Assembly (NCBI GenBank): GCA_947478955.1
Contig: CANJXJ010000004.1
Location: 1-48,675 of the forward strand
Source: Alphaproteobacteria bacterium
GTDB taxonomy: Bacteria; Pseudomonadota; Alphaproteobacteria; Paracaedibacterales; CAITNM01
Direction of reading: 5' to 3'
Length of the DNA stretch: 48,675 nucleotides
Shown here: positions 1-48,675 of the stretch, one piece after another
Layout: each line of letters begins with the position of its first letter
How positions within the stretch are numbered: position 1 is the first letter of the stretch
Notes under the pieces: generated by a model
Told to the model about the DNA's origin: nothing
What the model saw: only the letters and a program-made list of their open reading frames with translations
The model's database searches: none
Position numbers and translations under genes: made by a program

Positions 1-70
1 AAAAAAAAGAAATTAAGCAGCAAAAGAAAGTGAAACAAGAGATGAATCTCTCCTCAAAAATAGCTGCTTA

Positions 71-3000
71 GTGTTCTTGACTTTGGGGGTCACTTTAGTT
101 TCTGCAAAAATAGGTGGCCAAGCGGGGGTAAAACTTCGCTCTAAAAGGCTAACCGTTTTAGGACGCAGCGATATTGCTGGTGTGGCTCCTCCAAATGTTT
201 TGTATAAGCGTAGTGGTAACGGTATTTATAGCCAAGGCCATGTAGAGATGAATGTAGATGATGTGATTGATAATAGCTTTGGTGTTATTCATGGCGCCTC
301 TTTTGCCATTGTTGCTCCCCTCCTGATTAACCGCGCTGGGTATATCAAAGCAATAGACCCGAGTCTTGGTAGTTCCATTCGAGCTAGTATTAAAAATATT
401 CGTGAAGAAGAAGGCACCTATTCATACACAGTAAATGAATTCGTTGGTACCTATAAAGGCGGAAGTAAATGTAACAGGTGCGACAGTAGGTGCAATGGCA
501 GTCCTTTTGCTCATCACGCGAAACAGGTTTACAGGACCTATGAAACCTCTAACGAAGGATTAATAGTATCTCAAGGCCCATTGCAACTAACATATGATTA
601 CCTAGACATGATTGCATCACGGATTGTTTGCGGAGGGGACTTAACCTTTGTATCAGGCGGATGGATGATAACGCACACTCCCCGGGGAGAAATTACAGAA
701 TTTTTGGGAAGATCAACAGCTACTCCACGCAATGGCCACAAGAACTATGTGCTAGTTAAAGAACGTTTCCAAGCTGATTTAGGCGATGCTGATATGACAT
801 GCGCATTTACAGCGAGGGATATTAGTATACGTGCAGCGCAAGCTGTCTTTAGAAGCCTTGGTATTCAACAAGATCAACGGGGTACAATAGTCAATTTATC
901 ACGAATTATGCGCGGACCAGATGCTGAAAATGTCTATGAAGAAGTAGATGGAACTGTTCATCTTGATTTGCCGTTTCACAACCCACCAATACCAAATGCT
1001 GTAGTTCTTTTAGGTAAAGGGGCTCATAAAGGAGTAGAGAAAGCTAAAGCTTTTGATACACAAGCCACTTTTGGTGCGTTGCATCATGTGATGGGAGCGG
1101 AGTTTTTTACTCTTTACCGAGGAGTCAGCGCGCTTGGAATGAAGCTGGAAGATATGGCTATTCCATTCATTAATATGGTGCGTGGACATAAGGACACTCG
1201 GACTGATAGACGCGCAATTACAGCCGGCGATAAAACACAAGAAGTTGAAGTGCTCTCCAATGAAGTAATTACTCCAGAGTATTTAATGAAATCAGGGATT
1301 GTTGGCATGTTTTTTGAATTTACACAAAACATTCATGCCCTAGAAGCGGAACGCCAGGCACAGATTGACGCTGCTGCAGCCAAAAGAACAGTGGATGCGA
1401 TGTTTGTGGTTCCTCCATCAGTAAAACATGATGGCTTCACGGCAACGGATGGTAATTGTTCCGTTGTGACTGCTGTTGGTGATAACAGTGTGTTTACTAA
1501 TGCTAGGGGTAGAAATGTAGCGCTGGTTTCCGAAAGAGGAAAAATGACATTTGGTTCAACGGTTGAGCGTCATGGAGATGGAGAAAATTTTCATGATGAG
1601 CTTACTCAAGCCTCAGCAGAAGCAGAAGAAACCTTAAAAATCCAAGGGCAAACTGAAGTCCTCCTTCAAGCTGCAAATACCGGATCTGGGGTAAGGACAG
1701 ATATTACAGCTGTAGCTGGGGCAGTTGTGGATGAAGCCGTGGCGACAACTACGCAAAGAGTTGATCGCCATCGATCTAAGAAATCAGAAACGGATACGAC
1801 TACCATTGATATTCATCAGAATGTATCCTCCCATGCAAGTGCTGGCGTGGTAAATATCCATGGTGCTACGGGCGTTTTGCAAGAAGGAGTAAAATTAGTA
1901 AATGCAGTTGTGACTGGACCAGTCGTTGAACAGTTAGCAGTACATGATCAACACATCGTAAAAAGCGTAACGACATCTTCCCGGAGAGGTGGTTGGTTTA
2001 GTGCCGCCGCGCGCAAATCGGCATCATCAAGTTCAGTTTCTTCCATAGCTAGGGGTTGTACGATGAGTGGACAGTCCTTTATTGCACTTGCTCGGGATAA
2101 ATACCGGGCAGTTGCCCCTACCTATGCTGCAGTTCGAAGTGATATCACAGCGCCGCGGGTAGAAATCGAAACAGGAGTAAGCCGTGCCCAAGCACAATCA
2201 CAATCAACATCGCAAGGAGCGATGTGGACCAAGACTCGTGTCTCGAGTGAGAGTCACACAACACACGTTAACCCGAACTTTGAGGGTAATGTCCATATTC
2301 ATAGTCCTGATGTAATTGTGGAGCGTGTCCGTGGATCAGCAGCATTTGCTAAGTTATTTAGCGATAGTGCGGTTGCTTATGTAGATAAAGATGATCAGCA
2401 TCATTCAACATCATCAACCCAGAAAAGATTAAGTGCAGGTTTTGCGCTGATTTCAAAGCTTGCCGTGGGTTTAGTCGTTGGTGTAAGCACCGGAGGATTT
2501 GGGCTAACCGGAGTTCAAGCAGCAATGGTGAATGCTGGGTTTGGAAGTTTGTGTGGTGATGCAGCCGTTTGTTTAGTAGAAAACGGAGGCGACCCAGCAC
2601 GAGCAATTCAAGCGATGGGCCGAAATGGTACTGCCTTAAATATTGCAAGAGCCATGGCAACTGCTGGGTTGGTGGATGGTATCAGCAGTGCTGCGGGTGT
2701 AAAAACCGGTTTTGAAACGGGGGTTGATGGCAAGCTTATTGAAAGGACTTTTACAGACTATGCGCAGAAGGCAGCGATTCAAAGTGCAGTTAATACGGTC
2801 TTAGCAGTTGGTATCGATAGGCAAGACTTCAAACAAGCCTTGTTACAGGGTATGGCATCAGCTGCAGTAAATACTGCAGCGAGTTTTGGGGCCGGGCAGA
2901 TTGGTGGAATGTACCGGATTAACGCTATAGATCCTGTAGTTCACAAAGCTTTACATGCAGCATTGGGCGCAGCCTCAGGTGCGACAACAGCAGCTATTCT

Positions 3001-4141
3001 TGGAGGAGATGTCCGCCTGGCAGCATTATCCGGTGCAACCGGAGCGTTTGTTGCTGAAACCGTAGCGGAAATGTTAAAGCCAGATGCAACCCAAGAAGCA
3101 CAACAAGCAATTGGCAAGAAAATGACCAAGCAAGAGTTCAAGGATGAATTCATGGCCAAGGCACAACGTTCAACTCACTGGGCTAACTTTGCTGCAGCAG
3201 TAGGCGCTTTTGGTATTGGACTTGATGCTGGGGTGGCCTATGGAGCTGCCTATAATGCGACGGCACATAATAGCAGCCAATGTCTGGCTATTTTATGTGA
3301 AGCAGCAGCAACTAACTATGAAATTTACCAAGCTATCTATGCAGTGGCAGCAGCGTGTGGGTTAAAGGGACTTTTAGATTCATTGCAGATCAGTAGTGAA
3401 GCCGATGGTTCTTACGGTTTTAATGGAACCAAGTACACAACATTGCAAGAAGTATTACTCGTTGTAAAAGCAATGCCATTACTGATGCAGCAGGTTATGA
3501 CCGTGGAATTCATCACCAATTTAATGGAAATGGACCCAGATGCAGGAAAGCCAAAGACGCTGGACACTCCAATGCATGAACCGAAGCCTGTGGTTTTGGA
3601 TACGCCAGTTGCTGACCCACGGCCAGTGCTTCCAGGGTATGAAGCAGACCCAGCCGCTGGAAAAAGTGTTGTTGAAGGGTTTGCAGCATATGACGGTCCC
3701 TCCGTAACGGTATTCGATGCTGATAGAGTGGATGGAGAAGCGCGTTTAGAAATACGTCACAAACCAGGCACTGATCGTAGGGATTATGAGAGAAAGCTGA
3801 CAGCACTTCAGGATTTAGCAGCAAGGGGCAAGTTGGTTAAAACAGATGGGGCTGTTCGAGACCCAGCCGTAACTCGCGATCATCGAGCTGGAATTATCGA
3901 ACAAGCAAAGCGCCAATGGCCTGATCAACCAGAAAGAGTTATGGCAGTAAAAGAGCGTATGATGGATTTGCAAGCAGATCATATGCATGAACTACAATTG
4001 GGAGGCCTGGATCATGCTTCAGGTTTATCGCTGATTGATGGTAGTATTAATGCATCTTTTGGTAAGCAAATTCAGTTGCAACTTGAAAAAGTTCCTGTGG
4101 GTACTAAAATTACCGAGGTTGTAGAAAAGGTGGATGAGTGA
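71..4141 (+). CDS. CdiA/FHA-like polymorphic toxin, C-terminal part, with HNH-like nuclease tip
   Basis: This is the C-terminal 1356 residues of a large exoprotein of the contact-dependent inhibition/filamentous haemagglutinin type. Residues about 770-940 match the DUF637 haemagglutinin-associated region, with small-residue-rich helices such as GVQAAMVNAGFGSL. The last ~60 residues carry an HNH-like pattern (QADHMHELQLGG, then N and H/K-type positions), suggesting a DNase toxin. A SUKH immunity gene overlaps the stop codon (ATGATG at 4138), as expected for a toxin-immunity pair. The GTG at 71 has no ribosome-binding site. A different frame open from the window edge ends at 69-71 with residues that would join smoothly onto the hydrophobic VFLTLGVTLVSA, so the true gene probably starts upstream and carries a frameshift near 67-70. 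The family call is firm, the nuclease call moderate and the start poor. Confidence 0.75.
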   Translation: MFLTLGVTLVSAKIGGQAGVKLRSKRLTVLGRSDIAGVAPPNVLYKRSGNGIYSQGHVEMNVDDVIDNSFGVIHGASFAIVAPLLINRAGYIKAIDPSLGSSIRASIKNIREEEGTYSYTVNEFVGTYKGGSKCNRCDSRCNGSPFAHHAKQVYRTYETSNEGLIVSQGPLQLTYDYLDMIASRIVCGGDLTFVSGGWMITHTPRGEITEFLGRSTATPRNGHKNYVLVKERFQADLGDADMTCAFTARDISIRAAQAVFRSLGIQQDQRGTIVNLSRIMRGPDAENVYEEVDGTVHLDLPFHNPPIPNAVVLLGKGAHKGVEKAKAFDTQATFGALHHVMGAEFFTLYRGVSALGMKLEDMAIPFINMVRGHKDTRTDRRAITAGDKTQEVEVLSNEVITPEYLMKSGIVGMFFEFTQNIHALEAERQAQIDAAAAKRTVDAMFVVPPSVKHDGFTATDGNCSVVTAVGDNSVFTNARGRNVALVSERGKMTFGSTVERHGDGENFHDELTQASAEAEETLKIQGQTEVLLQAANTGSGVRTDITAVAGAVVDEAVATTTQRVDRHRSKKSETDTTTIDIHQNVSSHASAGVVNIHGATGVLQEGVKLVNAVVTGPVVEQLAVHDQHIVKSVTTSSRRGGWFSAAARKSASSSSVSSIARGCTMSGQSFIALARDKYRAVAPTYAAVRSDITAPRVEIETGVSRAQAQSQSTSQGAMWTKTRVSSESHTTHVNPNFEGNVHIHSPDVIVERVRGSAAFAKLFSDSAVAYVDKDDQHHSTSSTQKRLSAGFALISKLAVGLVVGVSTGGFGLTGVQAAMVNAGFGSLCGDAAVCLVENGGDPARAIQAMGRNGTALNIARAMATAGLVDGISSAAGVKTGFETGVDGKLIERTFTDYAQKAAIQSAVNTVLAVGIDRQDFKQALLQGMASAAVNTAASFGAGQIGGMYRINAIDPVVHKALHAALGAASGATTAAILGGDVRLAALSGATGAFVAETVAEMLKPDATQEAQQAIGKKMTKQEFKDEFMAKAQRSTHWANFAAAVGAFGIGLDAGVAYGAAYNATAHNSSQCLAILCEAAATNYEIYQAIYAVAAACGLKGLLDSLQISSEADGSYGFNGTKYTTLQEVLLVVKAMPLLMQQVMTVEFITNLMEMDPDAGKPKTLDTPMHEPKPVVLDTPVADPRPVLPGYEADPAAGKSVVEGFAAYDGPSVTVFDADRVDGEARLEIRHKPGTDRRDYERKLTALQDLAARGKLVKTDGAVRDPAVTRDHRAGIIEQAKRQWPDQPERVMAVKERMMDLQADHMHELQLGGLDHASGLSLIDGSINASFGKQIQLQLEKVPVGTKITEVVEKVDE
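2381..2590 (+). repeat. 210-bp direct repeat, copy 1 (second copy at 5312-5521)
   Basis: This stretch of the toxin gene recurs 2931 bp downstream in the same orientation and without indels. Direct repeats in pretoxin regions are where toxin-tip replacement by recombination is known to occur in CDI-type loci. Here recombination between the copies would delete the present toxin tip and both immunity genes. Confidence 0.8.
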
Positions 4142-4638
4142 TGAATTGGTTAGATAAAGTTATAAAGTTAAAAAATCTTTTTGATAAGTCTCCAATAGAT
4201 GTTGATGTTTTTTTTAGACAAAGCAAGTGGTTGCCTGGAGAAATTAATGAAATTAAAAAACAATATCCTTTTTTATCAGATAGTTATATTGATTTTATTG
4301 AAATATATGATGAAACGAGTATAGGAGGTTTAAGATTGCGGGGATCAAAGGGATATAAAATCTCCTTACAAAAACAAATTTATAATTATAAAGAAATTTT
4401 AAAAGATGAATACTTTCCGTTTGGCGATGATTTTGGGGGGAATATATACTTATTTGATAAAAAGGGAGAGGTATTGTTCTGGGATAAGAATGATTATGAT
4501 TTTGAAAATCCTGAAGTTTTGGCCTCTTCTTTTAATGAATTCATGGATAAATTCTTATTAGGTAATAGTAACGGAACATTTGGATGGATAAGCAGTGATA
4601 AACTTCGAGAAACTCTTCAATACCAAGGTTGGGTGTAG
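4138..4638 (+). CDS. SUKH (SMI1/KNR4)-family immunity protein
   Basis: This 166-residue cytosolic protein has the SMI1/KNR4 fold signature: an N-terminal helix, then KKQYPFLSDSYIDFIEIYDE, and a later strand pattern with GGNIYLFDKKGEVLFWD and FNEFMDKFLLG. SUKH proteins are common immunity partners of nuclease toxins in polymorphic-toxin systems. The start codon overlaps the toxin stop by 4 bp, so the two are translationally coupled, and the partner is presumably the HNH-like tip of the preceding gene. It is a paralogue of the broken gene at 4764-5260. The base composition is more AT-rich than the toxin gene, which is usual for immunity genes exchanged as modules. Binding to this toxin is inferred from position. 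Confidence 0.8.
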   Translation: MMNWLDKVIKLKNLFDKSPIDVDVFFRQSKWLPGEINEIKKQYPFLSDSYIDFIEIYDETSIGGLRLRGSKGYKISLQKQIYNYKEILKDEYFPFGDDFGGNIYLFDKKGEVLFWDKNDYDFENPEVLASSFNEFMDKFLLGNSNGTFGWISSDKLRETLQYQGWV

Positions 4639-4674
4639 TGGCCTTCATACTTCCAGAGAGAGAAAGAAAATATT

Positions 4675-4764
4675 ATGAATTTTGGCAAAAAAATTCAGTT
4701 GCAACTCTCAAAAGTCCCTGTAGGTACTAAAATTACCGAGGTTGTGGAAAAGGTAAGTGAATAA
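4675..4764 (+). pseudogene. Remnant of a toxin C-terminus (orphan cassette)
   Basis: A 29-codon frame reads FGKKIQLQLSKVPVGTKIT and onward, nearly the same as the last residues of the large toxin gene (4052-4141). Its stop TAA overlaps the ATG of the next SUKH gene in the same arrangement as the intact toxin-immunity junction. Only the tail survives, with no nuclease residues, so it is a displaced cassette scar and not a functional toxin. Confidence 0.8.
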
Positions 4765-5260
4765 TGAATTGGCTAGAAAAAGTTAAGGAACTTAAAAAGC
4801 AAAGAACTAATAATATATTTATTGACGCTCGTTTTAGAGAGAATTTATGGGAAGCTGATGAAATAGCAGAATTAAAGCAGCAATTTCCCTTTCTCCCTGA
4901 AATGTATACTAAATTTATTGAAGAATTCGATAGCTGTGGAATAGCTTTTGCTGTGTTTTTTGGTTCACGTAAATCTAAAATTATTTCCGTGCAAAAACAA
5001 ATAGAAGAACATAAAGAGCTACTCAAAAATGACTATTTCCCATTTGGTAAATATCCAGACGGCAGTATTTTTTGCTTAACCAAAAGGGCGAGGTTTTATG
5101 GTGGGATAAGTACGATTATGACTTTGAAAAACCCAAACTTATTGCCAATTCCTTTGATGAGTTTATGGACCAATGCTTATTAGGAAAAAGATATGGGGAG
5201 TTTTCGTTTATAGAAACAAGTACCTTTTATAAAACACTTCAAGAACAAGGTTGGGTGTAG
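4764..5260 (+). pseudogene. Second SUKH immunity gene, split by a -1 frameshift
   Basis: Two overlapping frames (4764-5183 and 5072-5260) together give one complete SUKH protein collinear with the intact paralogue at 4138-4638. The N-terminal part ends with FGKYPDGSIF; the other frame resumes with LLNQKGEVLWWDKYDYDFEKP and ends in EQGWV, like the paralogue's YQGWV. The switch falls in a run of six Ts at 5068-5073; one more T restores SIFLLNQKGEV, matching NIYLFDKKGEV. This could be decay, phase-variable slippage or a sequencing error. The original partner would be the toxin whose tail remains just upstream. Confidence 0.8.
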
Positions 5261-5305
5261 TGATTGATGATCAAGCGAAGGGAATTAGTTTAGTGAAAGC
5301 TGTCT

Positions 5306-5551
5306 TTGGGTGTTGATAAAGATGATCAGCATCATTCAACATCATCAACCCAGAAAAGATTAAGTGCAGGTTTTGCGCTGATATCTAAGTTAGCGGTGGG
5401 TCTAGCTGTTGGTGTAAGCACCGGAGGATTTGGATTAACCGGTATTCAAGCAGCGATGGTAAATGCCGAGTTTGGGACGTTGTGTGGGAATGCAGCCGTC
5501 AGCCTCGTTGAAAACGGAGGATATCCAGTCTGCATTGACAAAAATAAGTGA
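5306..5551 (+). pseudogene. DUF637 toxin-region fragment (duplicated from the large toxin gene)
   Basis: Bases 5312-5521 copy 2381-2590 of the large toxin gene without gaps; about 68 bases (5315-5382) are identical and later bases diverge at scattered, mostly third-codon positions. The encoded VDKDDQHHSTSSTQKRLSAG segment is shared. Homology stops abruptly after codons for VENGG, followed by an unrelated stretch and a stop at 5551. It lacks a start signal, the rest of the pretoxin domain and a toxin tip, so it is a cassette relic. The synonymous-biased divergence suggests the fragment was under selection before it was isolated. Confidence 0.85.
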
Positions 5552-5719
5552 ATCTGGATTTTTTAAGCTTTCCTGGAAGGATTCGTAAAACTGTTTATCT
5601 TTAGAATTGCCCTGATCGAGTTGAGTATACCCTTGATCGCCAATATATTCGTTATTTTGTTTCGTTATTTCGCAACCAAAAAGAATAAAGGCACCCAGCA
5701 TAGTAAAGAGATTACCCAT
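5435..5719 (-). pseudogene. Truncated small lipoprotein-like frame
   Basis: Reading from 5719, the frame begins MGNLFTMLGAFILFGCE, a short hydrophobic stretch with a lipobox-like FGC, then a polar region (TKQNNEYIGDQGYTQLDQ). About 65 codons in, at roughly 5522, it runs into the antisense of the toxin fragment, so its natural C-terminus seems lost at the rearrangement junction. A better ribosome-binding site (AAAGGATATGC) precedes another ATG at 5748 in a different frame, giving MKKLKYIKAK before a quick stop; a one-base shift there would join a charged N-terminus to the lipoprotein signal. It is not recognised as a known family and may be debris. Confidence 0.3.
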
Positions 5720-5893
5720 TTTGCCTTAATATATTTAAGCTTTTTCATGCATATCCTTTATTACCCTCTCTTAGCGTGAGGCTAGCTCGATATGTTGTTA
5801 AAGAAAGTATCAAGGTATGCAAAATAAGGAGGATGATTAAGCACCGCGAGATATTTTTTATTGAAAAGGATAAAGCTGTCTCTATCAGTTTTT

Positions 5894-5917
5894 GCTACCC
5901 CAAACGCTACCCCAACG
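5894..5917. repeat. Tandem 12-bp GCTACCCCAA repeat beside tRNA-Thr
   Basis: Two copies of GCTACCCCAA lie at 5894-5903 and 5906-5915, 45-66 bases past the 3' end of the minus-strand tRNA-Thr. Short G-rich tandem repeats just downstream of tRNA genes are often seen next to tyrosine-integrase attachment sites. No integrase gene is present here, so this is at most a relic. The roughly 240 bases from 5720 to 5959 hold nothing else that I can identify. Confidence 0.35.
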
Positions 5918-5959
5918 AGAAATGAGAAAATTAGAAAATGCTGAAACTCTTGCTTGAAG

Positions 5960-6035
5960 TGGTGCCGGTTGCAAGATTCGAACTCGCGACCTACTGATTA
6001 CAAATCAGTTGCTCTACCAACTGAGCTAAACCGGC
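5960..6035 (-). tRNA. tRNA-Thr (TGT anticodon)
   Basis: The reverse complement folds as a cloverleaf: acceptor arm GCCGGTT paired with AACCGGC, a D-loop with AGCTCAGTTGGTAGAGC, anticodon stem ACTGA/TCAGT with loop TTTGTAA (anticodon TGT, reading ACA), a T-arm with GTTCGAATC and an encoded 3' CCA. Its 3' end faces the decayed toxin locus, a layout common for islands integrated at tRNA ends. Confidence 0.97.
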
Positions 6036-6148
6036 ATAAATACAAACATATCCAAAAATTCCTCCCTAGTCTATATTTTTTTAACAGGTATCTTTTGATT
6101 GAGGAATTTTTTTGGTATATTATATCTATGCTGGTTGTGGAGAAGTGT

Positions 6149-7333
6149 GTGAAGAGGGTATTTTGTTACTTTAATTTTTTTGTTTTGGGTTTTTTATACT
6201 CTTCAAGTTTGCATGCCAATAATTTTGCATACATGATTGTTGATGGCCAATCCGGGAAAGTTATGGCAAGCCACCGTGCCGATGAACTTCGCCCTCCGGC
6301 ATCATTAACTAAAATAATGACCTTATATTTAATTTTTGAAGCCATTCAATCGGGTAAAATAAACCTTCAAACAAAATTTTCAGTTTCAAAGCGTGCCACG
6401 CAGCAAGAGCCATGCAATTTATGGTTGAAGATGGGCGCAACAATCAGCGTAAAAGATATTATTTACGCGTTGGTTACCAGGTCAGCGAATGATATGGCTG
6501 TGACTGCAGCCGAAGGAATTGCGGGAAGTGTTGAAAAATTTTCGGCTCTTATGAACCAAAAAGCAAAAAAATTGGGGATGACTCGTACAAAATTTTATAA
6601 TCAAACAGGGCTGCCAGATAAAAGGCAGGTTACAACAGCCAAAGACATGATTACTTTATCGCGGGCCCTTCATAAAGACTTCCCAAGAGAATACGCCTAT
6701 TTTAAAACAAAGACATTTTATTTTAATGGAAAACCTATTCGCAACCATAATAAAATGCTCAACTCATTTACGGGAATGGATGGAATCAAAACCGGGTTCA
6801 CTTTTGCGTCGCGCTTTAATATTAGTGTATCTGCCCAGCGGATTGGTGCAGATGGTCAGCCTGTTCGTGTCTTTGCGGTGGTTCTCGGGGGGCAAACGTC
6901 AGTTTCTCGTGATAAGAAAGCGGCAGAGCTTATGGAGAAAGCATTTAAGAAACTGCACGCAACCCCTAGAATGCAAGAAGTTGTTGCCACTAAAGATGAT
7001 ATTGACGAAATTGTTGCCCAAGAAACTGTTATCACAGAAAATGACATTGATGAAATTGTTGATAAAATAGATGCCGCCCAACAAATTCAAGTCCTACCAG
7101 AGCCTACTGTTAAACTTAAAAGTCAGCAAAAGATAAAAAAAGCAGCTGCTAAATTTTCTAATTCTAAATCGGTGTCTAAATCTGTACCTAAGGTGACAGA
7201 TGTAACCCCAGTGGCTGTTAGCCTAAAGGATCCTATTGATGATATTTTAAATGGGCAATCAATAAGTGTAGATATTAATCGCGATTTGCCCGCTGGGTGG
7301 GTAAAACCCAAGTCCCAATTTAAGGAATCTTAA
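6149..7333 (+). CDS. D-alanyl-D-alanine carboxypeptidase (peptidase S11)
   Basis: This periplasmic penicillin-binding protein of the DacA/DacC/DacF type removes the terminal D-alanine from peptidoglycan pentapeptides. All three active-site motifs are visible: SLTK (Ser52, Lys55), SAN (112-114) and KTG (214-216). I chose the GTG at 6149 because GGAG lies 6 bases upstream and it gives a compact signal peptide, MKRVFCYFNFFVLGFLYSSS, ending near LHA. The ATG at 6128 is possible but lacks a ribosome-binding site, and further upstream the frame runs through the tRNA. After the catalytic domain, a ~140-residue tail contains two DIDEIV repeats and a Lys/Ser/Val-rich stretch in place of a clear C-terminal membrane helix. 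Function is confident; the tail's role is unknown. Confidence 0.93.
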   Translation: MKRVFCYFNFFVLGFLYSSSLHANNFAYMIVDGQSGKVMASHRADELRPPASLTKIMTLYLIFEAIQSGKINLQTKFSVSKRATQQEPCNLWLKMGATISVKDIIYALVTRSANDMAVTAAEGIAGSVEKFSALMNQKAKKLGMTRTKFYNQTGLPDKRQVTTAKDMITLSRALHKDFPREYAYFKTKTFYFNGKPIRNHNKMLNSFTGMDGIKTGFTFASRFNISVSAQRIGADGQPVRVFAVVLGGQTSVSRDKKAAELMEKAFKKLHATPRMQEVVATKDDIDEIVAQETVITENDIDEIVDKIDAAQQIQVLPEPTVKLKSQQKIKKAAAKFSNSKSVSKSVPKVTDVTPVAVSLKDPIDDILNGQSISVDINRDLPAGWVKPKSQFKES

Positions 7334-7399
7334 GCAATTAAATAAATATTAATACTTTTGACGTAGTATATAGATAACGAAAATAGATTCGAGGTCTGT

Positions 7400-7873
7400 A
7401 TGAAAACATTAATGGGTAGTTTTGTGGTGCTATTGTCGGTATCAGCGCCATCGTTGTGGGCAGATTACGGTATTACCAGTGGTTTTTTAGAGGCATTAAT
7501 GTTAAAAGACCAGCCTCATACTGAGCAACCACCTTTAGTTGATGAAAAAAATATTTTTGAACATGCAGAGGTTGCACCAGTTTTAAAATCTCACGCTGAG
7601 GTATTAGAGGGAGAGCAGGGCGATTTAGCTGGGGTTATGAGTAATGCTGCCAGTAAAGGTCTAGAGAGTGCAAATATTCCTAGCTCAGATGCACGTGTTG
7701 AGCTTCAAAAAGCAGAAACAGAAGAAGATTTAGCAAAATACGGACCTGTTTCAGGGCGTGGGCCTAATGAAGACGAATCATTAAATAAAGCTGATCTTGA
7801 CTTAAAGTTACGCAATCCGAATCCATCTGCTGCTAAGATTGTACGTAGAGCTGAACCTGCTAGCGGATTGTAA
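7400..7873 (+). CDS. Small exported protein of unknown function
   Basis: The 157-residue product starts with a clear signal peptide, MKTLMGSFVVLLSVSAPSLWA, with probable cleavage after LWA. The mature part is polar, alanine- and glutamate-rich (KAETEEDLAKYGPVSGRGPNEDESLNKADL), with no motif or membrane helix that I recognise. A GAGG ribosome-binding site lies a few bases before the ATG. It is separated from the carboxypeptidase by 66 bp containing TTGACG at 7358-7363, so it may have its own promoter. It converges on fabF with one base between the stop codons. It is likely periplasmic or envelope-associated; function not assigned. Confidence 0.75.
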   Translation: MKTLMGSFVVLLSVSAPSLWADYGITSGFLEALMLKDQPHTEQPPLVDEKNIFEHAEVAPVLKSHAEVLEGEQGDLAGVMSNAASKGLESANIPSSDARVELQKAETEEDLAKYGPVSGRGPNEDESLNKADLDLKLRNPNPSAAKIVRRAEPASGL

Positions 7874-7874
7874 C

Positions 7875-9149
7875 TTAAGGAACTCTTCCGAATATCAAGG
7901 AAGCATTTGTCCCGCCAAATCCGAAAGAATTTGACATAACATAATTTAGCTTCATTTCTTGGGCCTTGTGTGGCACAAAATTAAGGTCGCAACCCTCAGA
8001 TGGTTCATCAAGATTCAATGTGGGTGGTACAATCCCATGTTGCATTGCAAAAATGGAAAAAATTGATTCTACAGCGCCTGCTGCACCTAAAAGATGGCCG
8101 ATAGCAGATTTTGTTGATGAAACTGCGAGTTTATATGAATGGTCTCCAAACAAGCGCTTCATAGCTTTCACCTCTATAAGGTCACCTGGAGGTGTTGAGG
8201 TGCCGTGAGCATTAATATAACCAATGTCTTCCAATGAAAGCCCTGAATTTTTTAACGCAGCACGCATGGCACGGAAAGCGCCGCCACCATCTTCAGCAGG
8301 TGATGTTATATGATGAGCATCACCTGACATGCCGTATCCAAGAACTTCTGCATAAATTTTAGCGCCACGCTTTTTTGCATGTTCGTATTCTTCCAAAACA
8401 ACAACACCAGAACCTTCGCCCATAACAAATCCATCACGGTTTTTGTCCCATGGGCGAGAAGCTTTTGTTGGGTTATCATTAAATGCTGTTGAAAGAGCGC
8501 GAGATGCGGCAAATCCAGCCATGCCTGCACGACAAACAGCTGCTTCCGCACCCCCTGCAACCATAACATCAGCATCATCAAGCATAATCATGCGTGCTGC
8601 GTCACCGATAGAGTGTGCTCCTGTTGCACAGGCTGTGACAACGGCGTGATTTGGCCCTTGAAATCCATGACGAATGGAAACTTGGCCAGAAGCTAAGTTA
8701 ATTAGACTTGCTGGAATAAAGAAAGGACTAACGCGACGGGCGCCTTGCTGAAGCAGGGTCACAGAAGTGTCATAAATCCATGGAAGACCACCGATTCCTG
8801 AGCCAATGGTTACGCCTGTGCGTTCCCTTGATTCACTATCGGTAGGTTGCCATCCAGAATCTTTAACCGCTTCATCTGCCGCTGCTATAGCGTACAAAAT
8901 AAACCGGTCAATTTTTCTTTGTTCTTTAGGCTCCAGATAGTCCGAAGCATTAAAAAGTCCAGGTTGTGATGGTGTATCACTAGGTTGTAAGGGGACTGAT
9001 CCAGCAATTTTTGCTGAAAGGTCAGATACATCAAACGCATCAATCGAACTAATACCAGATTGGCTAGCGATTAACTTTTCCCATGTTAATTTAGCACCAT
9101 TAGCTAATGGCGTAACGGCGCCAACACCAGTAACAACGACTCTTCTCAT
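7875..9149 (-). CDS. fabF: 3-oxoacyl-[acyl-carrier-protein] synthase II
   Basis: FabF condenses malonyl-ACP with acyl-ACP during fatty-acid chain elongation in the cytosol. The 424-residue protein has the full Cys-His-His triad of the KASII family: Cys174 in TACATGAH, His315 in NAHGTSTP and His352 in SAIGHLLGAAG. It also has the C-terminal NSFGFGGTNASL glycine-rich loop. The length is close to the usual 410-420 residues. It lies 5 bp downstream of acpP on the same strand, the common acpP-fabF pair, and is presumably co-transcribed with its substrate carrier. Nothing is missing or unusual. Confidence 0.97.
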   Translation of the reverse strand: MRRVVVTGVGAVTPLANGAKLTWEKLIASQSGISSIDAFDVSDLSAKIAGSVPLQPSDTPSQPGLFNASDYLEPKEQRKIDRFILYAIAAADEAVKDSGWQPTDSESRERTGVTIGSGIGGLPWIYDTSVTLLQQGARRVSPFFIPASLINLASGQVSIRHGFQGPNHAVVTACATGAHSIGDAARMIMLDDADVMVAGGAEAAVCRAGMAGFAASRALSTAFNDNPTKASRPWDKNRDGFVMGEGSGVVVLEEYEHAKKRGAKIYAEVLGYGMSGDAHHITSPAEDGGGAFRAMRAALKNSGLSLEDIGYINAHGTSTPPGDLIEVKAMKRLFGDHSYKLAVSSTKSAIGHLLGAAGAVESIFSIFAMQHGIVPPTLNLDEPSEGCDLNFVPHKAQEMKLNYVMSNSFGFGGTNASLIFGRVP

Positions 9150-9154
9150 CGTAG

Positions 9155-9391
9155 TTAATTAATTTTATCCTGGAGATAAACAATAGCAGCACCAACTGTT
9201 GTTAGTTTTTGTGCAGCATCATCAGGGATTTCGCATTTAAATTCTTCTTCGAACTTCATTACAAGTTCAACTTGATCAAGACTATCTGCGCCGAGATCGT
9301 CAACAAAATTTGCTCCATCAATAACCTTAGATGCGTCTACACCAAGATGCTCGACTACAATTTGCTTTACGCGTGCGGTAATATCAGACAT
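9155..9391 (-). CDS. acpP: Acyl carrier protein
   Basis: The 78-residue acidic protein is a standard ACP. Ser37 in the [13 protein letters not shown] motif is where 4'-phosphopantetheine is attached. It carries growing acyl chains for FabF, which follows 5 bp downstream, and for lipid A and phospholipid synthesis. A GAAGG ribosome-binding site lies 5 bases before the ATG, and a plausible promoter sits about 40 bp upstream. Confidence 0.98.
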
Positions 9392-9428
9392 GAAACCTTC
9401 ACTGAGTTAATATGTTAATTGTGGTTAA

Positions 9429-9457
9429 GATTTAGCCGTGTTTTTGAGAAAATACAA
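9429..9457 (-). promoter_or_regulatory. Putative sigma70-type promoter of acpP-fabF
   Basis: On the minus strand TTGTAT (9457-9452) and TAAATC (9434-9429) are separated by 17 bases, about 38 bp upstream of the acpP start. Both hexamers are imperfect matches to consensus. The spacing and position make it the best candidate in the gap between ychF and acpP. Confidence 0.4.
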
Positions 9458-9535
9458 GAACAAATCGGAGGACGTGTGTATAAATGAATATTTAAGATGC
9501 GAAATACCTTTTTAAAATTCACAGAAACCACTTAT

Positions 9536-10636
9536 CTAAACGTTAAACCTGAAATGGAAAATGTCCCCATCTCGTACCAGATAGTCACGTCCTTCTTGGC
9601 GAAGTTTCCCTAAATTTTTTGCACCTTGTTCTCCTTGGCAAGAAATATAGTCTTCATAAGCAATGGTTTCAGCGCAAATGAATCCACGCTCGAAATCAGT
9701 GTGAATAGCACCAGCTGCCTGTGGAGCCTTTGAGCCTTTGTATACAGTCCATGCCCTGGCTTCTTTTGGACCTATGGTAAAAAAAGTTAATAAATCTAAT
9801 AGGCCATATCCTGCTCTAATAACCTGGCGTAAACCTGTTTCTTTTAAACCTAGGGATTCCAAAAATTCTTGTTGGTCTGAAGGGTCATTAAGGCTGGAAA
9901 CTTCTGCTTCAATTGCTGCAGAAATAATCACAGCAGAATCTCCTTTGCTTTTAGCATAAGCGATAACTTTTTCGGTGAATACGTTACCGGTTGCCGCTTC
10001 TGCTTCAGATACATTACATATATACAAGATGGGTTTAGAGGTTAGTAATTGCAGTTGCTCAAAGATGCTTTTTTCATCTTCGGTGATTTTAGCTGCTTTT
10101 GCAGGTTTGCCTTCTTGTAAAAAAGGTAAAACTTTTTGGACAACTTCGAGAATTTCTTTAGCTTCTTTATCGTTTCCCCGGACACGTTTTTCTAAGTTGG
10201 AAATACGTTTTTCTAAAGATTCAAGATCAGCCAATAAAAGCTCGGTTTCGATAGTGGTTAAGTCACGGATAGGATCAACTGATCCATCTACATGGGTAAT
10301 GTCGTCATCCTCAAAGCAACGCAACACATGTAATATGGCGTCAACGCTTCTGATATGCCCTAAGAATTGATTGCCCAGGCCTTCACCTTTGCTGGCTCCC
10401 CGTACAAGGCCTGCGATGTCAACAAACTCAAGCTGAGTCGGGATAATTTTTTGTGAGCTGGCAAGCTTTGCTAAAATTTCTAAGCGATCATCAGGAACGC
10501 CGACACGACCAACGTTCGGTTCTATAGTGCAAAATGGATAGTTTGCAGCCTGCGCGGCAGCAGTTGCGGTTAACGCATTAAACAATGTTGATTTGCCAAC
10601 ATTCGGCAGACCAACGATTCCACAATTAAATCCCAT
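9536..10636 (-). CDS. ychF: Redox-regulated ATPase YchF (Obg-like)
   Basis: YchF is a universally conserved TRAFAC P-loop protein that binds ribosomes and hydrolyses ATP in preference to GTP. The G1 loop GLPNVGKST (residues 9-17), the DIAGLVRGASKGEGLGNQFL switch region and the C-terminal TGS-type domain are all visible. The ATG at 10636 gives 366 residues, matching the family length of about 363 and the usual MGFNCGIVGL N-terminus. The in-frame ATG at 10741 would add a 35-residue extension not seen in the family. It lies downstream of the helicase gene on the same strand across a 192-bp gap. Confidence 0.96.
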   Translation of the reverse strand: MGFNCGIVGLPNVGKSTLFNALTATAAAQAANYPFCTIEPNVGRVGVPDDRLEILAKLASSQKIIPTQLEFVDIAGLVRGASKGEGLGNQFLGHIRSVDAILHVLRCFEDDDITHVDGSVDPIRDLTTIETELLLADLESLEKRISNLEKRVRGNDKEAKEILEVVQKVLPFLQEGKPAKAAKITEDEKSIFEQLQLLTSKPILYICNVSEAEAATGNVFTEKVIAYAKSKGDSAVIISAAIEAEVSSLNDPSDQQEFLESLGLKETGLRQVIRAGYGLLDLLTFFTIGPKEARAWTVYKGSKAPQAAGAIHTDFERGFICAETIAYEDYISCQGEQGAKNLGKLRQEGRDYLVRDGDIFHFRFNV

Positions 10637-10828
10637 AGTATTCTCAAGTCTATTTTTGTTAATCAATGTGACTAATTTTATAAAAAACAGCAAGACTTTG
10701 TCGTTATGCCTCAAAAACTGATGGGGTTCAAAACGAAACATCCTTTGTCGTTTACCCTATCTTCAACAAAGAATGATTTTATATCTTGCCTATTTTATTA
10801 TAGCTAAAGCCGCTTATGATGTGCTTTC

Positions 10829-13552
10829 CTATGGAGTATCAATGGCTTTATGAATATCGAGGGAGATCACTTTAATAAGATCTTCGTTACTAAATTCGGT
10901 TAATGATGTCTCAGCGCCAGATCCTAAAATATCGGACGCTAATTCTTTTTTGGAATGAATCATATCATTAATTTTTTCTTCTAGGGTGCCTTGGCAAATA
11001 AATTTATGAACGAGGACGTTTTTCTTTTGCCCGATTCGGTATGCTCGGTCAGTGGCTTGATTTTCAACTGCCGGATTCCACCATCGATCAAAGTGAATAA
11101 CATGTGATGCACGCGTAAGGGTAAGCCCTGTTCCTCCTGTTTTTAAGGATAAAATAAAGAAAGGCGGGCCATCTTCTTTTTGAAAATCGTCAACCAAAGA
11201 TTGACGCTGTTTTACAGGAATTTGACCGTGCAACATAAGACCAGAACGTTCAAAAATCGTTGCAACAAAATCATGTAAATGTGGAATGATTTCTCTGTAT
11301 TGGGTAAAAATTAAAACCTTTTCTTGTTTTTCGGCAATGATTTCGCATAACGAGCGCAATTGAATAAATTTACCGCTGTGCTTTTCATGATAGTCACCGT
11401 GGTCTAGCCATTGGGACGGGTGGTTGCAAATCTGCTTGAGTCGCATAAGATACGATAAAATTAAACCCCGACGAGCCATAGGTTCAATTTCGTCATCATG
11501 CAAGCGTTTTTGTAATTCTACAACTGATTTTTGGTAAAGACTTATTTGTTGTTGGCTTAAAAAACATAAACTATCGCATTCGGTTTTATCGGGTAGATCT
11601 TGAATGATTGAGCGGTCACTTTTAAGGCGCCGTAAAATATAGGGGCTGACAAGTTTGCGTACTACCCCGTAAAAGGCACGTTCACTTTCCTGTGCATCAT
11701 TAGTTTTTTTTTCATAATTAGAAAAGTCTTTGCTTGTGCCTAAAAGTCCAGGGGCACAGAAATCAAACAATGACCAAAGATCAAGCAATCGATTTTCAAC
11801 TGGAGTTCCAGTTAATAAAAAGCGAATTTTACCTTTTAATGATTTTATGGCGAGTGTTTGTTTAGTGGTTGGATTTTTAATGCTTTGGGCCTCATCTAAA
11901 ATAATGGTATGCCAATCATGGCCTTTCAGCCAGGGCACCCGATATACATTTCCATAGGTAGTCATTACTACATCAATATTTTTTAAATCAGGTGGGTACT
12001 TGGCTTTTAATGTATCTTCATCTGCCGATGTAGCATGAGCTATATATATTTTTAAATGAGGTGCGAAGGTTTGAATTTCCCGTTGCCAGTTTCCTAAAAG
12101 AGAGGCAGGAACAACTAACAGATGAGGTTCTGTAATTTTTTTTTGATGCTTAATTAATAATAAAAGCGCAATAATTTGGATAGTCTTGCCAAGCCCCATA
12201 TCATCAGCTAAACATCCCCCCAGTCCCAATTGATAAAGCAACCATAGCCAGTGTACTCCTCTTATTTGGTAGGGGCGTAAGGTCGCATGAAGGTGCTTTG
12301 TTAATATCTTTGCTGACGTTTTATTTTGAATTTGATCAGGATGACGCAAGTTTTCTAGCGTTTCTTTTAGCCAGATGCCTTCTTCTATTTTCGACCACTG
12401 AATAACATCTTCAACCATTGGTTGTAGGGCAGAGTTTTTAGAGACACCTGCTAAAAAGCGCAAGCCTTCGGCAAAGGTTAATCCATTTTGATTGACCTGC
12501 TTTTCCACATTCTTCCAGTGTGATAACACTCCTGAAAGTTTTTCAGAGTCAACTTCAATCCACATCCCCCTAATGGGTATTAAAGATTCTTGAGATGTGA
12601 GAATGAGTTGAATTTCTTCAGGTGTGAGTTGTTCTCCAGCGGGCAGGGTATACGCGATCTTAAAATCAAGAAGGGCATCCATACCTACTAGCGAGGTGGC
12701 TTTATTGCCAACTGCAATTGTAATCTTGGGACGTGGAGGGTGGTGAGGCTTCCACCAATTAGGCACCCGAACAATTAGCCCTGCTTCTTCCAATTGAGCA
12801 ATAGAAGTTAAAAATGGATACGCTTCTTTAGCTGTCCAACACTGAGGATTAAAAATTTGCCCAGAATTAACATATTCGCTAACCCAAGGTATTGTCTTGC
12901 TAGCCTTTTGAACAGGCTTTAAAAGGCTGAGTAATTGCGCTTTATTTTGGTGATTCGTATGTTCCTTTAAAGCTTGTCCTAAAGGAATATGTTGAATAGT
13001 TGATTTAGTTCTTGAAGTGCCAGGTGTGTAAGTTGCCATAAAGGCAAACGGGTGCGTTGGATTATTTTTGTTTTCAGTGAGATGAAAGCATACTCGCCCA
13101 ACTTTTTGCCAATCGGCACTATAATGCCTTAAATAATCAAGCAATTTATTATGAAATGGTCTTAGCTCATAAGCGAGCTCAGTGTTCATTTTATTCCAAA
13201 GTGATTGATACACATCATCGTTTAGATACTCGCCCCCTAGCATAGGTGGTGCCGAATTAGCAAAATCATCTTCATTTGGAGTGTAAGGAATGGGAAGAAA
13301 ATTAGTTGCGTTGTTTGTTATTTTTTCCCGGGCAGTGTCAATGAATTGTTGCCCCAAACGATGCCAATACAACAATGTGGGTGATAAGGTATGTGGGTCT
13401 GGCTTTAATGCGGTTAATCGTAGTAATGCAAGTGCTGGTTCAATAGTGAACCAATCTCGCAGTGTTCGTTCTGATATGTTTGTAAGATCTGCCGGTGTGT
13501 GGGGGTCTATGTACAAGTGACCGTCGGGAGAAAGGGCAATAATTAGGGGCAT
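10829..13552 (-). CDS. SNF2-family DEAD/DEAH-box helicase
   Basis: This 907-residue protein is a bacterial SNF2/Rad54-like double-stranded-DNA translocase. The N-terminal ~400 residues resemble the bacterial SNF2-associated region (DUF3670-like). Walker A is DDMGLGKT at 450-457, the DEAQ box is in ILDEAQSIKN near 550, and motif III is LLTGTPVENRL. The C-terminal RecA-like domain ends with GGTGLTLTRASHVIHFDRWW and the QATDRAYRIGQ motif VI. Such proteins are thought to remodel nucleic-acid-protein complexes, but the role of this subgroup in bacteria is unclear. No SWIM zinc finger is seen. The start codon fits the frame and is followed by a typical N-terminus. Confidence 0.9.
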   Translation of the reverse strand: MPLIIALSPDGHLYIDPHTPADLTNISERTLRDWFTIEPALALLRLTALKPDPHTLSPTLLYWHRLGQQFIDTAREKITNNATNFLPIPYTPNEDDFANSAPPMLGGEYLNDDVYQSLWNKMNTELAYELRPFHNKLLDYLRHYSADWQKVGRVCFHLTENKNNPTHPFAFMATYTPGTSRTKSTIQHIPLGQALKEHTNHQNKAQLLSLLKPVQKASKTIPWVSEYVNSGQIFNPQCWTAKEAYPFLTSIAQLEEAGLIVRVPNWWKPHHPPRPKITIAVGNKATSLVGMDALLDFKIAYTLPAGEQLTPEEIQLILTSQESLIPIRGMWIEVDSEKLSGVLSHWKNVEKQVNQNGLTFAEGLRFLAGVSKNSALQPMVEDVIQWSKIEEGIWLKETLENLRHPDQIQNKTSAKILTKHLHATLRPYQIRGVHWLWLLYQLGLGGCLADDMGLGKTIQIIALLLLIKHQKKITEPHLLVVPASLLGNWQREIQTFAPHLKIYIAHATSADEDTLKAKYPPDLKNIDVVMTTYGNVYRVPWLKGHDWHTIILDEAQSIKNPTTKQTLAIKSLKGKIRFLLTGTPVENRLLDLWSLFDFCAPGLLGTSKDFSNYEKKTNDAQESERAFYGVVRKLVSPYILRRLKSDRSIIQDLPDKTECDSLCFLSQQQISLYQKSVVELQKRLHDDEIEPMARRGLILSYLMRLKQICNHPSQWLDHGDYHEKHSGKFIQLRSLCEIIAEKQEKVLIFTQYREIIPHLHDFVATIFERSGLMLHGQIPVKQRQSLVDDFQKEDGPPFFILSLKTGGTGLTLTRASHVIHFDRWWNPAVENQATDRAYRIGQKKNVLVHKFICQGTLEEKINDMIHSKKELASDILGSGAETSLTEFSNEDLIKVISLDIHKAIDTP

Positions 13553-13669
13553 GATTTGCGATGTCTTATTTTGCAGCTTTGTTTTTTAACGATTTTACCA
13601 GTTATTTTCGTATAGCAGACTTTAGGTATTCCTCAAATCCAAATTGCTAGATAAATCCCAAAATACCCC

Positions 13670-13713
13670 TTGACCAAGGGTGATACTTTTAATAGTGTTC
13701 TTTCTATGAACAC
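13670..13713 (+). promoter_or_regulatory. Putative promoter and operator-like inverted repeat of the glycan locus
   Basis: TTGACC at 13670-13675 is a good -35 match; 17 bases on, TAGTGT (13693-13698) is only a weak -10, so the promoter call is tentative. A perfect inverted repeat, GTGTTC-7 bp-GAACAC, spans 13695-13713 across the expected transcription start, just ahead of a winged-helix regulator gene. That is where a repressor operator would lie. Autoregulation is inferred from this layout. Confidence 0.4.
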
Positions 13714-13728
13714 GAATTTCAAAATTCA

Positions 13729-14331
13729 TTGAGTACCTTTCAAAAAACCAAAGATCAAGCTGAGCACAAGGTTATTTTAAACCTGTTGAGTGCCCTTGAA
13801 GACAATCCAGAGGTTTCTCAGCGAAGGCTTGCTGGCGATTTGGGTGTGGCTTTAGGGTTAATCAATGCATACCTAAAGCGTTGTGTGGTTAAGGGATGGA
13901 TTCGAGCTCGAGAAGTTTCTCCTCAAAGAATTTCTTATTTTTTAACGCCCGAAGGGTTTAGTGAGAAAAGCCGGATGGTGGCTGATTACTTAAGCAGATC
14001 ATTACATTTTTTCAGAGACGCTAAAAGCCAGTGCGATTTGGCATTTGCGCTTTGCATAAAAAATGGATGGAAAAATATAGCGCTTGTAGGTGCTGGAGAT
14101 TTAAGAGATATAGCGGTGTTGGTGGCTCATGGAGTTGGTGTGTATGTAACATCGGTAGACATAGGAAATAATCTTAATGTAAACGCTTTTGATGCGGTGT
14201 TGATCACTGAAGTGATTAACCCACAGGCAAGCTATGATCTTTTAAAAAATGTTGTGCCGAAAGAACGATTGCTAGTATTAGACTTGCTTCATATATCTGA
14301 ACATGATTTTGAATTGGGACAAAATTCATGA
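13729..14331 (+). CDS. Winged-helix (MarR-like) transcriptional regulator of the glycan locus
   Basis: Residues about 10-85 form a winged helix-turn-helix (EVSQRRLAGDLGVALGLINA, then a wing near SPQRISYFLTPEG), like regulators that open EPS/O-antigen loci. The C-terminal ~100 residues have a Rossmann-like pattern (NIALVGAGDLRDIAVLVAHG) that could bind a nucleotide or sugar-nucleotide effector. The only start available is TTG at 13729, without a clear ribosome-binding site. A short frame from ATG 13706 (MNTNFKIH) ends at TGA overlapping this TTG, so reinitiation is possible. The stop overlaps the antiterminator gene's start. It probably controls the downstream operon and itself. Confidence 0.75.
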   Translation: MSTFQKTKDQAEHKVILNLLSALEDNPEVSQRRLAGDLGVALGLINAYLKRCVVKGWIRAREVSPQRISYFLTPEGFSEKSRMVADYLSRSLHFFRDAKSQCDLAFALCIKNGWKNIALVGAGDLRDIAVLVAHGVGVYVTSVDIGNNLNVNAFDAVLITEVINPQASYDLLKNVVPKERLLVLDLLHISEHDFELGQNS

Positions 14332-14825
14332 ATTGGTTTGTTGTGTACACATTACCAGCCAAAGAAATTGTTGCAAGACAGCATCTTAAAGAGCAAGGCT
14401 ATGAGGTTTATTTGCCAATGTTTAAAAAAACGCGGCGCCATGCACGACGAGTAGATGAAGTTCTGCAGCCTTTGTTTCCAAGGTATTTATTTGTTGGGCT
14501 GGATGTGAAGATTGATTCATGGCGAGCGGTTAATGGCACCCGTGGTGTAGCGTATTTGTTATTGAATGATGGGCATCCGTTGGGAATACCTACATCTATT
14601 ATTGAAGGGTTGCAGGCCGAAGAAGATGAGCAGGGGCTTGTGCCGATTACGTGCGTAGAAACTTTTGTAAAAGGGGAAAAACTACGCATTGTGGATGGTA
14701 CTTTTAAAGATCAGATTGCTGTCTTTGAAGCAATGGATGATAAAAAGCGCGTGCAATTATTGTTGAGTTTTTTGGGCAGAGATACAAAAATATCTATCCC
14801 AGCATATGCGGTTGAAGCAGCTTAA
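14328..14825 (+). CDS. NusG/RfaH-family transcription antiterminator
   Basis: This 165-residue specialised NusG paralogue has an N-terminal NGN domain (MNWFVVYTLPAKEIVARQHL, PMFKKTRRH, LFPRYLFVGLD) and a C-terminal KOW domain (FVKGEKLRIVDGTFKDQIAV). RfaH-type proteins are recruited at ops-like pause sites and keep RNA polymerase processive through long surface-polysaccharide operons. It sits second in this one, overlapping the regulator by 4 bp. The next gap holds an ops-like core and about 29 kb of single-strand genes follow. Whether it is closest to RfaH, UpxY or TaA/LoaP types cannot be told from motifs alone. Confidence 0.88.
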   Translation: MNWFVVYTLPAKEIVARQHLKEQGYEVYLPMFKKTRRHARRVDEVLQPLFPRYLFVGLDVKIDSWRAVNGTRGVAYLLLNDGHPLGIPTSIIEGLQAEEDEQGLVPITCVETFVKGEKLRIVDGTFKDQIAVFEAMDDKKRVQLLLSFLGRDTKISIPAYAVEAA

Positions 14826-14865
14826 CGGTTGTTTGAAAAACAAGTAAATCTTTAAGTCTTGGGGA

Positions 14866-14890
14866 GATTTTCACCCGGACTGCGGCAGCT
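14866..14890 (+). promoter_or_regulatory. ops-like leader element candidate for the antiterminator
   Basis: The 87-bp gap between the antiterminator and the flippase contains GCGGCAGC at 14882-14889, which differs by one base from the GCGGTAGC core of the E. coli ops element. The CTGC-G-GCAG around it could form the small non-template hairpin that RfaH recognises. TTAAG followed by GGGG upstream faintly recalls JUMPstart. It is a match by eye to a short motif. Confidence 0.3.
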
Positions 14891-14912
14891 ATAGAAAGCT
14901 AAAAATTAAAAA

Positions 14913-16676
14913 ATGTCATCTCCTTCTATTTATTCTGCAATTCAAAAGCTTAGAAGCCTTTTAACAAAAGAGGAAAAGCTAAAGTGGGTTGGTATTGCGG
15001 TATTTGCATTAAGCACATCCCTGTTAGAGGTTGTGACCGCATCGGTTATTGTAGTTTTTGCGCAAGTATTAAATCAGCCTGAGTTCGGCCAAAAGTACCT
15101 AGGTATGATCGGATTTTCAAATAATCTTTCTCCAGGGCGGATTGTTTTTTATATTGCGATTATTGTTGGGGTTATCTACTTGATAAAAAATCTGGTTGCT
15201 GCTGCAGAAGTTTTTTTTCAAAATTTTACAATTCAGAAGATGAACTATCATTTTAAAAAGAAATTGCTTCATCGGTATGCTGAAGCTGACTATGGATTTT
15301 ACCTGACGCGCAACTCAGCTTTGGGTGTTGCTGTTGTGGGGGGAGATGCAGAACAGATGTTCTCTAATGGAATGATTCCTATTGCCAGTATTTTGTCAGA
15401 AAGTATTATTTTTATTTGCCTTATCGGGATGGTGGTTTTTATGAATCCATCATTGGCGATAACTATTTTTGGGGTTGGTGCAGTTTTAGGAGTTTTTGTT
15501 GTAAAAGTTATGTTTCCGCAGTTTTATCGTTGGGGACAAAGGATGCAGGAAGCTGCTCTTAATAGCGGTCAAAACTTGCTGCAATTTTTCCATGGTTTTA
15601 AAGAAATTGTACTTTTAGGTAAACGAGAAGCTTTTGTGAATGCTTTTCAATATCATTCTCGTAAAAAATCACGTATTCAAGCGGTTCAAACGGCAACGAA
15701 TGCTTTACCTCGAATGGTAATTGAAGTTTTATTTGTAGGATTGTTTGTTACAACAATCGCTGTTTTATGCTTGGAGCATGAAAGCCCTGTGCAGATGATG
15801 GGTGTTTTGGGTGGATATCTTTATCTTGGTTTTCGAGTAATGCCAGGATTAAATCGCGTTATTAATCAGCTGAATGTTTTTAAGGCAGCTATTCCCTCTA
15901 TTGAGCGAGTTTATAAGGAATACAATACGGTAGCTTTAAAAGAAAATTATGTTGATGTGCCACATTTTGTGTTTGAGCAATCGATTGAGCTGAAAAATGT
16001 TTGTTTTTGCTATCCTAATGTTGAGAGTGACGCTCTTAAGGGTATTTCATTTGAAATTAAAAAAGGCGAGTGTGTTGGGATTGTGGGCGAAACGGGGTCA
16101 GGAAAATCAACTTTGATTGATGTCATCTTGGGACTTTTACGGCCATATAAGGGATCGGTATTGATCGATAGTCAATATACTGTTAGCTCATATCAATGGC
16201 ATCTGAAAATTGGATATGTTCCACAGAGCGTGTATTTGACAGATGACACGATTGAAGCAAACATTGCTTTTGGTGAAAAAGAAATTGATGAGAATAGGCT
16301 TAATGCAGCAATTGATGCGGCGCAGTTGCGGAAATTCATTAGCCAATTACCGGAGGGAGTTAAAACCTTTGTGGGTGAGCGCGGTATTCGTTTGTCGGGA
16401 GGGGAGCGTCAACGCATTTCAATTGCTAGGGCGCTTTATCGTAACCCGGAGGTTTTGATTTTTGATGAAGCCACATCTGCCCTTGATAATGAAACAGAAG
16501 CAAGGCTCATGAAAACAATTAATGCGGTGAGTCAAAACCGTACAGTTATTATGATTGCTCATCGCCTTACAACGCTAAAAGATTGTGATCGCATAGTGGA
16601 GATGAATGGTGGGCAAGTTAGACAAATTATAAGCAATGAAAATCTTATTAACAACATGGTAAAAAATAATGCTTAA
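14913..16676 (+). CDS. ABC transporter, fused permease-ATPase (PglK/MsbA-like glycolipid flippase)
   Basis: The 587-residue half-transporter has an N-terminal transmembrane domain of about six helices (residues ~25-330) and a C-terminal nucleotide-binding domain. Walker A is GETGSGKST near 391-399, the signature LSGGERQRISIARAL starts near 494, and Walker B VLIFDEATSALD is near 514. It would act as a homodimer in the inner membrane. As the first structural gene of a glycan locus with no visible Wzx, it is a good candidate for flipping lipid-linked glycan, as PglK does in Campylobacter. MsbA-type lipid A export is the alternative. It overlaps pseB by 8 bp. Confidence 0.88.
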   Translation: MSSPSIYSAIQKLRSLLTKEEKLKWVGIAVFALSTSLLEVVTASVIVVFAQVLNQPEFGQKYLGMIGFSNNLSPGRIVFYIAIIVGVIYLIKNLVAAAEVFFQNFTIQKMNYHFKKKLLHRYAEADYGFYLTRNSALGVAVVGGDAEQMFSNGMIPIASILSESIIFICLIGMVVFMNPSLAITIFGVGAVLGVFVVKVMFPQFYRWGQRMQEAALNSGQNLLQFFHGFKEIVLLGKREAFVNAFQYHSRKKSRIQAVQTATNALPRMVIEVLFVGLFVTTIAVLCLEHESPVQMMGVLGGYLYLGFRVMPGLNRVINQLNVFKAAIPSIERVYKEYNTVALKENYVDVPHFVFEQSIELKNVCFCYPNVESDALKGISFEIKKGECVGIVGETGSGKSTLIDVILGLLRPYKGSVLIDSQYTVSSYQWHLKIGYVPQSVYLTDDTIEANIAFGEKEIDENRLNAAIDAAQLRKFISQLPEGVKTFVGERGIRLSGGERQRISIARALYRNPEVLIFDEATSALDNETEARLMKTINAVSQNRTVIMIAHRLTTLKDCDRIVEMNGGQVRQIISNENLINNMVKNNA

Positions 16677-17682
16677 AAATTTTTTAATAAAAAAACCAGA
16701 CCTAAACAATAAAACAATTTTAGTTACGGGAGGCACTGGGTCGTTTGGCAATCAGTTTGTGCAAACAATCATTGATAACTATTCCCCAAAAAAATTGATT
16801 ATTTTTTCAAGAGATGAGTTAAAGCAATATGAAATGGCGCAAAAATTTCCTGATACTAAATATGAATGTATGCGTTATTTTATTGGTGATGTGCGTGATT
16901 ATAGTCGTTTGGAAATGGCTTTGAGAGGCGTTGATATCGTAATTCATGCTGCCGCTTTAAAACATGTGACAATTGCCGAATATAACCCATATGAATGTAT
17001 TCACACGAACGTTATAGGTGCCGAAAATATTGTAAGGGCTTCTCTGCGAAATGGTGTTAGCCATGTGTTAGCGCTTTCTACTGACAAGGCGGTTAGTCCG
17101 ATTAACCTATATGGTGCTAGCAAGCTTGCAGCAGAAAAAATCTTTATCGCAGCTAATAATATACGAGGAGCGGATCCAACTATATTTTCGGTTGTTCGTT
17201 ATGGGAACGTGGTTGGGTCTCGCGGAAGCGTGGTTCCATTTTTCAAAAAGTTACTAAATGAAGGTGCAGCATCACTGCCGATAACTGATAACGAAATGAC
17301 GCGTTTTTGGATTACATTGCAGCAGGGTGTGGATTTTGTTTTGTCGAATTTGGCGCTAATGCAAGGTGGGGAAATTTTTATTCCAAAAATTCCAAGCATG
17401 AAAATTACTGACCTGGCAGAAGCTATCCAGCCAGGTATTGAAACTCATGAAATTGGCATTCGTCCTGGGGAAAAGCTTCATGAATGCATGATTACTTCAG
17501 ACGAGGCTTTGCAAACAGTTGAGATGGATGATCGCTATACCATTCTTCCGTCATTTACAGATTTAAGCTCTTGGAAATGCGGTGTTCAAACCGCTTCAGT
17601 TGGTAAAAGAATGGTCTATTCAAGTGAAACCAATACGGAATGGCTTACCACCAACCAACTTACAAAAATGATCAGTGTTTAA
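16669..17682 (+). CDS. pseB: UDP-N-acetylglucosamine 4,6-dehydratase (inverting)
   Basis: PseB carries out step 1 of pseudaminic acid synthesis: UDP-GlcNAc to UDP-2-acetamido-2,6-dideoxy-beta-L-arabino-hexos-4-ulose. The 337-residue extended short-chain dehydrogenase has the NADP-binding GGTGSFGN loop (21-28) and the catalytic T-D-K (138-140) and Y-x3-K (Tyr148, Lys152) in LSTDKAVSPINLYGASKLA, as in the FlaA1/PseB family. PseC follows at once, then PseG, PseH-like and PseI further down, which favours PseB over a CapE/WbjB-type epimerase. Confidence 0.93.
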   Translation: MLKNFLIKKPDLNNKTILVTGGTGSFGNQFVQTIIDNYSPKKLIIFSRDELKQYEMAQKFPDTKYECMRYFIGDVRDYSRLEMALRGVDIVIHAAALKHVTIAEYNPYECIHTNVIGAENIVRASLRNGVSHVLALSTDKAVSPINLYGASKLAAEKIFIAANNIRGADPTIFSVVRYGNVVGSRGSVVPFFKKLLNEGAASLPITDNEMTRFWITLQQGVDFVLSNLALMQGGEIFIPKIPSMKITDLAEAIQPGIETHEIGIRPGEKLHECMITSDEALQTVEMDDRYTILPSFTDLSSWKCGVQTASVGKRMVYSSETNTEWLTTNQLTKMISV

Positions 17683-17683
17683 T

Positions 17684-18847
17684 ATGATTCCCTACGGCCG
17701 ACATTCAGTTGATCAAAAGGATATTGATGCTGTTATTCAAGTGCTGCAAGGTGGCTGGTTGACATGTGGTCCGGTTGTTGAAAAATTTGAGCAAAAATTA
17801 GAAAAAATTGTGTCTGCAAAATATGCAGTTTCTTGCTCTAACGGAACTACAGCATTGCACCTTGCGATGTTGGCTTTGGGAATAAAAGCTGGAGATGTGG
17901 TATTGGTTCCGGCCATTACATTTTTAGCGTCTGCTAATGCTGCGCGTTATGTAGGAGCCGATGTTGTTTTTGTGGATATAGACCCAACCACGGGGCTTAT
18001 GACGGCACAGACTTTAGAGGCTACAATTTTGCAATACCAAGATAAGCCTTTGAAGGCTGTGGTGAATGTTCATCTGGCAGGGCAATGCGAAAATTTGGAA
18101 GCAATTCATATGGTTGCTAAAAAACATAATTTGTTAATTATAGAAGATGCAGCTCATGCTATTGGCACCATTTACATGGATAAAAATGAAGAGCTATATC
18201 CTATAGGTTCCAATGCTTTTTGTGATGTTACAACATTTTCTTTTCACCCTGTAAAAACAATCGCGATGGGCGAAGGTGGTGCTGTTACCACAAACGATCC
18301 TGAGATTGCAAAAAAATTAAAGCTTTTGCGTAGCCATGGAATGATTCGCGATAACTCCGAATGGGAGGAAGTAGAATCTGGTCCATGGTATTATGAGATG
18401 CATGAGCTAGGGTTTAATTATCGCATTAGTGACCTCAATTGTGCGCTTGGTCTTAGTCAGTTAGAAAAGCTGAATGGATTTAAAGCTGAGCGTTCAAAGA
18501 TTGTAGCGTTTTATGATAATGCCTTTTCTGGTGCTCGTCATATCACTCCCGTAAAAAAATTAAAGTGTTCGGATACGGCTTGGCATCTATATTTGGCGCT
18601 TATTGATTATGATGATCTAGGTAAATCCCGAGCTCAAGTCATGACAGATCTAAAAGAAAAAGGGGTTGGCACTCAAGTGCATTATATACCTTTGCATAAG
18701 CAGCCATATTACAAGAAACTTTATGGTGAGATGACATTGCCTGGAGCTGAGGACTATTATTCCAAGTGTTTGAGTTTGCCCTTATATGTAGGATTAAATC
18801 AAGAATCGCAACGTAGTGTGGTTAGTAATCTAATTTTAAATGCTTAG
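17684..18847 (+). CDS. pseC: UDP-4-amino-4,6-dideoxy-N-acetyl-beta-L-altrosamine transaminase
   Basis: PseC is the PLP-dependent DegT/DnrJ/EryC1/StrS aminotransferase that puts the C4 amino group on the PseB product. The PLP lysine is Lys191 in TFSFHPVKTIAMGEGGA, and the aspartate motif IEDAAHAIG is present. The ATG at 17684 gives 387 residues and starts MIPYGRHSVDQKDIDAV, as PseC proteins do; the GTG at 17675 is inside the pseB end and adds three residues. Position directly after pseB supports the assignment. It overlaps the next gene by 8 bp. Confidence 0.93.
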   Translation: MIPYGRHSVDQKDIDAVIQVLQGGWLTCGPVVEKFEQKLEKIVSAKYAVSCSNGTTALHLAMLALGIKAGDVVLVPAITFLASANAARYVGADVVFVDIDPTTGLMTAQTLEATILQYQDKPLKAVVNVHLAGQCENLEAIHMVAKKHNLLIIEDAAHAIGTIYMDKNEELYPIGSNAFCDVTTFSFHPVKTIAMGEGGAVTTNDPEIAKKLKLLRSHGMIRDNSEWEEVESGPWYYEMHELGFNYRISDLNCALGLSQLEKLNGFKAERSKIVAFYDNAFSGARHITPVKKLKCSDTAWHLYLALIDYDDLGKSRAQVMTDLKEKGVGTQVHYIPLHKQPYYKKLYGEMTLPGAEDYYSKCLSLPLYVGLNQESQRSVVSNLILNA

Positions 18848-19673
18848 TAAAATTGCAATAGGTACCGCAAACTTCACGCAAAATTATGGAATTTTGTCGT
18901 CTGGTAGTGTCGCTGATGCCGAGTCAATTTTAAAGTTAGCAACTGACCACGGCATTGATACTTTTGATACAGCATTTGCCTACGGAAATTTTCTTAGTCT
19001 TATTAATGACAGGTCCAATTTAAAAATAATTACAAAATTTAGTGTTTTAGATAATTACGATACTATATTTGGGAAAATGAAATACGCAAAAGAATATTAT
19101 GATTTTGATGGATATTATGGGTTGCTCATTCATGATCCACAAAATTTAGAGAAAATTGATAAGGCTGAGTTGCTTGGTTTATTTGATAAATTGCACAAGA
19201 ATGGTTTGGTCAAAAAAATCGGCATATCTGTGTATGATATGAATGATCTTGAAAACTTTAGAAATATAATCGATCCAGGCCTTATCCAAATACCTTTGAA
19301 TCCCTTAAATCAGACATTCGTTAATGACAAATTTATTGACTATGTTGGGCAAAAGGGAATTGAGGTGCACGCTCGGTCCTTATTTCTTCAAGGGGTGTTG
19401 TTAGCAGATAAATTACCTAAATCTTTGAATGACTTAACGCCGATATGGAATGTATATATGGAAGCAACTAAATCTTTCAAATCAAGATTGGAAGCTTTAT
19501 TATCTTGGGCATTTACTTATCAATGGGTTAGCAAGTGGATTCTTGGAGTTTTTTGCGAGCAAGATCTCATAGAAATAATTGAAAGCAAAACCCAAGAAAT
19601 ATCCCAGTCATTTTCTTCCTTAAAAGAGATGGCACATCCTATGACTGATCCTAGAAACTGGAAAATAGCATGA
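18840..19673 (+). CDS. Aldo/keto reductase
   Basis: This 277-residue NAD(P)H-dependent oxidoreductase has the AKR barrel pattern: KIAIGTANFTQNYG at the N-terminus, catalytic Asp and Tyr in IDTFDTAFAYGN, Lys in IITKFSV, and HD in LLIHDPQN in place of the usual catalytic His region. It overlaps pseC by 8 bp and the fusion gene by 4 bp, so it belongs to the pse operon, although the core pathway has no AKR step. Similar AKRs occur in flagellin-glycan and NulO clusters, where they may make variant NulO sugars. The substrate is unknown. Confidence 0.8.
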   Translation: MLSKIAIGTANFTQNYGILSSGSVADAESILKLATDHGIDTFDTAFAYGNFLSLINDRSNLKIITKFSVLDNYDTIFGKMKYAKEYYDFDGYYGLLIHDPQNLEKIDKAELLGLFDKLHKNGLVKKIGISVYDMNDLENFRNIIDPGLIQIPLNPLNQTFVNDKFIDYVGQKGIEVHARSLFLQGVLLADKLPKSLNDLTPIWNVYMEATKSFKSRLEALLSWAFTYQWVSKWILGVFCEQDLIEIIESKTQEISQSFSSLKEMAHPMTDPRNWKIA

Positions 19674-21694
19674 AAAAAATTGCAATTATTCAAGCAAGAA
19701 TGGGAGCTTCTAGATTTCCTGGAAAGGTACTAGAGCTACTTAATAATAAACCTGTAATAAAGTGGGTAGTGGATGCAGCGCTGTTTATTCCTACAATAGA
19801 TAAAGTAGTTATAGCCACCTCTGATGCAGGTATAGATCAACCTATAGTAGACTGGTGTCATGAAAATCAAGTCTCTGTGTTTAGAGGCGATGAAAAAGAT
19901 GTATTGTCACGATTTTATGGTGCAGCAAAGGAACATAACGCTGAGATAGTAGTAAGAATAACTGCTGATTGTCCTTTGCTTGATCCAAATATTGCTGGGC
20001 AAGTGCTTTATTTTGTTTCAAGTGGAGAGGCGGATTACGCAACTAATGCTTTTCCTGCTACGTGGCCAGATGGACTAGATTGTGAGGCATTTACCTTTGC
20101 TGCCTTAGAAGAAGCTCATCAAAATGCAATCCGTCAAAGTGATCGAGAGCATGTGACCCCTTATATTCGTAATAATCAATACAAGTTTAAGATTGCAAAC
20201 GTTCCAGCAGCAATACCAGGATTACAAAAACATCGGTGGACTATTGATACTAAAGAAGATTTGGAATTTGTTGAGAAGCTGGTAAAACAAACAAAACCTT
20301 ACGCAACAACTTATGATTATTTAGAAGCGTTAAAGAACAATCCACAGCTTATACAGCCAGCGTCCAAGAGAAACGAAGGCTTTGATGCATCGTTGCAAAA
20401 TGAAACGATGGAATGTGCTAATTTTCAAAATTCTAAAGTCCTTCTGGAAAGGGCATTAAAAGCGATTCCATTAGGCTCGCAGACTTTTAGTAAATCTTAT
20501 ATTCAGTATCCAGAAAATACGTCTCCTATGTTTTTGACGCATGGACAAGGATCACGTGTGTGGGATGTTGATGGTAATGAATATATTGATTTGGTGAGTG
20601 GGTTAATGCCAAATGTACTTGGATATAATGATGTGGATATAAATCATGCAATTCAAGTGCAGTTACAAAAAGGCATATCATTCAGCCTTTCAACAGATTT
20701 AGAAATACAACTAGCTGAAAAATTATGTGAGATTATACCTAGTGCTGAAAAAGTACGATTTGCTAAAAATGGCACTGATGTAACATCAGCGGCTATCAGA
20801 CTGGCGAGAGCATATACCGGACGCGATAAAGTCATTCTTTGTGGTTATCATGGTTGGCAGGATTGGTCTATAGGCACAACCACTCGTAATAAAGGGGTGC
20901 CTAAAAGTGTATCTGAATTATCAGTTAGTGTGCCTTATAATGATTTGTCTCAATTGGAAGGCCTTTTAAAAACTGAAAATTTTGCAGCTATTATTATGGA
21001 GCCTTGCAATGCTGTAGACCCTGTTGAGGGGTACCTTCAAGGTGTAAAAGATTTATGTGAAAAACATGGATCGGTGTTTATTTTTGACGAAGTGGTGACA
21101 GGGTTTAGGTTTGCAAACGGCGGTGCGCAAGAATATTTTGGCGTGACGCCCCATCTTTCATGCTTTGGTAAAGCCATGGGAAATGGCATGCCAATTTCAG
21201 CAATTGTTGGCCAGAATCATATCATGAAAGAAATGGAAGAAATTTTCTTCTCAGGTACTTTTGGGGGCGAAACGCTTTCTTTAGCTGCATCCGTTGCAAC
21301 GATTGAAAAAATTCAAAAGAACGATGTGATTAATCACTTATGGTCTTTTGGACAAAATCTTGGCGATTCTGTAAAGCAATTGATTATCAAGTATGATTTA
21401 GAAAAAGCAATCAGCTTATGTGGCTATGCTCCCTGGAAGATTCTTCAGTTTTTAGACAACACCAGTGCTACCGCTTTTGAAATTAAGACTTTATTTATTC
21501 AAGAAATGATCAAACGCGGAATTTTGATTAATAGTTCATTTAACATTAATTTTGCACATAGTGACTTGGAGAAATTTAAAATATTAAAAGCAATAGAAGA
21601 AGTTTTTAATATTCTGGCAGATTGCTTGATAAATGAAAAAGTTGGGAAACACTTGAGAAGTCCAGCTATAAAACCGTTGTTTAAAGTGAGGTAA
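19670..21694 (+). CDS. Fusion: SpsF/PseF-like cytidylyltransferase + class-III aminotransferase
   Basis: Residues 1-~240 form a nucleotidyltransferase of the CMP-sugar/SpsF type (IIQARMGASRFPGKVL, RITADCPLLDP, HRWTIDTKEDL). Residues ~275-674 form a class-III PLP aminotransferase like glutamate-1-semialdehyde aminomutase, with FDEVVTGFRF and the PLP lysine Lys501 in CFGKAMGNG. A linker of ~35 residues joins them. No other PseF candidate lies in the pse group, so the first domain probably makes CMP-pseudaminic acid. The second domain may move an amino group on the NulO or on another sugar. Both domains look complete, and the frame is continuous. Domain calls are firm, substrates inferred. Confidence 0.82.
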   Translation: MKKIAIIQARMGASRFPGKVLELLNNKPVIKWVVDAALFIPTIDKVVIATSDAGIDQPIVDWCHENQVSVFRGDEKDVLSRFYGAAKEHNAEIVVRITADCPLLDPNIAGQVLYFVSSGEADYATNAFPATWPDGLDCEAFTFAALEEAHQNAIRQSDREHVTPYIRNNQYKFKIANVPAAIPGLQKHRWTIDTKEDLEFVEKLVKQTKPYATTYDYLEALKNNPQLIQPASKRNEGFDASLQNETMECANFQNSKVLLERALKAIPLGSQTFSKSYIQYPENTSPMFLTHGQGSRVWDVDGNEYIDLVSGLMPNVLGYNDVDINHAIQVQLQKGISFSLSTDLEIQLAEKLCEIIPSAEKVRFAKNGTDVTSAAIRLARAYTGRDKVILCGYHGWQDWSIGTTTRNKGVPKSVSELSVSVPYNDLSQLEGLLKTENFAAIIMEPCNAVDPVEGYLQGVKDLCEKHGSVFIFDEVVTGFRFANGGAQEYFGVTPHLSCFGKAMGNGMPISAIVGQNHIMKEMEEIFFSGTFGGETLSLAASVATIEKIQKNDVINHLWSFGQNLGDSVKQLIIKYDLEKAISLCGYAPWKILQFLDNTSATAFEIKTLFIQEMIKRGILINSSFNINFAHSDLEKFKILKAIEEVFNILADCLINEKVGKHLRSPAIKPLFKVR

Positions 21695-21696
21695 AA

Positions 21697-22341
21697 ATGA
21701 GTCTTAATCAAAAAAAAATATTCTTAAAATCTGAAGGAAATAGCTGGTTTGATAGGAATAATCAATATATTAAAACTGATTCAATAGATGTGGCTATCAT
21801 AAAGAAATACACTGAAGGCTCTGGAAAAAAAATCCTTGAAATAGGTTGTTCAAATGGTAGCAAATTAAGTATTTTTAAGGGCGATAATGAAGGTTTTGGG
21901 GTTGATCCTTCCGAAAAAGCCATACAAGAAGGCAATATAGCGTACCCAGATCTGGAGCTGGTGCTGGGTACTTGCGATGACTTGGATTTTCAAGATAATT
22001 TTTTTGATGTGGTTGTCTTCGGGTTTTGTTTGTACTTGGTTGATCGCGACTTACTTTTTAGGACGTTATCAGAAGCTGATAGAGTTTTGAAAGATAAAGG
22101 GTTTTTGATCATCACCGACTTTGACACGCCTTTAAATATAAAGAAAAAATATCATCATTTTGATGGTGTTTATTCCTACAAGCAGCAGTACGAAAATTTA
22201 TTTTTATCCAATCCCATTTATACGCTCGCAGAGAAGAAATCATTTAGCCATCATGGAGTTGATTTTCATCCAGACTTAGACGAAAGAGTTTCCACTGTTG
22301 TTCTTTACAAAGACATAAATTCTGCCTATGTCGATTTCTAA
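21697..22341 (+). CDS. Class I SAM-dependent methyltransferase
   Basis: The 214-residue protein has SAM motif I ILEIGCSNGSKLS, the acidic loop GFGVDPSEKAI, and post-motif regions DNFFDVVVFGFCLYLVD and EADRVLKDKGFLIITDFDT, typical of Methyltransf_11/25 proteins. A GTGAGG ribosome-binding site lies just ahead of the ATG and the gene is 2 bp from the fusion stop. It probably methylates a glycan hydroxyl or amino group; the target is not predictable. It overlaps pseG by 14 bp. Confidence 0.8.
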   Translation: MSLNQKKIFLKSEGNSWFDRNNQYIKTDSIDVAIIKKYTEGSGKKILEIGCSNGSKLSIFKGDNEGFGVDPSEKAIQEGNIAYPDLELVLGTCDDLDFQDNFFDVVVFGFCLYLVDRDLLFRTLSEADRVLKDKGFLIITDFDTPLNIKKKYHHFDGVYSYKQQYENLFLSNPIYTLAEKKSFSHHGVDFHPDLDERVSTVVLYKDINSAYVDF

Positions 22342-23242
22342 GAAACTAGCTATTTTTCGATTTGAAGCCTCCCCAACAATAGGTGCGGGACATGCAATAC
22401 GATCATGCGTGCTTGCTGATGCACTGATTGAAAGAGATTGGGCTTGTAAGGTGGCAACCTCTTTAACTACATATGATTTTGTTCCTAAATTGGATAGATT
22501 TGAGAGATTAGATCCAGATGGGTTCTACCAAAATCCTTTGTTATGCGATTTGTTGGTTGTTGATAATTATGAATTAGATCAAATTTACGAAAAACATTTC
22601 CGACGATATGCTAAAAAAATACTGGTTATTGATGATTTTGCGAAAAAAAAGCATGATTGCGATATTCTATTAAATCAGAATTTTGGATTTATAGAATCTA
22701 ACTATACACATCTTGTTGAGCAAAATTGTAGGCTCATGCTTGGCATTGAATACTGCCTAGTTGACAAATCTTTCTATATGATTTCAAAGCGAGTCAAAAA
22801 CATTAAAAAAATTTTATTTTATATGGGGGGAGCTGGTAATATAAATCTTGTTCGAGATGTGATAATTCAATGCTCAGAAAAGTATGAAACAGCGATCTCT
22901 GCAGGTTTTATAAATAAAACATCTGAACACCAAAGAAGCGTTGCAGATATGATGTTTCAAACTGATAAAATAAAAGACGCATATGCATGGTCTGATATTT
23001 GTGTTGGCTTTGCCGGCCAAGGGATGTTTGAAAGATACGTAATGGGGATTCCATCGCTTATTTTTTCCCAAAATGCTGCGCAACATGAGGTGTTAAATAA
23101 AATAAAATGCAAAAATATTATTTATTGCAGCGATATTAAAAATATTTCTTATGGCTTGCTTGAAGGTAATTTTTTAAAAATTTTAGAAAACTATAAATAT
23201 ACAAAGCAAATTGCTAATTTGGACTGGATAGATGAAATCTAA
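22328..23242 (+). CDS. pseG: UDP-2,4-diacetamido-2,4,6-trideoxy-beta-L-altropyranose hydrolase
   Basis: PseG removes UDP from the PseH product, giving the free sugar used by PseI. The 304-residue GT-B-like protein has the family's N-terminal GAGHAIRS motif (catalytic His22; commonly GxGHxxRC) and a C-terminal sugar-nucleotide-binding part with ICVGFAGQGMFERYVMGIPSL. Position between pseC and pseI supports this. The Ser in place of the usual Cys after Arg is a small deviation. It overlaps the acetyltransferase gene by 11 bp. Confidence 0.88.
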   Translation: MSISKKLAIFRFEASPTIGAGHAIRSCVLADALIERDWACKVATSLTTYDFVPKLDRFERLDPDGFYQNPLLCDLLVVDNYELDQIYEKHFRRYAKKILVIDDFAKKKHDCDILLNQNFGFIESNYTHLVEQNCRLMLGIEYCLVDKSFYMISKRVKNIKKILFYMGGAGNINLVRDVIIQCSEKYETAISAGFINKTSEHQRSVADMMFQTDKIKDAYAWSDICVGFAGQGMFERYVMGIPSLIFSQNAAQHEVLNKIKCKNIIYCSDIKNISYGLLEGNFLKILENYKYTKQIANLDWIDEI

Positions 23243-23753
23243 AATTACATCTTGTAACAAAATTTATCTACGCAAGGCCAATCAAAATGATGTAGATTTT
23301 TTGACAGAAATGAAGAATGATTTGGGGCTTCAAGAGTTGCTTATGTGCCATCAGAAAAATCATTCTCAACTTGAAATAAAAGAATGGATAGAAAAATATG
23401 AATCTTCTAAAGATTCTTTCTTGCTGGTTGTTTGTGAGAGCAATCAAAAAGCAGTTGGCTATTTCAGCGTGCAGCGTTTTTTAAGTCACCACAAAACAGC
23501 TTATTTTGGAATTGCTATTCATCCTGACTTTCAGGGTCTTGGGTATGGAAAGACTGCTTTATTTTCTTTCTTTGAATGGGCCAATAAAGAGCTTGGGTTA
23601 AGAAAAGTCCTTCTTGAAGTTGCTTCATCTAATCAAAGAGCCATCACTATCTATAAAAAAGCAGGATTTCGAGAGGTTGGAATTCTTATGAAGCATTTTT
23701 TCACCAACCATATTTATCAAGATGCAGTCCTTATGGAAAAGGATATCAGCTAA
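23232..23753 (+). CDS. pseH: GNAT N-acetyltransferase (PseH-like)
   Basis: The 173-residue GNAT protein has the acetyl-CoA loop region FGIAIHPDFQGLGYGKTALF and the following AITIYKKAGFREVG. In the pseudaminic pathway PseH acetylates the C4 amine made by PseC before PseG acts; this gene overlaps pseG, so it is the natural candidate. Length agrees with PseH (~160-180). Sequence alone cannot rule out a general sugar N-acetyltransferase, but a pathway step would otherwise be unfilled. Confidence 0.78.
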   Translation: MKSKITSCNKIYLRKANQNDVDFLTEMKNDLGLQELLMCHQKNHSQLEIKEWIEKYESSKDSFLLVVCESNQKAVGYFSVQRFLSHHKTAYFGIAIHPDFQGLGYGKTALFSFFEWANKELGLRKVLLEVASSNQRAITIYKKAGFREVGILMKHFFTNHIYQDAVLMEKDIS

Positions 23754-23776
23754 AGGAATGGCAAATTTAGAATTAT

Positions 23777-24460
23777 ATGATTAGATGTGCTATTATGCAA
23801 CCGACATATCTTCCTTGGGTTGGTTATTTTTCTCTTATTCAAAGTGTAGATTATTTTATATTTTTAGATGATGTTCAATATTCAAAACAATCTTGGCAAT
23901 CTAGGAATAAAATTCTAATTTCTGGTAGCCCTGAATGGCTCACAGTTCCAGTCATAAAACCAAATGGTTTGCAAACCCAAATTCGTCACGTCTTAGTGGA
24001 TGATAGGCAAAAGTGGCGAGAAAAACATATAGAAAAATTAGCCGTGAATTATGGGGCGCATTCTTTTTTTCATAACATTTCATTTGTAAATGATATTTTA
24101 TTAGATTGTTCAAAAAAAAATATTGCAAATATAAATATAAATATAATTACAGCGATATCTCAATACCTAAAAATTCAGACAAAATTCCTGCTTTCATCTA
24201 GTTTCGACATCAAGGCCAGCAGGTCTGAGAAACTTTATTTATTATCTAATGAAGTCAATGCTGATATTTATGTAAGCCCTATGGGATCAAAGGAATATTT
24301 AGCAGAAGACCATTTTGAAGAATTATATCCAATAAAATTAGAATTTTTTTCGCATACCCCCAAACAATATCCACAAGCGTCCAGTGCTAGCTTTATAGAG
24401 AAATTATCTATTTATGATTTGTTGGTAAATTGTGGTAAGAGTTCTTCAGATTTTATATAA
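23777..24460 (+). CDS. WbqC-family protein
   Basis: The 227-residue protein opens MIRCAIMQPTYLPWVGYF and continues FIFLDDVQYSKQSWQSRNKI, the hallmark of WbqC-like proteins found in O-antigen, capsule and flagellin-glycosylation clusters. Their biochemical role is not firmly established; some are predicted to take part in amino-sugar modification or transfer. There is no membrane segment. The gap from the acetyltransferase gene is 23 bp. Confidence 0.85.
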   Translation: MIRCAIMQPTYLPWVGYFSLIQSVDYFIFLDDVQYSKQSWQSRNKILISGSPEWLTVPVIKPNGLQTQIRHVLVDDRQKWREKHIEKLAVNYGAHSFFHNISFVNDILLDCSKKNIANININIITAISQYLKIQTKFLLSSSFDIKASRSEKLYLLSNEVNADIYVSPMGSKEYLAEDHFEELYPIKLEFFSHTPKQYPQASSASFIEKLSIYDLLVNCGKSSSDFI

Positions 24461-24479
24461 AAATGCTAGGAAATAAAAA

Positions 24480-25367
24480 ATGAAAAATACCTATAGTCTT
24501 GAAGTTAATCCAGAATTTAAATTCTTACAGATTAAGCCAACCCCCTCATCGCAGGAAATCAACAATTTCTACTCTCAAGAATTCTATTCGGGAGAGTACA
24601 AAAAATTCAACGATTCAAGTCTTGAAGTACAATTAGAAGATAGAGAATTCTATGAGGGCTCTTGGTCTGATATGCAGTTTCATATTCTTAATATAATGAA
24701 ACGTGATCCTAAAGATTTGAAAATATTAGATATTGGTTGTGGCTGGGCTCAAGCGCTTTTATTTTTAAAAAAAAGTGGCTTTGATTGTTATGGTTTTGAT
24801 CCTTCACCAGAAGCTGTACAGTATGGGTTGTCAAAAGGGTTATCCTTAAAGTGTTCAGGCTTAGAGAGCATGAATGTTTTTCAAGATGTAAAATTTGACG
24901 TTGTTATATTAAAAAACGTTCTTGAGCACCTTCCAAATCCTATAGAAACTTTAAAAGAAATTCATTCTTGTGTGTTGAAAAAAGGTGGATTGATTGTTAT
25001 TGATGTGCCGAATGAATTTAATGCCTTTCAAATGGCAGGAAGAGATCTTCATAATCTTTCTGATTGGTGGGTTGCGCCGCCCGCGCACCTTAATTACTTC
25101 AACAATGATACTCTCATAAATACTCTTGAAGGCACTGGATATGAAATGTGTCTTACAGAATCTTCATTTCCTTTAGAGATGTTTTTGTTGTTTGGAGATT
25201 GTTATGTTGGTAATGGAGAGCTTGGCAAGCAATGTCATGCAAAAAGAGTTTTATTTGAAACGAATTTGAGAAAATTGGGGTATTCAGATAAGCTGCGTAG
25301 CTTTTATCAAGAACTTGCTAAATTAAATTTGGGCAGGCAGGTCAATGCGTACGCAATTTCAAAATAA
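24480..25367 (+). CDS. Class I SAM-dependent methyltransferase
   Basis: The 295-residue protein has motif I LDIGCGWAQALLFLK, acidic loop GFDPSPEA, and VVILKNVLEHLPNPIETL followed by LKKGGLIVIDVPNEF, the Methyltransf_23 pattern. The N-terminal ~70 residues resemble the front part of two-part sugar methyltransferases but lack the CxxC zinc pair seen in the related gene at 36354. AGGAAATAAAAA precedes the ATG as a ribosome-binding region. The target is unknown; the context says glycan. Confidence 0.8.
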   Translation: MKNTYSLEVNPEFKFLQIKPTPSSQEINNFYSQEFYSGEYKKFNDSSLEVQLEDREFYEGSWSDMQFHILNIMKRDPKDLKILDIGCGWAQALLFLKKSGFDCYGFDPSPEAVQYGLSKGLSLKCSGLESMNVFQDVKFDVVILKNVLEHLPNPIETLKEIHSCVLKKGGLIVIDVPNEFNAFQMAGRDLHNLSDWWVAPPAHLNYFNNDTLINTLEGTGYEMCLTESSFPLEMFLLFGDCYVGNGELGKQCHAKRVLFETNLRKLGYSDKLRSFYQELAKLNLGRQVNAYAISK

Positions 25368-25391
25368 ATTTGTTTATAGTAAGAGTAAAAA

Positions 25392-26219
25392 ATGAATGAG
25401 CATATAAATAATATACGGGAAAATGGCTATACACTAATTCCCAATCTTGTTTCTGATTCTGAGTGTGAACATTATAAGAAATTACTGGAGGTAGATTATT
25501 TAAAATTTCATCCGTTTTATTGTGGGGCAAGCATAAATAAAGGGGAATTATCTAATAAAAGTAGTGAAAAAGTTGTATTTAATTTGCATAACAAAGATCT
25601 TTCTTGGTTTAAGCTGTTTGGGCATTCTGACGTTCTTTCCGTTTTAGACGTGTTGCTCAAAGAAGGATCTTATAAAAATCAAGAGCCTTATTATTTATAT
25701 AATATATCAGCGAGGTGCCCATTAAAGGGGCATGAAGGGCAACAACTACACTTGGATAGCAATCTTCCGGGGGTTAATTATTGTATTGTCATGAACGTCC
25801 TTTGGTTGCTTGATGATTTTACAGCAGAAAATGGGGCAACAAGGGTTGTCCCGGGAAGCCATAAATGGACGACCTATCCACTAGATGGTGAAATTCATAA
25901 AAAGGAAGTTTTAATTACTGGAAAAAAAGGTAGTGCAATTATTTTTAATGGCAACTTATGGCATGGAGGTGGTGTGAATACAACAAGCGATAGCCGTTGG
26001 GCAGTTGCTCTTGGTTATGCTCGTTGGTTTGTGAAACCATCTTTTGACTTTATGCAAAATACTCCTCGCGATTTTTATAACCAACTTAATGATAAACAGA
26101 AAGATTTGTTAGGTTTTAGAGTGATTGCTCCAAAAGATGAATTTACAAGATTGCGGCGACGATCTGAGAACTTCGAAGTGCCGTTTCCCTACGAATTACC
26201 TTGTGGTATCAATGCTTAA
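25392..26219 (+). CDS. Phytanoyl-CoA dioxygenase (PhyH) family oxygenase
   Basis: This 275-residue Fe(II)/2-oxoglutarate oxygenase has the iron-binding HxD in GQQLHLDSNLPG and the distal histidine in GNLWHGGGVNTT, followed by an arginine (SDSRWAVAL) that may hold 2-oxoglutarate. PhyH-like enzymes in surface-glycan and natural-product clusters hydroxylate small substrates. It is not a lipid enzyme by context. A possible role is hydroxylating a NulO or an acyl substituent. A second, distant PhyH-like gene lies at 44153. Confidence 0.82.
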   Translation: MNEHINNIRENGYTLIPNLVSDSECEHYKKLLEVDYLKFHPFYCGASINKGELSNKSSEKVVFNLHNKDLSWFKLFGHSDVLSVLDVLLKEGSYKNQEPYYLYNISARCPLKGHEGQQLHLDSNLPGVNYCIVMNVLWLLDDFTAENGATRVVPGSHKWTTYPLDGEIHKKEVLITGKKGSAIIFNGNLWHGGGVNTTSDSRWAVALGYARWFVKPSFDFMQNTPRDFYNQLNDKQKDLLGFRVIAPKDEFTRLRRRSENFEVPFPYELPCGINA

Positions 26220-26238
26220 ATTTATAAGGAATTGTTGA

Positions 26239-27240
26239 ATGACTAAGCCCTACATTATTGCCGAACTTTCGGGCAACCATAATGGTGATATTAACCGTGC
26301 GTTTAAGCTTATTGAGGCTGCTAAAGAAGCGGGGGTAGATGCTGTAAAATTGCAAACCTATACAGCAGATACAATAACGATCGATTGCGATAATGAAGAT
26401 TTTCTTATTAAAGGCGGCCTATGGGATGGCTGTAAGCTTTATGATTTATATAAAGAAGCGCATACACCCTGGGAATGGCATGAAGCTTTATTTGCCAAAG
26501 GAAAAGAACTCGATATTACTGTTTTTTCCTCACCATTTGATGAAACAGCGGTTGATTTGCTGAAGAGCCTAAATGCTCCTCTTTATAAAATTGCTTCTCC
26601 TGAATTGGTGCATCATCCACTGATAGCTTATATTGCGTCTTTAAATAAGCCAATGATCATGTCAACAGGCATGGCAACAGTAGAAGAAATTACCGAAGCT
26701 GTTGAAGTCGCTTTTACAAATGGGTGCGCAGATTTAACTTTATTACATTGTGTCAGTGAATATCCTGCTCCCGTAGAGCACTGCAATTTAGCAACGATGC
26801 TTGATTTAAAGCAAAAGTTTACTAAGTGCAAAATTGGTTTATCCGATCATACATTGGGTACAACGGTTGCGATTGCTGCTGTAGCGCTTGGTGCGACCGT
26901 TATTGAAAAACATATTACCTTAGATCGCTCTGAAGGCGGTGTGGATGCTGCATTTTCATTAGAACCTGGTGAATTAAAGCATCTTTGTGAGGCAACACGA
27001 GATGCTGCATTAGCGATAGGCCAAATTAATTATCAGCGTAGTGATTCGGAACGAAAAAATAGGGTTTATAGGCGAAGTATTTATGCTGTAAAAGATATCG
27101 CAGAAGGTGAGGTTTTTACAAAAAAGAATATTAAAATTATTCGGCCAGGGTATGGAATAGCACCAAAGTTTTATGAAAAGTTAATGGGGACCAAGTCGTC
27201 TGCTTCATATCATTTTGGCGATCCATTAAAGGTAATTTAG
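26239..27240 (+). CDS. pseI: Pseudaminic acid synthase
   Basis: PseI condenses 2,4-diacetamido-2,4,6-trideoxy-L-altrose with phosphoenolpyruvate to make pseudaminic acid. The 333-residue NeuB-family protein has the N-terminal barrel (YIIAELSGNHNGDINRAFKL, AGVDAVKLQTYTADT, KIGLSDHTLGTTVAIAA) and a C-terminal antifreeze/SAF domain from ~275 (RRSIYAVKDIAEGEVF). The GLWDGCKLYDLYKEAHTPWEWH stretch is characteristic of PseI over sialic acid or legionaminic acid synthases. AAGGA lies just before the ATG. PseB, C, G and H-like neighbours complete the pathway. Confidence 0.94.
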   Translation: MTKPYIIAELSGNHNGDINRAFKLIEAAKEAGVDAVKLQTYTADTITIDCDNEDFLIKGGLWDGCKLYDLYKEAHTPWEWHEALFAKGKELDITVFSSPFDETAVDLLKSLNAPLYKIASPELVHHPLIAYIASLNKPMIMSTGMATVEEITEAVEVAFTNGCADLTLLHCVSEYPAPVEHCNLATMLDLKQKFTKCKIGLSDHTLGTTVAIAAVALGATVIEKHITLDRSEGGVDAAFSLEPGELKHLCEATRDAALAIGQINYQRSDSERKNRVYRRSIYAVKDIAEGEVFTKKNIKIIRPGYGIAPKFYEKLMGTKSSASYHFGDPLKVI

Positions 27241-28208
27241 TGCAAATATGCGCAATTGAAATTTTATCAATCACTAGGCTTGATGAGCTAAAAACAAGCG
27301 ATTTTCCTGATCTCCAGCAAAGATTAGAGAATTTAAAACTATTCTCGGATTATTACGCGGCATATGCTCGGGAGAGTTTCAACGACCATTCATTCATCGT
27401 GCATGATAATAAAAATATCCAGGCACTGGTGCTTGTATATGAATTTGAAAAAAGGCTAATGTCGCCATCAGACGGTGTGAATATAGATGTGCATTCTAGT
27501 ATTCCAAAGCAAGTAGGTATGGTATATGGCATGATAATAAAATATTTAGAAAAAACTCTATTAGAGCATCGGTGTAAAGAGCTTCTCATAAAAGATACTT
27601 TTTGCAATGGGAAGTTGTCTCAGTTAGGGGAATTACTTTTTTCTAAACGTTATAAAGCTGATATATCGTTCGAAATGAGTATTAGTTATAAAAATTTTAA
27701 TTTGGAAAATTTTTATAAAAATATTAGAAAAAGTTATAAGTCCCTTATAAATTGGGGAAAAAAAAACATCACTACCGTATGTATCAATAAAGATAACCCC
27801 TTAAAAGATAAATTTATAGATTTCAAAAATTTTCATATCAAAACATCCGGACGCCAAACAAGGTCTAACGAATCTTGGGAAATTCAATATCAAAAAATAG
27901 TGCAAGGATATGGTGAGCTTATTCTTGGATATTTTGAAGACAAACTTGTAGCAGGATCTCTCTTTTTAGATCATAACTCTGTGAGTGTTTATGCAACAGG
28001 GGTTTATGAGAGGTCATTAGATTATGGTTTGTCGCATTATCTTACATATCTTGGTGTTTGTCGCTCATATGAGAGAGGCATAACAACTAGCTTTTCTTTT
28101 GGTCAATTTGAAACGACGGTTCAAGATCAGAAATTGTATAATATTAAGTTTTTTAAAAAAGGTTTTTGCGAAGAATTTATTCCGACAATCTTATGGTCCA
28201 AACAATAA
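27240..28208 (+). CDS. FemAB/GNAT-like acyl- or aminoacyl-transferase
   Basis: The 322-residue protein resembles FemAB-type double-GNAT proteins of exopolysaccharide clusters. The C-terminal half has the GNAT-like ELILGYFEDKLVAGSLFLDH, then YATGVYERSLDYGLSHYLTY and FSFGQFE near the end. The GTG start at 27240 shares a base with the PseI stop, so the genes are coupled. It could acylate the NulO or another sugar. Similarity is at fold-pattern level. Confidence 0.6.
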   Translation: MQICAIEILSITRLDELKTSDFPDLQQRLENLKLFSDYYAAYARESFNDHSFIVHDNKNIQALVLVYEFEKRLMSPSDGVNIDVHSSIPKQVGMVYGMIIKYLEKTLLEHRCKELLIKDTFCNGKLSQLGELLFSKRYKADISFEMSISYKNFNLENFYKNIRKSYKSLINWGKKNITTVCINKDNPLKDKFIDFKNFHIKTSGRQTRSNESWEIQYQKIVQGYGELILGYFEDKLVAGSLFLDHNSVSVYATGVYERSLDYGLSHYLTYLGVCRSYERGITTSFSFGQFETTVQDQKLYNIKFFKKGFCEEFIPTILWSKQ

Positions 28209-28222
28209 GCGAAAGAGAAAAA

Positions 28223-28942
28223 ATGATTTCAGCCAAAATTGTTGAAGATTTCTATGAGAATGCCTATAAAGAGTTCGGATTTGGAGCACAGAGAAAATAC
28301 CCAAATGAAGAATTTTGTAGATTCATGGGACGGAATTTTTTCCATAAATCTCCTGAAGAACGAAAAAGAATTAAAATTCTAGAAACAGGCTGCGGCTCTG
28401 GTGCTAATCTTTGGATGATTGCAAAGGAAGGGTTTGATGCCCATGGGATTGATTTGTCGTCGGAAGCTATTTTTCTGGCGGAAAAAATGCTTGAAAGCTA
28501 TGGAGTTGCAGCTGAGCTATCGGCACAAAACATGTGTGATTTAAACTTTCAAAATAATAATTTTGACGCAGTGGTTGATGTTTTTTCTTCTTATTGTTTT
28601 TCAAAGAAGGAACATCTTTTGTATCTGCAAGAAATTAAAAGAATTCTAAAACCAGGCGGTTTGTTTTTTTCGTACTTTCCTGCAAAGCAATCAGACGCTT
28701 ATTTATTTCCAAAAGATTCACGCTTTATAGACTCAGATACATTAGAGTCAATAACACGCGAAAATTCACCTTTTTGTGGACAAAATTATCCATTTCGCTT
28801 TATTCACTCGTGTGAATATGAACAGGGATTGAAGAATTTAGATTTTGACATTCAATATTCAGAAATGATTAGCAGGACTTACCATAAACGCCAAGAAGTT
28901 TTTAGTTTTGTTGTGATTGAGGCTAAAAAGGGATCCATTTGA
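28223..28942 (+). CDS. Class I SAM-dependent methyltransferase
   Basis: I chose the ATG at 28223 (239 residues, MISAKIVEDFYENAYKEFG), 15 bp after the previous stop with an AAGAGAAAA purine run before it. An in-frame ATG at 28193 lies within the preceding gene. SAM motif I is ILETGCGSGANLWMIA, followed by HGIDLSSEAI, NNNFDAVVDVFSSYCF and IKRILKPGGLFFSYFP. It belongs to the Methyltransf_11/25 group. The last bases overlap the region just ahead of the LIC12162-like gene. The glycan target is unknown. Confidence 0.8.
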   Translation: MISAKIVEDFYENAYKEFGFGAQRKYPNEEFCRFMGRNFFHKSPEERKRIKILETGCGSGANLWMIAKEGFDAHGIDLSSEAIFLAEKMLESYGVAAELSAQNMCDLNFQNNNFDAVVDVFSSYCFSKKEHLLYLQEIKRILKPGGLFFSYFPAKQSDAYLFPKDSRFIDSDTLESITRENSPFCGQNYPFRFIHSCEYEQGLKNLDFDIQYSEMISRTYHKRQEVFSFVVIEAKKGSI

Positions 28943-28947
28943 TATTG

Positions 28948-30603
28948 ATGAAAAAATGTTATTTGACAGAGGTTGATAAGAATTATTCTGCTGATGAAGA
29001 TTTGGTATTAGGGCTATGGTGCTTTAAGGATATTGCAGATGCTAGACGTGCTAAATGCATAGAAGCATATGAAGGTGAAGATCTGAATGCTTTACATAAG
29101 CAACTTTATGAGCTCGGTATTCATTTATTAATTGAAGATGCAGATTTGCTTGAAGGTGTAGAGAGAGAAATATTTTTACTTAAAAATCAGTGTGACTATT
29201 TTTATTTTGTTTTTTTTGGTTTTTATTTGTTTCGGCTCATAAAAAAAACTCTAAATATGTATCCCATGCAAGATGTAGCGTTTGAAAAAGTTAGTCGTCC
29301 AAAAAAAATAGCACATCATTCAAGCTATTTCCAACCCGCTTACTTTGGTTATCTAGCGATGCTGATAATAGAAGTGATATTGAAAGATGAACATATCAAT
29401 TGGTTTGCCTCGGAAAGGGAATCGGGCAAGGCATTTAAGGAGAATGTCCCTAATATTCCTAAGCAAAAATTATCAACTAAATTTAAAAATAAATTAAATT
29501 ATTTTTCAGGCATTAGCGGTATATATTTTATTCCTGGCTTATTGTTGAGTGTTATTTATATGTCTAGGAATTTTGCGCAACGAAGAAAACCAAATTACTT
29601 CACAAAACAACCGATTTTAACCTTAAATACGGAAATAATGCAATTTATTAAAATTTTTAGAGCTTTATTTTCTGAAAAAACAATATTCAAAAAAGATTAC
29701 CAGCATAGTATTGATAAAATAAAAAAGCTTTACATCGGTAATTCAGGGTATTTAGTGTATGGAGATAATGTGCATGATAGGGTATACAAAAATTATTTTG
29801 CTGGAAAAAGTAACTTTTGTGTATACCAACATGGTGCATCCTATGGAATGATAAATTATTTGGTTTCCCATGAAATAGAATTCAACTGCCCTTCCTTTAT
29901 TAGTTGGGGAAGGGAAGTGCATTCAAATGTGCCGCGTAAAAATATCATTAATAATTTGCCGAGCCCCCAGTTGTATAAGCTAAAAGATTTATATGCTTTT
30001 AATAATCAAAAAAAAATAATTTGGGTAACGTGTTCGATTGATAGATGCGGAGAAGGGCTAATTTTTCTGGCTGCATCTCAGCACATGGATTATGTGGAAA
30101 AAAAAGAAAAGCTGTTAGATTTTTTAGATAAAGAATTATTAAAAGATCTTATATACAAACCTTTTCCTACCAAGATTGATGCTGGACATTTTGCAGATGA
30201 GTTTTTAAATAAAATCCCAAAAAATCAACAAGTATTAAATAAAATTAATTTGAATACATTAATATTGAGTTCTAAATTTTCCATACTTGACTACTTGGGG
30301 ACCTCTTTTTACGAAGCTATGAGTATGAATGCCCCAGTTGTGTTGTGTTTATTCCATTCGACAACTTCTATTCTGACTGATTCTGCTAGAGAGCTGCTAA
30401 AAGAATTTGAAAAATTGGGAGTGATGCATACTGATCCCGAAAAAGCTGCTGTTTTTATCAATTCTCTAAACACTAGAGATGTGCAAGAGTGGTGGCAAGA
30501 TAAAGCAATTCAAGATCTAAGAAAACAATTTCTTGAAATGTACGCAAACAATAAGCCATATTTTTGGCCTTGGCTAAAAGCTATTTTAAAGAGAGAAATA
30601 TAA
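28948..30603 (+). CDS. LIC12162-like putative sugar transferase
   Basis: The ~551-residue protein begins MKKCYLTEVDKNYSADEDLV-LGLWC, which resembles the start of LIC12162-family putative transferases from Leptospira-type surface loci. The C-terminal half looks like a GT-B fold: VYQHGASYGMINYLVSHEIE, and near the end LDYLGTSFYEAMSMNAPVVL, a donor-binding-like motif. I chose the ATG at 28948 over TTG 28939, which overlaps the previous stop. A hydrophobic stretch near residues 80-100 may touch the membrane. It may transfer one of the unusual acidic sugars made here; biochemical function of the family is unproven. Confidence 0.65.
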   Translation: MKKCYLTEVDKNYSADEDLVLGLWCFKDIADARRAKCIEAYEGEDLNALHKQLYELGIHLLIEDADLLEGVEREIFLLKNQCDYFYFVFFGFYLFRLIKKTLNMYPMQDVAFEKVSRPKKIAHHSSYFQPAYFGYLAMLIIEVILKDEHINWFASERESGKAFKENVPNIPKQKLSTKFKNKLNYFSGISGIYFIPGLLLSVIYMSRNFAQRRKPNYFTKQPILTLNTEIMQFIKIFRALFSEKTIFKKDYQHSIDKIKKLYIGNSGYLVYGDNVHDRVYKNYFAGKSNFCVYQHGASYGMINYLVSHEIEFNCPSFISWGREVHSNVPRKNIINNLPSPQLYKLKDLYAFNNQKKIIWVTCSIDRCGEGLIFLAASQHMDYVEKKEKLLDFLDKELLKDLIYKPFPTKIDAGHFADEFLNKIPKNQQVLNKINLNTLILSSKFSILDYLGTSFYEAMSMNAPVVLCLFHSTTSILTDSARELLKEFEKLGVMHTDPEKAAVFINSLNTRDVQEWWQDKAIQDLRKQFLEMYANNKPYFWPWLKAILKREI

Positions 30604-31311
30604 ATGACTATTTTTGCAGCATGGCAACAGTTAGCTTCTCCTCAGGTTACTATTGCGATGGCAAGCATGGGGTTTGATTGGATAGTTGTCGATCTTGAGC
30701 ATTCATCAATTACTACTCAAGAAGCTGAAGCAATTTTCATAGCTGCTGAACGGCAGAATGCTAAGCCATTTGTGCGATTACCATCGGCAGATCCTTATCT
30801 TGCTAGACGAATATTAGATGCAGGAGCTGCTGGACTATTTGTGCCTGTCGTGGAATCGAGAAAAACATTTGATGATTTTGCTGAGCACTGTTTTTTTCCG
30901 CCAAAAGGAAGAAGAGGCTTAGGGTTAACACGTGCAAATTCTTGGGGAAAAAATCTAAAGGACTATTTTGAGGTGTTCAAGCCAACTATCATTGCGCAAA
31001 TTGAAACCAAAAAAGGTGCTGAAAACATAGCAGATATTGTTTCTTCGGCATTTTTAGATGGCATAATGATTGGTCCATATGACTTGTCAGCAACCCTTGG
31101 AACGCCAGGTCAATTTGATGATAAAGTTTTTAAAAATATTTGTGCTTCTGTGAGAGTGGCAGCAAGGAATAATAAAAAAATGATTGGTTATCACCAAGTA
31201 GAGCCAAACTCACAAATACTACAAAAGCGTATTGAAGAGCGATATGATTTCATTGCTTATGGAACAGATATTGTTGCTTTGAGGTACTCCTTGGAAGGAA
31301 TAAGGAAATGA
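30604..31311 (+). CDS. HpcH/HpaI-type pyruvate aldolase
   Basis: The 235-residue class II aldolase has WIVVDLEHSSITTQEAEAI, FVRLPSADPYLARRILDAGA, GLFVPVVES, IIAQIETKKGAENI and GIMIGPYDLSATLG, the metal- and pyruvate-binding motifs of the HpaI family. Such enzymes reversibly join pyruvate to an aldehyde, giving a 2-keto-3-deoxy acid. It is the first gene of a cassette whose next gene is a KdsB-like CMP transferase, so I infer that the product is a 2-keto-3-deoxy sugar acid. The start overlaps the previous stop (TAAATG) and the stop overlaps the next start. Confidence 0.88.
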   Translation: MTIFAAWQQLASPQVTIAMASMGFDWIVVDLEHSSITTQEAEAIFIAAERQNAKPFVRLPSADPYLARRILDAGAAGLFVPVVESRKTFDDFAEHCFFPPKGRRGLGLTRANSWGKNLKDYFEVFKPTIIAQIETKKGAENIADIVSSAFLDGIMIGPYDLSATLGTPGQFDDKVFKNICASVRVAARNNKKMIGYHQVEPNSQILQKRIEERYDFIAYGTDIVALRYSLEGIRK

Positions 31312-32066
31312 AAAAGGTATGTATTATACCAGCACGTATGGGGTCATCTAGGTTTCCCGGTAAGCCACTTGCGAAAGCTCTAGGTATCCCAGTTATTATA
31401 CATATTGCAAAGCGCTGCCTTCTTGCAAAAAATCTTGATTATGTGGGAGTAGCTACTTGTGATGAAGAAATAAAAATAGTGTGTGAGCAGTATAATATTC
31501 CGGTGCTTATGACTAGTGCAAGCCATGAGCGTTGTACGGATAGAGTCAGTGAAGCAATAGAAAAGCTTGACTTCAGCCTTAATGATGACGATTTCGTGCT
31601 GATGGTTCAAGGGGATGAGATTTTAGTCACTCCGGACATGATTAATTCTGTAGTTAATGATTACGAAAAAAACTGTTCTCCTGTTGTTAATTTGTTATCG
31701 AGAATTTATTCTGCGCAAGATCATGAAGACCCTAATGTGGTGAAAGTGGTTTCTGCCCCCGACCAACGTGCTCTATATTTTTCTAGAGCCCCCATACCTT
31801 CAACTTATAGGGATAAAGAAGCTTTGATTTATCAACAAACAGGCCTTATAGGTTTTTCTAAGGGATTTTTAAAAGATTTCAGTAATTTACCACAAACACC
31901 TTTGGAAAAAGTTGAGTCAATCGATATGCTGCGTGTTCTTGAGCATGGTTTGCCTTTACGAGTTGTGTATACAGATACAGAAACTGTCGCTATTGATGTG
32001 CCGTCTGATTTAGTGCGTGCTACAAAAATTCTTGAGAGCGATTGTTTTGTCAAAAAATATGCCTAA
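31308..32066 (+). CDS. KdsB-like CMP-ulosonic acid cytidylyltransferase
   Basis: The 252-residue protein has IIPARMGSSRFPGKPLAKALG at the N-terminus, TDRVSEAI in the usual HxSGTDRxxE region (here HERCTDR, with Cys for Gly), VQGDEILV and YFSRAPIP. Length matches KdsB (~248). KdsB activates Kdo with CTP for LPS. Because it lies in an aldolase-dehydrogenase-phosphatase cassette with no KdsA or WaaA nearby, I infer that it activates a cassette-made ulosonic acid, not housekeeping Kdo. It overlaps both neighbours by a few bases. The divergent GTDR region fits a changed substrate. Confidence 0.8.
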   Translation: MKKVCIIPARMGSSRFPGKPLAKALGIPVIIHIAKRCLLAKNLDYVGVATCDEEIKIVCEQYNIPVLMTSASHERCTDRVSEAIEKLDFSLNDDDFVLMVQGDEILVTPDMINSVVNDYEKNCSPVVNLLSRIYSAQDHEDPNVVKVVSAPDQRALYFSRAPIPSTYRDKEALIYQQTGLIGFSKGFLKDFSNLPQTPLEKVESIDMLRVLEHGLPLRVVYTDTETVAIDVPSDLVRATKILESDCFVKKYA

Positions 32067-33018
32067 TATTTTGGTTTCTAACATCGGTTTTGGTCTGGCG
32101 TCACCAGAATCATTAACAAAATTACAGAGAGTAGCGGATGTTACTTTAAATGAAGCAGCCATTCGCTTTACTGAGCGGGATTTTATTGAACGAATTCAAA
32201 GTGCCGATATTTTGATTGCCGGCACAGAAAAAATTACACGACTAGTTGTCGAGTCTGCCACAAATTTAAAGCTTATTGCACGGGTTGGGGTTGGGGTTGA
32301 TAATGTTGATTTGGATTGCGCCCAAGAAAATAACATCAGTATTTGTTATACTCCGGATGCTCCATCAGAAGCAGTGCCAGAATTTACACTTTCACTTATG
32401 CTTAATCTAATAAAAGGCATATCTGTCTCTGATAGAAAAATGCATAAAGGAATTTGGCACAAACCAATGGGCAGAATGTTATCTTCGATGAAAATTGGCA
32501 TTGTGGGAGCTGGAAAAATTGGTTCTAAAGTTATTAATCTTATTAAATCTATATCGCCTAAAACGGAAATTCTTTTTTATGATCCCTACTTAGAATCCTT
32601 AGAGCACGCTATAAAATGTGACATTGAACAGCTCTTTCGTGAATGTGATATTGTATCCTTGCACATACCGTTGAAGGATCAAACCAAGGGATTAGTAAAT
32701 GATAGCCTTTTAAATGTTATGAAAAAAGAAAGCTATCTTATTAATACATCTCGAGGAGGGGTTGTAGATGAGATTGCGTTATATCACTCTCTTCGGAACA
32801 ATCACTTAGCGGGTGCAGCGATGGATGTTTTTGAAATTGAACCCTATAGTGGGCCATTAACTGAGTTGGATAATTGCTTAACTACATCTCATATGGGCTC
32901 TTTAACTAGGGAAGTAAGGGCCTTGATGGAAGAACAAATTGTAGAAGATGTTATGCGTTTTATGAGCGGCCAACCTTTTATAAGGCAGCTACATGGATTT
33001 AATTTCAGTGGATACTAA
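32059..33018 (+). CDS. D-2-hydroxyacid dehydrogenase (SerA-like)
   Basis: The ATG at 32059 gives 319 residues starting MPNILVSNIGFG, overlapping the cytidylyltransferase stop; the TTG at 32017 would read back into that gene. The NAD-binding loop is IGIVGAGKIGSKV (~residue 145). The catalytic set is Arg in NTSRGGVVDE, Glu in FEIEP and His in TTSHMGSLT. Members convert 2-hydroxy acids and 2-keto acids. In this cassette it could supply or trim the aldolase substrate, or modify the 2-keto acid product. Role inferred from position. Confidence 0.85.
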   Translation: MPNILVSNIGFGLASPESLTKLQRVADVTLNEAAIRFTERDFIERIQSADILIAGTEKITRLVVESATNLKLIARVGVGVDNVDLDCAQENNISICYTPDAPSEAVPEFTLSLMLNLIKGISVSDRKMHKGIWHKPMGRMLSSMKIGIVGAGKIGSKVINLIKSISPKTEILFYDPYLESLEHAIKCDIEQLFRECDIVSLHIPLKDQTKGLVNDSLLNVMKKESYLINTSRGGVVDEIALYHSLRNNHLAGAAMDVFEIEPYSGPLTELDNCLTTSHMGSLTREVRALMEEQIVEDVMRFMSGQPFIRQLHGFNFSGY

Positions 33019-33019
33019 A

Positions 33020-33916
33020 ATGAAAAAAGCAATTATATTTGGTGGTTCGGGATTTGTGGGAAGTCATGTGGCTGATGCTCTAACAAATGCTGGCATCGAA
33101 GCAACTATTTTTGACATTGCTCCATCTGAATTTAAAAATGATAAGCAGGCTTTTATACAAGGCACTATTCTTGATCAAGATCTGGTTAATAAGGCGATTG
33201 AAGGAAAAGATTACGTTTATCATTTAGCAGGCCAAGCAGATATAGGTATTAGTTTTGAAGCCCCTAAAGAAACGCTTTCTTTAAACATACAAGGAACCAT
33301 TAATATTCTTGATGCTTGCCGTAAGTATGATATCGAGCGATTTATTTTTGCATCAACTATTTATGTTTACTCTGATCTAGGTGGATTTTACAGGGCTAGT
33401 AAGCAGGCTTGTGAAATTATAATTGAGGAATACCAAAAGAACTTTGGGATTGATTATACAATTTTAAGATATGGCTCTTTGTATGGTCCCAGGGCTGATG
33501 AAAAAAACCTTATTCACCGAATACTAAAACAGGCGATCTTAGAAAAAACTATTCAAATTGGTTATGGTAGCGAAGAAAAAAGAGATTATATTCATGTTTA
33601 TGATGCTGCTCGCATGAGCGTTGATATATTATCAAAAAAATATAAAAATGCCCATGTAATGTTAACGGGGCATCAGTGTATTAGTCGCGGGGAGTTATTT
33701 GAGACCATTAATGAAATGTTAGGTGGGGATATTAAAATAGAGGAAACAGTCCAGCCAGAAAATGATCGTCTTCATGGGCATTACAAATTTACTCCGTATG
33801 TTTTTAAACCACAAATTTCAAAAAAACTTGTGAGTAATGAGTATCTCGAGTTTGGCCAGGGGATTTTGAATTGCATGGAAGAAATCCACGAAAAATATGT
33901 TACCCAAAAATCTTGA
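33020..33916 (+). CDS. NAD-dependent sugar epimerase/dehydratase
   Basis: The ATG at 33020 gives 298 residues beginning MKKAIIFGGSGFVGSHV; the TTG at 32993 lies in the preceding gene. It is an extended short-chain dehydrogenase with GGSGFVGSHVADAL at the N-terminus, DIAPSEF marking NAD specificity, and the active site in FASTIYVYSDLGGFYRASKQ (Thr, Tyr, Lys). The region after GFYRASK is shorter than in GalE-type enzymes. It may work on a nucleotide sugar that feeds the cassette. It overlaps the HAD gene by 20 bp. Confidence 0.82.
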   Translation: MKKAIIFGGSGFVGSHVADALTNAGIEATIFDIAPSEFKNDKQAFIQGTILDQDLVNKAIEGKDYVYHLAGQADIGISFEAPKETLSLNIQGTINILDACRKYDIERFIFASTIYVYSDLGGFYRASKQACEIIIEEYQKNFGIDYTILRYGSLYGPRADEKNLIHRILKQAILEKTIQIGYGSEEKRDYIHVYDAARMSVDILSKKYKNAHVMLTGHQCISRGELFETINEMLGGDIKIEETVQPENDRLHGHYKFTPYVFKPQISKKLVSNEYLEFGQGILNCMEEIHEKYVTQKS

Positions 33917-34538
33917 TGCTCTCTTTTTAGATTTTGATGGAGTAGTTGTTGAATCAGCTAATATCAAAACGCAAGCTTTTTACGAATTATATTTACCATA
34001 TGGAACTGAAGTAGCGGATAATGCAAAAAATTACCACCTACAATACCAAGGCGTTAATCGTTACAAAAAATTTGAAGAGATACATAAGTTATTTTTGAAT
34101 CGAGCTTGTTTAGAGGATGAAAAAGAAAAGCTTTCAACAAAATTCTCAGAGATTGTTTTTGAAAAAATTATAGAAGCTCCCTTAGTTGAAGGAGTTTTAG
34201 GTTTTTTGAGAGAAATGCAAAAGCAAGTTATTCCTATTTTTTTACTCTCAGCAACACCTCATGAAGAGTTGCTCGGTATATGTAAAGAAAGAAAAATCTT
34301 GAGTTATTTTAAAGGTGCCTACGGAGCGCCCTATGAGAAGAGCGCAATGGGCAAAAAAATTATAAGTGATTATCATTTTAATAAAGAGAGTATAATTTTT
34401 ATTGGTGATAGCTTAAGTGATTTTAAAGCAGCATCAACAATTGACATCACTTTTGTGGGAAGAGTTCCCGATGGTGAAGAAAATCCCTTTGATTCTTCTA
34501 TCAAGACGATCACAAATTTTCTAGAATTAATACAATGA
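33897..34538 (+). CDS. HAD-superfamily phosphatase
   Basis: The 213-residue protein has the four HAD motifs: FLDFDGVVVESANIK (nucleophile Asp), LLSATPHEELL, a Lys in YEKSAMGKK, and FIGDSLSDFKAAS. A cap region lies between motifs I and II, as in phosphoglycolate/beta-phosphoglucomutase-like members. By analogy with KdsC, it could dephosphorylate a sugar phosphate or ulosonic acid phosphate in this cassette. It lacks KdsC's compact length (~180, no cap), so it is not a KdsC orthologue. Confidence 0.82.
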   Translation: MLPKNLDALFLDFDGVVVESANIKTQAFYELYLPYGTEVADNAKNYHLQYQGVNRYKKFEEIHKLFLNRACLEDEKEKLSTKFSEIVFEKIIEAPLVEGVLGFLREMQKQVIPIFLLSATPHEELLGICKERKILSYFKGAYGAPYEKSAMGKKIISDYHFNKESIIFIGDSLSDFKAASTIDITFVGRVPDGEENPFDSSIKTITNFLELIQ

Positions 34539-35140
34539 AAGATTGTCAATTTCAAACAGTGCAACAAGCTGGATTATTTCTAAAACAACACATTGAACAA
34601 GATTTGCAGTACCAAATCAAGTTACAGGATCATGCCCTTCTAATTTTACCAGGTGGAAATAGTATCAAGTTATTTTTTCCATATCTTATTGTACTAGATG
34701 TGCCATGGGATAAGATAACCATCGGTTTAAGCGATGAGCGCTGCGTACCCTTTGATCATGAAATGAGCAATGAGAGGCAGCTAAGAGAATGCTTTTTGGA
34801 TTTGCTACCCACTTATAATTATTGCCCTTTAAATAAAAATTTGATCGCTAAAATTCAGGAATTTCCACCAATTACCATTTTAAGTATGGGAGAAGATGGG
34901 CATGTGGCATCTCTTTTCCCTCAGGAGTATGACGAGTGGAAGGACAGTGGGATGGGTATTTATAAAACAACAAAACAGAAAATCAATCGAGAGAGCCTTT
35001 CTGAGGTGGCTTTAGTTCTTTCTTCGAATATTTATATATTGTGTACTGGTAATGAGAAAAATGGTTTCTTTGATAGGGGTAAATTGCACTCCTTACCATT
35101 TAAAACTATTTTTGAAAAATCAATGTTTATTAGGTGTTAA
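34535..35140 (+). CDS. 6-phosphogluconolactonase/GlcN6P-isomerase-like protein
   Basis: The 201-residue protein has the family's LPGGNSIKLFF, GLSDERCVP and MGEDGHVASLFP motifs. It is shorter than DevB/Pgl (~230). In this context it may open a lactone or isomerise a sugar phosphate for the aldolase route, not serve the pentose phosphate pathway. It overlaps the HAD gene by 4 bp, and its stop overlaps the next GTG start, so it is embedded in the operon. Confidence 0.82.
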   Translation: MKDCQFQTVQQAGLFLKQHIEQDLQYQIKLQDHALLILPGGNSIKLFFPYLIVLDVPWDKITIGLSDERCVPFDHEMSNERQLRECFLDLLPTYNYCPLNKNLIAKIQEFPPITILSMGEDGHVASLFPQEYDEWKDSGMGIYKTTKQKINRESLSEVALVLSSNIYILCTGNEKNGFFDRGKLHSLPFKTIFEKSMFIRC

Positions 35141-36354
35141 AAATAAAAGAAGCAATATTATTTTTAGCAAGGCCAGAAAAAAAGAAGTATCTTGTTTATT
35201 TGATTTTTTCTTTTTTGTTAGCATATGTTTTTCTACTTAAGTTTTCATTCTCTTTTTTTGGATTTCTTATTGTATTTTCTTTTTTTGCATTGTATGAAAT
35301 CACTTTTAGATATGTCTATAGAAAATACTATGGCAAAGATTTACCCGAGAAATTTCCCATAAAAGAGACGGATATCCCTATTGAAGAACATCCTTATTTG
35401 CCATGGGTGCATAAAAAGAATTACTCCCCTTGTTTAAATAAAAAAATCTATGCTGAAGATAGAGCTGGATTTATGTTGGGGGGGTTAAAAACAAATAATT
35501 TAAGGCATGTAAATGGTATTGATGGCGGAAGAGAAGTTAAAATCCCTAAACCTTCTGGTATGTTCAGAATTGTTTGTTTAGGGGATTCTGCGACTAGTAA
35601 TTATGCGAAGACACGCAATAATGACTTTATTAGTTGGCCTTTAATGCTTGAGGAGAAATTAAAAAAAATAAATCCTAAAATTGAAGTGAATAATTGTGGC
35701 CAGGGTGGTTACTGCATAAATGAGATATTAATTAAATTTATGATCGATACTATTGATACTGAACCAAATATGATTATCCTATATCATGCCTTCTCAAATA
35801 TTAGAGGGTATCTTACTGATGGATTTGAACGAGATTTTTATCATTTTCGAAAAACTTTTCCCACATCGTATCCAAAAAAAATAAAAGCTGCCAATCTTAT
35901 TCCTACATTTGGGCTTTGGACCCTAAGGTACCTTGTTGGGGAATATCTTACTTATTTTAATATTAAGGAAGATTTAGTGCGTTCTATCAATAGAAACAAT
36001 ACTATAAACAGAGAAAAAGAACCGGAAGGGTTGGAAGTTTTTAAGAGAAATCTAGAAACACTTATTCATGTATGTGAAGGAAGAAAGATCCAGTTGGTTC
36101 TTTCAACGTATTGCTACTATCTCTACGATAAAATCAAAGATAGCACTATCCATCTTAAATTTTATGATATTTTGCAAAAAGAAAATGAGATAACAAGGCA
36201 GTTAGCTCTTCAGCATTCTTTACCGCTTATTGAAATGCAAAAATTAGTCCCCCACAATAAGGACAATTTTGTAGATGAGGTGCATCCAAGTGAAAAAGGA
36301 ATGGAAATTTTTGCAGAATCAGTCTACTCAGCAATAAAAGACAAGGTAAACTAA
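35134..36354 (+). CDS. Membrane-anchored SGNH/GDSL hydrolase-like protein
   Basis: The 406-residue protein begins with a basic tail, then two hydrophobic segments (residues ~20-55: YLVYLIFSFLLAYVFLLKF and LIVFSFFALYEI), and continues as an SGNH domain: FRIVCLGDSATSNYA with the catalytic Ser, VNNCGQGGYCINE with Gly/Asn, and the DEVHPSEKG Asp-His pair near the C-terminus. Such anchored enzymes add or remove O-acetyl groups on glycans. The GTG start overlaps the previous stop. Topology (domain inside or outside) is uncertain. Confidence 0.78.
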   Translation: MLKIKEAILFLARPEKKKYLVYLIFSFLLAYVFLLKFSFSFFGFLIVFSFFALYEITFRYVYRKYYGKDLPEKFPIKETDIPIEEHPYLPWVHKKNYSPCLNKKIYAEDRAGFMLGGLKTNNLRHVNGIDGGREVKIPKPSGMFRIVCLGDSATSNYAKTRNNDFISWPLMLEEKLKKINPKIEVNNCGQGGYCINEILIKFMIDTIDTEPNMIILYHAFSNIRGYLTDGFERDFYHFRKTFPTSYPKKIKAANLIPTFGLWTLRYLVGEYLTYFNIKEDLVRSINRNNTINREKEPEGLEVFKRNLETLIHVCEGRKIQLVLSTYCYYLYDKIKDSTIHLKFYDILQKENEITRQLALQHSLPLIEMQKLVPHNKDNFVDEVHPSEKGMEIFAESVYSAIKDKVN

Positions 36355-37262
36355 TGGCTCTTCCTAATCAATGTCCTCTCTGCTCTTCTGGCAGGGAAAA
36401 TCAGTCGGTTATAACGCCCCATGTATATGGTGATAAACAAAGCATTCATACATTTTTCAAATGTAGTAAATGCGATGTGATATATCTGTTTCCGCAATTA
36501 ACTCCAGAGCAAGAGCATAAATTTTACGCTCAAGAGTTTGAGGGATTTATGAATGCAAGATCTGGAGAAAATGCTGGTTGGGATGGGCCTGAGAGTCATG
36601 TGAAATCTAATCAAGGGCAATTTGATAGGCGCTGGAAATATCTTCAAAGCATGTTACCAGAGCAGGGCAAAATTTTGGAGTTTGGTTGTTCTTCAGGGTT
36701 TATGCTTTATCCCCTTCAAGAAAAAGGTTATGAATGTTCTGGTATAGAGCCATCCGGAGTATTTTCAGAGTACGTACGTTCTAAAAATGTTGAAATTTTT
36801 GAAAGCACTTCTGCTTTAGGGGCTGATTTTGACGTGGTAATGCACTATTTTGTCCTTGAACATGTGAAAGAACCAGCGCTTTTTTTGGAAGAAAATCTAC
36901 GGTTATTAAAGCCGGGCGGGACTCTTATTATTGAAATTCCAAATGCTGATGACCCGTTATACACAATTTACGATATTCCTGCATTTGAACGTTTTTATTG
37001 GTCGATTGCGCATCATTGGTATTTTACCAAGGAATCATTCGAATACCTTCTTAACAGTATAAGCGGTATATCTTTTGAAATAATACTTGATCAACGTTAT
37101 GATCTTTCAAATCACATGGTTTGGGCGCGTGATGGTAAACCAGCTGGTATGGGTAAGTTTAGTGGGAAGTTAGGGACAGAAATAGAAAATCAGTATCGTA
37201 AAGCTTTAATAGATTCTGGGTATGCAGATACTGTTATTGGAATAATTAAAAAGAATAATTAA
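36354..37262 (+). CDS. Methyltransferase with N-terminal zinc-ribbon
   Basis: The 302-residue protein has CPLC and CSKC pairs (residues ~8-40) followed by LPEQGKILEFGCSSGFMLYPL (SAM motif I), MHYFVLEHVKEPALFLEENL and LKPGGTLIIEIPNA. This resembles the first two parts of sugar C-methyltransferases and of two-part methyltransferases of glycan clusters, but it is shorter and lacks the C-terminal domain of TylC3-type enzymes. The ATG shares a base with the preceding TAA stop. The target is unknown. Confidence 0.8.
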   Translation: MALPNQCPLCSSGRENQSVITPHVYGDKQSIHTFFKCSKCDVIYLFPQLTPEQEHKFYAQEFEGFMNARSGENAGWDGPESHVKSNQGQFDRRWKYLQSMLPEQGKILEFGCSSGFMLYPLQEKGYECSGIEPSGVFSEYVRSKNVEIFESTSALGADFDVVMHYFVLEHVKEPALFLEENLRLLKPGGTLIIEIPNADDPLYTIYDIPAFERFYWSIAHHWYFTKESFEYLLNSISGISFEIILDQRYDLSNHMVWARDGKPAGMGKFSGKLGTEIENQYRKALIDSGYADTVIGIIKKNN

Positions 37263-37270
37263 GGACAAAA

Positions 37271-38191
37271 ATGAAACTTCTCATCACAGGTGTTGCAGGT
37301 TTTATTGGCGCAAAAGTTGCTGAAGCTGCCCTTGATAATGGTTATGTTGTTGTCGGTGTCGATGATCTCTCTCAAGGGTATGCGGGTAACGTTCCTAGCG
37401 GCTGTGAGTTTATCAAGGGTAATTTGATTGATCCAAATTTTGTGAATAGCTTACCAAAAGATTGCGAGGTAATTCTACATCTTGCAGGTCAATCTTCAGG
37501 TGAAATAAGTTTTGATAACCCCATATCGGATCTTGAAAAAAATACAATTTCCACTCTTAACCTTATTAAATATGGCATTAGCAATAGAATTAAAAAAATG
37601 GTTTACGCAAGCTCCATGTCGGTTTATGGAGCAACGGAAGATAGACCAATTGATGAGTCATATGTATGCGCGCCTCTTTCATGTTACGGGGTTGGAAAGC
37701 TAGCTGCCGAAAATTACTTAAGAATTTATCAAGAGCAAATACCCCACACAATTTTTCGAATGTTTAATGTTTATGGCCCGGGTCAAGATATGAACAACCT
37801 TCGCCAAGGAATGGTGAGTATTTACTTGGCGCACATTCTAAAAAATGGACACATCCCCGTTAAAGGAGGGGTGACAAGATTTAGAGATTTTATTTACATA
37901 GATGATGTTGTGAATATTTGGTTAAAATCTATTGAGAATAATGACCTTAATAATCAGTGCTTTAATTTGGGTACTGGAGTAAAAACAACAGTTTTAGAGC
38001 TTTTGCAAAAAATTCAAGGCATATTGCCAGATTTTACTTGGGAAGAAGTTCAAAACACACTTGGCGATCAATTTGGAATTTATGCAGATACAAAAAAAAT
38101 TAAAAACTTGCTCGTGAATTACTCATTCACTTCGCTTGATGCGGGGTTATTAAAGTTTATTGAATGGCTGAAAAAAAATCAAAATCTTTAG
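37271..38191 (+). CDS. NAD-dependent epimerase/dehydratase (GalE-like)
   Basis: The 306-residue protein has the Rossmann loop GVAGFIGAKVAEAAL, and the active-site line ASSMSVYGATEDRPIDES, then CYGVGKLAAENY (Ser, Tyr, Lys). GPGQDMNNLRQGMVSIYLA and GGVTRFRDFIYIDDV follow UDP-glucose 4-epimerase-type sequences. It likely epimerises or dehydrates a nucleotide sugar. It overlaps the next gene by 28 bp, so the next gene's start is uncertain. Confidence 0.85.
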   Translation: MKLLITGVAGFIGAKVAEAALDNGYVVVGVDDLSQGYAGNVPSGCEFIKGNLIDPNFVNSLPKDCEVILHLAGQSSGEISFDNPISDLEKNTISTLNLIKYGISNRIKKMVYASSMSVYGATEDRPIDESYVCAPLSCYGVGKLAAENYLRIYQEQIPHTIFRMFNVYGPGQDMNNLRQGMVSIYLAHILKNGHIPVKGGVTRFRDFIYIDDVVNIWLKSIENNDLNNQCFNLGTGVKTTVLELLQKIQGILPDFTWEEVQNTLGDQFGIYADTKKIKNLLVNYSFTSLDAGLLKFIEWLKKNQNL

Positions 38192-39849
38192 TTCATTTAC
38201 TTCAGAATCCTTTAGAAATCAAGAATGACGTCCCTATTTACTATACAGGGATTAAGAGATTTTCTAACGGTCAGTCGCTGAATGTAAATGATATAGATAC
38301 CAACACATTAAATGAAATTAATGAGTTTGTAGTGAATTTAGATGCATTTTTTGGCAGTAAACTTTTTACCTTAACGAGTGCTTTAAGCGCTAACCGATAT
38401 TTATCACCGCTCTATGACAATTTTCTTAAGGGGTGGTGCGTATTGAAAATATTAAGAGAGCATCCTGAAATCTACTTATTGGTAGATAATTATAATGAAC
38501 AATGTTTATGGGAAGATTTTTTTTTAGCAAATAATGTACAGGTTATTTCAAAAAGCAAGAGTGTTTTATTTTCTCGAATTAAATCTTTTATGAGAGAAAT
38601 CGTATGTGTTTTGAAAGAGTATTTTTGGGTAAGTTGTACTCAAAAAAAGAAGCAACCTTTTTCAAAAATTATTTTTATGGAGTGGATCAATGAAAAAAAT
38701 AAATCTTTTGAGCAAATTATAAACCACTCAGCATATTTCGGAAAATTTTTGAAAGATATGCATCAAAAAAAGCCGGTTTCTATACTGGGAAATATCTTAA
38801 ATGGGCATCAAGACTTTAAGGAAATCATTAAGTCAGATTGCAATTTTATCAAAGAACAAACTTCCTTAGGGGATATCGCTTGGTCTTTCTTGAAAAGCTT
38901 TAAACTGTTAGCTTCAATTAAAGAGAAAATTATCTTTCAAAATTGTGATTTTACACCAATTGTAACTCAGGCCTTAAAAAAAGATTTTTGGGATGCTTCC
39001 TATTTAAAGCATCTTTTATTTTATAAAGCCTTCAAAAAAATCTGTTTAAATGCTTCAAACCACGTAACAATTATTTATCCTTTCGAAAATCAGCCATGGG
39101 AAAAGGCTTTAATTATGGCCACTTCTGAGAAGGCAAATAAGATCAAGCTATTTGCTTATCAGTTTTTTCCAATTCCTGAAAATTTTTTGATTCATTGTTT
39201 TTCTAAGAAAGCAAAAAATTGTGCAATGTTTCCTAATAAAATTTTAACAAGTGATATGCATTCTAATCATCTTTTACAGAAACAAGGCATTTCTACGCTT
39301 AAGTTAGGTAGTATGCGTTATAGTCATTTGCTTAATTATCAGAAGGATTCTGCGATAAGAAAAAAAATATTATGTTCTCTTTTTTTGGATGAGATTGAAA
39401 TTATTTCTATGGTCAAAAAAATGGTAAAAATTTCAAAGCATGTTGAGTATGATTTTATCATTAATTACCATCCTTCTTTATCCGCTGACATAATTGGAAA
39501 AATAAAAAATGTAGCTAAAGATTCTAAAAATATTACGTTGTCTGATATGAAGGTTGTAGATCTTTTAGATGATGTATTTTTGCTTATTTACAACTCATCG
39601 TCCGTTTTTTTAGAAGCAGCCTTACGTGGAATTGCTGTTTTGTATTTGCCTTGTGATGAGATTGTTAATCTTGATCGATTCCAGGGCTGTGGAGGAGTGA
39701 TTGAAAGTGAGGAAGAGACGATTTCTTTTATTCAAAAGCTGAGGGTTGATAAGAATTTTTATGAAGCTTATGCTTCAGAAGTTTATAAAAAATCAAATCA
39801 AATGATTATTCCCTATCATAAACAAGTTATAGAAAGGCTAGATTTATGA
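38164..39849 (+). CDS. Large surface-carbohydrate protein, possible GT-B glycosyltransferase
   Basis: The 561-residue protein is not clearly recognised. The C-terminal half has a GT-B-like pattern: IIYPFENQPWEKALIMAT, FDFIINYHPSL-like strands and SSSVFLEAALRGIAVLYLPCD near the end, similar to surface-polysaccharide and LIC13510-type proteins. No signal peptide is seen. Its start lies 28 bp inside the previous gene, so the first residues are tentative. Position directly ahead of a CDP-sugar synthesis set suggests that it transfers one of the locus sugars; this is inferred. Confidence 0.55.
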   Translation: MAEKKSKSLVHLLQNPLEIKNDVPIYYTGIKRFSNGQSLNVNDIDTNTLNEINEFVVNLDAFFGSKLFTLTSALSANRYLSPLYDNFLKGWCVLKILREHPEIYLLVDNYNEQCLWEDFFLANNVQVISKSKSVLFSRIKSFMREIVCVLKEYFWVSCTQKKKQPFSKIIFMEWINEKNKSFEQIINHSAYFGKFLKDMHQKKPVSILGNILNGHQDFKEIIKSDCNFIKEQTSLGDIAWSFLKSFKLLASIKEKIIFQNCDFTPIVTQALKKDFWDASYLKHLLFYKAFKKICLNASNHVTIIYPFENQPWEKALIMATSEKANKIKLFAYQFFPIPENFLIHCFSKKAKNCAMFPNKILTSDMHSNHLLQKQGISTLKLGSMRYSHLLNYQKDSAIRKKILCSLFLDEIEIISMVKKMVKISKHVEYDFIINYHPSLSADIIGKIKNVAKDSKNITLSDMKVVDLLDDVFLLIYNSSSVFLEAALRGIAVLYLPCDEIVNLDRFQGCGGVIESEEETISFIQKLRVDKNFYEAYASEVYKKSNQMIIPYHKQVIERLDL

Positions 39850-40625
39850 AAACCGTTATTCTTGCTGGTGGCTATGGTACGCGTATTCGTGATGTAACGC
39901 ACGATCTTCCAAAGCCTATGATTCCTGTGGGAAATTATCCTGTTCTTTGGCATATTATGAAGCAATATGCTCATTATGAAATGAATGAATTTGTTCTGTG
40001 CCTTGGGTATAAAAGTGAAGTCATCAAGGATTATTTTCTAAATTATCAAAAACGTCAAAATGACTTTACTCTAGATTTAAAAAATCAAATCATTACAGAC
40101 CATACGAATCGCGCAATCGATGATTGGAAAATCACCTTTGCAGAAACAGGACTAAATTCTTTAACCGGTGGACGTGTCTTTAGGGTAAAACAATATATTG
40201 AAAAAGATGAATATTTTATGTTGACCTATGGAGATGGAGTCTCAAACATTGATATAAAAAAACTTATAGAATTTCACAAATCACACGGTAAATTAATGAC
40301 AGTAACTGGAGCTCATCCACCAGGAAGATTTGGTGAGCTTGATCTAAATGAGAATCAAGTGATTGGATTTAATGAAAAACCTCAAGCGACTGAAGGTTGG
40401 ATTTCGGCAGGTTTTTTTGTATGTAGTCGTAAGGTGCTGGATTATCTTACCCCCAATGAAGACTTAATTTTTGAAAAAGAACCTATTGAAAATATTGTAA
40501 AGAGTGGTCAAATGATGGTTTATAAACATCACGGATTTTGGCATCCCATGGATACATCTCGTGACTACCAGCTTTTAAATCAGTTATGGGAACAGAAAAA
40601 CGCACCTTGGAAAATCTGGCAATGA
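39846..40625 (+). CDS. rfbF: Glucose-1-phosphate cytidylyltransferase
   Basis: RfbF makes CDP-glucose from CTP and glucose-1-phosphate, the entry to CDP-dideoxy and branched sugars. The 259-residue protein has VILAGGYGTRIRDVTHDLPKP at the N-terminus, LTYGDGVSNID at the metal site and EPIENIVKSGQM. Length matches RfbF (~257). rfbG follows with a 4-bp ATGA overlap. Identity is clear from motifs and pairing. Confidence 0.95.
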   Translation: MKTVILAGGYGTRIRDVTHDLPKPMIPVGNYPVLWHIMKQYAHYEMNEFVLCLGYKSEVIKDYFLNYQKRQNDFTLDLKNQIITDHTNRAIDDWKITFAETGLNSLTGGRVFRVKQYIEKDEYFMLTYGDGVSNIDIKKLIEFHKSHGKLMTVTGAHPPGRFGELDLNENQVIGFNEKPQATEGWISAGFFVCSRKVLDYLTPNEDLIFEKEPIENIVKSGQMMVYKHHGFWHPMDTSRDYQLLNQLWEQKNAPWKIWQ

Positions 40626-41683
40626 ATATTCAAGAATTTTACAAAAATAAAAAAGTCTTTATCACAGGACATACAGGTTTCAAAGGAGCTTGGCTTGCTT
40701 ATTGGCTTAAAGAGCTTGGCGCAGATGTTACGGGTTATGCCTTGCAGCCAGAATATGAAAGATCATTATTTGAACTCTTAAATCTTGATCAGAAACTTCA
40801 ACATCATGTAGGAGATGTGCGTGATTTGGAAGCTCTCTCGAATGCTATAAATCAAGCTAAGCCTGACATCATTTTTCACTTGGCAGCACAAGCTATTGTG
40901 AGAAAATCTTATGATGATCCTCTGTTAACATTCAGTACCAATGTGATGGGATCTTTAAATCTTTTGGAGTCAGTCAGGCATTGTGACTCTGTTAGGTCAT
41001 TAGTCTATATCACTTCAGATAAATGTTATTGGAATAGTGAGTGGGTCTGGGGCTATAGAGAAACAGATGCTTTAGGAGGTCCCGATCCATATAGCGCATC
41101 AAAGGCTTGCGCAGAGCATGTTTTTAAAAGTTATTTTTTATCTTATTTCAAAGAACGTAAAATTTTTGGGTGCGGATCAACAAGGGCAGGGAATGTAATC
41201 GGAGGGGGCGATCGTGCTAAAGATCGCATTGTACCGGACATTATTAAGGCTGTAGAGAATCAAGCTTCTGTTGTTTTAAGAAATCCTCAATCAACACGTC
41301 CTTGGCAACATGTTTTGGATCCTCTGCACGGCTATATGTGTTTAGGAATGCATCTTTATAATAATCCTGATCGATATAATGGGGAAGCATGGAACTTTGG
41401 GCCATCAAACCAATCTATTAAGACGGTCCATGAGCTTACAAAAATACTCGCGAGTTTATGGAGTAATGCTTCTATTGAAATTCCATCTCTTCAAAATCAG
41501 CCTTATGAATCAAACCTTCTGCATTTATCCATAGATAAGGCACAAAGTTTGTTGAAGTGGGAGCCAAAGTGGCACTTTAATCAGGCAGTTATGAAAACTG
41601 GAGAATGGTATAAACGTGTGCAAAATGGAGAAGAAGCTTCAAAAGTAACGAGCGAGCAGATAATGGATTTTATGAATGCCTGA
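40622..41683 (+). CDS. rfbG: CDP-glucose 4,6-dehydratase
   Basis: RfbG converts CDP-glucose to CDP-4-keto-6-deoxyglucose. The ATG at 40622 gives 353 residues (MNIQEFYKNKKVFITGHTGF), the usual length; an upstream ATG at 40586 sits inside rfbF. The NAD loop is GHTGFKGAWLAYWL; the active site is ITSDKCYWN with YSASKACAEHVF; RPWQHVLDP is conserved. Both RfbF and RfbG are complete. The next gene is a DegT aminotransferase and not an RfbH-type dehydrase. Confidence 0.95.
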   Translation: MNIQEFYKNKKVFITGHTGFKGAWLAYWLKELGADVTGYALQPEYERSLFELLNLDQKLQHHVGDVRDLEALSNAINQAKPDIIFHLAAQAIVRKSYDDPLLTFSTNVMGSLNLLESVRHCDSVRSLVYITSDKCYWNSEWVWGYRETDALGGPDPYSASKACAEHVFKSYFLSYFKERKIFGCGSTRAGNVIGGGDRAKDRIVPDIIKAVENQASVVLRNPQSTRPWQHVLDPLHGYMCLGMHLYNNPDRYNGEAWNFGPSNQSIKTVHELTKILASLWSNASIEIPSLQNQPYESNLLHLSIDKAQSLLKWEPKWHFNQAVMKTGEWYKRVQNGEEASKVTSEQIMDFMNA

Positions 41684-42794
41684 ATTAATTAAATTATCCA
41701 AGTCTTGCATTGGTAAAGAGGAAAAATTTGCTGTAGCCCGTGTTCTTGATGCTGGATATCTAGGCATGGGGCAAGAAGTTATGTTTTTTGAAAAAGAACT
41801 GGAGGCTTTTTTTTCCAATAACGTTCATGTTGCATGTGTGAATACAGGTACTTCCGCGCTTCATTTAGCACTTCAAGCATGTGATATAGGTGCTGGAGAT
41901 GAAGTCGTTATTCCTAGTATTACTTATATTGCGTCATTTCAAGCAACATCTGCTACAGGGGCAAAACCAATTGCCTGTGATATTGACCCAAAAACAGGTT
42001 GTTTATCTTTAAAAGCACTGCGAAATAAAATCACCAAAAATACTAAAGCAATAATGTATGTGCACTATGCTAGTGGGGTTGGAGAGCGAGATTCTATATT
42101 TGCATTTGCAAAAGAGTTTAATTTAAGGGTTATCGAGGACGCTGCTCACTCTTTTGGGGGGCGTTACAAAGGCAAGCGAATTGGAGAAGATGCTGATATA
42201 GCTTGTTTTAGTTTCGATGGCATAAAAAATATCACATGTGGTGAAGGCGGGGGGGTTGTTTCATCAGATCAGAAACTTATTGATAAAATACGTGATCTGC
42301 GTTTGCTTGGTGTACAAAAAGATACTGAAAAACGCTATTCTGGCCAGCGCTCTTGGGACTTTGATGTTGAAGAGCAAGGGTGGCGATATCATATGAGTAA
42401 TATAAATGCCGCTATTGGACGAGAGCAATTAAAGAAATTTGATGATTTTTCAGACAAAAGGCGTTCTTTGGCAAAGTTATATGTTGAACAACTAAAGGGT
42501 CTTCCTATAAAAACATTAGATTTAAATTTTGATGAGATTGTTCCACATATTTTTCCCATTTTGATTACGGATCAAAAAAGAGAGTTTCTAAAAGAATTCC
42601 TTTATCAGCACGATGTGGAGACAGGCATTCATTACAAACCAAACCATTTGCTAACTAAGTATAAGGGCATTGATTGTCCTAATGCTGAAATTTTTGGGGA
42701 ATGCCTTCTGAGTTTGCCGCTGCATGTTGAGTTAAAAGCAGAAGATGTTGTAAGGGTTACGTCGTTGATAAAAAAATACTTGGAAAAAGCATGA
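41676..42794 (+). CDS. DegT/DnrJ/EryC1/StrS-family sugar aminotransferase
   Basis: The 372-residue PLP enzyme has IEDAAHSFGG and the PLP lysine Lys184 in CFSFDGIKNITCGEGGG. The lysine is intact, and the protein is ~60 residues shorter than RfbH with no iron-sulphur cysteine set, so it is a transaminase and not the C3-dehydrase of the CDP-abequose type. It follows rfbFG with an 8-bp overlap, so the likely substrate is CDP-4-keto-6-deoxyglucose, giving a CDP-4-amino-4,6-dideoxyhexose. Substrate inferred from position. Confidence 0.87.
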   Translation: MPELIKLSKSCIGKEEKFAVARVLDAGYLGMGQEVMFFEKELEAFFSNNVHVACVNTGTSALHLALQACDIGAGDEVVIPSITYIASFQATSATGAKPIACDIDPKTGCLSLKALRNKITKNTKAIMYVHYASGVGERDSIFAFAKEFNLRVIEDAAHSFGGRYKGKRIGEDADIACFSFDGIKNITCGEGGGVVSSDQKLIDKIRDLRLLGVQKDTEKRYSGQRSWDFDVEEQGWRYHMSNINAAIGREQLKKFDDFSDKRRSLAKLYVEQLKGLPIKTLDLNFDEIVPHIFPILITDQKREFLKEFLYQHDVETGIHYKPNHLLTKYKGIDCPNAEIFGECLLSLPLHVELKAEDVVRVTSLIKKYLEKA

Positions 42795-43579
42795 AAATAC
42801 CTTTTTATCAAGAAACGTGGTTTGGAATTGATCTCAATGCACTTTCTAAGCAAGAAAATCTTTCAATTGAAAGCGTAGCTAGTGAAAAGCTTTATCATCA
42901 CATCTATAAAGAATTAATCACAAACGATGTGAATCTTGTTGCAGATGAGTGGATAAAAAACAAACACTGCCTATCTGAGTGGTTATCTAATTTTATGCAT
43001 GAAAAAAACCTTCAGCAAAAATTAATTCTTTCTGTTGGTTGTGGTTTAGGTGTTGTTGAACAACCGCTAGTGAAAAAAGGAATAAGAGTTGATTTACAGG
43101 AATGCCAGCTTCTGTCGATACAGTATCTTCAAAAAAATCATCCAGAAGAATTTCAAAAAATTAATTTTATTCATTCATTAGATTTAAAAGAAATTGGGGG
43201 CTATAGCTACGATGCAGTAATGGCTATAACATCAACATATTGTCTAAATGATCAAGCGCTTTCAGAATTTCTGCATACAGTGCACAGAATACTTAAAAAA
43301 AAGGGAATTTTTATTTGGTACGAAACGGTTCTAAGTGCTACTAACATAATTCACTTTTTAAAAAATAAGTTACGAGGCAACAAGGCCGAAGGAGTTCTTT
43401 GGGGATGGAAGAGGTCACAAAGAACTTTAATGAATCAAGCTTTAAAACATAATTTTGTGCTGGAAGAAAGTTATTGGTTCGATAAAAATAATAAAGCAAT
43501 TAGCCCCCGAACTATTTTAGGAATTTCGCTGGGGCTTGATGCTGCTTGGCAAATGATGGTGTTTCAAAAAAATGATTAG
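42791..43579 (+). CDS. Class I SAM-dependent methyltransferase
   Basis: The 262-residue protein has a ~75-residue N-terminal extension, then LILSVGCGLGVVEQPLVKKG as SAM motif I, DAVMAITSTYCLND and ILKKKGIFIWYE as post-motifs. It overlaps the aminotransferase by 4 bp, which suggests that it N- or C-methylates the amino sugar made there. The acidic SAM ribose-binding residue sits in VDLQECQLL. The family is otherwise unassigned. Confidence 0.75.
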   Translation: MKIPFYQETWFGIDLNALSKQENLSIESVASEKLYHHIYKELITNDVNLVADEWIKNKHCLSEWLSNFMHEKNLQQKLILSVGCGLGVVEQPLVKKGIRVDLQECQLLSIQYLQKNHPEEFQKINFIHSLDLKEIGGYSYDAVMAITSTYCLNDQALSEFLHTVHRILKKKGIFIWYETVLSATNIIHFLKNKLRGNKAEGVLWGWKRSQRTLMNQALKHNFVLEESYWFDKNNKAISPRTILGISLGLDAAWQMMVFQKND

Positions 43580-44021
43580 TGGTATTATTCAAACTCCCTT
43601 AAAGCAGATTCATGACGAACGCGGTAAAGTAATGCATATGCTTCGCTCTTCTGATCCTCACTTTCAAAAATTTGGAGAGGTGTATTTTTCTTGGATCTAT
43701 CCAGATGTTATAAAAGCTTGGCATAAGCATACCGAAATGGTAATGAATTATGCTGTGCCTGTAGGCACTATAAAATTGGTTTTGTATGATGACCGCTCCG
43801 ATAGTACAACGTATAAACAAATCAATGAATTTTTTATGAATGCTGAAAATTATTATTTACTCACAATTCCTTGTGGAATTTGGTATGGGTTTAAGGCGGT
43901 TGGAAATCAGCCTGCAATGATTGTTAACTGTTCTACCATATCTCATGATCCTAAAGAAATTATAAGAATTAATTTTGACGATTCTTCAATACCTTATTGT
44001 TGGGATGTTCAGCATGGCTGA
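43572..44021 (+). CDS. RmlC-like sugar 3,5-epimerase family cupin
   Basis: The 149-residue protein follows the dTDP-4-dehydrorhamnose 3,5-epimerase fold: SGIIQTPLKQIHDERGKVMHML at the start, the active-site-like AWHKHTEMVMNYAVPVG with the conserved His, LVLYDDRSDS, and LTIPCGIWYGFKAVG. It is shorter than RmlC (~180) and may be an epimerase or a ketosugar isomerase for the CDP branch. Its last ~140 bp are duplicated at 45182-45324. Its stop lies inside a vestigial copy of the GT2 start (ATGGCTGATTGTC). Confidence 0.82.
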   Translation: MISGIIQTPLKQIHDERGKVMHMLRSSDPHFQKFGEVYFSWIYPDVIKAWHKHTEMVMNYAVPVGTIKLVLYDDRSDSTTYKQINEFFMNAENYYLLTIPCGIWYGFKAVGNQPAMIVNCSTISHDPKEIIRINFDDSSIPYCWDVQHG

Positions 44022-44026
44022 TTGTC
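43884..44026 (+). repeat. 143-bp direct repeat, copy 1 (copy 2 at 45182-45324)
   Basis: The 3' end of the cupin gene and the first codons of the following glycosyltransferase (ATGGCTGATTGTC) recur 1298 bp downstream, same orientation, same length, with about nine mismatches. Copy 1 keeps the intact cupin end; copy 2 keeps the intact glycosyltransferase start. The repeats bracket the dioxygenase gene. Confidence 0.9.
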
Positions 44027-44062
44027 TTTTATGTAATATTTATTAACTTAAAAATTTTTATG

Positions 44063-44068
44063 TATAGT
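44063..44068 (+). promoter_or_regulatory. Possible -10 element for the inserted dioxygenase gene
   Basis: TATAGT preceded by TG (extended -10 style, TGTATAGT) lies in the very AT-rich 131-bp gap at 44022-44152. No good -35 is seen at 17 bp. GGGG a few bases before the ATG at 44153 serves as ribosome-binding site. This gap breaks the tight packing of the operon. Confidence 0.25.
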
Positions 44069-44152
44069 ATGTCTACAAAATTACACATAAAAATTACATA
44101 ATTCGTGAAAATTTTGAAAAATTAACAGTATTATTTTATAAAAAGGGGCAAA

Positions 44153-45109
44153 ATGTACAATAAGATGCTTGAGTCAATCGTCACAAACCACCGCTTTTAC
44201 AGAATCTTAGGGTTTACTATTGTAAGACAGGTCATTGAAAAAGAGGAAATTCATGACTTAAGAAGCGAAGTACACAACATTTTTATCGACAAGAAACTCA
44301 CTGGCAGTGACATGCCTGTAAAAATTTTCTTGATGTCTTCAAAACTAACAAAAATTATTTTTAATAAAAAAATAGTTAATATTTTAAAGGAAATATTTGG
44401 GGAACCATATGTTATGCTTGGCTACCCCCAATGTGTGAGAAATAATTTCGGGAGCTGGCATGTGGATTCAGGATCTGAAGCAATGGCTCCTTACCTGTTT
44501 TCTAAAAAATACGGATTTGCTAAGTGTGGAATTTTTTTGCAAAGCAATAACAGTAAGCATGGCGGCTCCATAAGGATTCGTTGGTTTAGCCATTTGCTAG
44601 TATATAATCGGCTTCCTCTACCTATTAGATATATTTTTCAAAAATTATATAGTTGGTTAAATTTTTTGCTAAATCATACGGTTAAACTTAACGCAGGAGA
44701 TTTTATAGTTTTTGATTCACGCTTAGAGCATGCGTCAGAAATACCGGATGGAGTTAAAATCAGTGATTTAGAATATGGTTATTTGCCACAACCTCATGAA
44801 CATTCGAAATATGTAATTTATTGGGATTCTTGTAATGTATGGTCAGAAAAGGACTTTTCAATAAATATAATGAAAAGAGCGCTGATGGAATATCTCTCTC
44901 CTAATGTTAATGGTTTTTTTCCATATTTAGACTCCCTATCGCGCAGTTTTCCTGCTGATTTTCCAGCTGATTTTGTAAATGATGTCAATATAAATAATAT
45001 TTGCATACCTACTTTAAAAGGAGAAAAACTCATAAAAATTAAAAATTTATATACCTATGTTTTAAAAAATAATGATTCCCATAAAGAATTTATCTGTAAC
45101 GAGAAATAA
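44153..45109 (+). CDS. PhyH-like dioxygenase, apparently inserted into the locus
   Basis: The 318-residue protein has an iron-binding HxD in FGSWHVDSGSEAM and a distal histidine in SRLEHASEIPDG, like phytanoyl-CoA dioxygenase-type Fe(II)/2-oxoglutarate oxygenases. It is distant from the PhyH gene at 25392. The gene and its AT-rich leader sit between two direct repeats of the cupin end, so it probably arrived by duplication or recombination. Unlike the rest of the locus it does not overlap its neighbours. The C-terminal ~70 residues (VNGFFPYLDSLSRSFPADFP) are not recognised. Substrate unknown. Confidence 0.7.
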   Translation: MYNKMLESIVTNHRFYRILGFTIVRQVIEKEEIHDLRSEVHNIFIDKKLTGSDMPVKIFLMSSKLTKIIFNKKIVNILKEIFGEPYVMLGYPQCVRNNFGSWHVDSGSEAMAPYLFSKKYGFAKCGIFLQSNNSKHGGSIRIRWFSHLLVYNRLPLPIRYIFQKLYSWLNFLLNHTVKLNAGDFIVFDSRLEHASEIPDGVKISDLEYGYLPQPHEHSKYVIYWDSCNVWSEKDFSINIMKRALMEYLSPNVNGFFPYLDSLSRSFPADFPADFVNDVNINNICIPTLKGEKLIKIKNLYTYVLKNNDSHKEFICNEK

Positions 45110-45181
45110 CTATGCTTTATCCGAGATTTATGTGATTTTATGGGAAGCTTGAGTTTTTTATGAAGATGGTATGGTGGTTGA

Positions 45182-45306
45182 TATGGATTTAAGGCTGTTG
45201 GAAATTAGCCCGCAATGATTGTTAACTGCTCCACCATATCTCATGATCCTAAAGAAATTGTAAGAATTAATTTTGACGATTCTTCAATACCCTATTCTTG
45301 GGATGT
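45182..45306 (+). pseudogene. Duplicated 3' fragment of the RmlC-like cupin gene
   Basis: The fragment copies the cupin's last ~45 codons, but carries an in-frame TAG soon after its start (GGA AAT TAG in place of CAG) and has no start of its own. It is a scar of the event that placed the dioxygenase gene here. The remaining ~70 bases from 45110 to 45181 show nothing I can identify. Confidence 0.85.
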
Positions 45307-45311
45307 TCAGC

Positions 45312-46127
45312 ATGGCTGATTGTCCTTTAGTTTCAGTTATCATTCCAACATACAATAGGCCTGATTTTTTAAAGAAAACCGTTCAATCCATTGCAGAACA
45401 AACCTATAAAAATATAGAAATTATCATCGTTTCAAATGGATTTAATAAAAATAATGAAAAAGTAGCCCAAGGATTCAACGATTCACGAATCATCTATGTA
45501 GATCAGGAAAATTCTGGAGGGCCGGCTGCGCCAAGAAATCACGGCGGCAGAATATCTAAGGGAAAATACGTTACTTTTTGTGATGATGATGATCTATGGA
45601 TGCCGAATAAAATTGAAAAGCAGATTAAAGCATTAGAAGAAAATTTAGAGTATGGTTTATGTTACTCAAAAATGCTTCGGTTTGATGGTCAAAAAGAATG
45701 GGCAAATCCTTTAGAAGAGGGCCCAGCTAGCTTACAATCTTTGCTATATATAAATACTGTACCAATTTCTTCTGTTTTTATGAGAAAATCATTGATTGAT
45801 GCATTTGGTGGTTTTTCGGAATCTCCTAAAGTTGGATCATCGGAAGATTATGAGTTTTTATTAAGACATGCCGCTGAAACTAATTTTTATTTTTTGGATG
45901 AATATTTAATAAAATATTGGTGTGGTGATAATAGGGTAACTCAAAACAGTCCCTCAGTCGCTTATATAATTAATTATAGTCGTCAAATTTTCTGGTGTTA
46001 CCGCATGCTGTGGAAATCCAGAAAAATCCGTTTACATCAGCTAATAGGCCCTGCGTTTAGTGTGCTGTTTTCTAACCTTAAAATTCTTATATATCAACTG
46101 TTTACAAAATTAAGACCAAAAAATTGA
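45312..46127 (+). CDS. Family 2 glycosyltransferase
   Basis: The ATG at 45312 gives 271 residues starting MADCPLVSVIIPTYNRPDFL, a classic GT-A start; an ATG at 45273 would lie in the cupin relic. The metal-binding region is TFCDDDDLWMPNKIEKQ, and the acceptor-side ED lies in GSSEDYEFLLRHA. It is a cytosolic, probably inner-face enzyme that adds a sugar to the growing lipid-linked glycan. It is the only clear classical glycosyltransferase of the locus and once followed the cupin gene with an overlap. Confidence 0.88.
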   Translation: MADCPLVSVIIPTYNRPDFLKKTVQSIAEQTYKNIEIIIVSNGFNKNNEKVAQGFNDSRIIYVDQENSGGPAAPRNHGGRISKGKYVTFCDDDDLWMPNKIEKQIKALEENLEYGLCYSKMLRFDGQKEWANPLEEGPASLQSLLYINTVPISSVFMRKSLIDAFGGFSESPKVGSSEDYEFLLRHAAETNFYFLDEYLIKYWCGDNRVTQNSPSVAYIINYSRQIFWCYRMLWKSRKIRLHQLIGPAFSVLFSNLKILIYQLFTKLRPKN

Positions 46128-46175
46128 TATATTTTCGGTTCCTTTTTTCAAGCTATTTCTTAAAGTTAATGAGAG

Positions 46176-46202
46176 ATGGGGATATTTTTTAAACCTCCCC
46201 AT
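46176..46202 (+). terminator. Hairpin after the glycan locus, weak terminator candidate
   Basis: ATGGGGA (46176-46182) pairs with TCCCCAT (46196-46202) around a T-rich loop, 50 bp past the GT2 stop. There is no T-run after the stem, so intrinsic termination would be poor. It could instead act as a 3' end stabiliser or as part of tRNA-Arg upstream processing. Confidence 0.35.
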
Positions 46203-46239
46203 AGACAAAATTCTTCACAAAAGCTAACATCTGCCTAGG

Positions 46240-46316
46240 GTTCCCGTAGCTCAGCAGGATAGAGCGCAAGATTCCTAATCTTGAGGCCATGGGTTCGAAT
46301 CCCTTCGGGAACGCCA
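46240..46316 (+). tRNA. tRNA-Arg (CCT anticodon)
   Basis: GTTCCCG pairs with CGGGAAC in the acceptor arm; the D-loop has AGCTCAGCAGGATAGAGC; the anticodon arm CAAGA/TCTTG has loop TTCCTAA (anticodon CCT, reading AGG); the T-arm has GGGTTCGAATCCC; the 3' CCA is encoded. tRNA-Arg(CCT) genes are frequent integration sites, and its 3' end faces a rearranged region here. Confidence 0.97.
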
Positions 46317-46543
46317 ATTAGGGTAAGGGTTTTAAGGATTGTTGAAAATACATGAAATTGCCCGGGGTTACATTAGAGATAAATCCTTGGTCAACTTAAC
46401 ATAGCTGCTTTTGCTCTTTGCTAAGGCTATATCCTATCAACCACACTCTTAATGGCTCATTAACAAATCAGAAAAAATAAAAAATGCAATTTTTTGCTAT
46501 GGGAACGTTGCAATAATACTTTTTCTTCTACGCTCACTGAAAA

Positions 46544-46597
46544 TGCCGTCCGTGCCGTCCACTTATCCGTTTGCATTGCCGTCCAGTTTACTGTCCG
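46544..46597. repeat. TGCCGTCC short repeats downstream of tRNA-Arg
   Basis: TGCCGTCC occurs at 46544-46551, 46553-46560 and 46577-46584, with a partial TGTCCG at 46592-46597. Direct short repeats ~230 bp past a tRNA 3' end resemble arm-type sites near integrase attachment sites; no integrase gene is visible. The rest of 46317-46746 holds no convincing gene. Confidence 0.35.
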
Positions 46598-46921
46598 TTT
46601 CACACAGATATAGTTTATTCGTCCAGGAGCCCATGAAAATTGCAAAAGTGGATATGGCGAACTTGCATCCTTGAGGTCATAAAAAAACACTGTACGCAAT
46701 AAGGTGCTATGATAAAGTTTAAAGCATTTTGTTACTGCGCATAAGTGCGCATTTAGCAAAATTTGCAAAATGACACCCGAAATGTTGGTGGCTCTCTATA
46801 CATTATTAATAGCAACATTCGAAAAATCATCCACTTTTCGAGTGTTGGAGCACTATCATCCAATATTGTTGCGGAAGAATATGAAATACCAGATCTGTGG
46901 AAAAGAAAAGAAGCTAAAAAG

Positions 46922-46980
46922 CGCTGGGATATGTATACATATGCTGATGAACTTATAGCATATGTATACATATCCCAGCG
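46922..46980. repeat. Perfect 24-bp-arm hairpin with nested palindromes
   Basis: Bases 46922-46945 and 46957-46980 are perfect reverse complements, separated by an 11-base loop. Each arm contains ATATGTATACATAT, itself a perfect 14-bp palindrome, plus a CGCTGGG cap. Such a structure could be a recombination or extrusion site, a protein-binding site, or an RNA hairpin. No T-run follows, so it is not an obvious terminator. Confidence 0.85.
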
Positions 46981-47156
46981 TAAGAAGTGCCCAAAAGTCG
47001 TTGACGAGCGGTAATCTCTGGAGCAAAATATGCCCTCACCTTGGTGACAAATTGATGGCGCGCATCAAATGGATCATAGGCACCCTGGGCCCATGTGCTC
47101 AGCACAACAACTGCGGTTAACATTCTTAGAAATTGGGAGAGGCATTGTTTAAACAT
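46953..47156 (-). pseudogene. Fragment of a small exported protein, cut by the hairpin
   Basis: From ATG 47156, with AGGT 8 bases upstream, a frame reads MFKQCLSQFLRMLTAVVVL-STWAQG, a plausible signal peptide, then AYDPFDARHQFVTKVRAYFA. The last ~15 codons are encoded by the hairpin arm, so the natural end seems to be lost. No family is recognised. It lies within the 782-bp inverted-repeat segment. Confidence 0.3.
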
Positions 47157-47550
47157 TCTGTTTACCTGAAGTTCATACCTGAATCTGAGAGGATCAAAGC
47201 ATAGTCTCAAAAGAAATAAAAGTTTTTGTTTGGGGAGTATTAAATAAATATTGCTCCTATTTTAGATATGTTGGTTGTTGATTAAGATTTTTTTTATAAT
47301 TTTCTTGTTTTGTTGGAAATAATGAGATAAAGACGCTGCTTCTCTATTCTTTTAAAATTTCCGTTACTAAAACCTCCTAAGCCTTTTATCTTCCTGGTAG
47401 CTTTGCTTTTTGATTTGATAATTTAACTTTTCTCATGAATGGACGATGATTCTCCAAATCTTGCAATTAATAACTTTATAAAACCATGAACATTTCAAGT
47501 GTCATTTTGCAGATTTTGCTAAATGCGCAGCAATGCATCACAACAACAAA

Positions 47551-47580
47551 AAAACCTGGGCTCTCCAGGTTTTTGTTTTA
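47551..47580. terminator. Strong, bidirectional-looking intrinsic terminator
   Basis: AAAACCTGG (47551-47559) and CCAGGTTTT (47565-47573) form a 9-bp stem with a GCTCT loop, followed by TGTTTTA on the plus side and preceded by an A-rich run that gives Us on the minus strand. It lies just outside the right inverted repeat. It could end transcription arriving from either side. Confidence 0.8.
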
Positions 47581-47594
47581 TTTTCATGGTTTTT

Positions 47595-47661
47595 CTGCAA
47601 GCTTTTACAATTGCAGGCTTGTTTTTTTATCTTCATAGCTCTTAATTTTTAGCATGAAGAT
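47595..47661. terminator. Two further hairpins before the outer-membrane protein gene
   Basis: CTGCAA/TTGCAG (47595-47600, 47611-47616), followed after five bases by a T7 run, is terminator-like on the plus strand. ATCTTCAT/ATGAAGAT (47629-47636, 47654-47661) lies next to it, and on the minus strand, the direction of the barrel-protein gene, its stem is followed by an A/T-rich stretch. Either could end the minus-strand transcript. Both are short and unproven. Confidence 0.35.
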
Positions 47662-47742
47662 ATGGGGCCTTCGGCAAGCCCAGTGGTTTTATGGTAGACC
47701 TATAAAATTCAGCTTAGCCCCTATAAATAGTAAATAGTCCGT

Positions 47743-48471
47743 TTAAAATATGTACATAAGTTTTAAACTAATCGAACGCATTTGATATTTTAAGCTACCT
47801 GTTAATTTTGTTTGCACAAGTGCACCATCTTGTAAATTCCATATGAAATTTTTCTTTGGAAACCTTGCAAATTTGCATTCTAAGCCTATGGCATAATTTT
47901 CAGCGATAGCCTTTTGTGCACCCAAACCAAAGCTAAAAGCGTTCTTTTTTTTCTTTTTAGTTAAATACTCATATTCATTCAAAGCACCAGCAGCTTGGTC
48001 TTGCCTAGCTTTTGCATAAAATTGGCTTGTTTGTAAATGAATGCCCAACAAAACATATCCAAAGTAACTATCTAAAAAATAACCTAACCTGATGTGGGCA
48101 CCATATTGATTGGTAGCTTTATGAGTTATATCAAATGCTGTATTAACAGGCCCTAAAAGGTTATCAATATGCTGACCGCTGATGGTGCTTTCAAGCTTTC
48201 CATAGTTATAAAAAAATTCAGGGCCTATACCAAAATTTTCAATTCTAAATAGATAACCAGCAACCATTCCCCCGTAAGCCGCTTTAGTATGGACACCTTT
48301 ATTGTGAGTTAAAATAGCAGGCGTGGGAGTGATATTGGTAACCGAATCGCTACGCTTACCTGAAATAGCATTCTGACTGAGGACAGCACCAATATAAAAA
48401 CTATGGCTAGCGCTCAAGCATTGTGAAAATAATATTTGTAAAACTGTTAGGAATAGAAAGTGTTTTCTCAT
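47743..48471 (-). CDS. Outer-membrane beta-barrel protein
   Basis: The 242-residue protein has a signal peptide MRKHFLFLTVLQILFSQCLS, with cleavage near LSA, then FYIGAVLSQNAIS. It alternates short hydrophobic strands with aromatic ends (AAYGGMVAGYLFRIENFGIG, IRLGYFLDSYFGYVLLGI, SFGLGAQKAI) and finishes in LKLMYIF, with the terminal Phe expected for BAM-dependent barrels. This is the OmpA-like/OMP_b-brl porin-type fold of about eight strands. It is divergent from the exoprotein gene to its right, sharing a 66-bp promoter region. Confidence 0.82.
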   Translation of the reverse strand: MRKHFLFLTVLQILFSQCLSASHSFYIGAVLSQNAISGKRSDSVTNITPTPAILTHNKGVHTKAAYGGMVAGYLFRIENFGIGPEFFYNYGKLESTISGQHIDNLLGPVNTAFDITHKATNQYGAHIRLGYFLDSYFGYVLLGIHLQTSQFYAKARQDQAAGALNEYEYLTKKKKKNAFSFGLGAQKAIAENYAIGLECKFARFPKKNFIWNLQDGALVQTKLTGSLKYQMRSISLKLMYIF

Positions 48472-48537
48472 GAGACTTAACGAAAAATTAAATTTATCGG
48501 AATATAGTAGCAGATAAGTAGAATTTTACAACTGAGC

Positions 48538-48675
48538 ATGAAATTTATGTATCTCCTCCTTCGGTGTATTGTGCTAGCACTGGTCTTGGCTTTAAATCCT
48601 TTTTATAGTTTTACTTTATTGGCATCATCAGGATTATCTTCAGGCTCAAACCCTGAGGTGTTCATCTCAGCAAAT
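48538..48675 (+). CDS. TPS-type exoprotein (FHA/CdiA-like), N-terminal start only
   Basis: The reading frame from ATG 48538 begins MKFMYLLLRCIVLALVLALN, a long signal peptide, and continues through SGSNPEVFISAN at the window edge. That pattern resembles the start of the two-partner-secretion haemagglutination domain (typically GSNPTV..SANGVPVVNI). The gene is cut off by the window end, so domain content and toxin tip are unseen. The link to the toxin at the window start is inferred from family. Confidence 0.6.
   Translation, partial: MKFMYLLLRCIVLALVLALNPFYSFTLLASSGLSSGSNPEVFISAN

Follow-up and report, generated by a model that had tools for sequence, protein, structure and literature searches.

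A recurrent aldolase and CMP-transferase gene cassette as a candidate route to a CMP-activated ulosonic acid of surface glycans

The window analysed here, the whole 48,675-nucleotide stretch of contig CANJXJ010000004.1 from an Alphaproteobacteria bacterium, carries a glycan cluster in which six plus-strand genes, at exact coordinates 30604 to 35140, follow one another so tightly that every one overlaps its successor. Both this arrangement and the families named for the genes in the sequence-only reading were confirmed by the ORF list and by family profile scores. The six genes and three of their neighbours are:

30604..31311, + strand: HpcH/HpaI-type aldolase, 235 aa (PF03328)
31308..32066, + strand: KdsB-like CMP transferase, 252 aa, HERCTDR motif (NF009905)
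32059..33018, + strand: D-2-hydroxyacid dehydrogenase, phosphoglycerate dehydrogenase-like, 319 aa counted from the ATG (PF02826)
32993..33916, + strand: NAD-dependent extended SDR of the epimerase/dehydratase family, YRASK motif, type A front end (PF01370)
33897..34538, + strand: HAD phosphatase, 213 aa (PF13419)
34535..35140, + strand: Pgl-type protein of the 6-phosphogluconolactonase family, putative lactonase (PF01182)
28939..30603, + strand: LIC12162-family transferase (TIGR04331, below cut-off)
38164..39849, + strand: LIC13510-family protein, GT-B-like (TIGR04326, below cut-off)
26239..27240, + strand: PseI, pseudaminic acid synthase (TIGR03586)

The LIC12162-family gene ends at 30603, immediately 5' of the aldolase ATG, and its product (158.9 bits against a TIGR04331 cut-off of 225) is a candidate user of the CMP sugar. 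The LIC13510-family protein (TIGR04326, 53.3 bits against 250; model pLDDT 64) may be a second transferase, its model matching UDP-GlcNAc 2-epimerases and GT-B glycosyltransferases in a weak and generic manner (E ~1e-7, query TM-score ~0.4). Because that match is only generically GT-B-like and the LIC12162 model is poor (pLDDT 46), the sugar donor cannot be read from either transferase. Genes of the LIC12162- or LIC13510-type clusters accompany 18 of the 80 comparison loci described below, and each type is found in 0 of 20 control neighbourhoods. PseI (505.6 bits, above the cut-off of 340.25) lies 3.4 kb upstream of the cassette and is taken as part of a separate, PEP-dependent Pse set in the same glycan cluster, which also encodes a PseG-like protein; positions 39846-41683 presumably hold CDP-glucose-type genes, named from their translations.

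The aldolase scores 101 bits against the PF03328 cut-off of 25 and stays under every HpaI/GarL/YfaU equivalog cut-off (TIGR02311, 123.2 vs. 368.8; TIGR03239, 109.8 vs. 406.75; NF007849, 109 vs. 393; NF007521, 92.4 vs. 441). Among 11 aldolases from cassette-type loci, residues D30, E32, H33, R58, E134 and D160 are invariant in the alignment, and all of these except E32 make up what we take to be the HpaI catalytic set. The cassette enzyme thus shares its family and putative catalytic residues with the HpaI/GarL/YfaU 2-keto-3-deoxy acid aldolases, from which it differs in forming a subgroup of its own, with six control aldolases lying together outside the cassette-type ones (support 100/99), and in keeping the company of glycan-cluster genes.

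The dehydrogenase (PF02826, 162.8 bits; PF00389, 80.9 bits), whose ATG at 32059 is preceded by an earlier GTG at 32017, has phosphoglycerate dehydrogenases as its closest solved relatives and reaches the cut-off of none of the 21 NCBIfam models that it matched, including TIGR01327 for phosphoglycerate dehydrogenase (223.9 vs. 454). The SDR scores 153 bits with PF01370, and the HAD protein, in which DFD and GDSLSD can be read, 46.7 bits with PF13419 (cut-off 23.8). The Pgl-type protein scores 96.8 bits with PF01182 (cut-off 27) and 96.1 bits with TIGR01198 (cut-off 124.45) and carries SDERCVP and GEDGHVASLFP; across 12 Pgl copies from such loci DGHxASLF is kept in 9 and DERxV in 10, motifs that we take to be the 6-phosphogluconolactonase signature.

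Gene neighbourhoods were compared over 80 loci, the best by aldolase similarity of at least 577 and not a random draw, with near-copies from SAR86, Nitrosomonas, Ilumatobacteraceae, Verrucomicrobia and Desulfovibrio counted at full weight. Twenty neighbourhoods of other PF03328 aldolases, scanned with the identical role models, served as controls; these models had been built from the very loci under comparison, and their thresholds were set by hand. A CMP transferase accompanies the aldolase in 73 of 80 loci (none called in 7) vs. 0 of 20 controls, and a dehydrogenase in 56 of 80 vs. 0 of 20, the 24 loci where it is missing including some on short contigs. The control neighbourhoods contained no CMP transferase, dehydrogenase, SDR of the cassette type, HAD, Pgl, Gfo/Idh or SIS gene; the sole role detected there was a short-chain dehydrogenase (3 of 20), and one control has a KdsA-like gene nearby. 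Over 72 loci the median gap from the aldolase to the nearest CMP transferase is 79 nt, with both genes on the same strand in 70. The neighbourhood comparison proposed in the sequence-only reading thus finds the set in many phyla and in none of the controls. What does not carry over is its exact composition: the genes recur as a cassette, of which the six-role set is one variant only (8 of 80 loci; further in L033, L035 and L070), and Pgl itself is found in 8 of 80. Named strains in which the cassette is present include Nitrosomonas oligotropha Nm45 (L126), N. eutropha Nm57 and Draconibacterium mangrovi GM2-18. L035 stands as an unexplained exception, having all six roles, yet with an aldolase that adjoins the controls in the tree (99/89) and a CMP transferase without the R[AC] motif described below.

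At the edge of the sample the aldolase scores are nearly continuous, the weakest locus kept (229 bits) being without a partner gene and the best control reaching 228, and a ±1.5 kb view around class-level aldolase matches is too narrow for most neighbours. In a reverse search of 398 genomes of the phylum, the eight best KdsB scores (at least 302 bits; next 264) and the eight best aldolase scores (at least 241 bits; next 206) fall in the same genomes, with both genes within 4 kb on one contig in seven of the eight. Two of the nine aldolases above 200 bits in that search (G336, G446; L073, L074) had no partner gene nearby, and none was found by tblastn for a further aldolase at 190 bits (G098; L075), which lies outside the 20 controls.

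Around the aldolase and CMP-transferase core the remaining genes behave as interchangeable modules. Over the 80 loci an SDR is present in 41 and a Gfo/Idh-type oxidoreductase in 27, with both in 0 and neither in 12, some of these on short contigs (p=2.5e-12). The HAD gene follows the SDR (34 of 41 SDR loci vs. 0 of 27 Gfo/Idh loci), and the Gfo/Idh loci carry either an IMPase (10) or a DHQS-like cyclizing phospholyase (13), never both and in 4 cases neither (p=1.5e-4). Pgl- and PF04199-type genes occur together in 0 of 89 loci; of 58 well-flanked loci 29 have an SDR, and in these the two types number 10 and 9 with no overlap (p=0.011), an exclusion that is not significant over all 41 SDR loci (p=0.083) and gives p=0.044 over 47, with nine earlier loci added. 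Closely related aldolases can carry either front end, as in the Gfo-type locus L148 and its near SDR-type relative L144. Since SDR and Gfo/Idh loci nevertheless cluster on the aldolase tree more strongly than they do when the labels are shuffled (0 of 500 shuffles as low), the front ends swap often but not freely. KdsB-type and NeuA-type transferases likewise substitute for each other. The tight linkage conserved across loci and the mutually exclusive modules support the earlier proposal that the genes serve one pathway.

The known CMP-activated ulosonic acids (Kdo and sialic, pseudaminic and legionaminic acids) are made by PEP-dependent synthases. The suggestion that an aldolase here takes the place of such an enzyme is supported by the sample: a NeuB/KdsA-like ORF is absent from 55 of the 73 loci with a CMP transferase and present in 18, and the window too has one, its PseI. 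Taken together, the gene content, its conservation, the exclusion between modules and the divergence of the CMP transferase suggest, at a probability of about 0.68, a dedicated pathway whose product is a CMP-activated 2-ulosonic acid for a surface glycan, distinct both from Kdo and from the nonulosonates that NeuB makes.

We infer each reaction, the order of steps, the product, the donor and the acceptor as follows. The SDR would most likely oxidise a sugar or sugar phosphate to a lactone, the Pgl-type lactonase would open it, and the dehydrogenase would act on the resulting 2-hydroxy acid, the three enzymes making or trimming a substrate. In place of KdsA or NeuB, the HpaI-type aldolase would then build the carbon skeleton from an aldehyde of sugar origin and a 2-keto acid, for which pyruvate is the likeliest candidate; the HAD enzyme would take off a phosphate, and the KdsB-like enzyme would finally couple the acid to CMP for use by a neighbouring transferase. 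This order of roles fits the Kdo pathway (KdsD, KdsA, KdsC, KdsB), which comprises a sugar-phosphate supplier, a C-C bond maker, a HAD phosphatase (KdsC), whose position the cassette HAD would occupy, and a KdsB-family CMP transferase. The cassette departs from that pathway in having an aldolase for the PEP-dependent KdsA, extra oxidoreductases, a lactonase-type gene and a changed KdsB motif, in a host that carries its own KdsA and KdsB besides. With the nonulosonic acid pathways (NeuB/PseI with NeuA/PseF) it shares a CMP-activated 2-keto acid, a setting in surface-glycan clusters and, in some cassettes, a NeuA-type transferase, and it differs from them where no NeuB-like synthase accompanies the CMP transferase, the window PseI being assigned to the separate Pse set.

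An unlikely variant of this scheme, though the best of the alternatives, would yield a 3-hydroxy ulosonic acid, with a 2-ketoaldonate or hydroxypyruvate instead of pyruvate as the aldolase donor. Here the front end (SDR or Gfo/Idh, lactonase, dehydrogenase) would supply a 2-ketoaldonate from a sugar phosphate, or the dehydrogenase and phosphatase would yield hydroxypyruvate, a substrate that HpaI-family aldolases are able to use. The likeness of the dehydrogenase to phosphoglycerate dehydrogenase is consistent with this, as is the solved HpaI-family relative 6r62, deposited as a hydroxyketoacid aldolase. So is the finding of a lactonase-type gene (Pgl or PF04199) in 19 of 32 SDR loci with a dehydrogenase vs. 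0 of 9 without (p=0.0017), a link that is weaker in well-flanked SDR loci (p=0.11). Against this variant stands the absence of the dehydrogenase from the 24 loci noted above.

Considerably less probable is that the cassette provides a second, aldolase-based route to Kdo of the ordinary kind, destined for lipid A or capsule. The CMP transferase does exceed several family cut-offs (PF02348, 154.1 vs. 22.6; NF009905, 267.6 vs. 255; NF003952, 253.6 vs. 193; TIGR00466, 160.3 vs. 155.2), the last three of them for KdsB, with two further KdsB models falling short (NF003948, 177.9 vs. 281; NF003950, 187.1 vs. 234), and its closest solved relatives are KdsBs. Against this, [SN]G in the HxxxTDR motif is found in 31 of 31 ordinary KdsBs and in 0 of 74 KdsB-like proteins from cassette and viral loci, of which 69 have R[AC]. 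The altered HERCTDR motif remarked on in the sequence-only reading is therefore present and, rather than peculiar to the window gene, typical of the KdsB-like proteins of such loci. In the tree a branch recovered in 94% of bootstraps (support 92/62) sets the ordinary KdsBs apart, and the window copy groups with four cassette-type copies (100/100) and not with them, although in the drawing of the tree 12 of the 74 sequences from the loci are placed closer to the ordinary KdsBs than is the window copy. PMC3149649, on the KdsB mechanism, yielded no passage for the residue names queried.

The host genome also encodes KdsA (416.8 bits) and an ordinary KdsB (191.9 bits vs. 160 for the cassette copy). 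Given the changed KdsB motif and the separate KdsA and KdsB of the host, the cassette is unlikely to make Kdo and likely to yield something else. Some loci, moreover, stand in records, mostly MAGs, labelled Bacillota, Actinomycetota, Chloroflexota and Woesearchaeota, which to our knowledge as a rule make no Kdo, and the swap for NeuA-type transferases does not fit it. Scarcely credible is a chance gathering of a catabolic aldolase and housekeeping-like enzymes without a shared pathway: glycan clusters do collect genes, and that of the window serves several sugars (PseI, PseG-like and CDP-glucose-type genes), but the same set with exclusive alternatives in many phyla and in 0 of 20 controls already disfavours it. 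In the literature covered, which includes few subscription journals, we found neither a description of the cassette nor a homologous cluster assigned to a known sugar, the latter being the refuting case named in the sequence-only reading.

More tentatively, and at slightly less than even odds, the loci may represent a general route to CMP-activated sugar acids, with the aldolase and CMP transferase as a core that accepts at least three interchangeable front ends and makes ulosonic acids that belong to neither the Kdo nor the nonulosonate family, both in lineages that have lipopolysaccharide and in others that lack it. The first front end would be the SDR and HAD, often with a Pgl- or PF04199-type lactonase; the second Gfo/Idh, a GmhA-like isomerase and IMPase; and the third Gfo/Idh, isomerase, short-chain dehydrogenase and an AroB-like cyclizing phospholyase. 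If a conserved aldolase alternative to the synthases does operate in many phyla, acidic surface sugars of a whole class would have escaped notice, in part concealed by KdsB annotations. Producers could then be recognised by R[AC] in the KdsB motif together with an adjoining aldolase of the cassette subgroup, their glycans becoming directly analysable, and the swappable front ends would amount to a natural experiment on the pathway chemistry.

This general route may extend to some virus-collection contigs as a related NeuA-aldolase-GT29 set. Among 29 IMG/VR loci, 15 encode, always together with a NeuA-type transferase, a member of a protein cluster from which the single member tested matches GT29 (the family of sialyltransferases). 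The viral aldolases form two groups: 16 of 28 score 150-182 bits, less than the controls reach (189-228), and the other 12 score 250-317; because all 15 GT29-type loci fall among the 16 low-scoring aldolases, they lend weak support. The aldolase query alone also finds matches in 692 plasmid records and 2 phage records, and the best plasmid match, from Acuticoccus, has the cassette.

The cassette is real, conserved and modular. ORF calling on the window gives six genes, each overlapping, and the names proposed in the sequence-only reading (HpaI-type aldolase, KdsB-like CMP transferase, D-2-hydroxyacid dehydrogenase, SDR, HAD phosphatase and Pgl-type protein) are borne out by Pfam and NCBIfam profile matches, and three of the products (aldolase, dehydrogenase, Pgl-type protein) score under the cut-off of each named equivalog that they matched. 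The surroundings form a glycan cluster:

Window 30604-35140, + strand: six-gene cassette
Window, 3' end directly before the aldolase gene: LIC12162-type transferase
Window glycan cluster: PseI synthase (505.6 bits, cut-off 340.25)
Window glycan cluster: PseG-like protein (143.6, under the cut-off of 153.55)

In the host genome, which totals 1.64 Mb in 69 contigs, there is one PF03328 match, one KdsA and, elsewhere, a second KdsB of ordinary type. An aldolase search at 1e-20 returned no match in one same-genus genome or in two same-order genomes, and the cassette therefore looks accessory. In a separate part of the window (19670-21694), a CMP-transferase domain (PF02348) is fused to a class-III aminotransferase (PF00202).

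When 289 genomes of the class were searched with the aldolase alone, 118 had a match, a set made up of other PF03328 aldolases and a few genuine relatives; in an Acuticoccus plasmid and locus L033 the partners are present again, with a NeuA-type transferase in place of the KdsB-type one. Across 398 genomes of the phylum, a four-aldolase model recovered nine aldolases above 200 bits besides the window's, the rest reaching at most 190; partner genes accompany the seven that score at least 241 bits but not the two at 201 and 206 bits. The next query was an 11-row aldolase alignment, from which the cassette aldolase at L066:8086-8820 was excluded for its in-frame stop (it adjoins CMP transferase, Gfo/Idh, SIS, IMPase and dehydrogenase genes). 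Profile searches yielded 29 loci from virus-collection contigs and at least 577 relatives from genome contigs, the best 80 of which (L076-L155) are tallied below.

Neighboring ORFs were called and clustered, role models were built from the clusters, and 20 neighborhoods of aldolases scoring 170-190 bits in the 398-genome search were scanned with the same models as controls. With models and tallies drawn from the same loci and thresholds set by hand, the CMP transferase occurs in 73 of 80 loci, the dehydrogenase in 56, SDR in 41, HAD in 36, Gfo/Idh in 27, SIS in 21, PF04199 hydrolase in 16, DHQS-like gene in 13, IMPase in 10 and Pgl in 8, each vs. 0 of 20 controls, and a short-chain dehydrogenase type in 23 of 80 vs. 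3 of 20. In a reverse test, which scored the best few candidates per genome, a model of ten KdsBs from cassette-type loci ranked the eight phylum genomes with the best aldolases at the top of the 398 (302-418 bits, next 264), three of the eight (G000, G375, G438) having contributed rows to the model; aldolase and KdsB lie within 4 kb on one contig in seven, and on separate contigs in G423. Four actinobacterial loci (L080, L086, L089, L110) have aldolase, Gfo/Idh and IMPase with no CMP transferase called, as well as a gene clustering with iron alcohol dehydrogenase (cluster member L105 tested); in the first three, one gene is SpsF-like by eye.

The front ends SDR and Gfo/Idh are mutually exclusive: 41 loci have the former, 27 the latter, none both and 12 neither (Fisher p=2.5e-12, relatedness ignored). 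HAD accompanies 34 of 41 SDR and 0 of 27 Gfo loci, the remaining two HAD loci having neither front end, and SIS accompanies 18 of 27 Gfo vs. 3 of 41 SDR loci. Gfo loci contain IMPase (10) or the DHQS-like gene (13), never both, with four having neither (p=1.5e-4, relatedness ignored). One SIS protein tested is nearest to phosphoheptose isomerase, and one Gfo protein to inositol dehydrogenase and glucose-fructose oxidoreductase.

L099:13248-14339: AroB-like cyclizing phospholyase, meeting TIGR04425 (AroB-related putative sugar phosphate phospholyase, cyclizing; 445.7, cut-off 400); 12 further loci by model

A short-chain dehydrogenase lies alongside this gene in 13 of 13 loci, all Gfo/Idh, and a carbocycle step is possible. 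Most front ends bring a candidate phosphate-removing enzyme (HAD, IMPase or phospholyase; missing in 7 of 41 SDR and 4 of 27 Gfo loci), suggesting that the pathway starts from a sugar phosphate. Since Pgl and PF04199 were not found in the same locus and both families contain hydrolases, we would guess at a lactone-opening step by either protein.

On the aldolase tree, front-end labels change 24 times for SDR and 18 for Gfo (16 and 12 forced by well-supported branches); shuffled labels require more changes (means 33 and 25), and thus the labels are partly clustered. Closely related aldolases occur behind either front end, for instance in the sister pair of L144 (SDR) and L148 (Gfo), and the nearest relatives of the window aldolase, L076 and L077, are both Gfo type. 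Counted by eye, SDR and Gfo loci each span eleven named phyla, four in common. Six control aldolases group together outside (support 100/99), adjoined by L035 (genome G040), which has all six roles and a CMP transferase without the motif, possibly an independent assembly.

At the KdsB HxxxTDR motif, [SN]G is found in 31 of 31 ordinary KdsBs, the host's included. The comparison set comprises 74 KdsB-like proteins, namely the window copy and those of cassette and viral loci, with second copies counted; R occupies the first of the two positions in 70 of them and 69 show R[AC], the five without R[AC] being L035, L101, L171, L172 and the second copy of L068. In 94% of bootstraps, the ordinary KdsBs all lie to one side of a single branch (support 92/62). 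With the midpoint as the divide, 12 of the 74 share their side, and the placement of several long branches is uncertain.

Searches with the window PseI, the host KdsA and a NeuB model detected a PEP-dependent synthase in 22 of 80 loci and 18 of 73 CMP-transferase loci, and none in the other 55; in loci that have one, such a synthase may belong to a separate nonulosonate route, which is how we interpret the window PseI. We read the cassette from its sequences as a putative new variant of CMP-sugar-acid pathways, apparently undescribed within the literature searched: open-access sources yielded no description of such a cluster. The front end would generate a sugar-derived aldehyde, onto which the aldolase would join a 2-keto acid, followed by phosphatase action, CMP transfer and glycosyl transfer, possibly via LIC12162/LIC13510-type proteins, whose genes the window shares with 18 of 80 loci. 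The least secure part of this scheme is the dehydrogenase, which may provide the 2-keto acid; the product would then be 3-hydroxylated. A 586-residue protein joining a NeuA-type domain to the cassette dehydrogenase (L139:8082-9842), with a separate KdsB-like gene alongside, hints at a link between dehydrogenase and activation.

L162:8554-12577 (IMG/VR): GT29-like gene set (PF00777, 47.7 bits, cut-off 23); 14 further loci by clustering

Of the 29 virus-collection loci, 15 combine a GT29-type gene (assigned by profile match in L162) with a NeuA-type transferase and an aldolase, which would fit a CMP-ulosonate; the aldolases of these 15 form a more distant branch. L162, L164 and L184 also have dehydrogenase and SDR, and 12 of 29 loci have a SIS-like gene. 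Finally, at window positions 71-5183 the gene for a large protein carrying a DUF637 domain (possible hemagglutinin) precedes two SMI1/KNR4-type genes, of which the second scores below the Pfam threshold; the set resembles a secreted toxin with immunity genes.
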